64,000 bases of DNA from Tetraselmis striata (taxonomy: Eukaryota > Chlorophyta > Chlorodendrophyceae > Chlorodendrales > Chlorodendraceae), in assembly GCA_006384855.1 (NCBI GenBank), contig VCJN01001170.1, positions 99,748-163,747 on the forward strand, written 5' to 3'. Position numbers and translations under genes: made by a program. This document shows positions 1 to 64,000 of this stretch, piece by piece (position 1 is the stretch's first letter; every line of letters begins with the position of its first letter). The notes beneath the pieces are model-generated. The model saw nothing but the letters and a program-made list of their open reading frames with translations, was not told the origin of the DNA and did no database searches.

Positions 1-205
1 ACGCGCATGCGTGGCAGCCTGCTCCTTTCGGGGCCGGCGCTCCGCTGCCAGCTCGGCACGCAGAGACTTTATCGTGGCCTCTACGGCTGCCTCCCGGCGC
101 TGCCGATCCTCCTGAGTCTCCCGTGCAAGTCTGGGGTTGGCTGGGCCGCTGCCGCTGGCATGGGTAACGCGATTTGCGCGGCCCGCAATTTCGGCTCTTG
201 TCCGT
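1..205 (-). other. Possible partial coding segment with coiled-coil composition
   Basis: Read on the minus strand, one frame stays open to the window edge. It gives a charged, Glu/Arg/Ala-rich helix-like stretch (for example REAAVEATIKSLRAELAAER) after a Gly/Ser/Pro-rich lead. This looks like a coiled coil of a gag-like or structural protein, but no family is recognisable. Its 5' side runs into a segment (about 183-257) that matches the outer end of the recombinase elements at 19.3 and 23.1 kb. The coding claim rests on composition alone. Confidence 0.25.
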
Positions 206-257
206 GTAAAACTGCCTGTGCAATCTTCTTGGCAAAATCAGACTCAACTTTGAAAAA
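183..257 (+). repeat. Solo B2-type terminal segment of recombinase element family 2
   Basis: About 75 bp match, in inverted orientation, the outer ends of the two family-2 elements at 19299-19372 and 23109-23185. The shared core includes the TGGCAAAAcCAGACTCAA block and the neighbouring segment around CGGTCAAGAGCCGAAATTGG. No other part of the element is visible here, so this is either a solo end or part of an element beyond the left edge. Confidence 0.55.
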
Positions 258-629
258 ATAAACGAAATACTGGGGTTTCCAACTCAGTTCCAGCCCCCTA
301 ATTAACTATTATCGAGATTTTAAATTACAATAAGGGGCAATTCAGACTAGAAACTCGGCCATTGCGCGTCGGATGATCTAGTGGTGACGTCGAGCTTTGT
401 CCATTTGGACAAATACTGGACATTTCACCCTCTTCAAAATATGTCCAAATGGACAAACGTTGACGCCCCCACCAGATCTTTCGATGCGCCATGGCCGAGT
501 TTCTATCGTCTGAAGTCCCCTTAATATCTCAAGAAAAAATATTTGGAGGTTCAGAAACCCGGAAAACACCCCAAGAGGACACTCCGGTAAACCCCCCTAA
601 TACCGGCTACCTATACACTAATATGTATT
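258..629. other. Intergenic stretch, nothing recognised
   Basis: No reading frame, splice structure or RNA gene is supported. A short sequence near 400-460 is repeated in inverted form: TGTCCATTTGGACAAATAC near 399 and ATGTCCAAATGGACAAACG near 440, both centred on the palindrome TCCATTTGGA/TCCAAATGGA. Confidence 0.4.
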
Positions 630-822
630 GGTCATATTGAGAATTATAGAGGTTTGAATTGCACGGGGCTAAGTACGACGGGTGTTACCCGACGTTACAA
701 TTCCGCCATACGCGGCTAGTACGCTAATGCCGGGTGCCCACGTCCATCCCTCACCCCGATATGACGCCCCGCGACGCGGCGGTGTCTCCACCTTCTGCCT
801 TTGCGCCAGCTTCCAGCTAGCG
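630..822 (+). repeat. A1 split direct repeat of family-1 element
   Basis: This 193-bp segment begins GGTCATATTGAGAATTA and ends CTTCCAGCTAGCG. It recurs nearly unchanged at 5250-5442 (A2 of the same element) and at 26706-26898 (A1 of the second copy). The equal length and shared edges define the repeat boundaries. Confidence 0.9.
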
Positions 823-932
823 CTACGGCATCAAGACTCTACCTCGCAGTCTCGTAAGGTGACACACGATCTCACAACGACGTTCGACGCCAACCGCTCG
901 CCGCGACTGCAATAACGACAGCAGACCGTACT

Positions 933-2070
933 ATGGACAACACACGGTTGCCTTGCGACTTGTACGATTCGGAGGGGTGCGGTGGAGGCAGCGCCGCGAG
1001 TTCGACGACTGACACCGCTAGCTTCACTGCGCTGGTGCAGCGGATGCTGCTGCGACTCGACGAGCTAAAATCCCGCACCTCTTCCATTCAACAACCACCT
1101 CCGCAGAAACATATTCCCGCGACGCCAGCCGACGGCCTCGAGGGTGACGACGAGGAGGACGACCCTCCCCGGTTTCCCTGCAAAATCTCCAGGCCACGCG
1201 GCGTTTATCGACCCGCGCGACTGGATCATCGACTACATGCCGCGGGCATACGCCGAGTCTATGCCTCCTGTAGGACTCACCAACCCCGGGCTGTGGAACC
1301 CACGCAACGACGAGTGGGACCGCTACCTCACCGACAAGAAGAAGCACGCGACGCGCGACGAGTATCGCCACCTGCTGTGCTTTGGATTATTTACCGCCGC
1401 CGCGCACGCGGCGCTCACGGACGCTGTGGCAACGCTTCGCGCGAAAAACGCCACCGCTCGCGACACCGCGGACGCCAACGACCTACTCGACTCCGCGATT
1501 CGCACGATCGCGACGTGCGGGCAGGCGGCTGAAGACCGGCTCACCTACCACAGCCGTTTCAAGTGCAAGAAGGCGCTTGTTACCGGCGAGGAGCGAGTCG
1601 TCGAGGGCCTCGTCTACTCCCGCTTCTTCGACACCACCGCCGCCGAGCGCTCCAGCAACGGCGTCGACGGCCTCCTCAACGCCCTGGACGACAAAAAGAC
1701 TCGAGGTCAGCCTCCACCAGGCGGCCAAGGCACACGCCGCCGCGCAGTTCAAGGGCAGCGGCAGCGGAGGGAGCGGAGGCGGCAGCGGCAACATCCGCAT
1801 CAAGGAGCAAGAGCGCGCAGAACACGCAAACCGCGCCACAAAGGAGAGGGCGGACAAAAACAAGGACAAAGACAAGATCAAAGCAAGCCTCAGCCGGCAA
1901 CCCTACGAGGAAGACTACTACCCCGCAGACCGAGGAGCAGAACTTACGGTGTGCCCCGCCGTTCAGAGTCATGCTACCCAAATTCAAGCTACATGCGACA
2001 CCGCGTGCGGCGGCAATGGCGGCAATGGCAAGACATCGGGGCGAGCGATCAAATCCTACGGTGGATTTAG
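933..2070 (+). pseudogene. gag-like protein of family-1 element, frameshifted
   Basis: The frame opening at 933 encodes an N-terminal region with an acidic EGDDEEDD patch. It then stops making sense near 1180-1200, and the homologous protein continues in the +1 frame: FIDPRDWI, then AESMPPVGLTNPG, then DEYRHLLCFGLFTAAAHAAL. The C-terminal part is Lys/Arg/Gly-rich (SGSGGSGGG, then a Lys-rich tail), as expected of a nucleic-acid-binding capsid protein. The second copy at 27.0-28.0 kb has the same +1 shift at the homologous site. The position upstream of RT supports a gag role; no catalytic motif is expected. Confidence 0.6.
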
Positions 2071-2088
2071 GAGGGCGTCCGGATCCCC

Positions 2089-3969
2089 TTCAAGCACAAC
2101 CGCCCCCCACCCAACTTCCAAAACGGCATCAGCATGCAGGACGCTACCCCAGCGCAGCTCACCTACCTCGAGGGCGAGCTTGCCCGCTTCGAAGAGTCCG
2201 GCGCGTGGGAGTTTGGCACCTGCCGCAAGTGGGTGTCAAGACTCTTTTAAGTACCCAAGCCCGGCGTCAACAAGTGGCGCTGCATCATCGACCTCCGCGT
2301 GCTCATTTCTTATTGTGTGCGAAAGCGGCTCAAGATGGAGACCCTACTGGGAGTGCGCCAACTAACCAGAAAGGGAGACTACATGTTCTCCTTCGACCTC
2401 CAAGACGGCTTCTATGCTCTAGGCATCGCGGAGGCGGACTGAGACTACTTCACCGTGGACGTCCGAGGTCCGCTCTACAGGCTCGTGGGTCTGCCAATGG
2501 GCTGGAGCCTCTCGCCCTATTACTTCGTCACGCTCACCCAAGTATTCATCACCCACCTGCGGAAACCCGAGCCCGAGCCCCCCTCATCGTCTACGCAGCC
2601 CACACGGAGCAAGCGCTACCTCCGGCGGACCAGGTGGGGGGGCGCGCATCCTACCTTACGTGGACGACTACCTCCTCTTCTCCGCATCGATGGAGCAGGC
2701 GCTTCACCTCCGTCAACGGCTTGCCAGCCTCCTCGACGCCTTGGGGCCGCAGCGGAACCCCACAAAGGGCTTTTGGGAGCCCTGCCAGTTCGGCAGGCGC
2801 CGGGGGGTGGACATCGACTCAGCGTCCGGCATGTCTACGCACCGGCAGACAAGCTGAACCGGCTATCCCGGCAGGCCACCCGGCTCATCGGCCGCGCCAC
2901 GCGGAACGCAAGGTGGCTCCCAGTGCGCGAGCTGCAGTCACTGGCAGGGCAGGCGCAATACCTCTTTCGGGCGATCCCGGCCGCAAGATTGTTCCTGCGG
3001 GAGCTCCACTCCGTGGTCGGCGACCGGTGGGGCGGGTGCGTCCGGGTGACGCCATAGCTGCGCCGCGACCTACAGTGGTGGGCATCGGTGCCCAGTCAGG
3101 CCAACGGCAAGCCCATCCACCGCCCGGTGGAGACGGCTTATCAGCACACCGACAGCTCAGGCTACGGGTGGGGCGGGGTGTTGAACGTAATGCTGTAGGC
3201 GCGGGGATTCTGGAGCTCGGCGGACGAGCGCCAACACATCACTTGGAAGGAGCTCAAAGCGGTCCGACTTGCCATGGAAAGCTTCCTCCCCCACCTCGCC
3301 GGGCGCAACGTCCTCCTGCACAAGGAAAACCATGCGGTATGTCACGTTCTGTCGGGCCTAACCTCACGCTCTCCCGAGATGATGGCCGAGCTGCGACGAC
3401 TCTGGTGCTTGCTGGACTCGCACGGCATCCACTTGCGCACGCAGTACATTCGCTCGGCAACGAATATCTGGGCTGACCGTCTAAGCCGGCACCTCGACAG
3501 CGACGATTGGCAACTCGACCCCCTCATGTTCGCGGAACTAGAGAGCCGGTTCGGCCCTCATTCCATCGACCGCTTCGCGTCCGCCCTCAACACCCTGCTC
3601 CCCCGCTACAACGCGGCGTGGTTGGACCCTACGTGCGAGGCGGTGGACTCGTTGCACCTGCCGGATGCGGACTGGCGCCGCGAAAACAACTGGTGCAACG
3701 CATCCTGGACCCTGCGGCACGACCTCGTGCAGAAGCTGCGGCAGAGTGGCGCAGCGGCGACCGTCATCGCCCCGCGATGGGAGGGCAAGGCGTGGCAGCA
3801 GGCTCTCACCGAGATGGCAGTGGAGGAGCTCACGGTGGCGCCGCGCGCCGGTTTGTTCCGGCCGGGACGGCGGGACGGGCGAGGTATGATCGGCAGACCT
3901 CACTGGCCCGCCGTGACTGTATTCCGCGTTCCTTTCCGGCATGGGTCTACGTGCGCCGAGGGGCCGTAA
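2089..3969 (+). pseudogene. Reverse transcriptase-RNase H of family-1 element, broken
   Basis: The RT domain (about 2090-2960) shows motif A as FSFDLQDGFY (about 2390), motif B as GLPMGWSLSPYYF (about 2490) and the YVDD catalytic box (about 2660). RNase H follows at 3065-3530, with HTDSSGYGWGGV, an ELKAV helix, and the catalytic Asp region altered to ENHAV. Beyond it lies the segment usual in DIRS pol proteins (DRFASALN, then NNWCNASWTL and IAPRWEGKAW). Stops interrupt it at about 2249 (TAA where copy 2 reads Leu-Met), 2442, 3055 and 3197, and a frame change lies near 2600-2650. It would prime and copy the element RNA if intact; here it is dead. Confidence 0.8.
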
Positions 3970-4101
3970 GTGCTACGCTATCCATGTTTCCGGGCAACGG
4001 CCACCAACTACCGGCTGTACGTGCGGCACCAGTACGAGCTGCAGCGGTGAAGTACCGCGTCGAGGTCGCGAGCTGTACGCACGACACCATGAGCTGATTC
4101 G

Positions 4102-5217
4102 ATGCGCCCATACATGACACGGGTTCTAGGGTCTAACACCCTTGGCGTCCAAACCTTGGAGCTCCTATTAGCTGCGTGGGCGCCGGCCACTGCGGCGTCT
4201 TACGCGAGTTGCATGAAGCAATATTTCCGTTTCTGCGAAGAGGAGCAGCGACCGGCCCTGGCTGCCGGCCCCGGGACTATGGCACGTACGGTACGTCACG
4301 TGGTTGGGCACCCTGGGGACGATGAAAGCCTCTAGCTTGCAGCCTTATACCTGTCGGCCGTCAACAACTTCTTCAAGGACCACGGCCGGGAGCCGATGGC
4401 TATGGGCGATCTGGTGAGCAGGGTCCGCAAGGGCCTTGCGGCGTCGCAGGTGACGCTAAACCGAGCTGATGCGGGCCGCCCCATTGCCCGCGCGCGTGGT
4501 GCTGAAAGTCTGGACCCTGGCAAAAGCCCTATGCCTGGAGCTGGAACCTACCTGGGGCACGGACCCAAGTACCGTGGTGCGCGTGGAGCTGTTCCGCCCC
4601 AGCCTGGCAGTCGTCGTGCTTTGTCTGTTTTTCTGCCGCGGAGGAGCGGGGGTGGAGTGTCATACGGGCGACCTCACGGTCGGCCCGGACGGCGGAATCC
4701 TCCTATACCACCGTGACCGGCAAGGCCAACGTGGCGCAGATGCAAGCAAGAAGTTGTTGTGTCAGCTGCCAGTGTCAACGCATGCCGACATCGCGGAGCT
4801 GCTGCACTACTTTGATGCCGCCCGTCAGGTGTTCGCCGGCGGCCGCGTGCTAGCGGCGCGATGGGCCATCAGGCGGCGCGAGGGGCATGCAAAATGGACG
4901 GCGGACACCCTCACCAGCTGGTTGCAACTGGTGCTGCAGTGCACGAGCCCTCCCCCCCCCCCCCCCCCCCCCCCCCCCCGCGGGGTTCGCGTGGACGTCC
5001 CATTCCCTCCGCAAGGGGGGCCACAACAGCCGCGTACGTGATCGGCGTGACGATGCAGAAGATCAAGTACTTCGGCGGCTGGGCGATGGAGTCTAGCGTG
5101 GTGCTCGACTACATCGACCCAACAGTGTTGCCGTGTCCGGCAGCCTTGCACCTCTTTGGTTGGATGACCCCCTGGGGCGGTCAACCAGCCAGGTTGCCAC
5201 GCCAAGTGGCGACATGA
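4102..5217 (+). pseudogene. Tyrosine recombinase of family-1 element, frameshifted
   Basis: The N-terminal core-binding segment reads AASYASCMKQYFRFCEEEQ and SSLQPYLSAVNNFFKDHG. The catalytic domain has the first Arg in FFCRGGAGVECHTGDL. Across a frame break it continues with a SLRKGGH-type H-x-x-R box, then KIKYFGGWAMESSVVLDYID, which holds the GGW box and the nucleophile Tyr. A poly-C tract (about 4950-4979) sits between the two catalytic halves and gives polyproline; the same tract is present in copy 2 at 38,458. The enzyme would integrate the circular cDNA. A frame change near 4990-5040 and others near 4270-4470 disable it. Confidence 0.78.
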
Positions 5218-5218
5218 T

Positions 5219-5553
5219 GGCAAAACTGCGAGCCCCCTGCTTTGCTAATGGTCATATTGAGAATTAAAGAGGTTTGAATTGCACAGGGCTAAGTACGACG
5301 GGTGTTACCCGACGTTACAATTCCGCCATACGCGGCTAGTACGCTACTGTTGGGTGCCCACGTCCATCCCTCACCCCGATATGACGCCCCGCGACGCGGC
5401 GGTGTCTCCACCTTCTGCCTTTGCGCCAGCTTCCAGCTAGCGCAACCAACCCTTCCCAACCCTTTCATGCGTGCTTTCGGGCCTGAGCCCCTGTTAAAAG
5501 TTGTAAGAGATCTGACACCGTTTTGGCAAGACTACGAGCCCCCTGCTTTGCTA
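5219..5553 (+). repeat. B1-A2-B2 terminal block of family-1 element
   Basis: B1 is 5219-5247 (GGCAAAACTGCGAGCCCC...), A2 is 5250-5442 and B2 is 5525-5553. A short unique segment (5443-5524) lies between A2 and B2. The block places a copy of the 5' repeat inside the 3' end, as needed to regenerate the element from a circle. Confidence 0.87.
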
Positions 5554-5861
5554 CTAATATAATATAGTGGCCATTCTTCGTACGTTGCGCGCGCCACTCG
5601 CCCCGCCCTCGCGTGCTGCGTGTTGGCCCACCGCCAGCTCGTCTTACACGCTACGGTAGCCACACACCCTCGTCAACTCGAAGGCCTGCAGGGTAGGGCA
5701 ACAACTAAGGGGCCTGCCGCCTCGACCCCGCAGACCTCCATCGTATCCAGCGCTTTAGCCGCGCGGTAGCACGGAGAGAGCATATCCAGCCGGCCGCCTG
5801 AACGCGCGGGGGCGGAGGGACGGAGGAAAACCCTACAGATAAGGCCTGACCGAGGAGCAAC
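5554..5861 (+). promoter_or_regulatory. Upstream region of the USP gene
   Basis: This 308-bp gap separates the end of the retroelement (5553) from the USP start codon (5862). It must hold the promoter and 5' leader. An AT-rich patch ACTAATATAATATAG (5554-5569) is the only TATA-like sequence seen. It sits at the transposon junction, so its role is a guess. Confidence 0.3.
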
Positions 5862-7685
5862 ATGTCTAGCCAACGCCGCGCTGCGGACTACTTGGAGTAC
5901 CGACAGCCCGGCAGCGGCAGCAGGTACTCGAGGGCCAGGCCGGTAGTAGGGAGGGTGGCTCCCAGCTGCGCGTTACGGTGCCTCCGCCGCCCACTCTTGC
6001 TGCAGCTTCTCCCCGGGTTGTCTCCAAGCATGCTAGTTGCAATGCTAGTTGCCATGCTAGTTGAGGCAGCTGCGACCCTCAGTGCCCATAAGATGGCAGT
6101 TGTCCGTTGGCCTGGGCTGTTGCCCCTCCCACCCCAACCCAACCCTCCTAACTGGCAGCTACAAGCACCCTGGTGATATGAAACGGGGGGCGCGGGGTGG
6201 AGGGAATGGCGGGGCCGGCCAGGGGGGGGGGGGGGGGGGGGGGCGTGTTTCAGGAAGGGGGAGGGAGGTCTTCCAGCGCCACCTACCATGTGTTGTGACG
6301 CCTGCCTGCCTTGGGGACTTTCCCCCCATATGTTGTGATGTCTGCCTTGGGGATTGTCCCCCAGCCCCTCTCCCTCCTGCCCAGCGGACTTGACAGCAGT
6401 CATGCTTCTGATACGCCTGCTGCTCCGGGGGCTAACCTCTGCTCCCCATGCGCTTGTCCCGGCAGCACGTACGCCCTGGCAGACCGCCTTGGGCAACAGG
6501 GACCTGTTGGCAGCCTGCGCGGGTCAAACGGGGCGACATCTCGGGTGAGTCTATGCCCCTTGGACTGTGACAGCGGCTGTGGTGCTAACTAGGCTTGCAG
6601 CTGTCGCGACGGCAGTTAAAGTCGTTGCGTAATACATCAGGGAGGAGGGCTAGAGAAGAGGAAGGGGGGGGAGGGGGAGGGGGGGGGGGGTTGATCGTTG
6701 CAGCGCCCCCTGGGTACGCACATGATGCCGCGTCATGTTGACCTCAGCGCTCTCCCCGCCCTCCCCCCCCCCCCCCCCCCCCCCCGCAACCTTGATCCTG
6801 CGCGGCAGGCCTACACGGGGATTCAGTCCTCTGGCTATGGGGTGTCGCGCACCACTTCTAGCGGCGCACGGACAGGCCTCACCGCGCCCAGCAGCAGCCT
6901 GTCCCACACCCCACACTACAGCAGCGCTGCGCCCTCCGCCACGCGCCAACTCAGCAGGTGCTCTGTCTGTTACCCAACCATCCATGCCATGCGTGCTGCT
7001 GTCCAAGGCCACCTCTCCCCCTGCCCTCTTGTTTTATCATCCATGGTGCCTGCAGGACCATGCCATCCCCCGCAACGCGGAGCGCCGTCACCACCTCCAC
7101 CGCAGCCAAGGGTTACCTGGCACGCAGCGGCACCGCCTCCTCGTCCTACACGCCCAGCAGTACCCGCTCCCAACGGCGGCAGACCCCGATCGAAAGCGAC
7201 CGCCGGCCTGCGCCCAGGATGACGGCCCGCACTTGCAGCATGCCGCGCAGCGTGAGCCCCGGCAGCAGCAGCGATAGTAGCAGCAGCAGCGGCGGCGGCA
7301 GCAGCGGTGGCGGACGCATGCCGCGCCGCAGCCGGGATGTGGCCCGCAGGTGTGCTGCGTCAGCCCATCCCACAAGCACTGTGCCAGCCCCCCGTCGCCC
7401 CTTGTCTCTGGGCCTGCCTCTGAGACCTCCCCTTTTGAACACAGACCCGCGGAGTCAGCATCCGTTCAGGAAGGAAGCGAGGCGCTGGCTTCTCTGTCGC
7501 TGTCCGGGAGCGTGAGTGCCTGCCCCTATCAAAGGGATGGGGAGGGGTCCTGCTTTGCGCCTTCATGTGGAACTGCCCAGCTTCATCCCCTGTGCATTGC
7601 GGCTGTCCCTCTGTGCATTTTCCCAGCCTAGCACAGTGCCAGCCTTCTACCTTCCAGAGGAGATACAATAAAAAAGGGGCGGGGG

Positions 7686-7716
<31 letters not shown>

Positions 7717-9961
7717 TTCCTCCCCAGTACACATCCCCAGTATACATCGCACAATATATGATTACAAATTAAGCCTCAAATCAGCCCTGCATGCAGCCTC
7801 TAGGATCATTCGGTTGTGCTATAGTTGCCCTCGGACTGGTAGTGTTTTATTCGCAGTGTTATGTTATTGCGTGGGCACGTCGGCACCCGCACAAGGTTCG
7901 CACAGCGCAGCAACAAGCAAACAATTGTGCCAGCCCGCATCCGCACCCAAACCCGCACGCGCACGGGCGGCGGGCGGAGGGGTAACAAGTCCATGGCGTG
8001 CTGATCTGTGCATGCCCGATGCGCAGCGTGGCAGCTACGAGGGTACTTCCAGCAGCGGCCAGCTTGCGGAACGCCGCGCATCAATCCACCGCGCGGTGGG
8101 CGAGATGCCAAGCGGCTGGGGCGTGAAGGGGCTCGCCAACCTGGGCAACACGTGCTTCATGAACTCCATCCTGCAGTGCCTGATGGCCATCCCGGAGGTG
8201 GTAAGCTTTTTCCACGGCGCCAAGTTGCCAGGCTCGGCCGCGGTGTCAGCTGCGTTTGCGGACCTGGTGGAAAGCGTGTGGGGCTCGCGCACCAGGGGGG
8301 GCAGCTTCACACCGCGCGCGTTCCTGAAGGAGGTATCGCGCAAGGACCGGCGCTGGGGCGGTGGCCGGCAGCACGACAGCCAGGAGTTTTTGCACTTCCT
8401 GCTGGAGGCCATGCAGGCGGAGCTGAACCGCGTCAAGGGGAAGCCTAGGTATCAGGAGCTCAAGGGTCAGGGCACGGAAGAGGAGCAGGTGCGGCATATC
8501 CCCCCCCCCCCCCCCCCCCCCCCCCACCAGTCCAGGGTAATTAAAGCATCGGGATGAACTGGGTTAGAGCCTTTGCCTGCAAAACCATGAGCCCAGGGTT
8601 CTCATGGTTTTGCCCTCGCCGCTGTCAATGATATTAAGGGGCGTACTCAAACCATTAGCCACGGGCTATACACAGCCTTATACCCGCGACTGCTGTATCT
8701 GTAGCTCAGTGAACGTACCCGCAGCCCAAAACCCTAGCGTCCTTAAATGCCCCGAACAAGAAGAGCAGCGAGCTCCCGACGCTGCTCTAAGCCTGCCGCA
8801 GCCGCAGCAATGAGGACTGAACATGTGCCATGCCTCCCCCTCCCCCCTTCCCAACCCCTGTGTGCCTTGTTGCGGATGCCCCAGGCGGCAGAGGCATGGG
8901 AGTACGCCCAGAAGTGGAACAACAGCGTCATTGATGATATTTTCGGCGGCCTGCTGCAGAGCACTGTCGTGTGCAGCGCTTGCCAGCACCCCTCCAACTG
9001 CTTTGACAAGTTTCTGGACCTCAGCATCCCCATCCCCTCGCGCAGCGGCTGCAGCATCGATGAGTGCCTGGGCTCGTTTACGGAGGTCGAGAAGCTGGGC
9101 AAGGTGGACGGGTACCGCTGCGAGAATTGTAAGTGCGTCGTGAGCGCTACAAAGCAGCTACAAATATACTACCTGCCCAAGGTGGGATACCCCCCCCCCC
9201 TCCCCCCCCCCCTGCGCATGCCCTTGGTGTCATCTTCTCTGCAAGCAGACGCCTCCTTCTTATGAGCATGTTAAATGGCACGGAGCACATGTGGCTCAAT
9301 ACTCATAGATCAGTTAGCGTGATTCTGTGCCGAGCATGTGCAATTGGGATGCACAATGTGCAATGCATGGGCATCTGAGGCCCAGCGCCATCCCACCACG
9401 CGGCCCAGCATCATCGGTGTGTCTGACAGCCCCTTCCCCTGCTTCGCCCATGCCCCAACACACAGATCCTCATGCTTCACCTCAAGCGCTTCTCGTCATC
9501 CAGTGGACTGGGCCGTTTCAGCAGCCTGAGCAAAAACAACGGCGCGGTGACGATATCGCTGCGCGGGCTGGACTTTGGGCCGTACTGCAATCCGCTGGGC
9601 ACCAAGTGCTGCGAAAGCACGGTGTACGACTGCATCGGCATCTCCAACCACAGCGGCAGCCTCGGAGGAGGCCACTACACTGCCGTGTGCCAAAACTTTA
9701 AGGTGTGTTGGCGGGCTTAGACCTGCATGATGGGCAATGCCCCTTTCACCCGGCGGCGGTCCTGCGCCGCGTCTGGCCGCAAGTTTCCAGGGTGACCGCG
9801 TTTCTGACAAGGCCCCCCACCCCCCTGTCCCAATGCCCTTAATCCTTCCCCAGGACCACAAGTGGTACAACTTCAACGACAGCCACGCCTCGTCGGACAG
9901 TGCACCCACAGGCAGCAGTACGTCGGCCTATGTGTTGATTTACCGGCGCCGCGGGCACTGA
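5862..9961 (+). CDS. Ubiquitin-specific protease (USP, peptidase family C19), nine exons
   Basis: Proposed exons: 5862-5923, 6466-6544, 6809-6957, 7056-7349, 7445-7511, 8027-8488, 8885-9181, 9466-9702, 9854-9961. All introns are GT-AG, the phases join, and the total is 1,755 bp (584 aa). The N-terminal ~240 residues are Ser/Arg-rich and low complexity. The catalytic domain then shows the Cys box GLANLGNTCFMNSILQCL, the QHDSQEFLHFLLEAM box, a Cys-x2-Cys pair of the zinc ribbon (CSAC, CENC), ILMLHLKRF, and the His box GSLGGGHYTAV. It ends WYNFNDSHAS...SAYVLIYRR. The protein should remove ubiquitin from substrates; the USP2/USP21/UBP-like short catalytic core fits best. Several introns contain poly-G or poly-C tracts. 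The start ATG is chosen because exon 1 joins exon 2 in phase; exons 1-5 are less certain than 6-9. Confidence 0.88.
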
Positions 9962-10019
9962 GCATGCTGCAGCCGCCTCTGGCAAAACATGCTGGATTCA
10001 TTGCAGCCAGCGAGAAATA
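9962..10019. other. Short tail-to-tail gap
   Basis: About 60 bp separate the USP stop codon from the last recognisable remains of the ATPase pseudogene on the opposite strand. No clear polyadenylation signal (TGTAA or AATAAA) is visible here. Confidence 0.4.
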
Positions 10020-11248
10020 GGAACCACTCAATCATATAAGATATATACGGTACTGCCCAGCAGAGTGATTCATTCCCATATTTAACTTTTTTGTTTGTTC
10101 ATCGCCATGCCAAGCAGCCTGAATTGCTTTATTGATTGAGAACGCCACCAGGGACACGCCGCCCATCAGCAAGCCGTACACCAGGCAGTCCATTATGTAT
10201 GTACTCCTTGATGAGCTGTGGTACGCTAAAAGCCGCTTAATCAGGTTGGGGCGCGCAGCCAGGCAGCACAATACCAATGGCGGAGCCTGAGCCGGTGGCG
10301 GTGCCGATGAGCATGGTGGCGATGGGGCTCAGCACAAAGATGGGGCAGCCCTGCTCATCCATGACGAAGCCCAGCGAGATGCGCAGCAGCTTGGCCTCCG
10401 CCAGATTGCCGCTCAGCAGGTGCACTGCAAGTTGCTGATGGACGCAAAGATGCGCCGTTTCTCACGTACCGCGCTCACGGCGGTGGCAAAGTTGCCCCCC
10501 CACCAGCATAATGTCCGCCACACCCTCGGTCACGTCGACCCATGGCAATGCCTACGTCAGCCTCCTTGATTGAGTCGTTCACGTTGTCGCTCGTCATGGC
10601 CACAACTTTGCTGTGGCGGCGGAATGCCTCCACCATGCGCAGCTTGCTCTCCAAGGAGCAGCGCGCCACGATCAGGGGCAGCTCCTCCACCTCCTCTTGG
10701 GGCTTGTGTTCACCACACCCTTGCCAGCGATGCCCTCTAGGATGATGCCGATCTCCGCGGCAATAGCCGCCGCCATCGCAGGGCGATCATAAGTCAGCAT
10801 GCGCACCACATTGCCAGCTGTAAGCCACTGTGCCATGGCAGGACGACTGGTTGTTGGGGGGATCAGCGCCAGCAGGTGCATGTCCTGCTCAATGTGGCTG
10901 CGCTCAGAGGCGGTGATGTCGGCACCATCGGCTGTTAGGGACAGGTTGGTGCGCTGAGCCACCGCAAGCACACGCAGGCTAGGGGAGGGCAAGCTGCCCA
11001 TGATGGCAGCAAGGGGCGTGCTGGCCATGGGGTTGCCAGCGCAGCGGGGCAGATTGGCCTCTGGGGCATCCTTGGAAGTTCACAGGCTGTTGCTTGTGTC
11101 CAAGTCGTATCAGCCAGTGCTCGTGGTATTGGAGTCAACATCAGAAGTCCTGCGCACCTGTCAGCCATCCTTGGCGGCTGGCAGGTTGGGAACGCAGTCG
11201 CGGATGCTGTAGCTGATCTTCCAGTCCAGCTCCATCAGCGCCATCTCA

Positions 11249-11285
<37 letters not shown>

Positions 11286-12015
11286 TGGACCTCCTGCAAA
11301 ACAGTGTCCTTGTCTCCAATCTCCACAATGGTTGTGCTGCTGCACAGCATCGTGCCCTCTGTCGGGGCGGTGCCGGGCTTGTCAGAGCAGATATCAGTCA
11401 CCTTTCCGTAACTGGATCGATGCCTAAACGGCCGTCGTAGAGACGCTGTAAGGGTTTCACCGTTGCCAGTCCTGTCCCAGGGGCGAAAAAATAAACAAAA
11501 TCAGTCACCTTGCCCAGCTGCTCTGACAGCGCGGCCATGGTGTTGGCGTTGGGCACCGCTGTGCCTTGCTTACGAAGATAGCCATGGTGACGGTAATAAG
11601 CATAATGGCATCATGGCCGCCAGGATGATAAAGGCATACAGCAGGAAAGTCTGGTTTGTGATTTCGCATTTCGCGACCCAAAAGATTGCCACGGCTGTTA
11701 GAGGGGTCCAGGACAGTCGCTTAGTCAGTTTGACAATGAAATTGCCAATACTTAGGCTGTATCACGCATATCATAATGATATATCGGCAGGCGTACCGAA
11801 CACAAGGCCGATAAACGTAAGGAAATTCTACATTTATCGGCTTCTCCATTGTCACAGTCCTGACTAAGCGCACCCTTCTTGCTGGCGCCGCCCATAGCAA
11901 GGCGAGTAGCAATTCGTCAATCTCGGTTTATTCTCGTTGACGAGCAGCCACGCCTGCACCACAGCATCGCCAGGCAGCGGCAAGTATAACAATATCAGCA
12001 TCAGCTAATTCTCAA
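10020..12015 (-). pseudogene. Decayed P-type cation ATPase
   Basis: Pieces in the right order on the minus strand identify a P-type pump. The actuator region (about 12,010-11,880) reads ADIVILPLPGDAV. The phosphorylation site is at 11,369-11,383, as DICSDKPGT where the family has DKTGT. The nucleotide-binding region follows, then a hinge region SDNVNDSIKEADVGIAMG (about 10,540-10,600) where GDGVNDxPALKxAD is expected. A transmembrane segment with HLLSGNLAEAKLLRISLGFV comes next. Frames change many times and a ~35-base poly-G tract (11,249-11,283) interrupts the gene. The hinge Gly is lost and residues are deleted around it, so it cannot be active. The order and wording resemble the fungal/algal ENA-like or PMCA-like P2 pumps; the subtype is not certain. 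Confidence 0.75.
11249..11283 (+). repeat. Poly-G tract, about 35 bases
   Basis: This is one of the longest uninterrupted G runs in the window. It lies inside the ATPase pseudogene and reads as poly-C on the gene's sense strand. Confidence 0.9.
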
Positions 12016-12424
12016 CTTCATTGCATGCAGTGATGCGTTATTTTTGCCTCGGAACGGTCCGATTAATAGTCTACGGCCGCCGCGGATCGCACAATCAAGC
12101 TTCGTTCGCCAGGTAACTACGAGAGTACAGGACGCTAGCGGCGGCCGGTCATCAGCATCTCGTAGTGATGATGAGATGATGATGATGCGACGAGTGGTCG
12201 TAGTTATTGTGACACCTTTCTTTTACGTGTACATTGTGCCGCAAATGTCGTTGCATGTGTTTCAGTTTTCGGGGGTGTAATTTCCGGTGGGTCGTTTCTC
12301 GCAGTCGATAAACTCGTGCATAATATCTACTACATTGCTCCCACGGCGAGGGTGTCGTGAATAACACGACTAGAGCGATCGCAAAAGGCGCCCGCAATAG
12401 CATCGTGACGCTCGCGTTAATGAG
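12016..12424. other. Unassigned stretch between ATPase pseudogene and LINE fragment
   Basis: No gene, RNA or repeat family is recognised. A short GATGAT microsatellite-like run lies at about 12,166-12,188. Confidence 0.35.
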
Positions 12425-12685
12425 CGTCTCCATGTGCCGGGAGGTTCAGGAGCAGCGCGTCGCCATTGTCCACAGAGGTCGACAGTGGCGAGGTTGTGCT
12501 CTGTCGATGAGGGGATAATGATGTGGCTCCCAACCGCCGGGGAAATGCATGGGCTAGGCAAAAACAAGTACCCGGAGCGACCTCCCGCAGTTCCTGCGGA
12601 GTCATGACCAGTCCTCGCAGTAGAAGGATGGCCACCGTCAGCATGCCCGACGTGGCACGGCTACTGGTGTGAATTACAAAAAAGG
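12425..12685 (-). mobile_element. Internal fragment of a LINE
   Basis: On the minus strand this matches the LINE at 48,560-48,790. Shared protein blocks include GML/MWTVAI, MTPQELREVA, PSPCISPAVGSHIIIPS and LPAHGDAH. It is truncated at both ends and frameshifted. Its upstream edge abuts TTTTTTGTAATTCACACC (12,663-12,682, inverted), the same word that forms the direct repeat around the large LINE at 46.4-49.6 kb. Confidence 0.75.
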
Positions 12686-12716
12686 GCAGTAACAAATCCA
12701 CCCATTGCTAAAAGTA

Positions 12717-14066
12717 CACCCCTCCACATAAGTCCGGGTTTTGCATTTTCGATCGCAAAGCGCATGCATGGGCGAGGATAACGCCGGCTGCATGTGCATA
12801 CATGCTAACTACAGTGGGAATAGTTCGGGCGAACGCCTATCGCGCGCTTTATACCCACCCGCGCGACAACACGACCATTTGTGGGCGCCCTTTAAAAAAC
12901 GCGAAATCGGTGCATGATGCGTTGGCGCCGGAAAATTGTGGGTTGCGCCAACCGTCCAAACCTATGGAAATAGCGGCACTCGTCGCACCAAACTCGGTGA
13001 ATACGCCCCTTGGCATAAGTTGCACACACTGTGCGTGTAGGCCACTGAAAGCATGTATGTCGCTATAGGCACGACGTGACACCCCAACGACAAGTTGGTC
13101 ACTGTGGGGAGCAGTTTTGGGGTGAAAATGCTGTTGTTTTTATGGCGAACGCACGTAGGAGAGGCGCTCGATGGGCCCCTTGGCATAGGGCGATGCTCTA
13201 CTATGGGGGCGCGTGGTGGAATGCCAGTTGCACCGTTTCGTGGGCGGGGTGGCGCGGTAGGGGCGTGGACTTTAATTAATATGAAATTCCTTGAAAAATG
13301 CTGTGGAAAATAGCATTTTGGCTGGTAGATGTGTGTATCGCTAGGAGGCGGCACATGCCAAGTGTTGGTGGTCCGTGGTCATCCACACACATAACGCTCT
13401 CGCACTGCCGAGTATGGGGCTTAGACACGCACTTGGCGCAAAGCCACGCGCCCGACATGGGTGGGCACATGAAGCAGTTAGGGGCAACTTGGATGATCAT
13501 CTTTGGGGAATTTTTCCGGGGCCCCAAAAAACCATTTTTTTGATTTTTGGAAGATTGGTTTCGACGCAGATTTGAACGAGCAATTGCGTGGTATTTTTAA
13601 AACAATTTTCTGAGCAAACCCTGAGAAGGTATAGCGTTTTAAAGCCAAGGGGGTGTTGCTGAGCGTGGCCGACACTGATGCCATGCCAGTATCGCAACGC
13701 GACATGTACTAGCCGCCGCCCACACGGCTGCACCCAACCAAATGCACCCGAGCCCCTCGCCAATGTGTTTCCTCACGCGTTCATGGCCATCCCGCCGTTT
13801 GGTTGCCTATTCACGCGAGTCGGCGTGTGCGTGATACCGACCCTGGTTTTTTGTGCAGCTGCAGGCGACGCCCATCCACGCACCAAGTGCAGCGTGGCAC
13901 CCTAGTCAAAGGTCTTTAAGCTTCGGTTTGAGCCTCTCGTCATGCAGATTTTATAAAACCCTCTGAGATTCCAGGGTTTCATCTCATGTACCCTACGTTC
14001 AGGTACCCTAGACTTCTGAAGTCTTGAGACTGCCGAAAAGGGATCCCAAACTTATGTGCAGGGGTG
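12717..14066. mobile_element. TA-flanked inverted-repeat DNA transposon, 1,350 bp, non-autonomous
   Basis: The left end reads CACCCCTCCACATAAGTCC and the right end, read inward, CACCCCTGCACATAAGTTT. The similarity continues imperfectly (GGG..., TTTTCG) for about 36 bp. Each end is bordered by TA (12,715-12,716 and 14,067-14,068), as in Tc1/mariner/pogo-type insertions. The interior holds no recognisable transposase. Short open frames inside have no family signature. Confidence 0.65.
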
Positions 14067-14075
14067 TAGTACTAG

Positions 14076-14089
14076 AAAATCAACACATC
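14076..14089 (+). repeat. Direct repeat flanking the minisatellite (left copy)
   Basis: AAAATCAACACATC occurs here and again at 15,283-15,296, on both sides of the 228-bp minisatellite region. The right copy is also the 3' end of the LINE tail, so this may be either a target duplication or a shared LINE terminus. Confidence 0.4.
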
Positions 14090-14209
14090 TGTATGATTAC
14101 ATGAGCTAGACGCAACATTCAAGAAATCCACGCAGAAATCCAGAAGGAAATCCAGAAGGAAATCCAGCTACGGGCCAACAGAGGCGGGAATCGCCATGGT
14201 AGCCTCCGA

Positions 14210-15100
14210 TCAGACATCGCCACCAGCCAGCCGCCGCTCCACGAAGAAGGGACGCTCTCCCCAGCACACAATCCCGGGCCACTCCAATAGCGGCACTAGG
14301 CCGAATGTAATGTGAAGGCGCCGACAGGAAAGGAGCTTCGAAGTTGAGGTCTCGCAACAAGGAGCGGAAGTGGGGGGGGGTCCAACCCAGAACGGGGCGC
14401 CACGGGCGTGCAACAGACGCAGGCCACCCAACGCCAGATGCGCCGCCAGCTTGGTCGCGTCCTTTTCCACCAAACGTAGAACGCCTTCCCCAGCACAACA
14501 TCCCAGGCCACTCCAATAGCGGCGCTGAGCCGAATGTGATGTGGAGGCGCCAACAGGACTACAGGAAGGGAGAGGGTGCTCAACGAACAGCGAACGGGGA
14601 GTTGACCGGACCAGCAACGACGTAAGACGCCGGTGTCCAGCGCGCGTTGTTCCGCCCAGCGCCAGATCCGCCGCCATCTCGGTCGCGTCCCCTTCCGCCG
14701 AACGTAGAACGCCTTCCCTAGCACAACATCCCGGGCCACTCCAATAGCGGCACTAGGCCGAATGTAATGTGGAGGCGCCGACAGGACAGGAAGGGAGAGG
14801 GTGCTCAAAGAACAGCGAACGGGGAGTTGACCGGACCAGCAACGACGTAAGACGCCGGTATCCAGCGCACGTTGTTCCGCTCAGCGCTAGATCCGCCGCC
14901 AGCTCGGTGGCGTCCCCTTCCGCCGAACGTAGAGCCCCCTTCCCAGCACAACATCCCGGGCCACTCCAATAGCGGCACTAGGCCGAATGTAATGTGGAGG
15001 CGCCGACAGGACAAGAAGGGAGAGGGTGCTCAAAGAACAGCGAACATGGACTTGGCCGGACCAGCAACGACGTAAGACGCCGGTGTCCAGCTCACACTGC
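14210..15100. repeat. 228-bp minisatellite, about four copies
   Basis: The landmark GGGCCACTCCAATAGCGGC recurs near 14,276, 14,506, 14,733 and 14,960, spaced about 228 bp. The last three copies are close to identical and the first diverges more. The unit length is a multiple of three, so the minus strand stays open with a 76-residue repeat. This looks like a by-product of the repeat rather than a gene. Confidence 0.85.
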
Positions 15101-15282
15101 TCCTCCGCGGCAGTGACAGCACGGGCGGGGCCAAGGCTACCAAGGCGCCACCCGTGCACGATCCCCGCCCCCATCCCCAGCCGGGGGTGGAGGCGGAGGA
15201 AGGGCCCGCGATTCCGAGGGCCGAGGACGGTCGTCGGGCCCGCCCAGGCGGCAGTGGGTGGGTGGGAAACAATTACCTGTAT

Positions 15283-16070
15283 AAAATCAACACATCAAGC
15301 CGCCTAAATAAAGCGGCCCGCGTCCCGCATGAGGCGGGATGGATGAGTAACACGGCTACTGGTACCGGTAGTCGCTAGCGGTACAATATGCTGGTACATA
15401 TGCCTGTGCTTCAGACAACACGAGTGAGGAGCGCTCACATACGCGCCCTTGCTGGTATATCGGTGCCTCCATTCGTCCATCATCCAGGTCAACTCCTTCA
15501 CTGCGGCTTGCCTTGTGAGAAAGGTTGCATCGCCAACCTTCCTTCAGTCGAATCTCACACGCTTTTCCGCCCCTTGACAAGAAGCCCTCCCCCGCTCGCG
15601 GGAGCTTGGCGAGGGTGTTGGGCGCTTGCTTTGCTGGCTCCGCGGGCCGGTACCGGCCCGTTCCGGACCCGTATCGCATGGAGGCGCGGTTTACAACGGT
15701 CCACCTACCTCCGAAGGCAGACACGGAGAAGGGGCGAGCCCATGTAGCAACTGTCCAGCAACGGCATTCACACCCTCTTTGAAAAGCTTGTCTCTGTGAT
15801 CCGGTTGAAGGGGCAAACTGTCTAGGAAGGAGATGTAAGGCTGAATTTGCTCTTGGGCCTGGCGAAAGGCTTCGCTGGCCTGCGGGGCAGAAGAACGGTC
15901 GGCCATGACGGCAACAGAAGTACGTCAAGGAGAGTGGAGTGCATTGCAGTGGTTTGGACTCGAGAGTGGGGCGAGGAGTGAAATCTCCAACGGGGTGAGT
16001 CACCATGGGGCGCAAAAGAGCGCCGCCACCTAGGTTGAGGCGGGTAGTACTTTACGCTGCAGAGGGCGCG
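15283..16070 (-). mobile_element. LINE-related 3' tail joined to a short reading frame
   Basis: About 15,290-15,350 is an inverted match to the 3' end of the large LINE (49,510-49,585). It includes two stem-loops: CATCCCGCC...GCGGGA and GGGCCGC...GGCGGC. Upstream on the minus strand, 15,906-15,691 encodes a 71-residue frame starting MADRSSAPQASEAFRQAQEQ, which looks like the start of a LINE ORF1 or gag-like protein that has lost its remainder. Read together, this may be an internally deleted, LINE-mobilised element. Confidence 0.5.
15691..15906 (-). pseudogene. Short ORF with gag/ORF1-like start, truncated
   Basis: The 71-residue frame reads as a helical, Gln/Glu-rich N-terminus (IQPYISFLDSLPLQPDHRD, then LFKEGVNAVAGQLLHGLAPS), then loses coding character and ends. 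It is on the same strand as the LINE 3' tail that begins about 340 bp downstream. No family is recognised. Confidence 0.35.
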
Positions 16071-16904
16071 AAGAGGACACGGCGAATTGAAGTTGTTAGT
16101 ACTCTCGTATAGTTATAGATTGCACCTGAAATGCACCCAAAAAGTGGGTACATATCCCAGCCTAAAATAAGCGATCACGTGGGGGGCACATTTTCGAGTC
16201 CGTAAATGTGCCCATTTTGACTCGATATTGCCCCCTGCACCGGGGGGGGGGGGGGGGGGGGGGCTACCTGGCCGAGAAAGCTCCCCCGCATCCCGAACGT
16301 CTTGGTTATGACCGTGCCCACGTGAAGCTCGGCATTCATCTCTTGCGTTGCCATGCTTGCTGCCAGGCCACCATCAAACGACACCGAACGCCCCTCCCCG
16401 CGGCTGGGTAGTGCGGGGCTCGATGATTCGTTTCGGGGAGACGGGAGCGGCGGAGAGAGAGGCAGGGGGGATTGCGGCGGCGACAACATCGACGCATCAC
16501 CCGGCTCGCCCCGCGTTTCGGTCTGACCGGGTCCGGACGGAGCAGAGGCGTGACGGACGTACGGTGCAGCAGGGGCGCCATCACCACCGGCTACGACAGG
16601 CGCGGCGGTGTCCGGAGGCTCGGCGCACGCCTCCGTCCATCTGTGAGTGTCGTAGAATTGGGTCTTCGAGACAGGAGCGCCACACACGCCGCGGCGCACT
16701 CTCTTTATCGCCGCTTCCCAAGTCCCCGTGGCAGGCGTCCAGCCCTCCCTGCCCTCAGGCATACGGCGCTTGGAGTTGTGACTAGGGCTCCGCATCAAGC
16801 CTCAGGAGATAAATATCAAGAATTGGTGCATGACGGGAAAAAAAGATCAAGAATTGGTGCATGATCCAGTTGATCCGATCTTTAATCGATTTAATTGGGT
16901 TGCT

Positions 16905-17045
16905 AAACATTGGTGCACCGGTAAATCCACCACATAAATATCGGTGCACCAGTAAATTCCGTGTCTAAGTATCGGTGCACCAGTAAATTCCGTGTCTAAA
17001 TATTGGTGCACCAGAAAATTATGCGAAAATATTGGTGCACCAGAG
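16905..17045 (+). repeat. Left subterminal array of GGTGCACC motifs
   Basis: About five copies of the degenerate ~30-bp unit (A)TATcGGTGCACCaGTAAATTcc lie in head-to-tail order. GGTGCACC is itself a perfect palindrome. Confidence 0.8.
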
Positions 17046-17474
17046 GTGATATATGCAGTATTAATCGATTTTACTCCGCGAATTTGATGTTGATCTGGAA
17101 GAAAGGAAATTGTGTCAAGTTCATGCGATGAAAATGAGCCTCAATTAACATCATCATATTATGATTACTCGTACAAGTACGAGGAGTTTTTATTACATAA
17201 GGGCTTTCATTATCATACTATTATTACACTTTGATCCACGCATCAGGTGGACAGGACGCACACCACATTACTGCAGCATGTGTGATGCGCTAAGTACTAA
17301 GAAGCATGTATGGGACCAATCCCATACAACTTGGGAAAAAGATTGCGGCCCCTGCCCTCCCCCTTCGTCCGCGGGAATCATCAATGAGTACAACCCTCTC
17401 CCATCTAAGCATCGTCACGACCGAAGCCGTCGATGACACATGTCTCCCACTGTGGCTGATTCTCGGTTGATTCT

Positions 17475-17745
17475 TGGTGCACCAGTCGTTGATTCAATTA
17501 CGCAGATAAATATTGGTGCATCGGTAAAATATGCGGTTAAATGTTGGTGCATCAGTAAATGTCGGCACCGAAGTATCGGTGCACCAGTAAATACCGGTAC
17601 CTTAATATCGGTGCACCAGTAAATTCCGCCAGCAGCTAAATATCGGTGCACCGAATATTACAGCCCAATAAATATCGGTGCACCAGTAAATTCCGCGCCT
17701 AAATATTGATTCTTGGTGCGATTCACGATCTGTCTGGTGCACCAT
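17475..17745 (+). repeat. Right subterminal array of GGTGCACC motifs
   Basis: About eight further copies of the same unit lie in the right half of the hAT element, less regularly spaced and in the same orientation as the left array. Confidence 0.8.
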
Positions 17746-17797
17746 GATTCGATCTTTTATTGATTCTTGATGCGGAGCCTTAGTTGTGACGCCCCAT

Positions 17798-19298
17798 GGC
17801 ACACCACTACTCGGCGCCGGTGGCTCGCAGGGGCGGGTTTGTGGGTAGGAGATAGTCACTGGCGCTCCGGCTGATGCGATGCATGGTAAAGTGTCGGCCG
17901 GACTTGCAGCAATGTTCAGCCGGCGGTTTGAGGCTGTTGGCCGTTGCGGTGTCGTCACGGAGCGTCTGACACAGCGTTAAAGTACAGTGTGGCGAAAGTG
18001 CCACACGTTACGGGCTGCCGCGCGAGCCGCGATGTTGGTACAATGTACTGTGGGGATGGGACATGCTACAGGTAGCCTTCCGGACCGGTACCAGTACAGT
18101 AAATTCCGGACCGCGGGCAGCCGGGGACTTCATTGCGACTACCGAGCCTAGCAGAAAAGTGGCGATTACACGATATATACAGCGATTACAAGCCCATTCC
18201 CTGGGAAAATCGCGATTACGGGCCATTACAGTGTGATTCCGGGACAGTCTGGGAGGCTAGTATACGAGTGTGATTATTATACTAGTAACAATACATGGTA
18301 GTTAAAGGGTACAAGTAGGCCCGTTGCAGTAGTATGGACTCCAGAGACACGCAAGGATCAATCGTCGGCGTAGTAGTCGCTACATTGTACAGCCCCGCGT
18401 CCGCCAACCCGCCGACTCGGGGCACGGCGTCCGTCGACGGACGGGCAAGAAGGCGGTCGCGCGACGGTCGCCCGGCGTCCGGCGACGGACAAACGACGGC
18501 GTCCGGCGTCCGGATCCGGTTCACGCAGCAGGCTCGGCATTTCGCGCCATGCCCGCCCCGTAGACCTGCCGACCGGAGATGACCGGCCAGTAGACCGGCG
18601 ACGGCTGGGCGGCCCGTACCCGTACCGGGACAGGTAGTCAGCAGGTAAGCGCGACGGATATTTTGGCGCGGAATTATTACGGAATCCATAACGGATACAT
18701 TATTGATATATCTGATAATCTATGCGAAACCGTTCCGGAAGTCGTCGACAGACAGACAGACAGAAAGACAGACTTTCATACTCACCTCGTAATTAATACG
18801 GTAGGATTACATGCTGATTACGAGGTGGTCCGGTATTACATGTTGATTTCGAGATGGTCCTGTATTGCATGCTGATTGCTGGGTGGTCCGGTAGACCAGT
18901 GATCATTTAAAAAGCCCCCCAGGTGTGGCTCCCTGGTCGTAGTTGCGGGATCCGATGATCCGCCGCCTCGACCATATACCCCGCTCAGCCCCCTGCCGCA
19001 TTTGGCCGGGCACGGGTCTTAGGGATTAGCGCTATTAGGCTGCATACATTTTATTTCATTTTCGGCCGTAACCGCAAATAATCGTATGGGTACCCTGTAC
19101 GAATTTACGGTTGCGGCTCGCGAGTAGTAGGTACCTGGTAGTTGTAATCACTTTTAAAACACGGAGTTGTATTATTGAGCCGTAACCGTAAACTGGCGCA
19201 TTTGCGGCTCGAGGATTTTCGGCTGGCCTCGCTGGTCGCAAATATCGCAATATTTACGATCGCCCCAAATGCTGTGGCTCACTGAGCCGTAAATTGAA
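17798..19298. other. Gene-poor stretch
   Basis: No supported gene. It holds a three-copy 29-bp minisatellite at 18,806-18,893 (units beginning ATTACATGcTGATT and ending GGTCCgGT), a CAGA/GACA run at 18,749-18,773, and GCCGTAACCGTAAA-like words near 19,065-19,200 that recur near 26,630. Confidence 0.4.
18806..18893 (+). repeat. 29-bp minisatellite, three copies
   Basis: Three diverged tandem copies start near 18,806, 18,835 and 18,864. Each contains GCTGATT or a variant followed by GGTGGTCCGGT. Confidence 0.7.
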
Positions 19299-19441
19299 TT
19301 TCAAGTTGAGTTTGGTTTTGCCAAAAAGATGGCGCAGGTTGTTTTACACGGTCAAGAGCCGAAATTGGCAGGATGGGTTAGCGAAAGCGTGGAGGGAAAA
19401 CGGAGTCAAGTGGGGGGGGGGGGGGGGGGGGGGGGGGGGGG

Positions 19442-19628
19442 CGCTGCGTGGAACGCAGCGAAATCTGGAAGATGGCAGGCTCAGCTGTTGTGGCTGCTTT
19501 TATGTCTACTCGTGCTGCACCCAAAAAGGGCGCAACGACAGGTGCCTAGTTCCCGTACCACTGAGCAACACTTGTAGCTGAAAAGCGGTTAGGTCAAGGG
19601 AGGAAACCCCATAAACTAGTTTAGATCA
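19442..19628 (-). repeat. A2 split repeat of copy A
   Basis: This 187-bp block is repeated at 22,339-22,525 (A1). It is preceded in the element by B1 and followed by a ~30-base poly-C (sense) tract before B2. Confidence 0.88.
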
Positions 19629-19689
19629 TTTCAAGTTGAGTCTGGTTTTGCCAGTTATGAGCGAACGGAGAGAGCGGTGGATTGACGGA

Positions 19690-20830
19690 GAAGGGGTAGC
19701 GCCTGGTCATGAAGGAGGCACCGGGAAGGCCACCGCTGCGGAGTCTTGTTGGACTTGGAAGTGGCGGAGGGGGGCGATGTGGCCAAAGAAGAACCATGCG
19801 CCACGTGAAGGAAGAACGCTGGGGTCGATGTAGTCCAGAACGACGTCGGAGTTAGTGGCCCATCCACCTTGGTAGCGAATGTGGGACAATGGTACTCCGA
19901 TGGCGTTAGCCGCAGACGCTGCGCCCTTGCGAAGGATGTGTGAGGTCCAGGAAGTGCCGGCGGGAGGGGCAACACCGACAAGACGGACGGATATAGAGAG
20001 CCAGTCCGACATTGTAGCGGCAGTCCAAGGTTTTGACTGCTCGCTCGGGGTGACCGCCCAGAAGTTTGTTTCAGCCAAGGCAACAGTAACCAGGGGGACA
20101 GACTGTATTGTGTCGATGAAGTGGTGCATGAGACGTGCAACTCGGGGGTGCTCTGCCACTGGAAGGAGGAGTACGCGCAGGTCGTCGCGTCCTCGTCGTC
20201 CAGCGCGGCCTTTCTCGCGGTACACATGCATGGTAATGTTGTAATCGTCGACATGCACATCCCGCACTCGGCAGGAGACGCCAGTAAGCCCTCTGGCAAA
20301 GAACATGAAGTTGACATCCGAGGCCACGAGGGCTCGGAAGTCGTGTTGGTACTCTGGGGTGGGAACAGACACAATCGGCTCGGCCTTTGTGACGAAGCGG
20401 TAAGCTACATCAGCAGGCAGAGGAACTCGCAAGGGGGCTGCTTCCAGACGGCGCTGCAGCAGCATCAGCCCACGCCTTGCCGAAGTGAGGTGTAGGCTGT
20501 CCTTGGCGATTGGGTCGAGGTTGTGCAGCTCGAAGAACGTGTTGATTGCAGACAGGTAGGGTTGCAGTGACTTATCTCCAATGTGCCCTCGTTCACCAAT
20601 CCAGGCAACGTACCGGACGACAGTAGCAGTGGTCGCCTCCAGCGGGCTGATGTTCTCGGAGTCGTGGCAGAACTCCGCGAACCGAGAGAGTCTGCCGGCG
20701 TAGCTCTTGAGCGTCTGAGCGGTGAGGGAGCTGGAGCGCAGGTCGAGGGTCCGTTGTCCTAGCTCGTCCGAGCCGAAAGCGTCATGCAGTCGAGATCGCA
20801 GTGAGGCAGCCTAGGGCGCGTCAGCTTCGG
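19690..20830 (-). pseudogene. Tyrosine recombinase, copy A (one premature stop)
   Basis: The core-binding domain reads SYAGRLSRFAEFCHD and SLQPYLSAINTFFELHNLDP. The catalytic part includes FFARGLTGVSCRVRDV (first Arg), then REKGRAGRRGRDDLRVLLLP, HILRKGAASAANAIG (H-x-x-R) and IRYQGGWATNSDVVLDYID (GGW box and Tyr nucleophile). From about 20,800 to 19,707 the frame looks intact. Just upstream, a TAG (20,811-20,813) stands where copy B has TGG (Trp), so the N-terminus is cut off unless read through or spliced. The enzyme would integrate circular DNA copies of the element. Confidence 0.75.
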
Positions 20831-21403
20831 GCTCGTCAATTACGTAAGTGCGTCGTTTTACCGACACAGTTCCAGAGGTGCGACTACTGTTTGCAAAGTA
20901 CTCGGCAGCAGCGGTTAGATTCCCGGCGGCTGGCCGGTAGTTGCTGGACGGGTTTGCAGTAGCACCAGTACGGGTTTGCGGGGCTAGGTTCAGGTAGGAG
21001 GGCCGCCCCGCGCACCCTTCGCGCTCGTAGCGCATGTCACGCGCGTAACGTACACGCGCGAAGCTTGGTCGTTGTGAACCAGTTGTGACACGCAGTGTAA
21101 CAACCGACGGACGCAGCGATGGAATGGTACGGGAGGCGGTTTGTTGAGCCGCCATGTGCAGGTGTGCGGATGGTTGAGCCGCACTCGGCTGTAGCTGTAA
21201 GAAGCGCCGTACCGAGGAAGGTCTGAATGAAGTCTGTAAGGGGGGGGGGGGTCAGGTCCTGACACATGGCGCTCATCCCGCCGTTGAGCTGCAAGGGTGC
21301 GTTTTGCGGCGGTCACCGAAAGGTGGCCTCGCAAAGCTCCAGCAGCTCCGACGAAAGGCGCCCCGCACCGTCACTCGTGCTCACCTTCGCGGCCACGTCC
21401 GCG

Positions 21404-22258
21404 TCAACCGCCACGCCCTCGTCCACGCCCACGACCTGCAGCCGCTGCCGCCACCCGAGCAGTAGCGGTTCCTTTGGCGCTGCTGGCCACAGACGCCTCG
21501 AAGACGCGACGCTCGTAGTCCCTCATTAGGTCCCCAAAAATCGCGGAACCCAAATGCTCAGAAGCAGGCTGAAAGTGCTGAGCTCGCAGCACGTCCATAA
21601 CACCTTGGTCACCGTGTACACGCTTGACCTCATTAAGCCTCCGCAAGAAGGCCAAACGAAAACGAAACGCCTTGTCGATGGCTTAGGCGTGGTTCCGAGC
21701 TCTCGCGAGGTAGGGGGTGAAGTCTGGATTTGCAGCAGGGACGTAAGGCAGCAGCTCGTCGAGAGCCACGAAAAGTGCAGTCATGTGGGCGCCGAAACAC
21801 GACATCCATAGATACTCCTCATGGGCCGGCAGACGCCGGTCATCCTGCTTGAGGTACTCGTTCGTTAGGTCGGTGCTCAGGGGGAAGAGCCCAGGCACCC
21901 TGCTAACCGGTCGAACGGCCTCGTAACCATACTCTGCTCTCTCCAGTAGTTTTGGCACCGCGAGGTAGTCATCCTCGTCACTCACGGATTTTGCTCCGAC
22001 ACGGCCGCCTTGGGCTAGCTCTAGCAAATCGGGGCGCTTTGCGGCTCCCCCGCTGCCTGTCGGCTGTCCCGCGATGCGCTGCCCGGAACCGGAACCATGT
22101 GCTCCTTCTCCATCAACAACGCGCTCACGCGCCGTCAATTGGGTCATCGCAGTAGCCAGCCCTCGCAGTTCTGCGTGTAGCGACTCGAGCGTCGGCCCAA
22201 CGACGGGTTCTTCTCCATCTGGCATGGTAACGCACGGGCGTACGGATGAGAATATCAC
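21404..22258 (-). pseudogene. gag-like protein, copy A, with in-frame TAA
   Basis: Starting MIFSSVRPCV or MPDGEEPVVG, the protein has a helical N-part and a conserved core (PVSRVPGLFPLSTDLTNEYL, HEEYLWMSCFGAHMTALFVA). A TAA at about 21,683 interrupts the frame, which continues unbroken as AIDKAFRFRLAFLRRLNEV and ends in a short Arg-Gly run ([10 protein letters not shown]). The core aligns in layout with the family-1 gag. Copy B carries the same TAA at the homologous place. Confidence 0.6.
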
Positions 22259-22525
22259 ACACGGATGGCGAGCCGGGTGTGGTCTTGAACAACCTGGGGT
22301 GACCTTGCTCGCAACAGGTTACGAGACAGTTTTAACATCGCTGCGTGGAACGCAGCGAAAACTGGAAGATGGCAAGCTCGGCTGTTGTGGCTGCTTTTAT
22401 GTCTACTCGTGCTGCACCCAAAAAGGGCGCAACGACATGTGCCTAGTTCCCGTACCACTGAGCAGCACTTGTAGCTGAAAAGCGGTTAGGTCAAGGGAGG
22501 AAACCCCATAAACTAGTTTAGATCA

Positions 22526-23108
22526 GTACTACTTTACGCAGAATATACATGTTCAGCGCAATGTACAGGTTGGTCGTAAAGAGTCGTAGGGGCCATGCGG
22601 CGCCCTGTTGCTGCTTGGCCCGGCACCAGCCCGGGCGCCAGGGCGTGCTGATGCTGGGCCCGTTTGAACGTTTGAACTCACATGACTGAGGGGGTGCGGT
22701 CATACGTCACTGACCTGGCTCATTTGCTAGTCGTCGCCCGCCCACATCATGCCGTGTTGGGTGCTCATCAGGCTACAACACTCCCAAGCGATTGCTCGAG
22801 ATGGCCACCAATCGCCCCCCCTCCCCCCCCCCCCCCCCCGCCCGCGCCGCCGCGGCCGCAAGCCCCGCATTTAGGCGATACGGGCATGGATGACGACGAC
22901 TTCTGGGCGGACGAGGAGAACGAAGAGCAAGTTGGGCATGGAGGACTGGAAGTGGGTTGGCTGACTGCGCCGTGCTGCGGGGTGACAACGAGAGCACCGA
23001 GGACAGCGATGAGGAGGATGAGGATGAGGACGGCGGCAACGAGGACGAAGGGGATGAGAAGGAGGGCGAGGGCGACGAGGAAAATAACGGCGGATACTGG
23101 GATGCCAC
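22526..23108 (+). other. Spacer between the two family-2 elements, with acidic coding remnant
   Basis: The plus strand contains MDDDDFWADEENEEQVGHGG (from 22,887) and, after a frame change, a run of Asp/Glu (DEEDEDEDGGNEDEGDEKEG) up to the left end of element B. It looks like the acidic tail of a host nuclear or nucleolar protein that was damaged. A poly-C tract lies at 22,816-22,839. Confidence 0.35.
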
Positions 23109-23451
23109 ATTTCAAATTTGAGTCTGGTTTTGCCAAAAAGGTCGCGCAGGCAGTTTTACACGGTCAAGAGCCGAAATTGGCCGGAAGGTAAAGTGAAAGC
23201 GTGGAGAGAAAACGGAGTCAGGGGGCGCTGCGCGAGTGTAACGCAGCGAAATCTGGAAGATGGCATGCTCAATTGTTACGGCTGCTTTTGTGTCTACTAG
23301 TGCTGCACCCAAAAAGAGCGCAACGACAGGTGCCTAGTTCCCGTACCACTAAGCAGCACTTGTAGCCGAAAAGCGGTTAGGGAAAGCCGGAAAGGGAGAA
23401 AACCCCATAAACTAGTTTAGATCGTGTCAAAGTTGAGTCTGGTTTTGCGAG

Positions 23452-24640
23452 TCATGTGCGAACGGAGAGAGCGGTGGATTGACGGAGAAGGGGTAGCGCC
23501 ACGAAGGCCACCGCTGCGGAGTCTTGTTGGACTTGGAAGTGGCGGAGGGGCGCGATGTGGCGATGATAAGAACCATGCGCCAGGCGAAGAAAGAACGTTG
23601 GGGTCGATGTAGTCCAGAACAACGTCGGAGTCAGTGGCCCAGCCGCCTTGGTAGCGAATGTGGGACAGTGGAGCTCCGATGGCGTTAGCGGCAGACACTG
23701 CTCCCTTGCGAAGGGTATGTGAGCTCCAGAAAGTGCCGGCGGGAGGGGCAGCACCGACAAGACGAACGGATGTAGAGAGCCAGTCCGACATTGTAGCGGC
23801 GGTCTAAGATTTGGACTGCTCGCTTGGGGTAGCCGCCCAAAAGTTAGTCTCGCCCAAGGCAACACGAACCAGGGGGGCAAACAATACGTGGTCGATGAAG
23901 TGGTGCATGGGACGTGCAACGCGGGGGTGTTCGGACTCTGGAAGGAGCAGCACACGCAGGTCATCGGGGGCCCGTCGACCAGCGCGGCCTTTCTCCTCGC
24001 GGTACACCTGCATGGTAATGTTGTAATCGTCGACATGCACATCCCGCACTCGGCAGGAGACGCCAGTAAGTCCCCTGGCAAAGAACATGAAGTTGACAAC
24101 CGAGGCCACGAAGGCTTGGAGGTTGTAGTGGTACTCTGGAGCGGAGCATGCATAATCAACTCTGCCCGCTCGACGAAGCTGTAAGCGACATCAGCAAGCA
24201 AAGGGGCAGCCTCCAACCGACGCTGCCGTAGCATTAGCCCACGACGAGCTGCGGTAAGGTGCAGGCTGTCCTTAGCGATCGGGTCGAGGTTGTGCAGCTC
24301 GAAGAACGTGTCGATTGCGGACAGGTAGGGCTGCAACGACTTAGCCCCAATGTGCCCTCGCTCACCAACCCAAGCAACGTACCGGACGACAGTAGCAGTG
24401 GTCGCTTCCAGCGGGCTGATGTTCTGCAAGTCGTGGCAGAACTCCGCGAACCGAGAGAGTCTGCCGGCGTAGCTCTTGAGGGTCGGAGTGGTGAGGGAGC
24501 TGGAGAGTAGATCGAGAGTCCGATGTCCCAACTCGTCAGAGCCGAATGCGTCCAGCAACCGAGACCGGAGCGAAGCAGCCCAGGGGGCAACAGCTTCGGG
24601 CTCGTTAATTACGTAAGTGGGTCGTTTTACCGACAGAGTT
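23452..24640 (-). pseudogene. Tyrosine recombinase, copy B (frameshift and stop)
   Basis: The upstream core-binding part is open (APWAASLRSRLLDAFGSDEL, SYAGRLSRFAEFCHDLQNIS, SAIDTFFELHNLDP). A frame change occurs near 24,150, then FFARGLTGVSCRVRDV continues in another frame. A TAG at 23,805-23,807 replaces the Trp found in copy A just before TAATMSDWLS. The catalytic end is preserved as HTLRKGAVSAANAIG and IRYQGGWATDSDVVLDYID. Copies A and B thus carry different disabling stops. Confidence 0.72.
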
Positions 24641-25156
24641 CCAAAGGGACGGTTACAGTTAGCAAAATACTCGGCAGCAGCAGTTAAGTTTCCGGCGGTT
24701 GGCCGGTAGCTGCTGGACGGGATTGCCACAGCATCAGTACGGGTTTGCGGGGCTAGGTTCAGGTAGGAGGGCCGCCCCGCGCGCCCTTCGCGCTCGTAGC
24801 GCCTGTCACGCGCGTAACGTACACGCGCAAAGCTTCGTCTTTGCGAACCAATTGTAACACGCAGCGTAACAACGTACGGACGCACCGATGAGATGGTTCG
24901 GAAGGCGGTTTGTTGAGCCGCCATGTGCAGGTGTGCGGATGGTTGAGCCGCACTCGGCTGTAGCTGTAAGAAGCGCCGCACCGAGGAAGGTCTGAATGAA
25001 GTCTGTAAGGTGGGGGGGGGGGGGGGGGGGGGGGAGGTATGGTCCTGAGACATGGCGCTCATCCCGTCGTTGAGCCGCTAGCGATCGCCTTGGGGCGGTC
25101 ACCGAAAGGTGGCCTCGCAAAGCTCCAGCAACTCCGACGAAAGGCGCCCCGCGCCG

Positions 25157-26330
25157 TCACTCGTGCTCACTTTCGCTGCCACGTCCGCGCCCGCCACCAC
25201 GCCCACGCCCACGCCCACGCCCACCCCCACGCCCACACCCACGCCCATGCCCACGCCCACGCCCACGCCCACGCCCACGCCCACGCCCACGCCCACGCCC
25301 ACGCCCACGCCCACGCCCACGCCCACGCCCACGCCCACGCCCACGCCCACGCCCACGCCCACGCCCACGCCCACGCCCACGCCCACGCCCACGCCCACGC
25401 CCACGCCCACGCCCACCCCCACGCCCACCCCCACGCCCACGCCCGCGCCCACGCCCACGCCCACGCCCACGCCCACGCCCACGCCCACGCCCACGCCCAC
25501 GACCTGCAGCCGCGGCCGCTACTCGAGCAGTACATGTTGCCTTGGCGCTGCTGGCCACAGACGCCTCGAAGACACGACGCTCGTAGTCCCTCATTAGGTC
25601 CCCAAAAATCGCGGAACCCAAATGCTCAGAAGTAGGCTGAAAGTGCTGAGCTCGCAGCACGTCCATAACACCTTGGTCACCGTGTACACGCTTGACCTCA
25701 TTAAGCCTCCGCAAGAAGGCCAAACGAAAACGAAACGCCTTGTCGATGGCTTAGGCGTGGTTCCGAGCTCTCGCGAGGTAGGGGGTGAAGTCTGGATTTG
25801 CAGCAGGGACGTAAGGCAGCAGCTCGTCGAGAGCCACGAAAAGTGCAGTCATGTGGGCGCCGAAACACGACATCCATAGATACTCCTCATGGGCCGGCAG
25901 ACGCCGGTCATCCTGCTTGAGGTACTCGTTCGTTAGGTCGGTGCTCAGGGGGAATAGCCCAGGCACCCTGCTAACCGGTCGAACGGCCTCGTAACCATAC
26001 TCTGCTCTCTCCAGTAGTTCTGGCACCGCGAGGTAGTCATCCTCGTCACTCACGGATTTTGCTCCGACACGGCCGCCTTGGGCTAGCTCTAGCAAATCGG
26101 GGCGCTTTGCGGCTCCCCCGCTGATTGTCGGCTGTCCCGCGATGCGCTGCCCGGAACCGGAGCCATGTGCCCCGTCATCTCCATCAACAACACAGTCACG
26201 AGCCGTCAATTGGGCCTACATTGTTGCAAGCTCTTGCAGCAATGTAGGCCTTCACGTCTGCGTGTAGCGATTCGAGCGTCGGCACAACGACGGGTTCTAC
26301 TCCATCTGACATGATAACGCACGGACGTGC
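25157..26330 (-). pseudogene. gag-like protein, copy B, with giant Arg-Gly tail
   Basis: The core matches copy A almost residue for residue, including the in-frame TAA (about 25,751). After [19 protein letters not shown] the frame enters about 50 Arg-Gly dipeptides encoded by the hexanucleotide array (copy A has about five), then ends SESEHE. RG-rich tails bind RNA in many capsid and nucleolar proteins. The expansion is in frame, so it lengthens the tail rather than breaking it. Confidence 0.6.
25197..25502 (+). repeat. (CCCACG)n hexanucleotide array, about 51 units
   Basis: Roughly 306 bp of CCCACG with scattered variants (CCCCCA, CCCGCG, CCCATG). All six frames stay open because the unit is six bases. 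Only the minus-strand frame that reads Arg-Gly continues a real protein. A short (CCCACG)-type run recurs at 36,484-36,507 beside a poly-G tract. Confidence 0.95.
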
Positions 26331-26613
26331 GGATGAGAATTTCACACACGGGTGGTGAGCCGGGTGTGGTCTTGAACAACCTGGGGTGACCTTGCTCGCA
26401 GCATGCTACGAGACAGTTTTAACATCGCTGTGCGTAACGCAGCGACAATTGGAAGATGGCAGGCTCGGCTGTTACGGATGTTTTTATGTCAACTAGTGTT
26501 GCACCCAAAAAGGGCGCAACGACATGTGCCTAGTTCCCGTACCGCTAAGCAGCACTTGTAGCCGAAAAAAAGGTTATGGAAAGGGAGGAAACCCCATAAA
26601 CTAGTTTACATCA

Positions 26614-26705
26614 TTTCACGATGGCGGCCGCAACCGTAAACATGCCGAATTTGCGGTTCCTACGCGCATTTTAGTACCCGTACGAATAGTTGCGACTACG
26701 GTTAT
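26614..26705. other. Short spacer before the second PAT element
   Basis: About 90 bp containing CCGTAAACATGCCGAATTTGCGG-like words also seen near 19,190-19,210; no gene. Confidence 0.35.
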
Positions 26706-26898
26706 GGTCATATTGAGAATTAAAGAGGTTCGAATTGCACGGGGCTAAGTACGACGGGGGTTACCCGACGTTACAATTCCGCCATACGCGGCTAGGACGC
26801 TACTGCCGTGTGCCCACGTCCATCCCTCACCCCGATATGACGCCCCGCGACGCGGCGGTGTCTCCACGTTTTGCCTTTGCGTCAGCTTCCAGCTAGCG
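26706..26898 (+). repeat. A1 split repeat of PAT copy 2
   Basis: This 193-bp block has the same start (GGTCATATTGAG) and end (CAGCTAGCG) as the A repeats of copy 1. Confidence 0.9.
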
Positions 26899-26922
26899 CA
26901 CGGCATCGAGACTCTCGCAGTC

Positions 26923-28001
26923 TTGCAAGGTGACACACGATCTCACAACGACGTTCGACGCCAGCAGCTCGCCGTGACTGCAATAACGACAGCATGCCGT
27001 ACTTTGGACAACACACGGTTGCCTGATGACATGTACGATTCGGAGGGGTGCGGTGGAGGCAACGCCGCGAGTTCGACGACTGACACCGCTAGCCTCGCCG
27101 CGCTAGTGCAGCGGATGCTGCTGCGACTCGACGAGCTAGACTCCCGCACCTCTTCCATTCAACAACCATCTCCGCGGAAACCTATTCCCGCGACGCCAGC
27201 CGACGGCCTCGAGGGTGACGACGAGGAGGACGACCCTCCCCGGTTTCCCTGCAAAATCTCCAGGCCACGCGGCGTTCATCGACCCGCGCGACTGGATCGA
27301 CTCCCTGCCGCGGGCATACGCCGAGTCTATGCCCCCTGTAGGACTCACCAACCCCGGGCAGGCTGTGGAACCCACGCAACGACGAGTGGGACCGCTACCT
27401 CATCGACGAGAAGAAGCATGCGACGCGCGACGAGTATCGCCACCTGCTGTGCTATGGAGTATTTACCGCCGCCGCGCACGCGGCGATCACGTACGTTGTG
27501 GCAACGCTTCGCGCGAAAAACGCCACCGCTCGCGACACCGCGGATGCCAACGACCTACTCGACTCCGCGATTCGCACGATCGCGACGTGCGGGCATGCTG
27601 CTGAAGACTGGCTCACCTACCTCCGGCGTTTCAAGTGCAAGAAGGCGCTTACCGGCGAGGAGCGAGTCGCCGAGCGCCTCGTGTACTCCCACTTCTTCGA
27701 CACCACCGCCGAGCGCTCCAGCAATGGCGTCGACGGCCTCCTCGACGCTCTGGACGACGAAAGACTCGAGGTCAGCCTTCACCAGGCGGCCAAGCAAGCG
27801 CAGTCGGCCGCGCAGTTCAAAGGCAGCGGCAGCGGAGGGAGCGGAGGCGGCAGCGGCGGCAACATCCGCATCAAGGAGCAAGAGCGCGTAGAACACGCAT
27901 ACCGCGCCACAAAGGAGAGGGTGAACAAGGACAAGGACAAAGACAAGATCAAGGGCAAGCCTCAGCCCGGCAACCTCGCGCGGAAGACTACTACCCCGTA
28001 G
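26923..28001 (+). pseudogene. gag-like protein, PAT copy 2, frameshifted
   Basis: The protein matches copy 1: LDSRTSSIQQPSPRKPIPAT region, +1 shift near 27,240, then GHAAFIDPRDWIDSLPRAYA. A 4-base insertion near 27,358 (GGGCAGGCTG where copy 1 has GGGCTG) causes another shift. The C-terminal half is open from 27,498 as ATLRAKNATARDTADANDLL with a Lys-rich end. Confidence 0.6.
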
Positions 28002-28029
28002 GCCGAGGAACAGACCTGACGGTGTGCCC

Positions 28030-28960
28030 CGCCTTTCCGATGCATGCTATCCAATTTCAAGCTACATGCGACACCGCGTGCGGCGGCAATGGCGGCAATG
28101 GCAAGACATCGGGGCGAGCGATCAAGTCCTACGGTGGATCCAGGAGGGCGTCCGGATCCCCTTCAAGCACAACCGCCCCCCACCCAACTTCCACAACGGC
28201 ATCAGCATGCATGACGCTACCCCAGCGCAACTCACCTTCCTCGAGGGGGAGCTTGCCCGCTTCGTGGAGTCCGGCGCGTGGGAGTTTGGCACCCGCCGCG
28301 AGTGGGTGTCAAGACTCTTTTTGATGCCCAAGCCCGGCGTCGACCTATGGCGCTGCATCATCGACCTCCGCGTGCTCAACTTCTACTGTGTGCGCAAGCG
28401 GCTCAAGATGGAGACCCTACTGGGAGTGCGCCACCTCACCAAAAAGCGTGCCCTATCACTTTGACCTCCAAGCCGGCTTATATGCTCCAGGCATCGCAGA
28501 GGCGGACCGATACTACTTCACCGTGGACGTCCGAGGTCAGCTCTACAGGGTCGCGGGTCTGCCAATGGGCTGGAGCCTCTCGCCCTATTACTTCGTCACG
28601 CTCACCCAAGTATTCATCACCCACATGCGGAAACCCGAACCCGAGCTCTCCTCACCGTATACGCAACCTACACGGAGCAAGCGCTACCTCCGGCGGACCA
28701 GGTGGAGGGCAGCGCGCATATCCTACCTTACGTGGACGACTTCCTCCTCTTCTCCGCGTCGATGGCGCATGCGCTCCACCTCTGTCAACGGCTCGCCAGC
28801 CTCCTCGACGCCTTGGGGCTGCAGCGGAACCCCACAAAGGGCTTCTAGGAGCCTTGCCAGTTCGGCATGCACCTGGGGGTGGACATCGACTCAGCGTCCG
28901 GCATGTTCTACGCACCGGCGGACAAGCTGGACCCTGGCCTCTGCTACCCGACCTCGTGCA
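28030..28960 (+). pseudogene. Reverse transcriptase, PAT copy 2, RNase H deleted
   Basis: RT motifs are better preserved than in copy 1 at the N-terminus: GVRIPFKHNRPPPNFHNGIS and WVSRLFLMPKPGVDLWRCII. Motif A is damaged by a short loss near 28,445. Motif B is intact (GLPMGWSLSPYYF) and the YVDDFLLFS box is at about 28,730. A TAG at 28,846 interrupts the thumb. RNase H is absent because of the deletion near 28,940. Confidence 0.75.
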
Positions 28961-29317
28961 TAAGCTGCATCAAATTGGCGCAGCGGCGACCGTCGTCGCC
29001 CCGCGATGGGAGGGCAAGGCGTGGCACCATGCACTCACCGAGATGGCAGTGGAGGAGCTCACGGTGGCGCCGCGCGCCGGTTTGTTCCGGCCGGGGCGGC
29101 GGGACGGGCGAGGTATGATCGGCAGGCCTCACTGGCCCGAGACTGCATTCCGCGTTCCCTTCCGGCTTTGGTTGGCCTGCGCCGAGGGGCCGTAAGTGCT
29201 ACGGTATCCATGTTTCCTAGCAACGGCCACCAACGCCCGGTTGTACGAGCGGCACCAGTACGAACTACAACGGTGAAGTACCGCGTCGAGGTCGCGAGCT
29301 GTACGACACCATGGGCT

Positions 29318-29926
29318 GATTCGATGCGCCCGTACATGACACGGGTGCTAGGGTCTGACACCCTTGGCGCCCAAACCCTAGAGCTCCTATTAGCTGCGTG
29401 GGCGCCGGCCGCTGCAACGTCTCACGCCAGTTGCATGAAGCAATATTTCCGTTTCTGCGAAGAGGAGCGGCGACCGGCCATGGCTGCCGACCCCGGGACT
29501 ATGGCACGTCACATGGTTGGGCAACATGGGGACGATCAAGGCCTCCAGCTTGCAGCCTTACCTGTCGGCCGTCAACGACTTCTTCAAGGACCACGGCCGG
29601 GAGCCGATGGCTTTGGGCGATCCGGTGAGCAGGGTCCGCAAGGGCCTTGCGGCGTCGCATATGACGCTACACCCCGAGCTGATGCGGGCCGCCCCATTGC
29701 CCGCGCGTGTGGTGGTGAAAGCCTTGACCCTGGCAAAAGCCCTACGGCTGGAGATGGGATTTACCTGGGGCAAGGACCCAAGCACCGTGGTGCGCGTGGA
29801 GTTGTTCCGCGCCAGCCTGGCAGTCGTCGTGCTTTGTCTGTTTTTCTGCCGCGGAGGAGCGAGGGTGGAGTGTCGTACGGGCGACCTCACAGTCCATCGT
29901 GACCGGAAGGGCAAGCGTGGCCCGGA
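29318..29926 (+). pseudogene. Tyrosine recombinase, PAT copy 2, N-terminal half
   Basis: The core-binding domain reads SCMKQYFRFCEEERRPAMAA and SSLQPYLSAVNDFFKDHGRE. The first catalytic Arg region is CRGGARVECRTGDL. The gene is cut at 29,926, immediately before the CACTA end. The rest is at 38,240-38,700. Confidence 0.8.
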
Positions 29927-30651
29927 CACTGTGAGATTCAGATGTGACATACGGGTGACGAAGCACTACTACTAGCGACTATTATTTATCCGTGAAGGCT
30001 GCTGCTGGTGGCGGCACGTCCATCCAGTTACGTGCGAGTACATCCGGCGTTATTGCCGGCGGGCGATAAATCCTTTTTGTCATCATTCTGGTAGTCGTAC
30101 TAGCCCGGTGAAGTGTTACATGGCACTGACGTATAAGGTACAAGGTTGTCCGTGCAGTACCGGGTAGTACGCGATATATTTATTGAGCCGGTACCGGGTA
30201 TCTAGTACCCGGTACCCGGTACCCGGTACCCGGGCACGATGACGAGTGGTCATGTGGATAACTACGACTATTAGTACATGGGAGCGAAAATCGCAGCCGT
30301 ACTTTTTGGACAAAGTGGGGAATTTTGTGTACATTATAGCTAGTACTGCTGAACGGGCCTGCCAGCCGTCCGATCAAAGGTCATCAGATGGGCGGTTTGG
30401 CTGCCATGTTTTACCAAAGAGTGCTCACGTTACATAAATATTCGCGAGGGGGAGGGCGGGGGCAGGCAGCGGTTTGCCGAAGAATGATTGAATTACAATA
30501 TTCGCGACGGCTGCCATCGGGGAATGTGGCCGGGGGGGGGCGGGGGCGGGGGGGGGCGGGCGTGGTCCCCCCGCCGCCCCCGCGCCCCCCCCCCCCCCCC
30601 CCCCGCCGCTCCCGCCGGGGGAGTGAGGGGAGGGGGGTAAGGGGGCGGGGG

Positions 30652-30861
30652 CTACTGCTTGTGCTTGTTCTTGCGTGCCCGGGGGACCCTCCGCTTCGAC
30701 GATCTCGCTGCCTCCGCCTCCGCCTGCGCCTGCGCCTGCGCCTCCGACTCCGCGACCGTCAGTTTCTTACCTCGGCGTTTCTTCACTGGCCTCTTCCGCT
30801 TCTTGTCATCCCTCAGTGTCTTCACCACCCCGGGAGGCTGTGCCGTCGACGACGCCGCCAT
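30652..30861 (-). CDS. Small very basic protein (69 aa) inside the CACTA element
   Basis: ATG at 30,861 opens a frame with nuclear-localisation-like clusters (DDKKRKRPVKKRRGKK), an Ala-Gln/Ala-Glu repeat and a second basic tail (SSKRRVPRARKNKHKQ). The composition suggests a nucleic-acid-binding or nucleolar tail. It may be a 3' exon of the gene that starts upstream at 31,226. No family is recognised. Confidence 0.4.
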   Translation of the reverse strand: MAASSTAQPPGVVKTLRDDKKRKRPVKKRRGKKLTVAESEAQAQAQAEAEAARSSKRRVPRARKNKHKQ

Positions 30862-30933
30862 GAGCTTCCTTACCTTCGCGTCGGGACGCCCCCTGTGCCC
30901 AGACACCCACAAGAAGCCACAATCGTTTCGCCT

Positions 30934-31226
30934 TTAAGCGGCTGAGGATGCGGCCTCCTCGGCCACCACGAGTTGCGCCGCTGGCACTGTGGAAGCCTTG
31001 GCGTTGAGGTGGGCCTTACGGCGCTCCCGGACGAACCTGCGCGCGGCACAAGTTAGCCACGAGTGGGTGCGTGCTAATGTGGAGGATGGAGTGTTTTGTT
31101 GCGCGCCCACCTTGTCACGCGTTTCCTCATGTCTTTCTCGTCCTCCTCGATGCCGGCGGCGCGGACACGCGAGACAACAAGGCTCGCCGCCCACTTTTGC
31201 CCGGGGGGGCGAGGTCGGCCATGGCG
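30934..31226 (-). CDS. Two-exon gene piece with AT-hook-like start, inside CACTA
   Basis: The proposed exons are 31,226-31,111 and 31,036-30,934, joined by an 74-bp GT-AG intron in matching phase. The product begins RHGRPRPPGQKW, an AT-hook-like GRP core, and continues with a charged helix (IEEDEKDMRKRVTRFVRERR) to an Ala-rich C-terminus and TAA. A poly-C stretch (sense strand) followed by CTCACAG sits directly upstream, so at least one more 5' exon is likely. The function is unknown. Confidence 0.45.
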
Positions 31227-31479
31227 CTGTGAGGTGAAGGGGGGGGGGGGGGGGCGGCCGAGGTGGAGAAACTAACACCCAGTCGACGACCGCCTTCCGC
31301 AGCAGTCAACGACACATCGGAGGCGAGGAGCAGCGCGCCACTACTATTTATATGCACGTATTGTCAAGAGCTAGTCGGTGCGGCATTGTGTCGGTGTAAT
31401 TTCGCAATGTTTATTGTTGAAGTAGCACGGCGTAATGGATACGGCGAGTGAATCCGGGATAATGTGTGCGACGAATGTG

Positions 31480-31525
31480 CGCGCGCAGCGTTGTGCGGCG
31501 GTGTGCGGCGGTGTGCGGCGGTGTG
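31480..31525 (+). repeat. GTGTGCGGCG tandem run
   Basis: Three to four 10-bp units of GTGTGCGGCG. Related GATGTGCGGC words occur near the other end of the CACTA element at 37,950-37,990. Confidence 0.7.
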
Positions 31526-31639
31526 CACCGATGTTAATATAGTGTGAATATTATATCGGCCGTAGACGATCAGGTCTGGCAGCACCGCCCGTGCTTGTAA
31601 ATAAGCGACAATGGATCTAGTCTCCCGCTAGTCTGTGCA

Positions 31640-32790
31640 CCGCCAGTGCACTCCGCAAGCCTCGCCTCCATCCGCGTCGGAACCGGTAGTAAGTGTTGTT
31701 GTGTGCGCACATCGTGACAATATTACACGGTGGGAATTGCAATTATTAGCGGTGGATAATGTGAAGGCGTTTCCGAAATCGACAGAGAATGAGGCGGTGC
31801 TGGCGGAGTGCATTGGCGGTGCATAGAATAGCGTGTTGCTGGGGTTTTGGCTGCATCGGACGCCGTATTCCCACCCATCCGGCACGGAATATCCGGTTTT
31901 CACACATTTGTGTGTTAATAAAGTGTGAATATTACGCGTCTTTTACGCCGGGTGGATGGGCATCCGGCGTCCGATGCACCCCAATTATTTGCAGCACGCT
32001 ACTCTACGCACCCCCAACGCACTCCGCAAGCCTCGCCTCCATCCGCGTCGGAACCGGTAGTAAGTGTTGTTGTGTGCGCACATCGTGACAACATTACACG
32101 GTGGCAATTGCAATTAGCGGTGGATAATGTGAAGGCGTTTTCGAAATCGACAGAGAATGAGGCGGTGCTGGCGGAGTGCATTGGCGGTGCATAGAATAGC
32201 GTGGTGCTGGGGTTTTGGCTGCATCGGACACCGTATTCCCACCCATCCGGCACGGAATGTCCGGTTTTCACACATTTGTGTGTTAATAAAGTGTGAATAT
32301 TACGCGTCTTTTACGCCGGGTGGATGGGCATCCGGCGTCCGATGCACCCCAATTATTTGCAGCACGCTACTCTACGCACCCCCAACGCACTCCGCAAGCC
32401 TCGCCTCCATCCGCGTCGGAACCGGTAGTAAGTGTTGTTGTGTGCGCACATCGTGACAACATTACACGGTGGCAATTGCAATTAGCGGTGGATAATGTGA
32501 AGGCGTTTTCGAAATCGACAGAGAATGAGGCGGTGCTGGCGGAGTGCATTGGCGGTGCATAGAATAGCGTGTTGCTGGGGTTTTGGCTGCATCGGACGCC
32601 GTATTCCCACCCATCCGGCACGGAATGTCCGGTTTTCACACATTTGCGTGTGAATATATATAGTGTGAATATTACGTACGCGTCTTTTACGCTGGGTGGA
32701 TGGGCATCCGGCGTCCGATGCACCCCGAATCTCACCAACACGCTACTCTACGCACCCCCAACGCACTCCGCCAGCCCCGCCTCTTTCCGC
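31640..32790 (+). repeat. 368-bp tandem repeat, three copies plus a partial
   Basis: The landmark CACTCCGCAAGCCTCGCC occurs at about 31,648, 32,025 and 32,393, with a diverged fourth start near 32,764. The second and third units are spaced exactly 368 bp; the first is about 377 bp because of small insertions. The copies are nearly identical, so expansion is recent. Open frames across them repeat the same shifted pattern and are not convincing genes. Confidence 0.9.
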
Positions 32791-32879
32791 GCAGGTCCTA
32801 CGTTCCATTGTATGTATATACATACGTACATGTACTGCTCCGAAACCAGCCCAAACTTAATGAGTGCACAAGTGTAAAT

Positions 32880-33016
32880 GGGGGGGGGGGGGGGGGGGTG
32901 GGGGGGTGGGGGGGGGGGGGGGTGTGGCGGCGGGGCATCCACTCACACATACCCCGGCGATGCATGACAGATATTACATGCCGTGGCGGGTCGGCGGGCC
33001 GACCCGGCGGGCCGAC

Positions 33017-33050
<34 letters not shown>
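32880..33050 (+). repeat. Cluster of poly-G tracts
   Basis: Two long G-rich blocks (32,880-32,922, broken by two T, and 33,019-33,050, about 32 G) lie within 170 bp. They are separated by the repeated GGCGGGCCGACCC word. Confidence 0.9.
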
Positions 33051-33051
<1 letters not shown>

Positions 33052-33824
33052 CTATTCAACTACACGTGCGACAGTGTCGTTTCGTGGAGCAGTATATGTG
33101 CCCGGCCTCATTTATACCGCCCCCTACCTGCGCTGCATGGTCCACCCCTACGAATTACTTAGCAAAAACCGCCATTACTTAATAGGAACCTAGCACAGCC
33201 AGGCTTATATGCCCGCTTTGCCGATCAACTTCTACGCACTTTCCGTCCCTTAACCGCCGGACATGGGGGTTAAGCCGCCAGCCTCGGCAGTTGCTTAGCC
33301 AGACTTGGCATCCCGTACCGTGTCCATGGCTCCGCAGCTCTGCCGCCGGCACACGCCGAGTCCGGCGCTTGCTGCCGCGGGGTTGCGCACGCATGCACGC
33401 ACGGTAATACGCCGCCGACGCCGCCACGCTTATTTCCACCACCTTCGCCAGCCGCAGCTTCGCACGCCTTTCCGCCGACGTACGAAACGCACGAATCCCC
33501 CCCCCCCCCCCCCCCCCCCCCCCCACCGTCCCCGCGTCATGTATATTATATTCGAGGCGACTATGCGGGGCGCAGCACACGCCGCGGCTTGGGTCGGCGG
33601 AGCGGCAGGCGGCGGGAGCCCTAATAATGGCCGGGCAGTATCCACACCCACACAGGCACCGCCGCTCACCTCCGACGCGGATGAACCGCCTCCCAAAGGA
33701 AACATGCCGGTTGGTGGTAATCCCAGCAGGCGTGGGGTGCCGGCGCCGGTACTGGTGCGACGGAGCTGTCGCGTCAGGAACCGCACCGCATGTGGAGCAA
33801 CACATGGCGGTGCCGGCCCCACCT

Positions 33825-34433
33825 ATGTCTAGGGCCACCTCCTCACAACACCCCGCCACGACGGCGTCGGCCACCGCCGACGGCGCCGTTGCGGGGGGGG
33901 GCGCCCTGCCAGGCGACGATGATGCGCCTGGTGCGCCGCGTCAGGAGGCGGAGGAGGCCGTGGTCGAGGCGACTGATCGGGCTGAGGGGGTTGTCGAGGC
34001 GAGCGAGGCTGCGCTCGCGCAACCCGCCCCGCAGCCACCTGCGGGACATGCCGACTTGCTCGTCGCCATGTTGACCGGAGCACTACGAGCAGTGGCGGGA
34101 GGCGGCCACATGCACTATCATGTGCGTGTCCTGGCCGGACGCCCGTCATGCGTGGACTGCGGCCAACGGACGGACTGGGAGTGTTGCTGCGACGGCACCC
34201 CGGCTTTGTGCGGCCCCAAGTACCCATGCATGGCGACCCATCAGCGGGCAGTCCTCTGCCCGACCACGGCCACGGTGAGGGCGGAGTTCCGCCATGTCAG
34301 GGACGCGTTCCACGACGCGACTCGCGCCGCCGTGTGTGAGGCTTCCGAGAAGGCACGCGCGGCTGGTAGGGTGCGCAGGGTGAGGCGGCGGACGGCCCAG
34401 GAGCTGAAGGAGAGCGAGACATGCCGTCAGTGA
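33825..34433 (+). CDS. Protein with C-terminal Cys/His cluster, inside CACTA
   Basis: ATG at 33,825 opens a 202-residue frame. Its first half is Ala/Glu-rich and low complexity. The second half holds CVDCGQRTDWECCCDGTPAL followed by CGPKYPC and HQ, a Cys-x2-Cys...Cys-x-Cys...Cys...His arrangement. The spacing recalls the C-terminal zinc ribbon of piggyBac-type transposases, but no DDE domain lies upstream. The protein ends with a basic helix (ARAAGRVRRVRRRTAQ). It may be a captured zinc-ribbon exon. Confidence 0.5.
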   Translation: MSRATSSQHPATTASATADGAVAGGGALPGDDDAPGAPRQEAEEAVVEATDRAEGVVEASEAALAQPAPQPPAGHADLLVAMLTGALRAVAGGGHMHYHVRVLAGRPSCVDCGQRTDWECCCDGTPALCGPKYPCMATHQRAVLCPTTATVRAEFRHVRDAFHDATRAAVCEASEKARAAGRVRRVRRRTAQELKESETCRQ

Positions 34434-34610
34434 GGTCGGGCGCAATGTCATTGGGTGGGGCACACGGACGTGTAACACTTGCACTTTGCGCGTACTGCTG
34501 GGTTACATCCAAGCGGTGTCACACTATGCAACCGGAAAGGCTGCGTTGCTACTGCAAACGATGCTACGCCTCACTCGGTAGCAACCGCTGCCCCGCCTAT
34601 CCCACAGCCG

Positions 34611-34641
<31 letters not shown>

Positions 34642-35047
34642 GCACCGCGTACGCACAAGCCTGGGTATACGCATCAACTGCCCGCCGGGATGAGAAACTG
34701 GTATTGGTAGTGTGTCTGTGGGGTGGAGGGGGGGCAAAAGAGCTGCCAATTGCTGCCAAGCTGGTGCGTTACATTGGGGCAGGCGCTGGGCAGACAATTG
34801 GGGCTCGCTTCAGAGCATTGTCTAGTGCCTATGCGGCTGCGCCGCCTCCACCGCATGCAGACTCTCCGGGCTCACCAGCACCGCCACCTCAGTCATGCGG
34901 CCCTGCATCCCGCAGCCTGCCGGCGCCAGCCAGATCAGAGGTATCCAGAAGCCAGTGCTGGGGTTGTTGCGGCATGACCGCATAGTTTTCAGCGGCTGCC
35001 GTCCACATATTGTAATGCATCCCTTTCCGCCGATTCCGCTGTATGCG

Positions 35048-36137
35048 CTGTCTTGGCGCCGCGCTGCCCCGGCCGCCGCGCCTTGGCGCCGCGCTGCCCC
35101 GGCCGCCGCGCCTTGGCACCGCGCTGCCCCGGCCGCCGCGCGTTGGCGCCGCGCTGCCCCGACCGCCGCGCCTTGGCGCCGCGCTGCCCCGGCCGCCGCG
35201 CCTTGGCGCCGCGCTGCCCCGCCCATCCCACTCGCGTTGGCGCCGCGCTGCCCCGGCCGCCGCGCCTTGGCGCCGCGCTGCCCCGGCCGCCGCGCCTTGG
35301 CGCCGCGCTGCCCCGGCCGCCGCGCCTTGGCGCCGCGCTGCCCCGGCCGCCGCGCCTTGGCGCCGCGCTGCCCCGGCCGCCGCCCCTTGGCGCCGCGCTG
35401 CCCCGCCCATCCCACTCGCGTTGGCGCCGCGCTGCCCCGGCCGCCGCGCCTTGGCGCCGCGCTGCCCCGGCCGCCGCGCCTTGGCGCCGCGCTGCCCCGG
35501 CCGCCGCGCCTTGGCGCCGCGCTGCCCCGCCCATCCCACTCGCGTTGGCGCCGCGCTGCCCCGGCCGCCGCGCCTTGGCGCCGCGCTGCCCCGGCCGCCG
35601 CCCCTTGGCGCCGCGCTGCCCCGGCCGCCGCGCCTTGGCGCCGCGCTGCCCCGGCCGCCGCGCCTTGGCGCCGCGCTGCCCCGGCCGCCGCGCCTTGGCG
35701 CCGCGCTGCCCCGGCCGCCGCGCCTTGGCGCCGCGCTGCCCCGGCCGCCGCGCCTTGGCGCCGCGCTGCCCCGGCCGCCGCGCCTTGGCGCCGCGCTGCC
35801 CCGGCCGCCGCCCCTTGGCGCCGCGCTGCCCCGCCCATCCCACTCGCGTTGGCGCCGCGCTGCCCCGGCCGCCGCGCCTTGGCGCCGCGCTGCCCCGGCC
35901 GCCGCCCCTTGGCGCCGCGCTGCCCCGGCCGCCGCGCCTTGGCGCCGCGCTGCCCCGGCCGCCGCGCCTTGGCGCCGCGCTGCCCCGGCCGCCGCGCCTT
36001 GGCGCCGCGCTGCCCCGGCCGCCGCGCCTTGGCGCCGCGCTGCCCCGCCCATCCCACTCGCGTTGGCGCCGCGCTGCCCCGGCCGCCGCGCCTTGGCGCC
36101 GCGCTGCCCCGGCCGCCGCGCCTTGGCGCCGCGCTGG
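35048..36137. repeat. 30-bp GC-rich minisatellite with higher-order structure
   Basis: The unit is CTTGGCGCCGCGCTGCCCCG plus GCCGCCGCGC. About 35 units run without a break. Five variant units carry GCCCATCCCACTCGCG instead and are 34 bp long, at about 35,221, 35,405, 35,529, 35,833 and 36,047. The number of normal units between them is 5, 3, 9 and 6. No unit has a stop codon in several frames on both strands, producing very long artificial open frames. Confidence 0.95.
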
Positions 36138-37640
36138 GTATCGAGTCCTCCCCTCCCTAGTGAGCGCGTCCACCTGCGCCTTGCGCTCGGGGCCGTCCTC
36201 CTCCGTCACCACATTCTGCAACCCCCACCGCGTGACGAACCACGCAGCTCCTTGCAGGCGCTTGTACATGTGCCCAAGCACCGCCAGTCGCGACACCGAA
36301 CGCACCACCGCTGGGGACGCGAGCTCCTTCTCGGGCATGATCGCCTTCACCCGGGCCTTCTCGAGCAGCGGACCGGCGTTAAGAATGGAAAACGTTTCCA
36401 TGTGGTGCAAGCAGTCCTCCATGACCCAGCCGGGCTGCACCGTCACCTTGCCTGACCCTGCAGTCATGGAGGGGAATGCCGTCACGCCCACGCCCACGCC
36501 CACGCCCGGGGGGGGGGGGGGGGGGGGGGGGGAGGGGTTTACCTTTCGATTCTTGGACACTGCAAACGAAGGGCGCAACCCGCGTTCAAAGTTGCTGGGT
36601 ATCGGGACTAAAGCCTGGCGCCGGTCTTCCTGCTTCATAGCTCGGAATCCAATGTGGCCCTGCACGGTGACAAATTTCCTCCATAAGTCCCTTCCCAAGC
36701 CAAAAAAAAACAGGTGGAACGGCGCGAGGGGGAAGAGGTTGACCATGCTGACATAGCCCAGGACCACATGCACATGGCACACGCCATGGCAGCCAGTGTT
36801 CTGCTTGGCCTCCGCCAGCCGGGTTGTGTTGACCGCACGCCGGGCAAGGTGCGTGATTCACTGGACAAGTCATCGCCTTCATGGACGGTTACCAAGCGAG
36901 CCTCCCCGTCCGCATCCACAGGGGGGTGCTCCTGCGCAGCCGTCATAGCCTCCACAACCTGCCACGCCGACCGGGCGGGTGCGTGTGATTCCATACAACC
37001 GCAGTTGAGTGGTGCCACCAGCACGCAGGCCGGGCCCACTCACCTCTGAACGCAGAAGGCCCACAATGCCCCCGTCCTCGAAAACAGCGCGCCACTGGGT
37101 CGCCCCGCCGTAGTCCTCCAACACCCACTCGGTAACGACGCCGGTTATCACGCCGTAGTGCCATACTCCCCGGAACTTCTTGGCGATGACCTTCATGTAG
37201 AAGTCGCCGGGATCGCCTTTCCATATCACGCCCTCATCGCGGGTTCCACGCCCGCCGGCGGCCACACAGGCGCGTCGATGTCCATACCGTCTTCGTCAAC
37301 GGGGTCCTCCCCCACGCCCATCACATCGTCCACCTTCGAGCCGCCGTCGTCCGAGACCGGCGCCGGCGGGCCGTTTCCGACGGCTGCAACTACTCCTGCT
37401 GCCGCCCCTGTTGTTGTTGTTGTTGCTGCTGCCGCCCCTGCTGCTGCTGCTTGTGATAAGGCGGCCTTGCGGCGCAACTTAGCCGCACGCTTCAACGAGT
37501 GGCTACAGTTCGGGAATTTTAGGAAGTGCCGCTCTCGCGCCATCTTATCACATGTGCCCGTCACGTTGCCCCGGCAGTGCTTGCATGAGTACACGCCATC
37601 CTTCGACACACTCGCTATCCATCCCTTTGCCGGCATGCCT
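36138..37640 (-). CDS. Multi-exon gene with BED-like zinc knuckle and Tudor-like domain, inside CACTA
   Basis: On the minus strand exon a (about 37,640-37,288) encodes [20 protein letters not shown] then [10 protein letters not shown], like a BED finger. A 71-bp GT-AG intron (37,287-37,217) joins in phase to exon b (37,216-37,044), with [17 protein letters not shown] and [17 protein letters not shown], the layout of a Tudor-type domain. A second intron (37,043-36,959) joins in phase to [11 protein letters not shown]. Further down, 36,740-36,540 ([35 protein letters not shown]) and 36,465-36,140 ([19 protein letters not shown]) still look coding, weakly like the region after the catalytic domain in CACTA TNP2 proteins. 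The gene then runs into the minisatellite, so its 3' end is lost. Confidence 0.5.
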
Positions 37641-38239
37641 GCTGCCGCGCGCGGGGGGCGGGGGGGGGGGGGGTTGAGAGTTGGGGTGGATGTAACCCAC
37701 CACCGGCAGGCAACACAGATGCGAGTGCGCGGCTGTCCGCGCTTGATTCAACGGTGAGCGGCGGTGACCGTGAGGCGACCCCATACTTCATGCGCGTGCT
37801 GGGGCGTTACACAATCATCAGCAGTTAGGGCGGCTGCATTAAAACGCGCACCTACGAACACCACCTACCGCCTACCACCTACCGTACCACCTACATCCGC
37901 CCACACCTCCGCCCGTCGTGCCGCACATCGCCGCACACCGCGGGGTCAGCGGTCAGCGATGTGCGGTCAGCGATGTGCGGCGATGTGCAATGAGTGCGTA
38001 CATCCGCCTGTACTTAGCCCGGGTGCTCCGCGTCGGCGGGCGACACGCGAGCCCGCGTGCGCATATCAATTTGATGAAATTATGGAAACGAGAAATTCAT
38101 ATAGTACTTTACAGGTCGCGCGAGATAGTCGTCGCTACTGGGTATGAAATCCACGTCCCTCGTCCGTCCCGTATCGTCCCCGTATGTCGTCGTTCGTCAC
38201 CAGTAGGGCACATTTACGTCACATCTGAATCTCACAGTG

Positions 38240-38758
38240 GGATGCAAGCAAGAAGTTGTTGTGTCAGCTGCCGGCGTCAGCGCATGCCGACATCGCGGAG
38301 TCGCTGCACTACTTCGATGCCGCCCGTCAAGTGTTCGCCGGCGGCCGCGTGCCAGCGGCACGATGGGCCATCAGCCAGCGCGAGGAGCAAGCCGAATGGA
38401 TGGCGGACACCCTTACCACCTGGCTGCAACTGATGCTGACAGCAGCAGTGCAAGAGCCCCCCCCCCCCCCCCCCCCCTGCCCCCCCGCCCCCGCGCGCGG
38501 GGTTCGCGTAGACGTCCTACTCCGAAAGGAGGCCACAACAGCCGCGTCAGTGATCGGCGTGACGATAAAGAAGATCAAGTACTTCAGCGGCTGGGCGCTG
38601 GAGTCCATCGTGGTGCTAGCCTACATCAACCCAAAGTGCTGCCGTGTCCGGCAGCATGGCACCTCTTTGGCTGGATGACCCCCTGGGGCGGTTAACCAGC
38701 CAGGCTGCCACGCCAAGGGGCGACATGATGGCAAAACTGCGAGCCCCTTGCTTTGCTA
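38240..38758 (+). pseudogene. Tyrosine recombinase, PAT copy 2, C-terminal half, and B1 repeat
   Basis: The sequence resumes at the CACTA target site with KKLLCQLPASAHADIAESLH and runs through a poly-C (Pro) tract at 38,458-38,477. It then reaches LLRKEATTAASVIGVT and KIKYFSGWALESIVVLAYIN. Compared with copy 1, GGW has become SGW and DYID has become AYIN, so the catalytic end is degraded although the Tyr remains. The 29-bp B1 repeat is at 38,730-38,758. A2 and B2 are absent. Confidence 0.82.
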
Positions 38759-39560
38759 ACGGCCTAAAATGAAATGCAGCCTTCTCAGCGCTCATGAAAG
38801 GCTATTCGTAGCCATCATCGTCCCGTCAGTCCATGTGCGAGTACCCGTAGTCGCTGTTTATGACAGATTAAAGTACTGTACCATTAGCACCAGTATCTCG
38901 TGTACATATCCATCCTGTGATATTTCTCCGCCCCCAAAATCGTTGTCTAATTACCGTATCTGCACCACGGTTACATTTACATAGGGTGCTGGTAGCCGCA
39001 AAAGGCGATCAGGAAATCACGGCTTTCGTATCGTATCTGTACCGGTATACCACGGATACCGTCTGATACTCGTACCGGTACCGGGTAAATGCAGCACGTC
39101 CGGGGTGGGGTTGAGAGAACGGGTTTCGTACAATTGCCTTTGATCACGTGAGTACGGATCATAGTACTTAAATTGTCGATGTCCGTGAAAAAGCTGTACG
39201 GACGGTGACGCTGGCCGCTCTGGCCGTTGCCGCTCAGATGACGGGGCCAGCATTGCTAGGATATCGGCCGCTATGCTTGCTATTTACCTGTATTTTATGG
39301 GTTTATTTAGTTGCTAAGCTGGTTTGGGCGCTACCGTGAGGTAGTTGTGCCTTTCCTTCTCAGTACTTTCCGTGCATCCACTAGACGCTTTCCCCGTGAC
39401 CAAACCCGCTACATACTGTAATGGGTTTTGTTAAGCCGTGTTTCGTAAGGCGGCGGCGGTTCGTTCGAGCCGACGCGTCGTCCTGCGCCCGCCAGCAGCA
39501 GGTCAGACGCCATGAACGTGTGTCGACATGACAGTAGTGCCAAGGTGTGAGTGCTCGGTC
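38759..39560. other. Upstream region of the SLC4 gene
   Basis: No gene is recognised. It contains a GTACCGG-rich stretch at about 39,020-39,090, similar in wording to the repeats at 30,188-30,238 inside the CACTA element. Confidence 0.4.
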
Positions 39561-39570
39561 ATATATAAAC
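39561..39570 (+). promoter_or_regulatory. TATA box of the SLC4 gene
   Basis: ATATATAAAC lies 148 bp before the start codon. A start of transcription about 30 bp further (near 39,590) would give a leader of about 120 nt. It is the cleanest TATA-like element ahead of a gene in this window. Confidence 0.55.
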
Positions 39571-39708
39571 AAGGCAGTAATTGGACTCTCAGTCGCAACT
39601 CATCTGGCTTTCAGCAAGCATTAACATCGATTTCAAGTTGACCTTGCGAACTTACCGCCCTGTTCTGCAGGTGCCGCTCTTTCTCGGCTATCCACAAACC
39701 TCGATACT

Positions 39709-41499
39709 ATGTCGCCTCTCGCGCCCGTCGTGCGAGATGAGGACAACATCCCCCTCATCCGCGGCTTCGGCAAGGGCTTCGTGGAGGACCTCCGCGTGAA
39801 GCTGCCTTGGTATTGGAGCGACATCAGGGACTGCCTCCACACCAAAGCTATCACCGCCGTGCTGTACATCTTCTGGGGTGCCCTCGCGAATGCCGTCGCC
39901 TTCGGCGCGCTGCTGGGCGACGCCACGGAGGGCTACATGGGCGCCACCGAGACCCTGCTGGCGACCGCCACCCTGGGCATGATATACCCCCTGTTGTGCG
40001 GCCAGCCGCTGACAATCATGGGCGCCACCGGCCCTATCGCGGCGTACATTATCGCGCTGCGTAGTATGGGCGCTCTCGTGGGCGTGTCTTTCCTGCCTTT
40101 CTACGCGTGGACCGGTTTGTTCCTTTCGCTGTACCTGTTCCTCGGCGCGATGTTCAGCCTGTCCAACGCGATCCGGATTGTGACTCGATTCACGGAGGAG
40201 CTGTTTTCCGTGCTTGTGTCGGTGATCTTCATCTACGAGGCGGTGCGCTACTTCTTCGCGCTGTTCGCCGACCCCACGGTGTCGCACGGCGAGGCCAAGA
40301 CGGGGCTGTTCGTTGGCCTGGTGACGTTCTTCTCGGCGATTTCTATCCGCGGATGCCGCAACGGGCGCCTGTTCAACCAGTGGGTCCGCAACCGCGTGGC
40401 CGACTTCGCGCCCGTGATCGCCATCTTCCTGGGCCTGGGCATCTCGTGGCTGTTGATCGGACACTACGGCATTGAGAAGATCGACCTGGACTTCCTGCCC
40501 TTCGCCGGTGGCGACATCACCGCCACTACACTAGGCACCGACGTGCGCCCCTGGCTGACGGACCTGTCGGACATCAACGCTGCTGGCATCGGCCTGGCGG
40601 CTGTGGGCGGCCTGTTTGCGTTTATCGTGATCTTCTTCGACCAGAACATCACTGTGCGCCTGGTCAACGCCCGTGAACACAACCTGAAGAAGGGCTACGG
40701 CTATGACATGGACATGTTGGCGCTATGCCTGTGCACCATTGCGCTGTCCCTGGTGGGCTGCCCCTGGATGGTGTCCGCGACGGTGCCATCCCTGAACCAC
40801 TGCCGCGCACTATGCTTCTTCGGCGATGAGGGTGGCAAGAAGGGTGAGGAGCAGAACTCTGAGGCGGCGCTGGAGGAGAAGTCCATGATGGCGATCCAGA
40901 GGGTGCGCAGCCTGGTAGACATGGAGGCCGGTGTGGAGAAGAGCGCAGACAGCGTGGGTGCTGATGGTGTCCAACTGGGTGCGCTGCGCAAGACCGAGAG
41001 CCACCGCGACCTGCTCAAGGCGGTGCACCAGGAGGCGTCCTCTGCCCTGGAGATCCTGGCACTGCCTACTGGCACCCAGATCACGGGATGCTTGGAGCAG
41101 CGCGTGACCGCCTTCCTGACCCATCTGCTAATCATGCTGTCGCTGCTTTTCCTGCGCCCCGCCCTGGCCAGCATCCCGCTGGCGGTGCTACGCGGCCTGT
41201 TCATGTACAATGGATGGTCCAACCTGGCTGGCAATGAGTTCTGGGATCGCCTGTTCCTGCCCATCACGGACAAGACGAAGCTGCCCAACAAGTCGTACTG
41301 CAAGGTGAAGATGTGGAAGGCGTACGCCTGGACGGCAATCCAGCTGGTGCTGCTGGTGGCGGTGCTGGTCCTGATGCGCTCGCCGGCGGGCTTTGTGTTC
41401 CCTCTAGCTATTGGCATGCTGCATCCCATCAAGATTGGCATCTCCAAGATGAAGTGGCTGTCGGAGGAGGATGTGGAGGCGCTGGACTCTCACTTCTAA
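39709..41499 (+). CDS. SLC4-family bicarbonate/borate transporter, intronless, 596 aa
   Basis: A single open frame encodes a membrane protein with about 12 hydrophobic segments and no large cytosolic N-domain, as in plant/fungal BOR and algal SLC4 proteins. Diagnostic stretches are [16 protein letters not shown] (about residues 98-113), [40 protein letters not shown] and [20 protein letters not shown], followed by [17 protein letters not shown] charged ~110-residue cytosolic loop ([20 protein letters not shown]) separates the last membrane block. The protein should move bicarbonate or borate across the plasma or an internal membrane; in algae such proteins feed the carbon-concentrating mechanism. 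The ATG at 39,709 is the first in frame. No break is seen. Substrate choice cannot be read from sequence alone. Confidence 0.92.
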
Positions 41500-43200
41500 A
41501 TTCAGATGCTGATTGCACGTGTCCCGACAGCTGAGACAAATAATAAATCAAATTAGCTCGCAGGCCAATTGCAATTTTCCTTATGTATACCCGTATACAA
41601 TACACCTCATGTAATTATGTACTTTCTCAACAAGAAGCCGCCTAAATCATACTGACAATCACACTGACAATGCTGTCTAATTTGTGCAGCATTATTCTGA
41701 TGCATACATGATTGTGCGGCAAATGCGGAACATTTACTGATGCTCAGCATCCGCAAGGGCTGTAATTTACACCATTAATGCTACCTACCGCATACGGCAA
41801 CACAGTGTATGGCTATGCCACTTATTGTACGGTATGAATGGTCCTGGACCAGTCGCAGCAAGCATATGCTGTGAAATCTTTTGTGAAAACATGTGTTGTC
41901 CTTATATTCCCATTCTAGTTGAAAGCAGTGGATTTGTCAGGCAATATCGTGAGCTGCGCAGTGCCACCATGCGATGGCCAGTGTAATCATTGTGAAATCA
42001 TCATGTCATTCATAGTACAGCAGCAGCTGGCAAGCACAAAGCAACAGGTAAGGTACCGCTATGATGCAGCGCTACATGTCATGGCTGGAGCGGTCACATG
42101 CCGCCCATTTTCTGCACCACTGCAATGGGACCCCAGACCCGACTACCCGTGGCAGTAAAGAGGGAGAGGAGGGGGGGGGGGGGGGGGGCATCATCATGGT
42201 TAGTACCCGCCATGTGCCTGAGTCTGAGCATTGCAGCTCAGTCAGATACCAATACCTTTGGAAAGCACGCCGGGGGGTGGGGGGGAGGGGGCACAGAAGA
42301 CTCCATGCTGCTAGAAAGAACCGTTCTGGGAGGCCGTCGCAGCGTGCGATGACTGGCTTCGCTGCTTGCCTAGCTAGCTAGCTGGATGATGCATGCAAAT
42401 TCAATCTGGCACCTATACAAACAAACTATAAAACACAGTTCGTCAGACGGGATGTCGGCATGATTTTTGGCCTTCAGCGGTGGGCTCCTTTAGGGGTGCT
42501 GTCGTGGCGCTCAGACTGTTGAATGTCTTGGTTGGAACAGTGGGTAATGATTGGCAAGCGATGAGGGGAGGGACTAGCAGCAAGTCTCATGACATTTCTT
42601 GCCAAATATTGTTATGAATAAGACAGCGAGTATCATCGTTCAAAGTTGCTTTGCATACCGCTCTGCCACAGTCGTCACTCTTGCCTGGAAGCGTTGCATC
42701 TATCCACTTTTAAGCTTGGAGCGCTTACCTATTTACCCAATTGCTCAACGGCGGAAAGCGCGATGCAGTGCGCCCACATACACTGGACGCGTTGGGATAA
42801 ACACTATGCATGAACTCTCCTGTTGTTCGCGGGTAATGTCAACAGGTCTTTTAGCATCTGTAGTTAGCTAGCCAGAACACCAACCACATGGTGCACATCA
42901 GGATGCACAAACATGAACAAGTGGGCATTCAAAGTGAAAAGGAGCAACGTCCAGTATGTCCCAACAGCTAGTAGCATGCATCAAGTGACAGATATGTATT
43001 AGGTAAGAATTGTTAGTGTGTTTTAGGTACCCCCCCCCCCCCCCCCCCCCCCCCCTCTAATCTGACCCGCCCCTCCGTAAGTTTTGTAGCTGGCTTATGT
43101 ACTGTGTAAAGTACTATCGGCATCAATGTCCAGGGGACAAGTGCTACAATTGTCCATATATTGTGTTATTGGGCAGCTACCGTACATGTAGGTGTGCATA
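41500..43200. other. Downstream region, no supported gene
   Basis: TGTAA words at 41,609 (110 bp after the SLC4 stop) and 41,761 could be algal-type polyadenylation signals. G-rich tracts lie at 42,171-42,188 and 42,271-42,290, and a poly-C tract at 43,030-43,055. Nothing else is recognised. Confidence 0.4.
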
Positions 43201-45033
43201 TCAAGGCATGAGGGCAGCATTCATAGCACAAACCACACGATTAAAGTAATGTTCTATAGCTGCCACTGCCCCTTCTGGCGTGTGCCCACCATACAAATGG
43301 TCACATATTTGCTGTGAGTGTTGGCTGCTACTGCGTGCTGCCTGTCTAGATGGCGCTGCGCCTCCTTTCCCGCTCCAGTTGTTGCAGCTCGCTCTTGCCA
43401 TTAGTTGCATATCCTTTGCAGTGATGCATCTCTCTGAAATTGTCCACGCATGTCTCGTACATAGGCACCAAATTCCTCAGTATGGGTGATAGTTGTTTGT
43501 CAATGAAGGCGCCATCTTTGTGTTGGGATGTCCCTGCGCAACTGGCATCACAGAGCATGGGATCTAGGTCGATATCTGCGCCGTCACCATAGGTCTTGTG
43601 CTGCTTTGGGATGCTGTAGAACAATGACTCCACAGCTTGGTCAAAGGTGAGCGTATCGTTGCACAGAAATGCAAAGTGCATGGGGTGGTCGGGATCAGGG
43701 GGTTGCATGCCACAAACATATGGCATCCTGCAGGGCCTGATTGGCCAACAATCTGCAAGTAGCATGGCATGTATTCAATACACCGGTGCAATGTCCACAA
43801 TGTAAATACATTTACCAAATGTGTCAAGCAAGATGTGCACTGCACACCCACCTGCTGGCAGCCAGCTCTGCTTGGGTATATGGTTCAGCTGGCTTCATGT
43901 TGATTGGCGCCTTGGTGGAGTAGATGCATCTCGGCTTCCTGCAGTCTGTCTCGTTGCAAAGGACCTGCCCCCTGATGTTTGCAGCCTTGCCAATGCTGAA
44001 GTTTTACCGGCTGAGGATGAAATGGATCTTGGATAGTATCGTCTCACTCGCTACATGCGCTGCCTGCTGAACACGGCGGCAGCATCGCTTTGTCCTACTC
44101 GACCAGCGGCGGCAGCGGCTACCGCCTGACTTCCAGGGGCACCAGTAGAAGCACTACCAGCAGGCGGTGGTGCCCTCCGAGGTGCCCGCCTGGTGTTAGT
44201 GCGGGCAGCCTTGCTGGGCTGGTGCTCGTCTGTGAAGGGCTGCGACAGAGACTCCATAAGGGACATGTACTGGAAGCCAGCTTCTCTATCCTCTTTACCG
44301 CCATCACTATCTGGCACGGGGACTGTCTTGGGGATGGGCAGGGGCTGCCGAGAGTAGGACAGAGGGAGCAACCGACAGCGCAAGCCGTGTAGGGTTGTTC
44401 GCGAGAGGGGACGGGACTGGACGATGCACACTACGTGGAGGCAGTGCATGAAGCAGGGCAGGCAAGCTAGCAAGTTCGAGCAAAGGAAAGCACACTACAT
44501 ATGTTAACACGTGCCTGAGTTCTTGGGGTCCGACATCACGTCGAACATTGCCATTGTGAGAGGGAACAAAGCCGCAGCTATATGCTGCAGAAATGTCTTC
44601 CCCTCAACGGCAGCCTCCGCTTTTGTGCACCCAGCCTTGCGCTTTTTTAGCCAGTCCAAAATCAGGTTGTGAAGCCTCTCTTTCGCACATCTTTGGGGGA
44701 TCTTGCAGCAGGGTAGCGCATGCGCTTGCTGCTGGTTTGGGCAGCTAGCAACAAGGCAGTGGCGTCTGCCACCCGAGTGCGGGCGCGTCGGACTTCCTGT
44801 AGCGTCACGTCGAACTTGAAGTGCCGAGTGGGCACCTCTTCCATCACATCCCACATGTTGCCCTGAAGCATGCGGCCGCCACCGGAGTCGCCAGTCACAC
44901 GCCGCCTCTTCTTGCCCGAGGAGGGCGAGCTGAACAGCTCATGCTCCATGACGACCACTGCAATGTGTTCAACGAGCTCAAAGGACAGGCTAGGGTTCAC
45001 GTCGTTCACTGCATACTCTAGCATGCCGCGCAC
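43201..45033 (-). CDS. Spliced gene of unknown function with Cys-rich region, possibly damaged
   Basis: The 5' part (45,033-44,690) encodes MRGMLEYAVNDVNPSLSFEL and a basic KKRRRV patch. After a 2-base AG slip near 44,690 the protein continues as LHNLILDWLKKRKAG. Two downstream exons are well supported: about 43,995-43,852 (VLCNETDCRKPRCIYS) joins through a GT-AG intron, in phase, to an exon from 43,736 (CRMPYVCGMQPPDPDHP, FDQAVESLFYSIPKQH). The C-x4-C-x4-C plus C-G pattern suggests zinc binding. I have seen similar wording in unnamed eukaryotic proteins but cannot name the family. How the 5' and 3' parts connect (through 44,473-44,051, a Pro/Ala-rich piece) is unclear. Confidence 0.45.
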
Positions 45034-45070
45034 GGTACGGGGATCTAGCCGTCGTTATACAGTACCGCAC

Positions 45071-45169
45071 CTTGTCCCGCATCCGTATACTGGCCCCGCA
45101 CCCCAGCAGCGCCTGCACCGCCTGCGGCTGCCCGACCAGCGCGGCCACGTGCATCGGCGTCGCCTGGTC
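45071..45169 (-). pseudogene. Single ankyrin-repeat exon (99 bp)
   Basis: The minus-strand exon is bordered by AG before GACCAG and GT after GACAAG. It encodes exactly 33 residues in phase 0, one ankyrin repeat: ATPMHVAALVGQPQAVQALL then GCGASIRMRDK. A candidate first exon (MSVSTRHTVKVEVKWDAFRQ) lies upstream at about 45,322-45,245. No further ankyrin exons are seen, so this may be a relic or part of a gene with exons I cannot place. Confidence 0.55.
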
Positions 45170-46111
45170 CTGCGGGCCGCAATAAACAGTATAACGGATA
45201 GGACACCTGTTAAGTTAAGAGGATGGCGTGAGTACGACTCTATCTAGGGGATAGAGCACGGGCCTGGCGGAAAGCGTCCCACTTCACCTCCACCTTCACG
45301 GTGTGCCTGGTGGATACCGACATGGTATCAGCTATCCAAGCCGAAGGCTGGCGACGTGAGGTAGGCGTGGTTGTAATAGACTGATAGGTACTTGCGCTCG
45401 GGCAGACAGCAGCATGCCGGCCTAGCCGCGCTGGAGGCGGCGCCGGCGCCGGCAGTGCTGGTGAGGGTTGTGCAGTGCATACCCGTACGGTACAGCGGTT
45501 AGGTGGAGCCGGTAAGCAAAGCGGAAAGTACTAGCATCAAAACTTTGGGCCAGACAGGGCTAGCTACTAAACCCCCCCCCCCTCTGTTTTGAGCGAGATT
45601 TGACACACTAACAATTCTTACTGGCTTAATGTATTTGTCAAACTTATTTTTCGATTTGTCGCCAATTTTGAAGTCATCAGCAGTGCATAGCATCATCGTG
45701 TAATGACATATATATATTATCCATAAGGGTACAGCCAGACCCCGAATTGGGCCCGGGTGACGCCATGTAGCTAACCCCAGGCCTCCATGCTGCTGGTTGC
45801 GTTCATCAAGACCATACCAAATCATAGCACATAATATAAATCAGCATCATTATACATATATTATAAATACAACATATATCTAAATAAATACATAGATATA
45901 TTTCATAATAAAAATAATAATGAATATGAAGTATAACTTGACAGTTGAATCAGCGATGCGTCGATTTTTCAGAAATTTTAAAAGAACGGGTTCTATATCA
46001 CTGGCCCACAGTTCCATCGATTGCATTGCCAGCGCTTTGAAGCAGCGACTAGGAACTCGCGTGTGGCTTGCACAGAAGTCATCTGGCGCAGCGTTTCGAG
46101 CGGCGGCTCCA
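45170..46111. other. AT-rich intergenic stretch
   Basis: Apart from the possible small exon near 45,245-45,322, nothing is recognised. From 45,830 to 45,930 the sequence is unusually AT-rich (ATATAT, AATAATAA) compared with its surroundings. A short poly-C tract lies at 45,571-45,582. Confidence 0.4.
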
Positions 46112-46360
46112 CCGGATTATAGTACTTAGTAGAACATGTCAGTAGATAAGCGCTTGTGACGACTAGCGAGTACCATTTTTTTTTCCATTACCAGCAGCGA
46201 GTAGCGAGTAATCCTTACCAGTGGCGAGTAGCGAGTACCAGTAGCGGGCTCCACCAGATTATAGTACTTAGTAGTACATGTCAGCAGATAAGCGCTTGTG
46301 ACGACTAGCGAGTACCATTTTTTTCCCATTACCAGCAGCGAGTAGCGAGTATCAGTACCA
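46112..46360 (+). repeat. About 143-bp tandem duplication ahead of the LINE
   Basis: The landmark GATTATAGTACTTAGTAG occurs at about 46,115 and 46,258, each followed by AGATAAGCGCTTGTGACGAC and AGCAGCGAGTAGCGAG. A third partial copy of the first block lies beyond the LINE at about 49,709-49,750. The LINE therefore sits inside a pre-existing repeat. Confidence 0.75.
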
Positions 46361-46407
46361 GTACCTCCCTTTTTGTAATTCACACCAGTACCTCCCACTG
46401 GTACTCC

Positions 46408-49400
46408 ATGGTACTCCCTACTCGCCGAGTAGGCGGACGGCGGCGGCTTCAAGCCTTGGCGTGGCGCTTCCGCGCTTTCGCGGAGAGGCGCATGACCGAA
46501 CTCGTGCGCTCATGGGACGACGCGCGCGCCGAGGCGTTCTACGCCGGACATGCCCGCCAGCGTCGAACGGACGCCGATCTCTTTGCGGCGCTGCTCGTGG
46601 GCACCGCGGACACCGTTGTGGCGTTAGTTGGTGGAGGACGGGGAGCTCTCCCGAGCGGCGGGCCGACTATCTTCTAAGGCAACTCAAGCAGCACGTGGCG
46701 GCAGGGTCCTCAGGCATGCGCAACGAGTATCTCCGCTGCTTGGTGGGCGAATACGCCCCGGCGTCCGGGCCCGCGGCAGTCCGCGCCATGTCGGAGGTTG
46801 CCTCCATGTACCTCCAAGGTCGCCTGCCCGGGTGGTTCAACCGGCTCTTCGCCTCTGCTAGGCTCGTGGCACCTGTCAAGAAGCTAGGCGAGGGGAGGGC
46901 CCCGGACGTGCGGCATGTGGCAGTCGGGGAGGCGGAGCGGCGCGCAGCGGAGCGGGCAGTGGTGGGCAACATGAAAGAGGCATACGTGTCGGTGCTCGCT
47001 CCATCTCAGCTCGGCGTTGGCATTCCCGCGGGCGACTCTGTGCTCATCCACGGCGTCCGGCTCATCGCCGAGAAGCTTGGCCCACGTGCCGTCACCGTCC
47101 ACACAGACCTTCGCAACGCTTATAACGAGGCATGGCGCCGCACCATCATCCAGCGCCACATCGATTGCTCTCCACTACACCCTGTCATCCCTGCGCTTCT
47201 AGCCTTCTTCTCCACGGATTCGTATCTGGTCGTGGACGACCGGTCCGCCCCTCTGCGGTCGGAGGACGGCGTGCAACAGGGCGCACCGCTGGCCACGACT
47301 TCCTTTTGCGTCGCGATTCACCCCGAGGTGCAGCAGTGTGACAGCACGTTGGAGGTCAATGACGGGGCGGCGCGCTTCAACGCCGACGATAGATTTTTGG
47401 TGGGCCTTCCGGAGCACGTTTGGCCGGCTCTTCACGCCTTCCGCACGTCCATCAAGGGCTTGATGTGCGCTTCGACAAGATGCAGGCGTACAGCGCTGAC
47501 ATGGAGGCCGCGCGGCGTGAGGCTCCGGCCGACATCGAGTGGGGCTTGAGGTGCGCTTCGACAAGATGCAGGCGTACAGCGCTGACATGGAGGCCGCGCG
47601 GCGTGAGGCTCCGGCCGACATCGAGTGGCCCGAGCTAGCTGGCCATCACGGCATCGCGGTCCTCAACGTGCCGCTCGGATCGCCAGAGTATGTGCAGGAG
47701 TACATGCGCGGCAAGGCGGAGGAGCTACGAGAGGAGGTGGACGCTAGCCTGAGCAAGCTTCTGTCTGCCAAGCCCAACCGTCGGTACACCCACGCCTTGC
47801 ATCACCACGCATGGGCCCTGCTCAAGCATTGCATGCAACACAAGGCGGGGTATTGGCTCCGCAATTGTCTTCCGTCCGAGGTGGAGGCCTTTGCGGAGGC
47901 AGTGGATGCCACCATCCTCGCGGCGGTCGAACGGGTGCTAGGGGTCTCTTTTGATTCCTCCACGTACGGCACCGACACCAATCCGGTGGTCACCGATTTC
48001 TTGGCGGAGCTTTTGCACGACCCCGACCCCATGGCAGCGGAGGTGGCTACCTTGAGCGAGGATGCAGTGGCCAGGGCGCGCAGCAGGCTTCACCTCCCCA
48101 CTCGATTGAAGGGAGCTGGCGTCCGCCGCATGGCTACCGTTCGTGATGCCGCCTTCATCGGCTGCATGAATGCCATCCTCCCAAGGTTCCTCACTAGGAA
48201 CTCCGGCAATAACACCCCCACCCCTGGTTTCTTCGACCCACAGCTCGGGTCCGTACTTGGCCGAGGCAGCTTCAACGCAAATTCTTCCGCCCGCCACTAT
48301 GACCACTTCCTCAACGATGCTCATGGGTCGGACAGCTACGCCGCGGAGATGCGCGAGGCATGGGGCCGCCTCCAAGCGGCTATTGCTGGCCATCTTGGCG
48401 ACGCAGATGCACGCCAGATGGAGCGGGAAGTGGAGGCTGCGTCGGGCTCGCAAAAGGAGCTGACGGCATTTCTAGACCAGGCCAACAACTCTCGGCTTCG
48501 AAATGAGGTGTGCGCTCTCCCTGCCACATGTAGGGAACGGATATTGTTCAACCAGCTCGACGCGGCGTCAGGCATGTGGACAGTGGCCATCCCCACCGCG
48601 CGGACAGCCATGACTCCGCATGAGCTGCGGGAGGTCGCTGCCGGGTACTTCTTTCTGCCTAGCCCGTGCTTGGCCCCGGTGGTTGGGAGCCAGATCATTC
48701 TGCCCTCGACGGAGCACAACCCCGTCACTGTTGACCTACACGGCGACGCGCTCATGAACCTCCCGGCGCCTGGAGACGCTCACTGGCGTGTACAACACGA
48801 CGCTATCGCAGATGCTTTCCGCGATCATTGTGTTCACGACCTAGGTATCGCGGTACGGCGGGAGGTGGATGACTTGTTCCAGCATGTAGTGCCTCTCGGC
48901 AACAACGTACCCAGGGATGAACTCAAGGACCTAGTGCCGGACGCAGAGCTCTCCCTTCCGGCGTTCAATGTCGTGACCGGGAGTTATGATCCCCGGAGCT
49001 TGAAGTCCACGCTGCTGGAGTTCTAGACTATGCGGTACGGGGTCAAGTACACTTCAGTGCCCCGGGCCACGGCTGTGGATCGGTTTGAGCGCTCCCTGTT
49101 GGGCGACATACAACGGGGGTTGGCTGCGCGGGATGCGGCGTGGCACAACACGGAGCCCGGACAGAAGGGTCCTCTTCGAGACATCATGGATATGTCGGAG
49201 TACACGGGCATGGTCTTCGGCACGGTGGGTGAGGTGAGCAAGGGGGTGCACCGCACAGTGCGCGAAATCGCATGCTTGGCTGCGGATCGGGGTGCCCTCT
49301 CATCGCGGGGCACTCGGTGCATCACCCGGGCTCACCAGGAGGCCTTGCTCGCAGGAGATTTCCTCGGGGTCCTGAGCTTGGTGGCCGCTCGAGAGCGGGC

Positions 49401-49566
49401 TCGCTGCCTCATCAGACGGCGCAGATTCGTCTGCCATCCCGTTGTTGAAGCTGCACAGCACGTCCGAGGATCACCCACACACACACGTGCACGCGTGGCC
49501 CGGACTCTGGACCGTGTGCGCATCACTCATCCATCCCGCCTTATGCGGGATGCGGGCCGCTTTTAG
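46408..49566 (+). pseudogene. LINE reverse transcriptase, broken
   Basis: The protein begins in one frame (MTELVRSWDDARAEAFYAGH), shifts near 46,640 and continues with AGSSGMRNEYLR. RT motif A is VTVHTDLRNAYNEAWRR (about 47,095), motif B is DGVQQGAPLATTSF (about 47,265) and motif C is FNADDRFLVG (about 47,378), an ADD catalytic box. An 86-bp tandem duplication (47,459-47,544 and 47,545-47,630) breaks the frame. The thumb and C-terminal region then stay open from 47,539 to 49,026. A TAG at 49,024-49,026 separates TLLEF from an in-frame continuation (TMRYGVKYTSVPRATAVDRF) that runs to 49,566. It would copy LINE RNA if intact. Confidence 0.8.
47459..47630 (+). repeat. 86-bp tandem duplication inside the LINE
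   Basis: GTGCGCTTCGACAAGATGCA recurs with an offset of 86 bp and the two copies are almost identical. Because 86 is not divisible by three, the duplication shifts the reading frame of the reverse transcriptase. Confidence 0.9.
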
Positions 49567-49636
49567 GCGGCTTGGCTGTGTTAATTTTCCAATTCTGGGG
49601 AACTGCCTTTTTTGTAATTCACACCAGTACCTCCCA

Positions 49637-50470
49637 GCCGTGAGATCGTGATCGGACGGCTGTGTAATTAAGGACCGTGGGCGGGCGGGTGGGCGGGTGG
49701 GTGGGTGGATTATAGTACTTAGAAGTACATGACAGTAGATAAGCGCTTTAGTCATGCACCTATAGGCCCGATCCGCTGCACTATACGGGTACCCGTACGG
49801 CAATATAGCTCACCGCCGAAAAATCGACGCTTCGCTGGATAATAGGATATATTATATAATAAATATAAGAATAAAAATAAAATTATATATGTGTATACAT
49901 ACATACATATATATATGTATGTATGTATGTATACATATATATATATTATAGGATATTGATGAGGACTGGGAGCCGCGTTGTTAACATGTGGGCCTTGTTG
50001 ATTGCTCACAGGACACTTGTGGCCTATCTATTGCCAAGAAAACACGCAGGTGATATATTTTTGCTTTCACGTGAGTGAGCGTTATATTGTTGTGTTGAAT
50101 TTCAACTAATGATATGTGATATGCACTTTGTTGAATAATATGCAGTTTTGAAGCGGCTAGTGCGCATGAAAAATGCGCTGTGGTTGTGAAGGATGGTGGA
50201 GCCAATCTAGAGACTGCCACTCGTGCTCTGTGAACCGCTGGCGTCGATGGTGTGCCTCCGTGGATCTGCGCGCCGATTGGTGGGGCGCAAGTTTCGAAAT
50301 CCACAAGCTGGGCTCGTGGTATCAACGGCGCCGGCAACGCGGTGGTACGGACTGCTAAGACGGACTGCTACGGCGGTACACACTGCTAAGAACCATGCTG
50401 CGGGTTTGGTCACTTGGCATCTTTGCATAAGAATGCCATTGGAACGTTTGGCATGCTATGCACCGTTTTA
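49637..50470. other. AT-rich spacer before the mariner array
   Basis: No gene is recognised. A long alternating ATGT/TACA and TATA stretch at 49,840-49,955 is nearly self-complementary (CATACATACATATATATATG then GTATGTATGTATACAT) and could form a cruciform. Confidence 0.45.
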
Positions 50471-51602
50471 TCTCAATGTACAAGGCCCAATCAATTCAAT
50501 GTAAAATATGGGGCTTGTAGCCAACACTCCTACCCAAAACACCCCCCTATTATATGTGGCGCATCCAGCTTCGATTGCACATGAGCACGAACCCTACTCC
50601 GACTAGGGTTTGCCATTTATTTTGACGCGTAGTGAGCAAGACGAAGATGTAACGCACTTTTCAGGTGGCAGTACTTTGCACAATCGTTACAAGCTGCGCT
50701 TTTGCTAGCGATGGCCACTATTCATCATGTATATATGTTGCGCTCTATGTGACCGCCGTGCAGCGCGATCACCTTGAGCAAGCGTCTCCGCATTGATTTC
50801 ACTTGCTTTTTAAAATTATCACGCGGGATTTCGGCGAGCGCCCGTTGGATTGCAGACTTGAAGCTCGCCTTAGTCTTGTACCTGCTGCCCATGAGCTTAC
50901 CATCAATAAGCTCGTTTCATATTTTCTCCATCCAGTTCAGATCCGGAGATTTAGGCGGAGCTTGAAGCACCGACACTTCGGTTTGATATGTCTCCCATTC
51001 TGGGTGGTACATGGTAGCCGTGTTGCGCGCCGTCGGGTGATGACGTCGTGCAAGGCTCATCCACACGACATCGGCTGTCCCAATCCCCGAAGCACGCTGA
51101 ATGGTGTTGTTAGATACCTCTTTCGGTGTCTGGCCAGAGTCGTGCAAACGTTTGGCGATAATCCTCGATCCAACTTTGGTGCGGCCGGAGGCGATACGTT
51201 TTGCGGCAGTGACCGCCGCGCCATCCAACGACCGCTTACGGCCTTGCCCTTGCTTGTTATCCGTGCCTTGTTCGGCTGCATGCCGTTCCGCCCAACGCTT
51301 CACGAAGCGGACATCACGGTGCAAGTGCCGAGCCGCCGCTGGCACGTCCCCGTTGCATGCTTGCAATAGTACCGGCACCGCTTCTCGACCAGCTTTGCTG
51401 CTCCGCGGCCTCCGCGCCATCTTTCTATATTGTCAATATATATGGCGCACACAATGAGCGGCGCATAGCGCAGCGTGAGATGGGGGTACTCCGGAGCGGT
51501 CGCCCTGAGGCTTACAGTGGTCTACATGTAAGGACATCGTTGGCTTTAAGGAAATAGGCGGCGAGCTCAGCGAATCATTAAATGTGGTTGGCGCCCAACG
51601 CT
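50471..51602 (-). repeat. Inverted partial unit at the array edge
   Basis: This is the reverse complement of 52,197-53,333 in unit 1. It ends at GCGTTAGCGTTGGGC-type sequence fused directly to half of the 37-bp palindrome (CGCGCGCCGTAAGAG). Together with unit 1 it makes a hairpin with arms of about 1.13 kb and a loop of about 0.6 kb. Confidence 0.93.
50917..51420 (-). pseudogene. Mariner transposase remnant, inverted copy
   Basis: Same 167-residue frame as in the direct units but with SKAGREAV (Gly) where they have SKADREAV, and a TGA at the Trp position of the MEKIW-NEL motif. It lacks the catalytic centre. Confidence 0.85.
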
Positions 51603-51800
51603 AACGCGCGCCGTAAGAGCACCTAAAAAACCCCCTAAGTCCAAATCCGTCATAGATGTCATATATTTCCACCTAAATTCTACGATTTGAGCAATTGTTT
51701 TCGGACATTTCGGGTTAGGTAAACACCGGCAGGTCATCGCGCGTCCCATGTTCGCGGGGTTTTCGAAATGGTTTCGGAATCGCAAAATACTCGCCAACTA

Positions 51801-53205
51801 CCCCCGGAGTACCGTTTGCTTACCATTAATTTTGAAGCGTAGTGAGCAGCCCAAATACGAAGTCACAGTGCTCCCAACGATTGCGGTGCCACGCAACGCG
51901 TCCATCCTAGCTACACATGTTTGCGCAATATCACGCTCTAGTTTTGTTTCCGTTGCAAGATATGCGCGCATATTGGTTTCGGAAATCGGTTTCGGAGCTC
52001 GGCATGAAATGCTTTAATTCAGAACAAAAATAAGTTTACATAATGTATACTCTCGGTTGCTATGCAATGTTATATTCGATGTTTGCACGTGCATCATGCA
52101 TCGTCACGTGTCCGCGTGCCACGCGCCCCCATAGCTTTGTTGGCTAGCCTATGCATGGTGTGCATCGTTCATGATTTGTTTGGACGGTCGGCATGTGTTA
52201 GCGTTGGGCGCCAACCACATTTAATGATTCGCTGAGCTCGCCGCCTATTTCCTTAAAGCCAACGATGTCCTTACATGTAGACCACTGTAAGCCTCAGGGC
52301 GACCGCTCCGGAGTACCCCCATCTCACGCTGCGCTATGCGCCGCTCATTGTGTGCGCCATATATATTGACAATATAGTAAGATGGCGCGGAGGCCGCGGA
52401 GCAGCAAAGCTGATCGAGAAGCGGTGCCGGTACTATTGCAAGCATGCAACGGGGACGTGCCAGCGGCGGCTCGGCACTTGCACCGTGATGTGCGCTTCGT
52501 GAAGCGTTGGGCGGAACGGCATGCAGCCGAACAAGGCACGGATAACAAGCAAGGGCAAGGCCGTAAGCGGTCGTTGGATGGCGCGGCGGTCACTGCCGCA
52601 AAACGTATCGCCTCCGGCCGCACCAAAGTTGGATCGAGGATTATCGCCAAACGTTTGCACGACTCTGGCCAGACACCGAAAGAGGTATCTAACAACACCA
52701 TTCAGCGTGCTTCGGGGATTGGGACAGCCGATGTCGTGTGGATGAGCCTTGCACGACGTCATCACCCGACGGCGCGCAACACGGCTACCAGGTACCACCC
52801 AGAATGGGAGACATATCAAACCGAAGTGTCGGTGCTTCAAGCTCCGCCTAAATCTCCGGATCTGAACTGGATGGAGAACATATGAAACGAGCTTATTGAT
52901 GATAAGCTCATGGGCAGCAGGTACAAGACTAAGGCGAGCTTCAAGTCTGCAATCCAACGGGCGCTCGCCGAAATCCCGCGTGATTATTTTAAAAAGCAAG
53001 TGAAATCAATGCGGAGACGCTTGCGCAAGGTGATCGCGCTGCACGGCGGTCACATAGAGCGCAACATATATACATGATGAATAGTGGCCATCGCTAGCAA
53101 AAGCGCAGCTTGTAACGATTGTGCAAAGTACTGCCACCTGAAAAGTGCGTTACATCTTCGTCTTGCTCACTACGCGTCAAAATAAATGGCAAACCCTAGT
53201 CGGAG
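51801..53205 (+). mobile_element. Tc1/mariner deletion derivative (unit 1), with inverted repeats
   Basis: The left end reads CCCCCGGAGTACCGTTTGC and the right end, read inward, CTCCGACTAGGGTTTGCC. Both continue into an almost identical CATTwATTTTGAmGCGTAG block followed by TGAGC. TA borders both ends (51,799-51,800 and 53,206-53,207). The imperfect inverted repeat is about 47 bp. The same element recurs at 53,904-55,308, 56,007-57,411, 58,110-59,514, 60,213-61,617 and 62,316-63,720. Confidence 0.85.
52382..53077 (+). pseudogene. Tc1/mariner transposase remnant, unit 1
   Basis: ATG at 52,382 opens a 167-residue frame. The N-terminal half is a DNA-binding helix-turn-helix (VPAARHLHRDVRFVKRWAER, basic linker GQGRKRS, then TIQRASGIG). 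Then, abruptly, comes the C-terminal catalytic motif PPKSPDLNWMENI (family: SPDLNPIENxW). The two Asp-bearing blocks that should lie between are deleted. A TGA at 52,883-52,885 replaces the conserved Trp, after which the same frame goes on for 63 codons (NELIDDKLMG to SMRRRLRKVIALHGGHIE, the usual Tc1 ending) to a second TGA at 53,075-53,077. It could bind transposon ends but cannot cut DNA. Confidence 0.88.
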
Positions 53206-53474
53206 TAGGGTTCGTGCTCATGTGCAATCGAAGCTGGATGCGCCACATATAATAGGGGGGTGTTTTGGGTAGGAGTGTTGGCTACAAGCCCCATATTTTA
53301 CATTGAATTGATTGGGCCTTGTACATTGAGATGTACGTAGATGTAAAAACCACACACGAATTTCGCGAGTCTTGAGTTTACATAAGCACAAATAATCATA
53401 AAAATATTCCTAGGCGCCAAAGTGTGGCGGGTCTTTGGCATGGCTCTGTAGCAATCGACTGCCCATCCATGTGC

Positions 53475-53900
53475 TCAGATGGCACCGCGGCCGATCCCGC
53501 ATCGCGTCTTCTTGCCGCTCGTAATGCGCGCGTACATTGACGTTACACAATTGTTACACGTGTCGCGATGCACGTACTCGCGTAGGCGGCCATTCTTTGT
53601 GTAACGAGACCGCGAAAATTTTGGCAACCGATGCATGTGGTAGTGCACGACTACCTCTACACGGTGGGGCAAAGCATGTATCCAACTCTTACGGCGCGCG
53701 CCGCAGGCGCGCGCCGTAAGAGCACCTAAAAAACCCCCTAAGTCCAAATCCGTCATAGATGTCATATATTTCCACCTAAATTCTACGATTTGAGCAATTG
53801 TTTTCGGACATTTCGGGTTAGGTAAACACCGGCAGGTCATCGCGCGTCCCATGTTCGCGGGGTTTTCGAAATGGTTTCGGAATCGCAAAATACTCGCCAA
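53475..53900 (-). CDS. Hypothetical 141-aa frame across the unit junction
   Basis: A minus-strand frame spans the palindrome and ends in a Cys-containing stretch (HRDTCNNCVTSMYARITSGK then KTRC). It is preserved in all five complete junctions, but the units are nearly identical so conservation carries no weight. No family is recognised. The same frame lies at 55,578-56,003, 57,681-58,106, 59,784-60,209 and 61,887-62,312. Confidence 0.2.
   Translation of the reverse strand: MASILRFRNHFENPANMGRAMTCRCLPNPKCPKTIAQIVEFRWKYMTSMTDLDLGGFLGALTARACGARRKSWIHALPHRVEVVVHYHMHRLPKFSRSRYTKNGRLREYVHRDTCNNCVTSMYARITSGKKTRCGIGRGAI
53686..53722. repeat. 37-bp palindrome at unit junctions
   Basis: CTCTTACGGCGCGCGCC, loop GCA, then the exact complement: 17-bp perfect arms around a 3-base loop. 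It recurs at 55,789-55,825, 57,892-57,928, 59,995-60,031 and 62,098-62,134. The first unit has only the right half. It could be a fused inverted transposon end or a break and repair hotspot. Confidence 0.95.
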
Positions 53901-55806
53901 CTACCCCCGGAGTACCGTTTGCTTACCATTAATTTTGAAGCGTAGTGAGCAGCCCAAATACGAAGTCACAGTGCTCCCAACGATTGCGGTGCCACGCAAC
54001 GCGTCCATCCTAGCTACACATGTTTGCGCAATATCACGCTCTAGTTTTGTTTCCGTTGCAAGATATGCGCGCATATTGGTTTCGGAAATCGGTTTCGGAG
54101 CTCGGCATGAAATGCTTTAATTCAGAACAAAAATAAGTTTACATAATGTATACTCTCGGTTGCTATGCAATGTTATATTCGATGTTTGCACGTGCATCAT
54201 GCATCGTCACGTGTCCGCGTGCCACGCGCCCCCATAGCTTTGTTGGCTAGCCTATGCATGGTGTGCATCGTTCATGATTTGTTTGGACGGTCGGCATGTG
54301 TTAGCGTTGGGCGCCAACCACATTTAATGATTCGCTGAGTTCGCCGCCTATTTCCTTAAAGCCAACGATGTCCTTACATGTAGACCACTGTAAGCCTCAG
54401 GGCGACCGCTCCGGAGTACCCCCATCTCACGCTGCGCTATGCGCCGCTCATTGTGTGCGCCATATCTATTGACAATATAGAAAGATGGCGCGGAGGCCGC
54501 GGAGCAGCAAAGCTGATCGAGAAGCGGTGCCGGTACTATTGCAAGCATGCAACGGGGACGTGCCAGCGGCGGCTCGGCACTTGCACCGTGATGTGCGCTT
54601 CGTGAAGCGTTGGGCGGAACGGCATGCAGCCGAACAAGGCACGGATAACAAGCAAGGGCAAGGCCGTAAGCGGTCGTTGGATGGCGCGGCGGTCACTGCC
54701 GCAAAACGTATCGCCTCCGGCCGCACCAAAGTTGGATCGAGGATTATCGCCAAACGTTTGCACGACTCTGGCCAGACACCGAAAGAGGTATCTAACAACA
54801 CCATTCAGCGTGCTTCGGGGATTGGGACAGCCGCTGTCGTGTGGATGAGCCTTGCACGACGTCATCACCCGACGGCGCGCAACACGGCTACCAGGTACCA
54901 CCCAGAATGGGAGACATATCAAACCGAAGTGTCGGTGCTTCAAGCTCCGCCTAAATCTCCGGATCTGAACTGGATGGAGAACATATGAAACGAGCTTATT
55001 GATGATAAGCTCATGGGCAGCAGGTACAAGACTAAGGCGAGCTTCAAGTCTGCAATCCAACGGGCGCTCGCCGAAATCCCGCGTGATTATTTTAAAAAGC
55101 AAGTGAAATCAATGCGGAGACGCTTGCGCAAGGTGATCGCGCTGCACGGCGGTCACATAGAGCGCAACATATATACATGATGAATAGTGGCCATCGCTAG
55201 CAAAAGCGCAGCTTGTAACGATTGTGCAAAGTACTGCCACCTGAAAAGTGCGTTACATCTTCGTCTTGCTCACTACGCGTCAAAATAAATGGCAAACCCT
55301 AGTCGGAGTAGGGTTCGTGCTCATGTGCAATCGAAGCTGGATGCGCCACATATAATAGGGGGGTGTTTTGGGTAGGAGTGTTGGCTACAAGCCCCATATT
55401 TTACATTGAATTGATTGGGCCTTGTACATTGAGATGTACGTAGATGTAAAAACCACACACGAATTTCGCGAGTCTTGAGTTTACATAAGCACAAATAATC
55501 ATAAAAATATTCCTAGGCGCCAAAGTGTGGCGGGTCTTTGGCATGGCTCTGTAGCAATCGACTGCCCATCCATGTGCTCAGATGGCACCGCGGCCGATCC
55601 CGCATCGCGTCTTCTTGCCGCTCGTAATGCGCGCGTACATTGACGTTACACAATTGTTACACGTGTCGCGATGCACGTACTCGCGTAGGCGGCCATTCTT
55701 TGTGTAACGAGACCGCGAAAATTTTGGCAACCGATGCATGTGGTAGCGCACGACTACCTCTACACGGTGGGGCAAAGCATGTATCCAACTCTTACGGCGC
55801 GCGCCG
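53704..55806 (+). repeat. Array unit 2
   Basis: Mariner element at 53,904-55,308, palindrome at 55,789-55,825. It carries ATATAGAAAGATGG before the transposase start, as in the inverted copy, whereas units 1 and 3-6 have ATATAGTAAGATGG. Confidence 0.95.
54485..55180 (+). pseudogene. Mariner transposase remnant, unit 2
   Basis: As unit 1, with GTAAVVW instead of GTADVVW. TGA at 54,986-54,988, continuation to 55,180. Confidence 0.87.
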
Positions 55807-57909
55807 CAGGCGCGCGCCGTAAGAGCACCTAAAAAACCCCCTAAGTCCAAATCCGTCATAGATGTCATATATTTCCACCTAAATTCTACGATTTGAGCAA
55901 TTGTTTTCGGACATTTCGGGTTAGGTAAACACCGGCAGGTCATCGCGCGTCCCATGTTCGCGGGGTTTTCGAAATGGTTTCGGAATCGCAAAATACTCGC
56001 CAACTACCCCCGGAGTACCGTTTGCTTACCATTAATTTTGAAGCGTAGTGAGCAGCCCAAATACGAAGTCACAGTGCTCCCAACGATTGCGGTGCCACGC
56101 AACGCGTCCATCCTAGCTACACATGTTTGCGCAATATCACGCTCTAGTTTTGTTTCCGTTGCAAGATATGCGCGCATATTGGTTTCGGAAATCGGTTTCG
56201 GAGCTCGGCATGAAATGCTTTAATTCAGAACAAAAATAAGTTTACATAATGTATACTCTCGGTTGCTATGCAATGTTATATTCGATGTTTGCACGTGCAT
56301 CATGCATCGTCACGTGTCCGCGTGCCACGCGCCCCCATAGCTTTGTTGGCTAGCCTATGCATGGTGTGCATCGTTCATGATTTGTTTGGACGGTCGGCAT
56401 GTGTTAGCGTTGGGCGCCAACCACATTTAATGATTCGCTGAGTTCGCCGCCTATTTCCTTAAAGCCAACGATGTCCTTACATGTAGACCACTGTAAGCCT
56501 CAGGGCGACCGCTCCGGAGTACCCCCATCTCACGCTGCGCTATGCGCCGCTCATTGTGTGCGCCATATCTATTGACAATATAGTAAGATGGCGCGGAGGC
56601 CGCGGAGCAGCAAAGCTGATCGAGAAGCGGTGCCGGTACTATTGCAAGCATGCAACGGGGACGTGCCAGCGGCGGCTCGGCACTTGCACCGTGATGTGCG
56701 CTTCGTGAAGCGTTGGGCGGAACGGCATGCAGCCGAACAAGGCACGGATAACAAGCAAGGGCAAGGCCGTAAGCGGTCGTTGGATGGCGCGGCGGTCACT
56801 GCCGCAAAACGTATCGCCTCCGGCCGCACCAAAGTTGGATCGAGGATTATCGCCAAACGTTTGCACGACTCTGGCCAGACACCGAAAGAGGTATCTAACA
56901 ACACCATTCAGCGTGCTTCGGGGATTGGGACAGCCGCTGTCGTGTGGATGAGCCTTGCACGACGTCATCACCCGACGGCGCGCAACACGGCTACCAGGTA
57001 CCACCCAGAATGGGAGACATATCAAACCGAAGTGTCGGTGCTTCAAGCTCCGCCTAAATCTCCGGATCTGAACTGGATGGAGAACATATGAAACGAGCTT
57101 ATTGATGATAAGCTCATGGGCAGCAGGTACAAGACTAAGGCGAGCTTCAAGTCTGCAATCCAACGGGCGCTCGCCGAAATCCCGCGTGATTATTTTAAAA
57201 AGCAAGTGAAATCAATGCGGAGACGCTTGCGCAAGGTGATCGCGCTGCACGGCGGTCACATAGAGCGCAACATATATACATGATGAATAGTGGCCATCGC
57301 TAGCAAAAGCGCAGCTTGTAACGATTGTGCAAAGTACTGCCACCTGAAAAGTGCGTTACATCTTCGTCTTGCTCACTACGCGTCAAAATAAATGGCAAAC
57401 CCTAGTCGGAGTAGGGTTCGTGCTCATGTGCAATCGAAGCTGGATGCGCCACATATAATAGGGGGGTGTTTTGGGTAGGAGTGTTGGCTACAAGCCCCAT
57501 ATTTTACATTGAATTGATTGGGCCTTGTACATTGAGATGTACGTAGATGTAAAAACCACACACGAATTTCGCGAGTCTTGAGTTTACATAAGCACAAATA
57601 ATCATAAAAATATTCCTAGGCGCCAAAGTGTGGCGGGTCTTTGGCATGGCTCTGTAGCAATCGACTGCCCATCCATGTGCTCAGATGGCACCGCGGCCGA
57701 TCCCGCATCGCGTCTTCTTGCCGCTCGTAATGCGCGCGTACATTGACGTTACACAATTGTTACACGTGTCGCGATGCACGTACTCGCGTAGGCGGCCATT
57801 CTTTGTGTAACGAGACCGCGAAAATTTTGGCAACCGATGCATGTGGTAGCGCACGACTACCTCTACACGGTGGGGCAAAGCATGTATCCAACTCTTACGG
57901 CGCGCGCCG
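55807..57909 (+). repeat. Array unit 3
   Basis: Mariner element at 56,007-57,411, palindrome at 57,892-57,928. No difference from unit 4 was noticed. Confidence 0.95.
56588..57283 (+). pseudogene. Mariner transposase remnant, unit 3
   Basis: Same protein as unit 2. TGA at 57,089-57,091, continuation to 57,283. Confidence 0.87.
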
Positions 57910-60012
57910 CAGGCGCGCGCCGTAAGAGCACCTAAAAAACCCCCTAAGTCCAAATCCGTCATAGATGTCATATATTTCCACCTAAATTCTACGATTTGAG
58001 CAATTGTTTTCGGACATTTCGGGTTAGGTAAACACCGGCAGGTCATCGCGCGTCCCATGTTCGCGGGGTTTTCGAAATGGTTTCGGAATCGCAAAATACT
58101 CGCCAACTACCCCCGGAGTACCGTTTGCTTACCATTAATTTTGAAGCGTAGTGAGCAGCCCAAATACGAAGTCACAGTGCTCCCAACGATTGCGGTGCCA
58201 CGCAACGCGTCCATCCTAGCTACACATGTTTGCGCAATATCACGCTCTAGTTTTGTTTCCGTTGCAAGATATGCGCGCATATTGGTTTCGGAAATCGGTT
58301 TCGGAGCTCGGCATGAAATGCTTTAATTCAGAACAAAAATAAGTTTACATAATGTATACTCTCGGTTGCTATGCAATGTTATATTCGATGTTTGCACGTG
58401 CATCATGCATCGTCACGTGTCCGCGTGCCACGCGCCCCCATAGCTTTGTTGGCTAGCCTATGCATGGTGTGCATCGTTCATGATTTGTTTGGACGGTCGG
58501 CATGTGTTAGCGTTGGGCGCCAACCACATTTAATGATTCGCTGAGTTCGCCGCCTATTTCCTTAAAGCCAACGATGTCCTTACATGTAGACCACTGTAAG
58601 CCTCAGGGCGACCGCTCCGGAGTACCCCCATCTCACGCTGCGCTATGCGCCGCTCATTGTGTGCGCCATATCTATTGACAATATAGTAAGATGGCGCGGA
58701 GGCCGCGGAGCAGCAAAGCTGATCGAGAAGCGGTGCCGGTACTATTGCAAGCATGCAACGGGGACGTGCCAGCGGCGGCTCGGCACTTGCACCGTGATGT
58801 GCGCTTCGTGAAGCGTTGGGCGGAACGGCATGCAGCCGAACAAGGCACGGATAACAAGCAAGGGCAAGGCCGTAAGCGGTCGTTGGATGGCGCGGCGGTC
58901 ACTGCCGCAAAACGTATCGCCTCCGGCCGCACCAAAGTTGGATCGAGGATTATCGCCAAACGTTTGCACGACTCTGGCCAGACACCGAAAGAGGTATCTA
59001 ACAACACCATTCAGCGTGCTTCGGGGATTGGGACAGCCGCTGTCGTGTGGATGAGCCTTGCACGACGTCATCACCCGACGGCGCGCAACACGGCTACCAG
59101 GTACCACCCAGAATGGGAGACATATCAAACCGAAGTGTCGGTGCTTCAAGCTCCGCCTAAATCTCCGGATCTGAACTGGATGGAGAACATATGAAACGAG
59201 CTTATTGATGATAAGCTCATGGGCAGCAGGTACAAGACTAAGGCGAGCTTCAAGTCTGCAATCCAACGGGCGCTCGCCGAAATCCCGCGTGATTATTTTA
59301 AAAAGCAAGTGAAATCAATGCGGAGACGCTTGCGCAAGGTGATCGCGCTGCACGGCGGTCACATAGAGCGCAACATATATACATGATGAATAGTGGCCAT
59401 CGCTAGCAAAAGCGCAGCTTGTAACGATTGTGCAAAGTACTGCCACCTGAAAAGTGCGTTACATCTTCGTCTTGCTCACTACGCGTCAAAATAAATGGCA
59501 AACCCTAGTCGGAGTAGGGTTCGTGCTCATGTGCAATCGAAGCTGGATGCGCCACATATAATAGGGGGGTGTTTTGGGTAGGAGTGTTGGCTACAAGCCC
59601 CATATTTTACATTGAATTGATTGGGCCTTGTACATTGAGATGTACGTAGATGTAAAAACCACACACGAATTTCGCGAGTCTTGAGTTTACATAAGCACAA
59701 ATAATCATAAAAATATTCCTAGGCGCCAAAGTGTGGCGGGTCTTTGGCATGGCTCTGTAGCAATCGACTGCCCATCCATGTGCTCAGATGGCACCGCGGC
59801 CGATCCCGCATCGCGTCTTCTTGCCGCTCGTAATGCGCGCGTACATTGACGTTACACAATTGTTACACGTGTCGCGATGCACGTACTCGCGTAGGCGGCC
59901 ATTCTTTGTGTAACGAGACCGCGAAAATTTTGGCAACCGATGCATGTGGTAGCGCACGACTACCTCTACACGGTGGGGCAAAGCATGTATCCAACTCTTA
60001 CGGCGCGCGCCG
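57910..60012 (+). repeat. Array unit 4
   Basis: Mariner element at 58,110-59,514, palindrome at 59,995-60,031. Confidence 0.95.
58691..59386 (+). pseudogene. Mariner transposase remnant, unit 4
   Basis: Same protein as unit 3. TGA at 59,192-59,194, continuation to 59,386. Confidence 0.87.
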
Positions 60013-62115
60013 CAGGCGCGCGCCGTAAGAGCACCTAAAAAACCCCCTAAGTCCAAATCCGTCATAGATGTCATATATTTCCACCTAAATTCTACGATTT
60101 GAGCAATTGTTTTCGGACATTTCGGGTTAGGTAAACACCGGCAGGTCATCGCGCGTCCCATGTTCGCGGGGTTTTCGAAATGGTTTCGGAATCGCAAAAT
60201 ACTCGCCAACTACCCCCGGAGTACCGTTTGCTTACCATTAATTTTGAAGCGTAGTGAGCAGCCCAAATACGAAGTCACAGTGCTCCCAACGATTGCGGTG
60301 CCACGCAACGCGTCCATCCTAGCTACACATGTTTGCGCAATATCACGCTCTAGTTTTGTTTCCGTTGCAAGATATGCGCGCATATTGGTTTCGGAAATCG
60401 GTTTCGGAGCTCGGCATGAAATGCTTTAATTCAGAACAAAAATAAGTTTACATAATGTATACTCTCGGTTGCTATGCAATGTTATATTCGATGTTTGCAC
60501 GTGCATCATGCATCGTCACGTGTCCGCGTGCCACGCGCCCCCATAGCTTTGTTGGCTAGCCTATGCATGGTGTGCATCGTTCATGATTTGTTTGGACGGT
60601 CGGCATGTGTTAGCGTTGGGCGCCAACCACATTTAATGATTCGCTGAGTTCGCCGCCTATTTCCTTAAAGCCAACGATGTCCTTACATGTAGACCACTGT
60701 AAGCCTCAGGGCGACCGCTCCGGAGTACCCCCATCTCACGCTGCGCTATGCGCCGCTCATTGTGTGCGCCATATCTATTGACAATATAGTAAGATGGCGC
60801 GGAGGCCGCGGAGCAGCAAAGCTGATCGAGAAGCGGTGCCGGTACTATTGCAAGCATGCAACGGGGACGTGCCAGCGGCGGCTCGGCACTTGCACCGTGA
60901 TGTGCGCTTCGTGAAGCGTTGGGCGGAACGGCATGCAGCCGAACAAGGCACGGATAACAAGCAAGGGCAAGGCCGTAAGCGGTCGTTGGATGGCGCGGCG
61001 GTCACTGCCGCAAAACGTATCGCCTCCGGCCGCACCAAAGTTGGATCGAGGATTATCGCCAAACGTTTGCACGACTCTGGCCAGACACCGAAAGAGGTAT
61101 CTAACAACACCATTCAGCGTGCTTCGGGGATTGGGACAGCCGCTGTCGTGTGGATGAGCCTTGCACGACGTCATCACCCGACGGCGCGCAACACGGCTAC
61201 CAGGTACCACCCAGAATGGGAGACATATCAAACCGAAGTGTCGGTGCTTCAAGCTCCGCCTAAATCTCCGGATCTGAACTGGATGGAGAACATATGAAAC
61301 GAGCTTATTGATGATAAGCTCATGGGCAGCAGGTACAAGACTAAGGCGAGCTTCAAGTCTGCAATCCAACGGGCGCTCGCCGAAATCCCGCGTGATTATT
61401 TTAAAAAGCAAGTGAAATCAATGCGGAGACGCTTGCGCAAGGTGATCGCGCTGCACGGCGGTCACATAGAGCGCAACATATATACATGATGAATAGTGGC
61501 CATCGCTAGCAAAAGCGCAGCTTGTAACGATTGTGCAAAGTACTGCCACCTGAAAAGTGCGTTACATCTTCGTCTTGCTCACTACGCGTCAAAATAAATG
61601 GCAAACCCTAGTCGGAGTAGGGTTCGTGCTCATGTGCAATCGAAGCTGGATGCGCCACATATAATAGGGGGGTGTTTTGGGTAGGAGTGTTGGCTACAAG
61701 CCCCATATTTTACATTGAATTGATTGGGCCTTGTACATTGAGATGTACGTAGATGTAAAAACCACACACGAATTTCGCGAGTCTTGAGTTTACATAAGCA
61801 CAAATAATCATAAAAATATTCCTAGGCGCCAAAGTGTGGCGGGTCTTTGGCATGGCTCTGTAGCAATCGACTGCCCATCCATGTGCTCAGATGGCACCGC
61901 GGCCGATCCCGCATCGCGTCTTCTTGCCGCTCGTAATGCGCGCGTACATTGACGTTACACAATTGTTACACGTGTCGCGATGCACGTACTCGCGTAGGCG
62001 GCCATTCTTTGTGTAACGAGACCGCGAAAATTTTGGCAACCGATGCATGTGGTAGCGCACGACTACCTCTACACGGTGGGGCAAAGCATGTATCCAACTC
62101 TTACGGCGCGCGCCG
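60013..62115 (+). repeat. Array unit 5
   Basis: Mariner element at 60,213-61,617, palindrome at 62,098-62,134. Confidence 0.95.
60794..61489 (+). pseudogene. Mariner transposase remnant, unit 5
   Basis: Same protein as unit 3. TGA at 61,295-61,297, continuation to 61,489. Confidence 0.87.
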
Positions 62116-64000
62116 CAGGCGCGCGCCGTAAGAGCACCTAAAAAACCCCCTAAGTCCAAATCCGTCATAGATGTCATATATTTCCACCTAAATTCTACGA
62201 TTTGAGCAATTGTTTTCGGACATTTCGGGTTAGGTAAACACCGGCAGGTCATCGCGCGTCCCATGTTCGCGGGGTTTTCGAAATGGTTTCGGAATCGCAA
62301 AATACTCGCCAACTACCCCCGGAGTACCGTTTGCTTACCATTAATTTTGAAGCGTAGTGAGCAGCCCAAATACGAAGTCACAGTGCTCCCAACGATTGCG
62401 GTGCCACGCAACGCGTCCATCCTAGCTACACATGTTTGCGCAATATCACGCTCTAGTTTTGTTTCCGTTGCAAGATATGCGCGCATATTGGTTTCGGAAA
62501 TCGGTTTCGGAGCTCGGCATGAAATGCTTTAATTCAGAACAAAAATAAGTTTACATAATGTATACTCTCGGTTGCTATGCAATGTTATATTCGATGTTTG
62601 CACGTGCATCATGCATCGTCACGTGTCCGCGTGCCACGCGCCCCCATAGCTTTGTTGGCTAGCCTATGCATGGTGTGCATCGTTCATGATTTGTTTGGAC
62701 GGTCGGCATGTGTTAGCGTTGGGCGCCAACCACATTTAATGATTCGCTGAGTTCGCCGCCTATTTCCTTAAAGCCAACGATGTCCTTACATGTAGACCAC
62801 TGTAAGCCTCAGGGCGACCGCTCCGGAGTACCCCCATCTCACGCTGCGCTATGCGCCGCTCATTGTGTGCGCCATATCTATTGACAATATAGTAAGATGG
62901 CGCGGAGGCCGCGGAGCAGCAAAGCTGATCGAGAAGCGGTGCCGGTACTATTGCAAGCATGCAACGGGGACGTGCCAGCGGCGGCTCGGCACTTGCACCG
63001 TGATGTGCGCTTCGTGAAGCGTTGGGCGGAACGGCATGCAGCCGAACAAGGCACGGATAACAAGCAAGGGCAAGGCCGTAAGCGGTCGTTGGATGGCGCG
63101 GCGGTCACTGCCGCAAAACGTATCGCCTCCGGCCGCACCAAAGTTGGATCGAGGATTATCGCCAAACGTTTGCACGACTCTGGCCAGACACCGAAAGAGG
63201 TATCTAACAACACCATTCAGCGTGCTTCGGGGATTGGGACAGCCGCTGTCGTGTGGATGAGCCTTGCACGACGTCATCACCCGACGGCGCGCAACACGGC
63301 TACCAGGTACCACCCAGAATGGGAGACATATCAAACCGAAGTGTCGGTGCTTCAAGCTCCGCCTAAATCTCCGGATCTGAACTGGATGGAGAACATATGA
63401 AACGAGCTTATTGATGATAAGCTCATGGGCAGCAGGTACAAGACTAAGGCGAGCTTCAAGTCTGCAATCCAACGGGCGCTCGCCGAAATCCCGCGTGATT
63501 ATTTTAAAAAGCAAGTGAAATCAATGCGGAGACGCTTGCGCAAGGTGATCGCGCTGCACGGCGGTCACATAGAGCGCAACATATATACATGATGAATAGT
63601 GGCCATCGCTAGCAAAAGCGCAGCTTGTAACGATTGTGCAAAGTACTGCCACCTGAAAAGTGCGTTACATCTTCGTCTTGCTCACTACGCGTCAAAATAA
63701 ATGGCAAACCCTAGTCGGAGTAGGGTTCGTGCTCATGTGCAATCGAAGCTGGATGCGCCACATATAATAGGGGGGTGTTTTGGGTAGGAGTGTTGGCTAC
63801 AAGCCCCATATTTTACATTGAATTGATTGGGCCTTGTACATTGAGATGTACGTAGATGTAAAAACCACACACGAATTTCGCGAGTCTTGAGTTTACATAA
63901 GCACAAATAATCATAAAAATATTCCTAGGCGCCAAAGTGTGGCGGGTCTTTGGCATGGCTCTGTAGCAATCGACTGCCCATCCATGTGCTCAGATGGCAC
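62116..64000 (+). repeat. Array unit 6, cut by the window edge
   Basis: Mariner element at 62,316-63,720. The window ends 1,885 bp into the unit, so the array continues to the right for an unknown distance. Confidence 0.95.
62897..63592 (+). pseudogene. Mariner transposase remnant, unit 6
   Basis: Same protein as unit 3. TGA at 63,398-63,400, continuation to 63,592. Confidence 0.87.

Follow-up and report, generated by a model that had tools for sequence, protein, structure and literature searches.

A tandem array in Tetraselmis striata is probably a multimeric Tc1/mariner transposon of composite-like build, ending in long direct repeats

The window analyzed here, a 64,000-nucleotide stretch of Tetraselmis striata DNA, ends in a tandem array that is very probably a multimer, A-(B-A)n, of a Tc1/mariner transposon built like a composite and bounded by long direct repeats. 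Each 2,103-bp unit consists of A (780 bp) and B (1,323 bp). The terminal repeat, A, has a full pair of inverted repeats of its own, and B, lying between two As, carries the transposase, which is broken in the family of the window (family 1) and open in a second family (family 2). We found this composite build in one other description, that of KolobokP in animals, which belongs to a different superfamily.

RESULTS

Structure of the array. Self-comparison placed the array at positions 51605..64000 of the window (plus strand), with a period of exactly 2,103 bp from ~51,605 to 64,000 and 5.9 direct units as assembled. It runs off the end of its contig (C933; 163,747 bp), which coincides with window position 64,000, so the far edge is out of view. 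Compared with itself one unit on, the array has 6 mismatches in 10,293 positions (52237, 52363, 52378, 52731, 53644, and 54481); none follows the last of these, leaving the final 9.5 kb without differences, in keeping with the near identity of units reported by an earlier, sequence-only reading. That reading had counted six direct units; the period stands, but the segment at 50470..51613 is inverted (minus strand), a truncated unit running from A 165 to 1 and then from B 1,323 to 345. Inverted-repeat comparison matched it to 52,189-53,332 with 11 differences in 1,144 bp. It joins the array near 51,605 (A ~541), and a 28-nt pattern of this junction has a single match in the assembly. Because this rearranged inverted junction forms its left side, C933 has no clean A tip flanked by TA in view.

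The junction falls in a hairpin of A, a perfect inverted repeat (17-bp arms, 3-nt loop) found by an inverted-repeat search at 53686..53722 (A positions 519-555). Other breakpoints cluster at or near it: A is cut at ~530 on C2438, where the array likewise ends in a broken A, and position 538 is joined to 627 on C711. Length variants of A are also located there.

A search of the contigs showed the 2,103-bp unit at other places in the genome. The array's other edge is best sought on C16, but there A differs from the window units by 2-3 substitutions and B by 3-7 substitutions and an indel, with differences throughout the units; judging from these, C16 may be a separate locus. Nine contigs start or end inside such arrays, as expected of long arrays in assemblies. 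That the contig ends within the window array would fit an assembly artifact, a single unit collapsed or over-joined. Such an artifact is nevertheless very improbable: the units bear distinct variants at the six offset mismatches (52237 to 54481), and on C1950 and C704 complete arrays are enclosed left and right by non-array sequence.

A is a TA-targeting mobile element. The 780-bp terminal direct repeat A (53168..53947, plus strand; recurring every 2,103 bp) has its own terminal inverted repeats (TIRs; CACTACGCG...GCGTAGTG), and its borders were set by solo copies. At 27 of 27 loci (9 + 18; all solos among the matches listed), solo A lies between TA dinucleotides, the background frequency of TA being 3.5%; these loci are not all independent insertions, as C1030/C2442 and C2053/C2608 have common flanks. 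Copy counts here are lower bounds, the genome searches having scored 37 of 277 (the search that gave the solo A loci), 40 of 481, 40 of 296, and 40 of 60 candidates. Empty sites of A carry a single TA. A host repeat holds the TA sites of the A(BA)3 array on C1950 and of the solo copies on C2053 and C2608, and its 40 best-scoring copies, out of 1,285 candidates, pass uninterrupted through that TA, which demonstrates the existence of empty sites, not their frequency. Three of the sequences examined have the C1518 solo A site in its empty state, with 0 mismatches and a single TA. Seven solo copies with differing flanks cluster, by tree topology alone, around the A type of the C1950 array; solo copies could in part be recombination products. 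No Pfam match was found among the reading frames of A that were scanned. The CACTA tip of A had raised the possibility of a CACTA/EnSpm element, an identity ruled out by the TA duplication and by the Tc1/mariner transposase of family 2.

Within the window array, A is preceded by CT (6/6) and followed by AG (6/6), never by TA. Other arrays read A-(B-A)n with TA on the outside, and TA adjoins all 10 of the complete outer A tips inspected in family-1 arrays and partial arrays.

These borders bear on an alternative account of the array, in which unequal exchange or rolling-circle amplification made a macrosatellite out of an ordinary mariner of ~1.4 kb plus 695 bp of neighboring DNA, and no other transposon behavior was involved. 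The exact period and near-identical units are what such amplification would give. However, the TA-bordered mariner ends that the sequence-only reading proposed lie ~40-45 bp inside A, and none of the 27 solo copies ends there. The ~695 bp that it took for outside DNA is the body of A, TA-flanked at all 27 solo loci, and thus the mobile part, not an inert passenger. The two-part build, moreover, recurs in family 2 with no significant DNA similarity. We therefore regard the macrosatellite account as scarcely tenable.

B carries a core-deleted transposase. B (53948..55270, plus strand; repeating every 2,103 bp) is a 1,323-bp internal region that harbors a defective Tc1/mariner transposase; TA is absent from its borders. 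The ORF list places a 167-amino-acid remnant at 54485..54988 (plus strand), followed by a stop and then by the C-terminal part in frame to ~55,180. In the remnant, the helix-turn-helix (HTH) region runs straight into the catalytic domain's SPDLNWMEN end, the D1 and D2 region being deleted. Its frame is present in every direct unit and was read out in the copy at 56,588. Because the core is deleted, its Pfam scores are weak (HTH_32, 22.1 bits; DDE_3, 12.6 bits), both below the cut-off. A relative on C720 retains ~366 bp, with D1 and D2 motifs assigned by eye, that are absent from the window B, which confirms that the units hold an internally deleted mariner. The core, judged by length, is missing from 19 of 19 full-length family-1 B copies compared, among which no intact family-1 enzyme was found; we therefore assume that transposase is supplied in trans.

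The same build in a second family and a fossil. Family 2 has the A/B build of family 1, with A2 of 1,347 bp, B2 of 1,333 bp, and an open 385-amino-acid transposase that takes up 1,155 of the 1,333 bp of B2. The two families are distantly related, without significant DNA similarity. Both Pfam matches of the family-2 enzyme are above the cut-off (HTH_Tnp_Tc3_2, 46.5 bits; DDE_3, 31.8 bits), and its sole PDB sequence match is Sleeping Beauty (E = 1.2e-18). TA adjoins 18 of 19 outer or solo A2 tips, the exception being C1350 right; the A2 tips at C2880 left and C807 right show a one-base change, read by eye. A further 10 of 10 B2 borders adjoin A2. A fossil on C2837 reads TA-A'-B'-A'-TA, with pieces 70-82% identical and the A/B borders unchanged. 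Among viral contigs, three pattern matches to relatives of the family-2 transposase were obtained, none confirmed. B was also considered as a TA-flanked transposon of its own; this reading was discarded, as the letters fit in family 1 only (GCGTA/GTGAGCA), family 2 having no TA there.

Alternatively, two independent insertions of A as a miniature inverted-repeat element (MITE) might have bracketed a host or older-transposon segment, B, in an accident later amplified and carried around; bacterial composite transposons are held to originate so (PMC9587614). Chance bracketing predicts TA at the inner borders, yet the window array has none in 6/6 units, and TA is likewise absent from those read in the fossil and in family 2. 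Since the build is common to two DNA-dissimilar families and the borders are kept in a diverged fossil, it was inherited rather than freshly acquired by accident, and we give this alternative little credence.

Among other Tc1/mariner-like loci, L049, L050, L052, and L053 have no direct repeats of ≥25 bp and L048 has, among the matches listed, only low-complexity or short ones; the flanks covered, ~1.5 kb, are too short to settle whether these loci share the build.

Whole arrays at single TA targets and B-B joints. C1950 carries A(BA)3, with three Bs, in one TA target, and C704 carries TA-A2-B2-B2-B2-B2-A2-TA, with four B2s. Tandem amplification of a Tc1/mariner-derived unit, with unequal exchange or circle amplification as a likely driver, was correctly recognized by the sequence-only reading, but its statement that transposition cannot make such a structure is not the whole story, given that entire arrays occupy one TA target at these two loci. 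On C1950, the three Bs are identical, whereas as many as 9 substitutions separate the As, a pattern that simple whole-unit exchange does not predict. Series of at least 8 and at least 10 full B2 copies are found on C211 and C1257, respectively. No observation here suggests a centromeric or subtelomeric role, and the presence of arrays on many contigs, beside solos and monomers, speaks against such confinement.

At the intact borders inspected, B or B2 meets, at the same bases and without TA, either A (or A2) or a neighboring B across 3 nt; the inner tips are flanked on both sides by AGCA in family 1 and by TG in family 2. In three families, neighboring Bs are separated by 3 nt: B-CTG-B (C1710), B-CAG-B (C2652), B-TTG-B (C720), and B2-CAG-B2 (C164 and C704). 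Tc1/mariner excision leaves 3-nt overhangs and footprints (PMC7827188). Set against the 2-3-nt tip footprint, the joints, read from assembled sequence as CTG, CAG, CAG, and TTG, look as if A had left by excision of the Tc1/mariner type. On C1710, the B series is uniform, with 8 matches spaced 1,326 bp apart and two joints read.

The 3-nt joints fit the closure of B circles as well as the loss of A. A and B might have multiplied mainly through a circle-making transposase reaction, an "inside-out" use of the two B-facing tips, rather than through host recombination; such a reaction would possibly yield B circles with a 3-nt joint plus A+B circles, and the uniform series on C1710 is in its favor. 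Circles, however, are not visible in an assembly, and the host can recombine direct repeats of this length (780-1,347 bp) without any new enzyme activity. We consider the circle-making reaction an unlikely main route. The C704 array, in which A2 caps each outer end but is absent from the interior, is compatible with either route.

DISCUSSION

In the composite-transposon model that we prefer, a related transposase supplied in trans would move A alone as a MITE and, using the two outermost tips, could also move the whole A-B-A. Homologous recombination between direct A copies would lengthen the array, by unequal sister exchange or by an A+B circle re-entering an A, or reduce it to one solo A. 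Where an inner A was excised, it would leave B-B with a C(A/T)G-like scar, itself open to amplification. Such excision should be weak, because the inner tips lack the flanking TA preferred by Tc1/mariner transposases, and this would help hold the composite together.

The closest parallel is KolobokP (Kojima and Bao 2022; PMC9587614). That paper describes an LTDR-INT-LTDR element of the Kolobok superfamily in seven animal phyla, in which the LTDR has its own TIRs, INT holds the transposase and a His-Me homing endonuclease, and target site duplications (TSDs) are 3-5 bp. Solo LTDRs are many; there are (LTDR-INT)n-LTDR multimers with the TSD at the outer ends, and LTDR-(INT)n-LTDR forms whose INT-INT joints are altered by the loss of 3-4 bp. 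In the same paper, the build is called unlike any other DNA transposons, and integrity despite excisable repeats is left unexplained. The Tetraselmis element shares the LTDR-INT-LTDR build, TIRs in the LTDR, solo LTDRs, and multimers. It differs in having a Tc1/mariner-type transposase (HTH, DDE_3, Sleeping Beauty match) instead of a Kolobok DDD/E enzyme, a TA duplication, 3 nt gained at B-B joints instead of 3-4 bp lost, and, as far as compared, the long B2 series of C211 and C1257. No second nuclease, including a His-Me homing endonuclease, gave a Pfam match in the scanned frames of A, A2, B, and B2, from which a very divergent one could escape.

Like Sleeping Beauty and Mos1, the element has a TA target duplication, TIRs, and a transposase with a Tc3-type HTH and a DDE domain. 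In ordinary Tc1/mariner members, the transposase sits between two TIRs; here, B lies outside the TIR pair of each A, yet inside the pair that bounds A-B-A as a whole. Direct terminal repeats, solo repeats, and tandem arrays sharing repeats recall long terminal repeat (LTR) retrotransposons and TRIM arrays, but the repeats have TIRs and the duplication is the 2-bp TA; no reverse transcriptase matched Pfam among the frames scanned. As in bacterial composites and IS26 pseudo-composites, an internal segment travels with a pair of mobile direct repeats. IS composites, in contrast, encode the transposase in the flanking ISs; in the Tetraselmis element its gene lies in the middle part, and A has no Pfam match in the scanned frames. 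PMC9587614 mentions both of these comparisons, with LTR elements and with bacterial composites. Among the titles and abstract openings listed in searches of the open-license literature, two of these listings covering 20 of 649 and 8 of 15 papers, none showed a Tc1/mariner element with long terminal direct repeats, which does not prove its absence from print, and "direct repeat" has 0 occurrences in the available text of a Tisochrysis lutea transposon paper (PMC5963040).

On balance, we favor the view that LTR-like composite DNA transposons evolved in eukaryotes a second time, independently and within Tc1/mariner, as a lineage that multimerizes without a homing endonuclease; inner tips without TA would favor use of the outermost tips, protecting the repeats, and B-B joints would record the remaining excisions. 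If this is true, a homing endonuclease is unnecessary for making multimers, and the occurrence of the same build in the biochemically well-studied Tc1/mariner group makes the question of composite integrity testable. It would also offer a specific path by which a cut-and-paste transposon can give rise to tandem arrays at scattered loci.

Results

The array of family 1, whose unit combines A, a terminal direct repeat bearing terminal inverted repeats (TIRs), with B, which holds a defective Tc1/mariner transposase, runs to the end of its contig (C933 of assembly G000): the final base of the window (G000:C933:99748-163747) is also that of the contig. Self-comparison gave an exact 2,103-bp period from window ∼51,605 to the end. 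The sequence-only reading had reported six direct units at exactly this spacing, and the repetition holds: of 10,293 positions compared one period apart, 6 differ, and none of these lies beyond 54,481. The opening 1,144 bp of the interval given in that reading (50,470-51,613) match 52,189-53,332 in inverted orientation, with 11 differences, and thus form neither a direct unit nor a perfect palindromic artefact; a 28-nt pattern spanning the inverted junction occurs once in the assembly.

When the genome was searched with one unit, several contigs proved to carry full units, whereas only a 780-bp part matched at 27 sites; these solo and unit copy numbers are lower bounds, 37 of 277 candidates having been scored. 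The solo copies set the borders of A at window 53,168-53,947, leaving B as the remainder of the unit (53,948-55,270). A starts with CACTACGCGTCAAAAT and ends in its inverted form, with 18 of the first 20 bases matching; the tip carries a one-base change in two of the 27 solos. The TA-bordered mariner ends proposed earlier fall ∼40 to 45 bp inside A so bordered, and the supposed outside DNA is its interior.

TA dinucleotides flank solo A at all 27 loci (batches of 9 and 18; background TA frequency, 3.5%), which are not 27 independent insertions, since flanks are shared by C1030 and C2442 and by C2053 (101,192) and C2608. When 28 flank pairs were compared with the window and fetched loci, allowing ≤4 differences, the C1518 solo had an empty site with one TA and 0 mismatches in the window and two fetched loci. 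Within an abundant repeat, the array on C1950 and the solos on C2053 and C2608 occupy one and the same TA position; a query of both flanks and one TA gave 41 matches, 40 uninterrupted through the site, and these, as the best 40 of 1,285 candidates, establish that empty copies exist but do not indicate their share. Thus, A, and at C1950 a whole array, fills a single TA target. One copy of this site bears an array and two other copies bear solos, a pattern compatible with in-place recombination but only suggestive of it, because the copies are old and diverged. In a FastTree phylogeny of 49 A copies, 29 of them labelled solo (C2853 and C2579, which share flanks and carry A with a truncated B, bear this label in the tree and are otherwise counted as partial arrays), differently flanked solos (C468, C123, C210, C448, C2006, C1980, and C2880) appear to cluster with A copies of the type found in the C1950 array. 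Same-locus recombination is unable to place copies at other loci; therefore, A has moved between loci, either alone or within a composite that collapsed later. Its mobility is TA targeted.

The C1950 array reads TA-A-B-A-B-A-B-A-TA, and one full outer A tip adjoining TA is present on each of C1891, C588, C365, C2652, C711, C16, C2853, and C2579; full outer tips in family 1 arrays and partial arrays adjoin TA in 10/10 cases. Inside the window array, AG follows A and CT precedes it (6/6 each). No regular A tip of this array is in view within the window, so its membership is based on sequence identity with tip-bearing arrays. The repeat runs off a contig start or end on C933, C16, C1891, C588, C2438, C2652, C365, C1710, and C1080. 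Three rearrangement breakpoints (the C2438 terminus, with A broken at ∼530; C711, with A position 538 fused to 627; and the window inverted junction at A ∼541) lie in or close to a perfect hairpin with 17-bp arms at A 519-555 (window 53686-53722 and its repeats), whose length varies among copies. On C1950 (fetched stretch L014, 1216-8282), the three Bs are identical and the four As differ by ≤9 substitutions plus indels, which is not predicted by plain whole-unit exchange; the differences might reflect conversion by dispersed solos.

Every direct B-B joint read has 3 extra nucleotides: CTG at two joints on C1710, CAG at one on C2652 and in family 2 on C164 and C704, and TTG at three on C720. 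Joints in the stretches L055-L057 are not independent, because those loci overlap. On the nontransferred strand, cleavage by the Sleeping Beauty and mariner enzymes falls 3 nt inside, leaving 3-nt overhangs and 3-nt footprints (PMC7827188). Since A tips read CAC...GTG, joined trimmed tips would give C+TG and CA+G, and TTG fits with one change. We infer that the joints are traces of A excision or of B circle closure.

A DDE_3 search of the genome gave 97 matches, including tandem series spaced ∼2,680 and 1,336 bp. A second family, family 2, is composed of A2 (1,347 bp; tips CACCCCTCCACATAAG) and B2 (1,333 bp). Among 20 stretches fetched, 19 contain an outer or solo A2 tip (C1788 does not), and TA adjoins 18 of the 19, the exception being the C1350 right tip; the C2880 left and C807 right tips, read by eye, have a one-base change. 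At all 10 additional B2 borders, A2 adjoins at the identical base. C704 reads TA-A2-B2-B2-B2-B2-A2-TA, and C2880 is a monomer, A2-B2-A2. The B2 transposase is an open frame of 385 amino acids (437 codons between stops) whose matches to HTH_Tnp_Tc3_2 and DDE_3 both exceed the cutoff; Sleeping Beauty is its sole PDB sequence match. Apparently intact family 2 transposase arrays occur on C211, C1257, C1788, C1650, C40, C1383, C2096, and C2247. Because B2 copies are 98 to 100% identical among the matches listed, family 2 looks recently active.

DNA comparison of the two families found no significant similarity; their proteins share a 13-residue local match at an SPDLxWxEN motif (E, 0.001). A fossil on C2837 matches family 1 in pieces at 70 to 82% identity, shares its A/B borders and outer TAs, and has a young solo A inserted into the right repeat. 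The A/B border is also common to C720 and C1885. Multimers bearing A at both ends occur, and the composite build, present in two families and one fossil, is thus inherited and old rather than a single-locus accident.

In the same DDE_3 search, IS630-like transposases on C2385, C2605, C2441, and C554 scored far above the rest. These contigs are perhaps bacterial contaminants, a reading disfavored for C554, which also bears a family 2 A2-B2 copy. Elsewhere in the window, frames at 23452-25062 (−) and 19655-20465 (−) are similar by eye, and the longer matches the phage integrase SAM-like domain PF02899 (27.7 bits), suggesting a tyrosine recombinase (DIRS- or Crypton-like) element. An uninterrupted 596-amino-acid frame at 39709-41499 (+) matches HCO3_cotransp (PF00955; 381 bits). 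A minisatellite at 35052-36136 (30 bp × 35.5 copies) leaves several frames open on both strands; other tandem arrays lie at 31626-32791 (368 bp × 3.1), 14427-15095 (225 bp × 3.0), and 25179-25501 (CCACGC × 54).

Discussion

The transposase core is missing by length in all 19 full-length family 1 B copies compared, and transposase would be supplied to this family in trans. Arrays may have grown through recombination between As, and B series may have amplified once A was lost.

KolobokP, an animal composite transposon described by its authors as "Unlike any other DNA transposons," has the same build, with solos, multimers, and INT-INT joints, but belongs to another superfamily and carries a homing endonuclease (PMC9587614). 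An earlier Tc1/mariner case was not found in the open-access literature, searched mainly at the title and abstract level.

The inner flanks of A and A2 are not TA; in family 1 each side reads AGCA, and in family 2 each side reads TG. Second-strand cleavage in mariner depends critically on the T of the flanking TA, and Sleeping Beauty requires TA at one end or more (PMC4344528). Non-TA inner flanks could thus act as a stabilizer, with outer tips preferred and inner As rarely leaving. They bear on how a composite retains its integrity, a question left open for KolobokP (PMC9587614).
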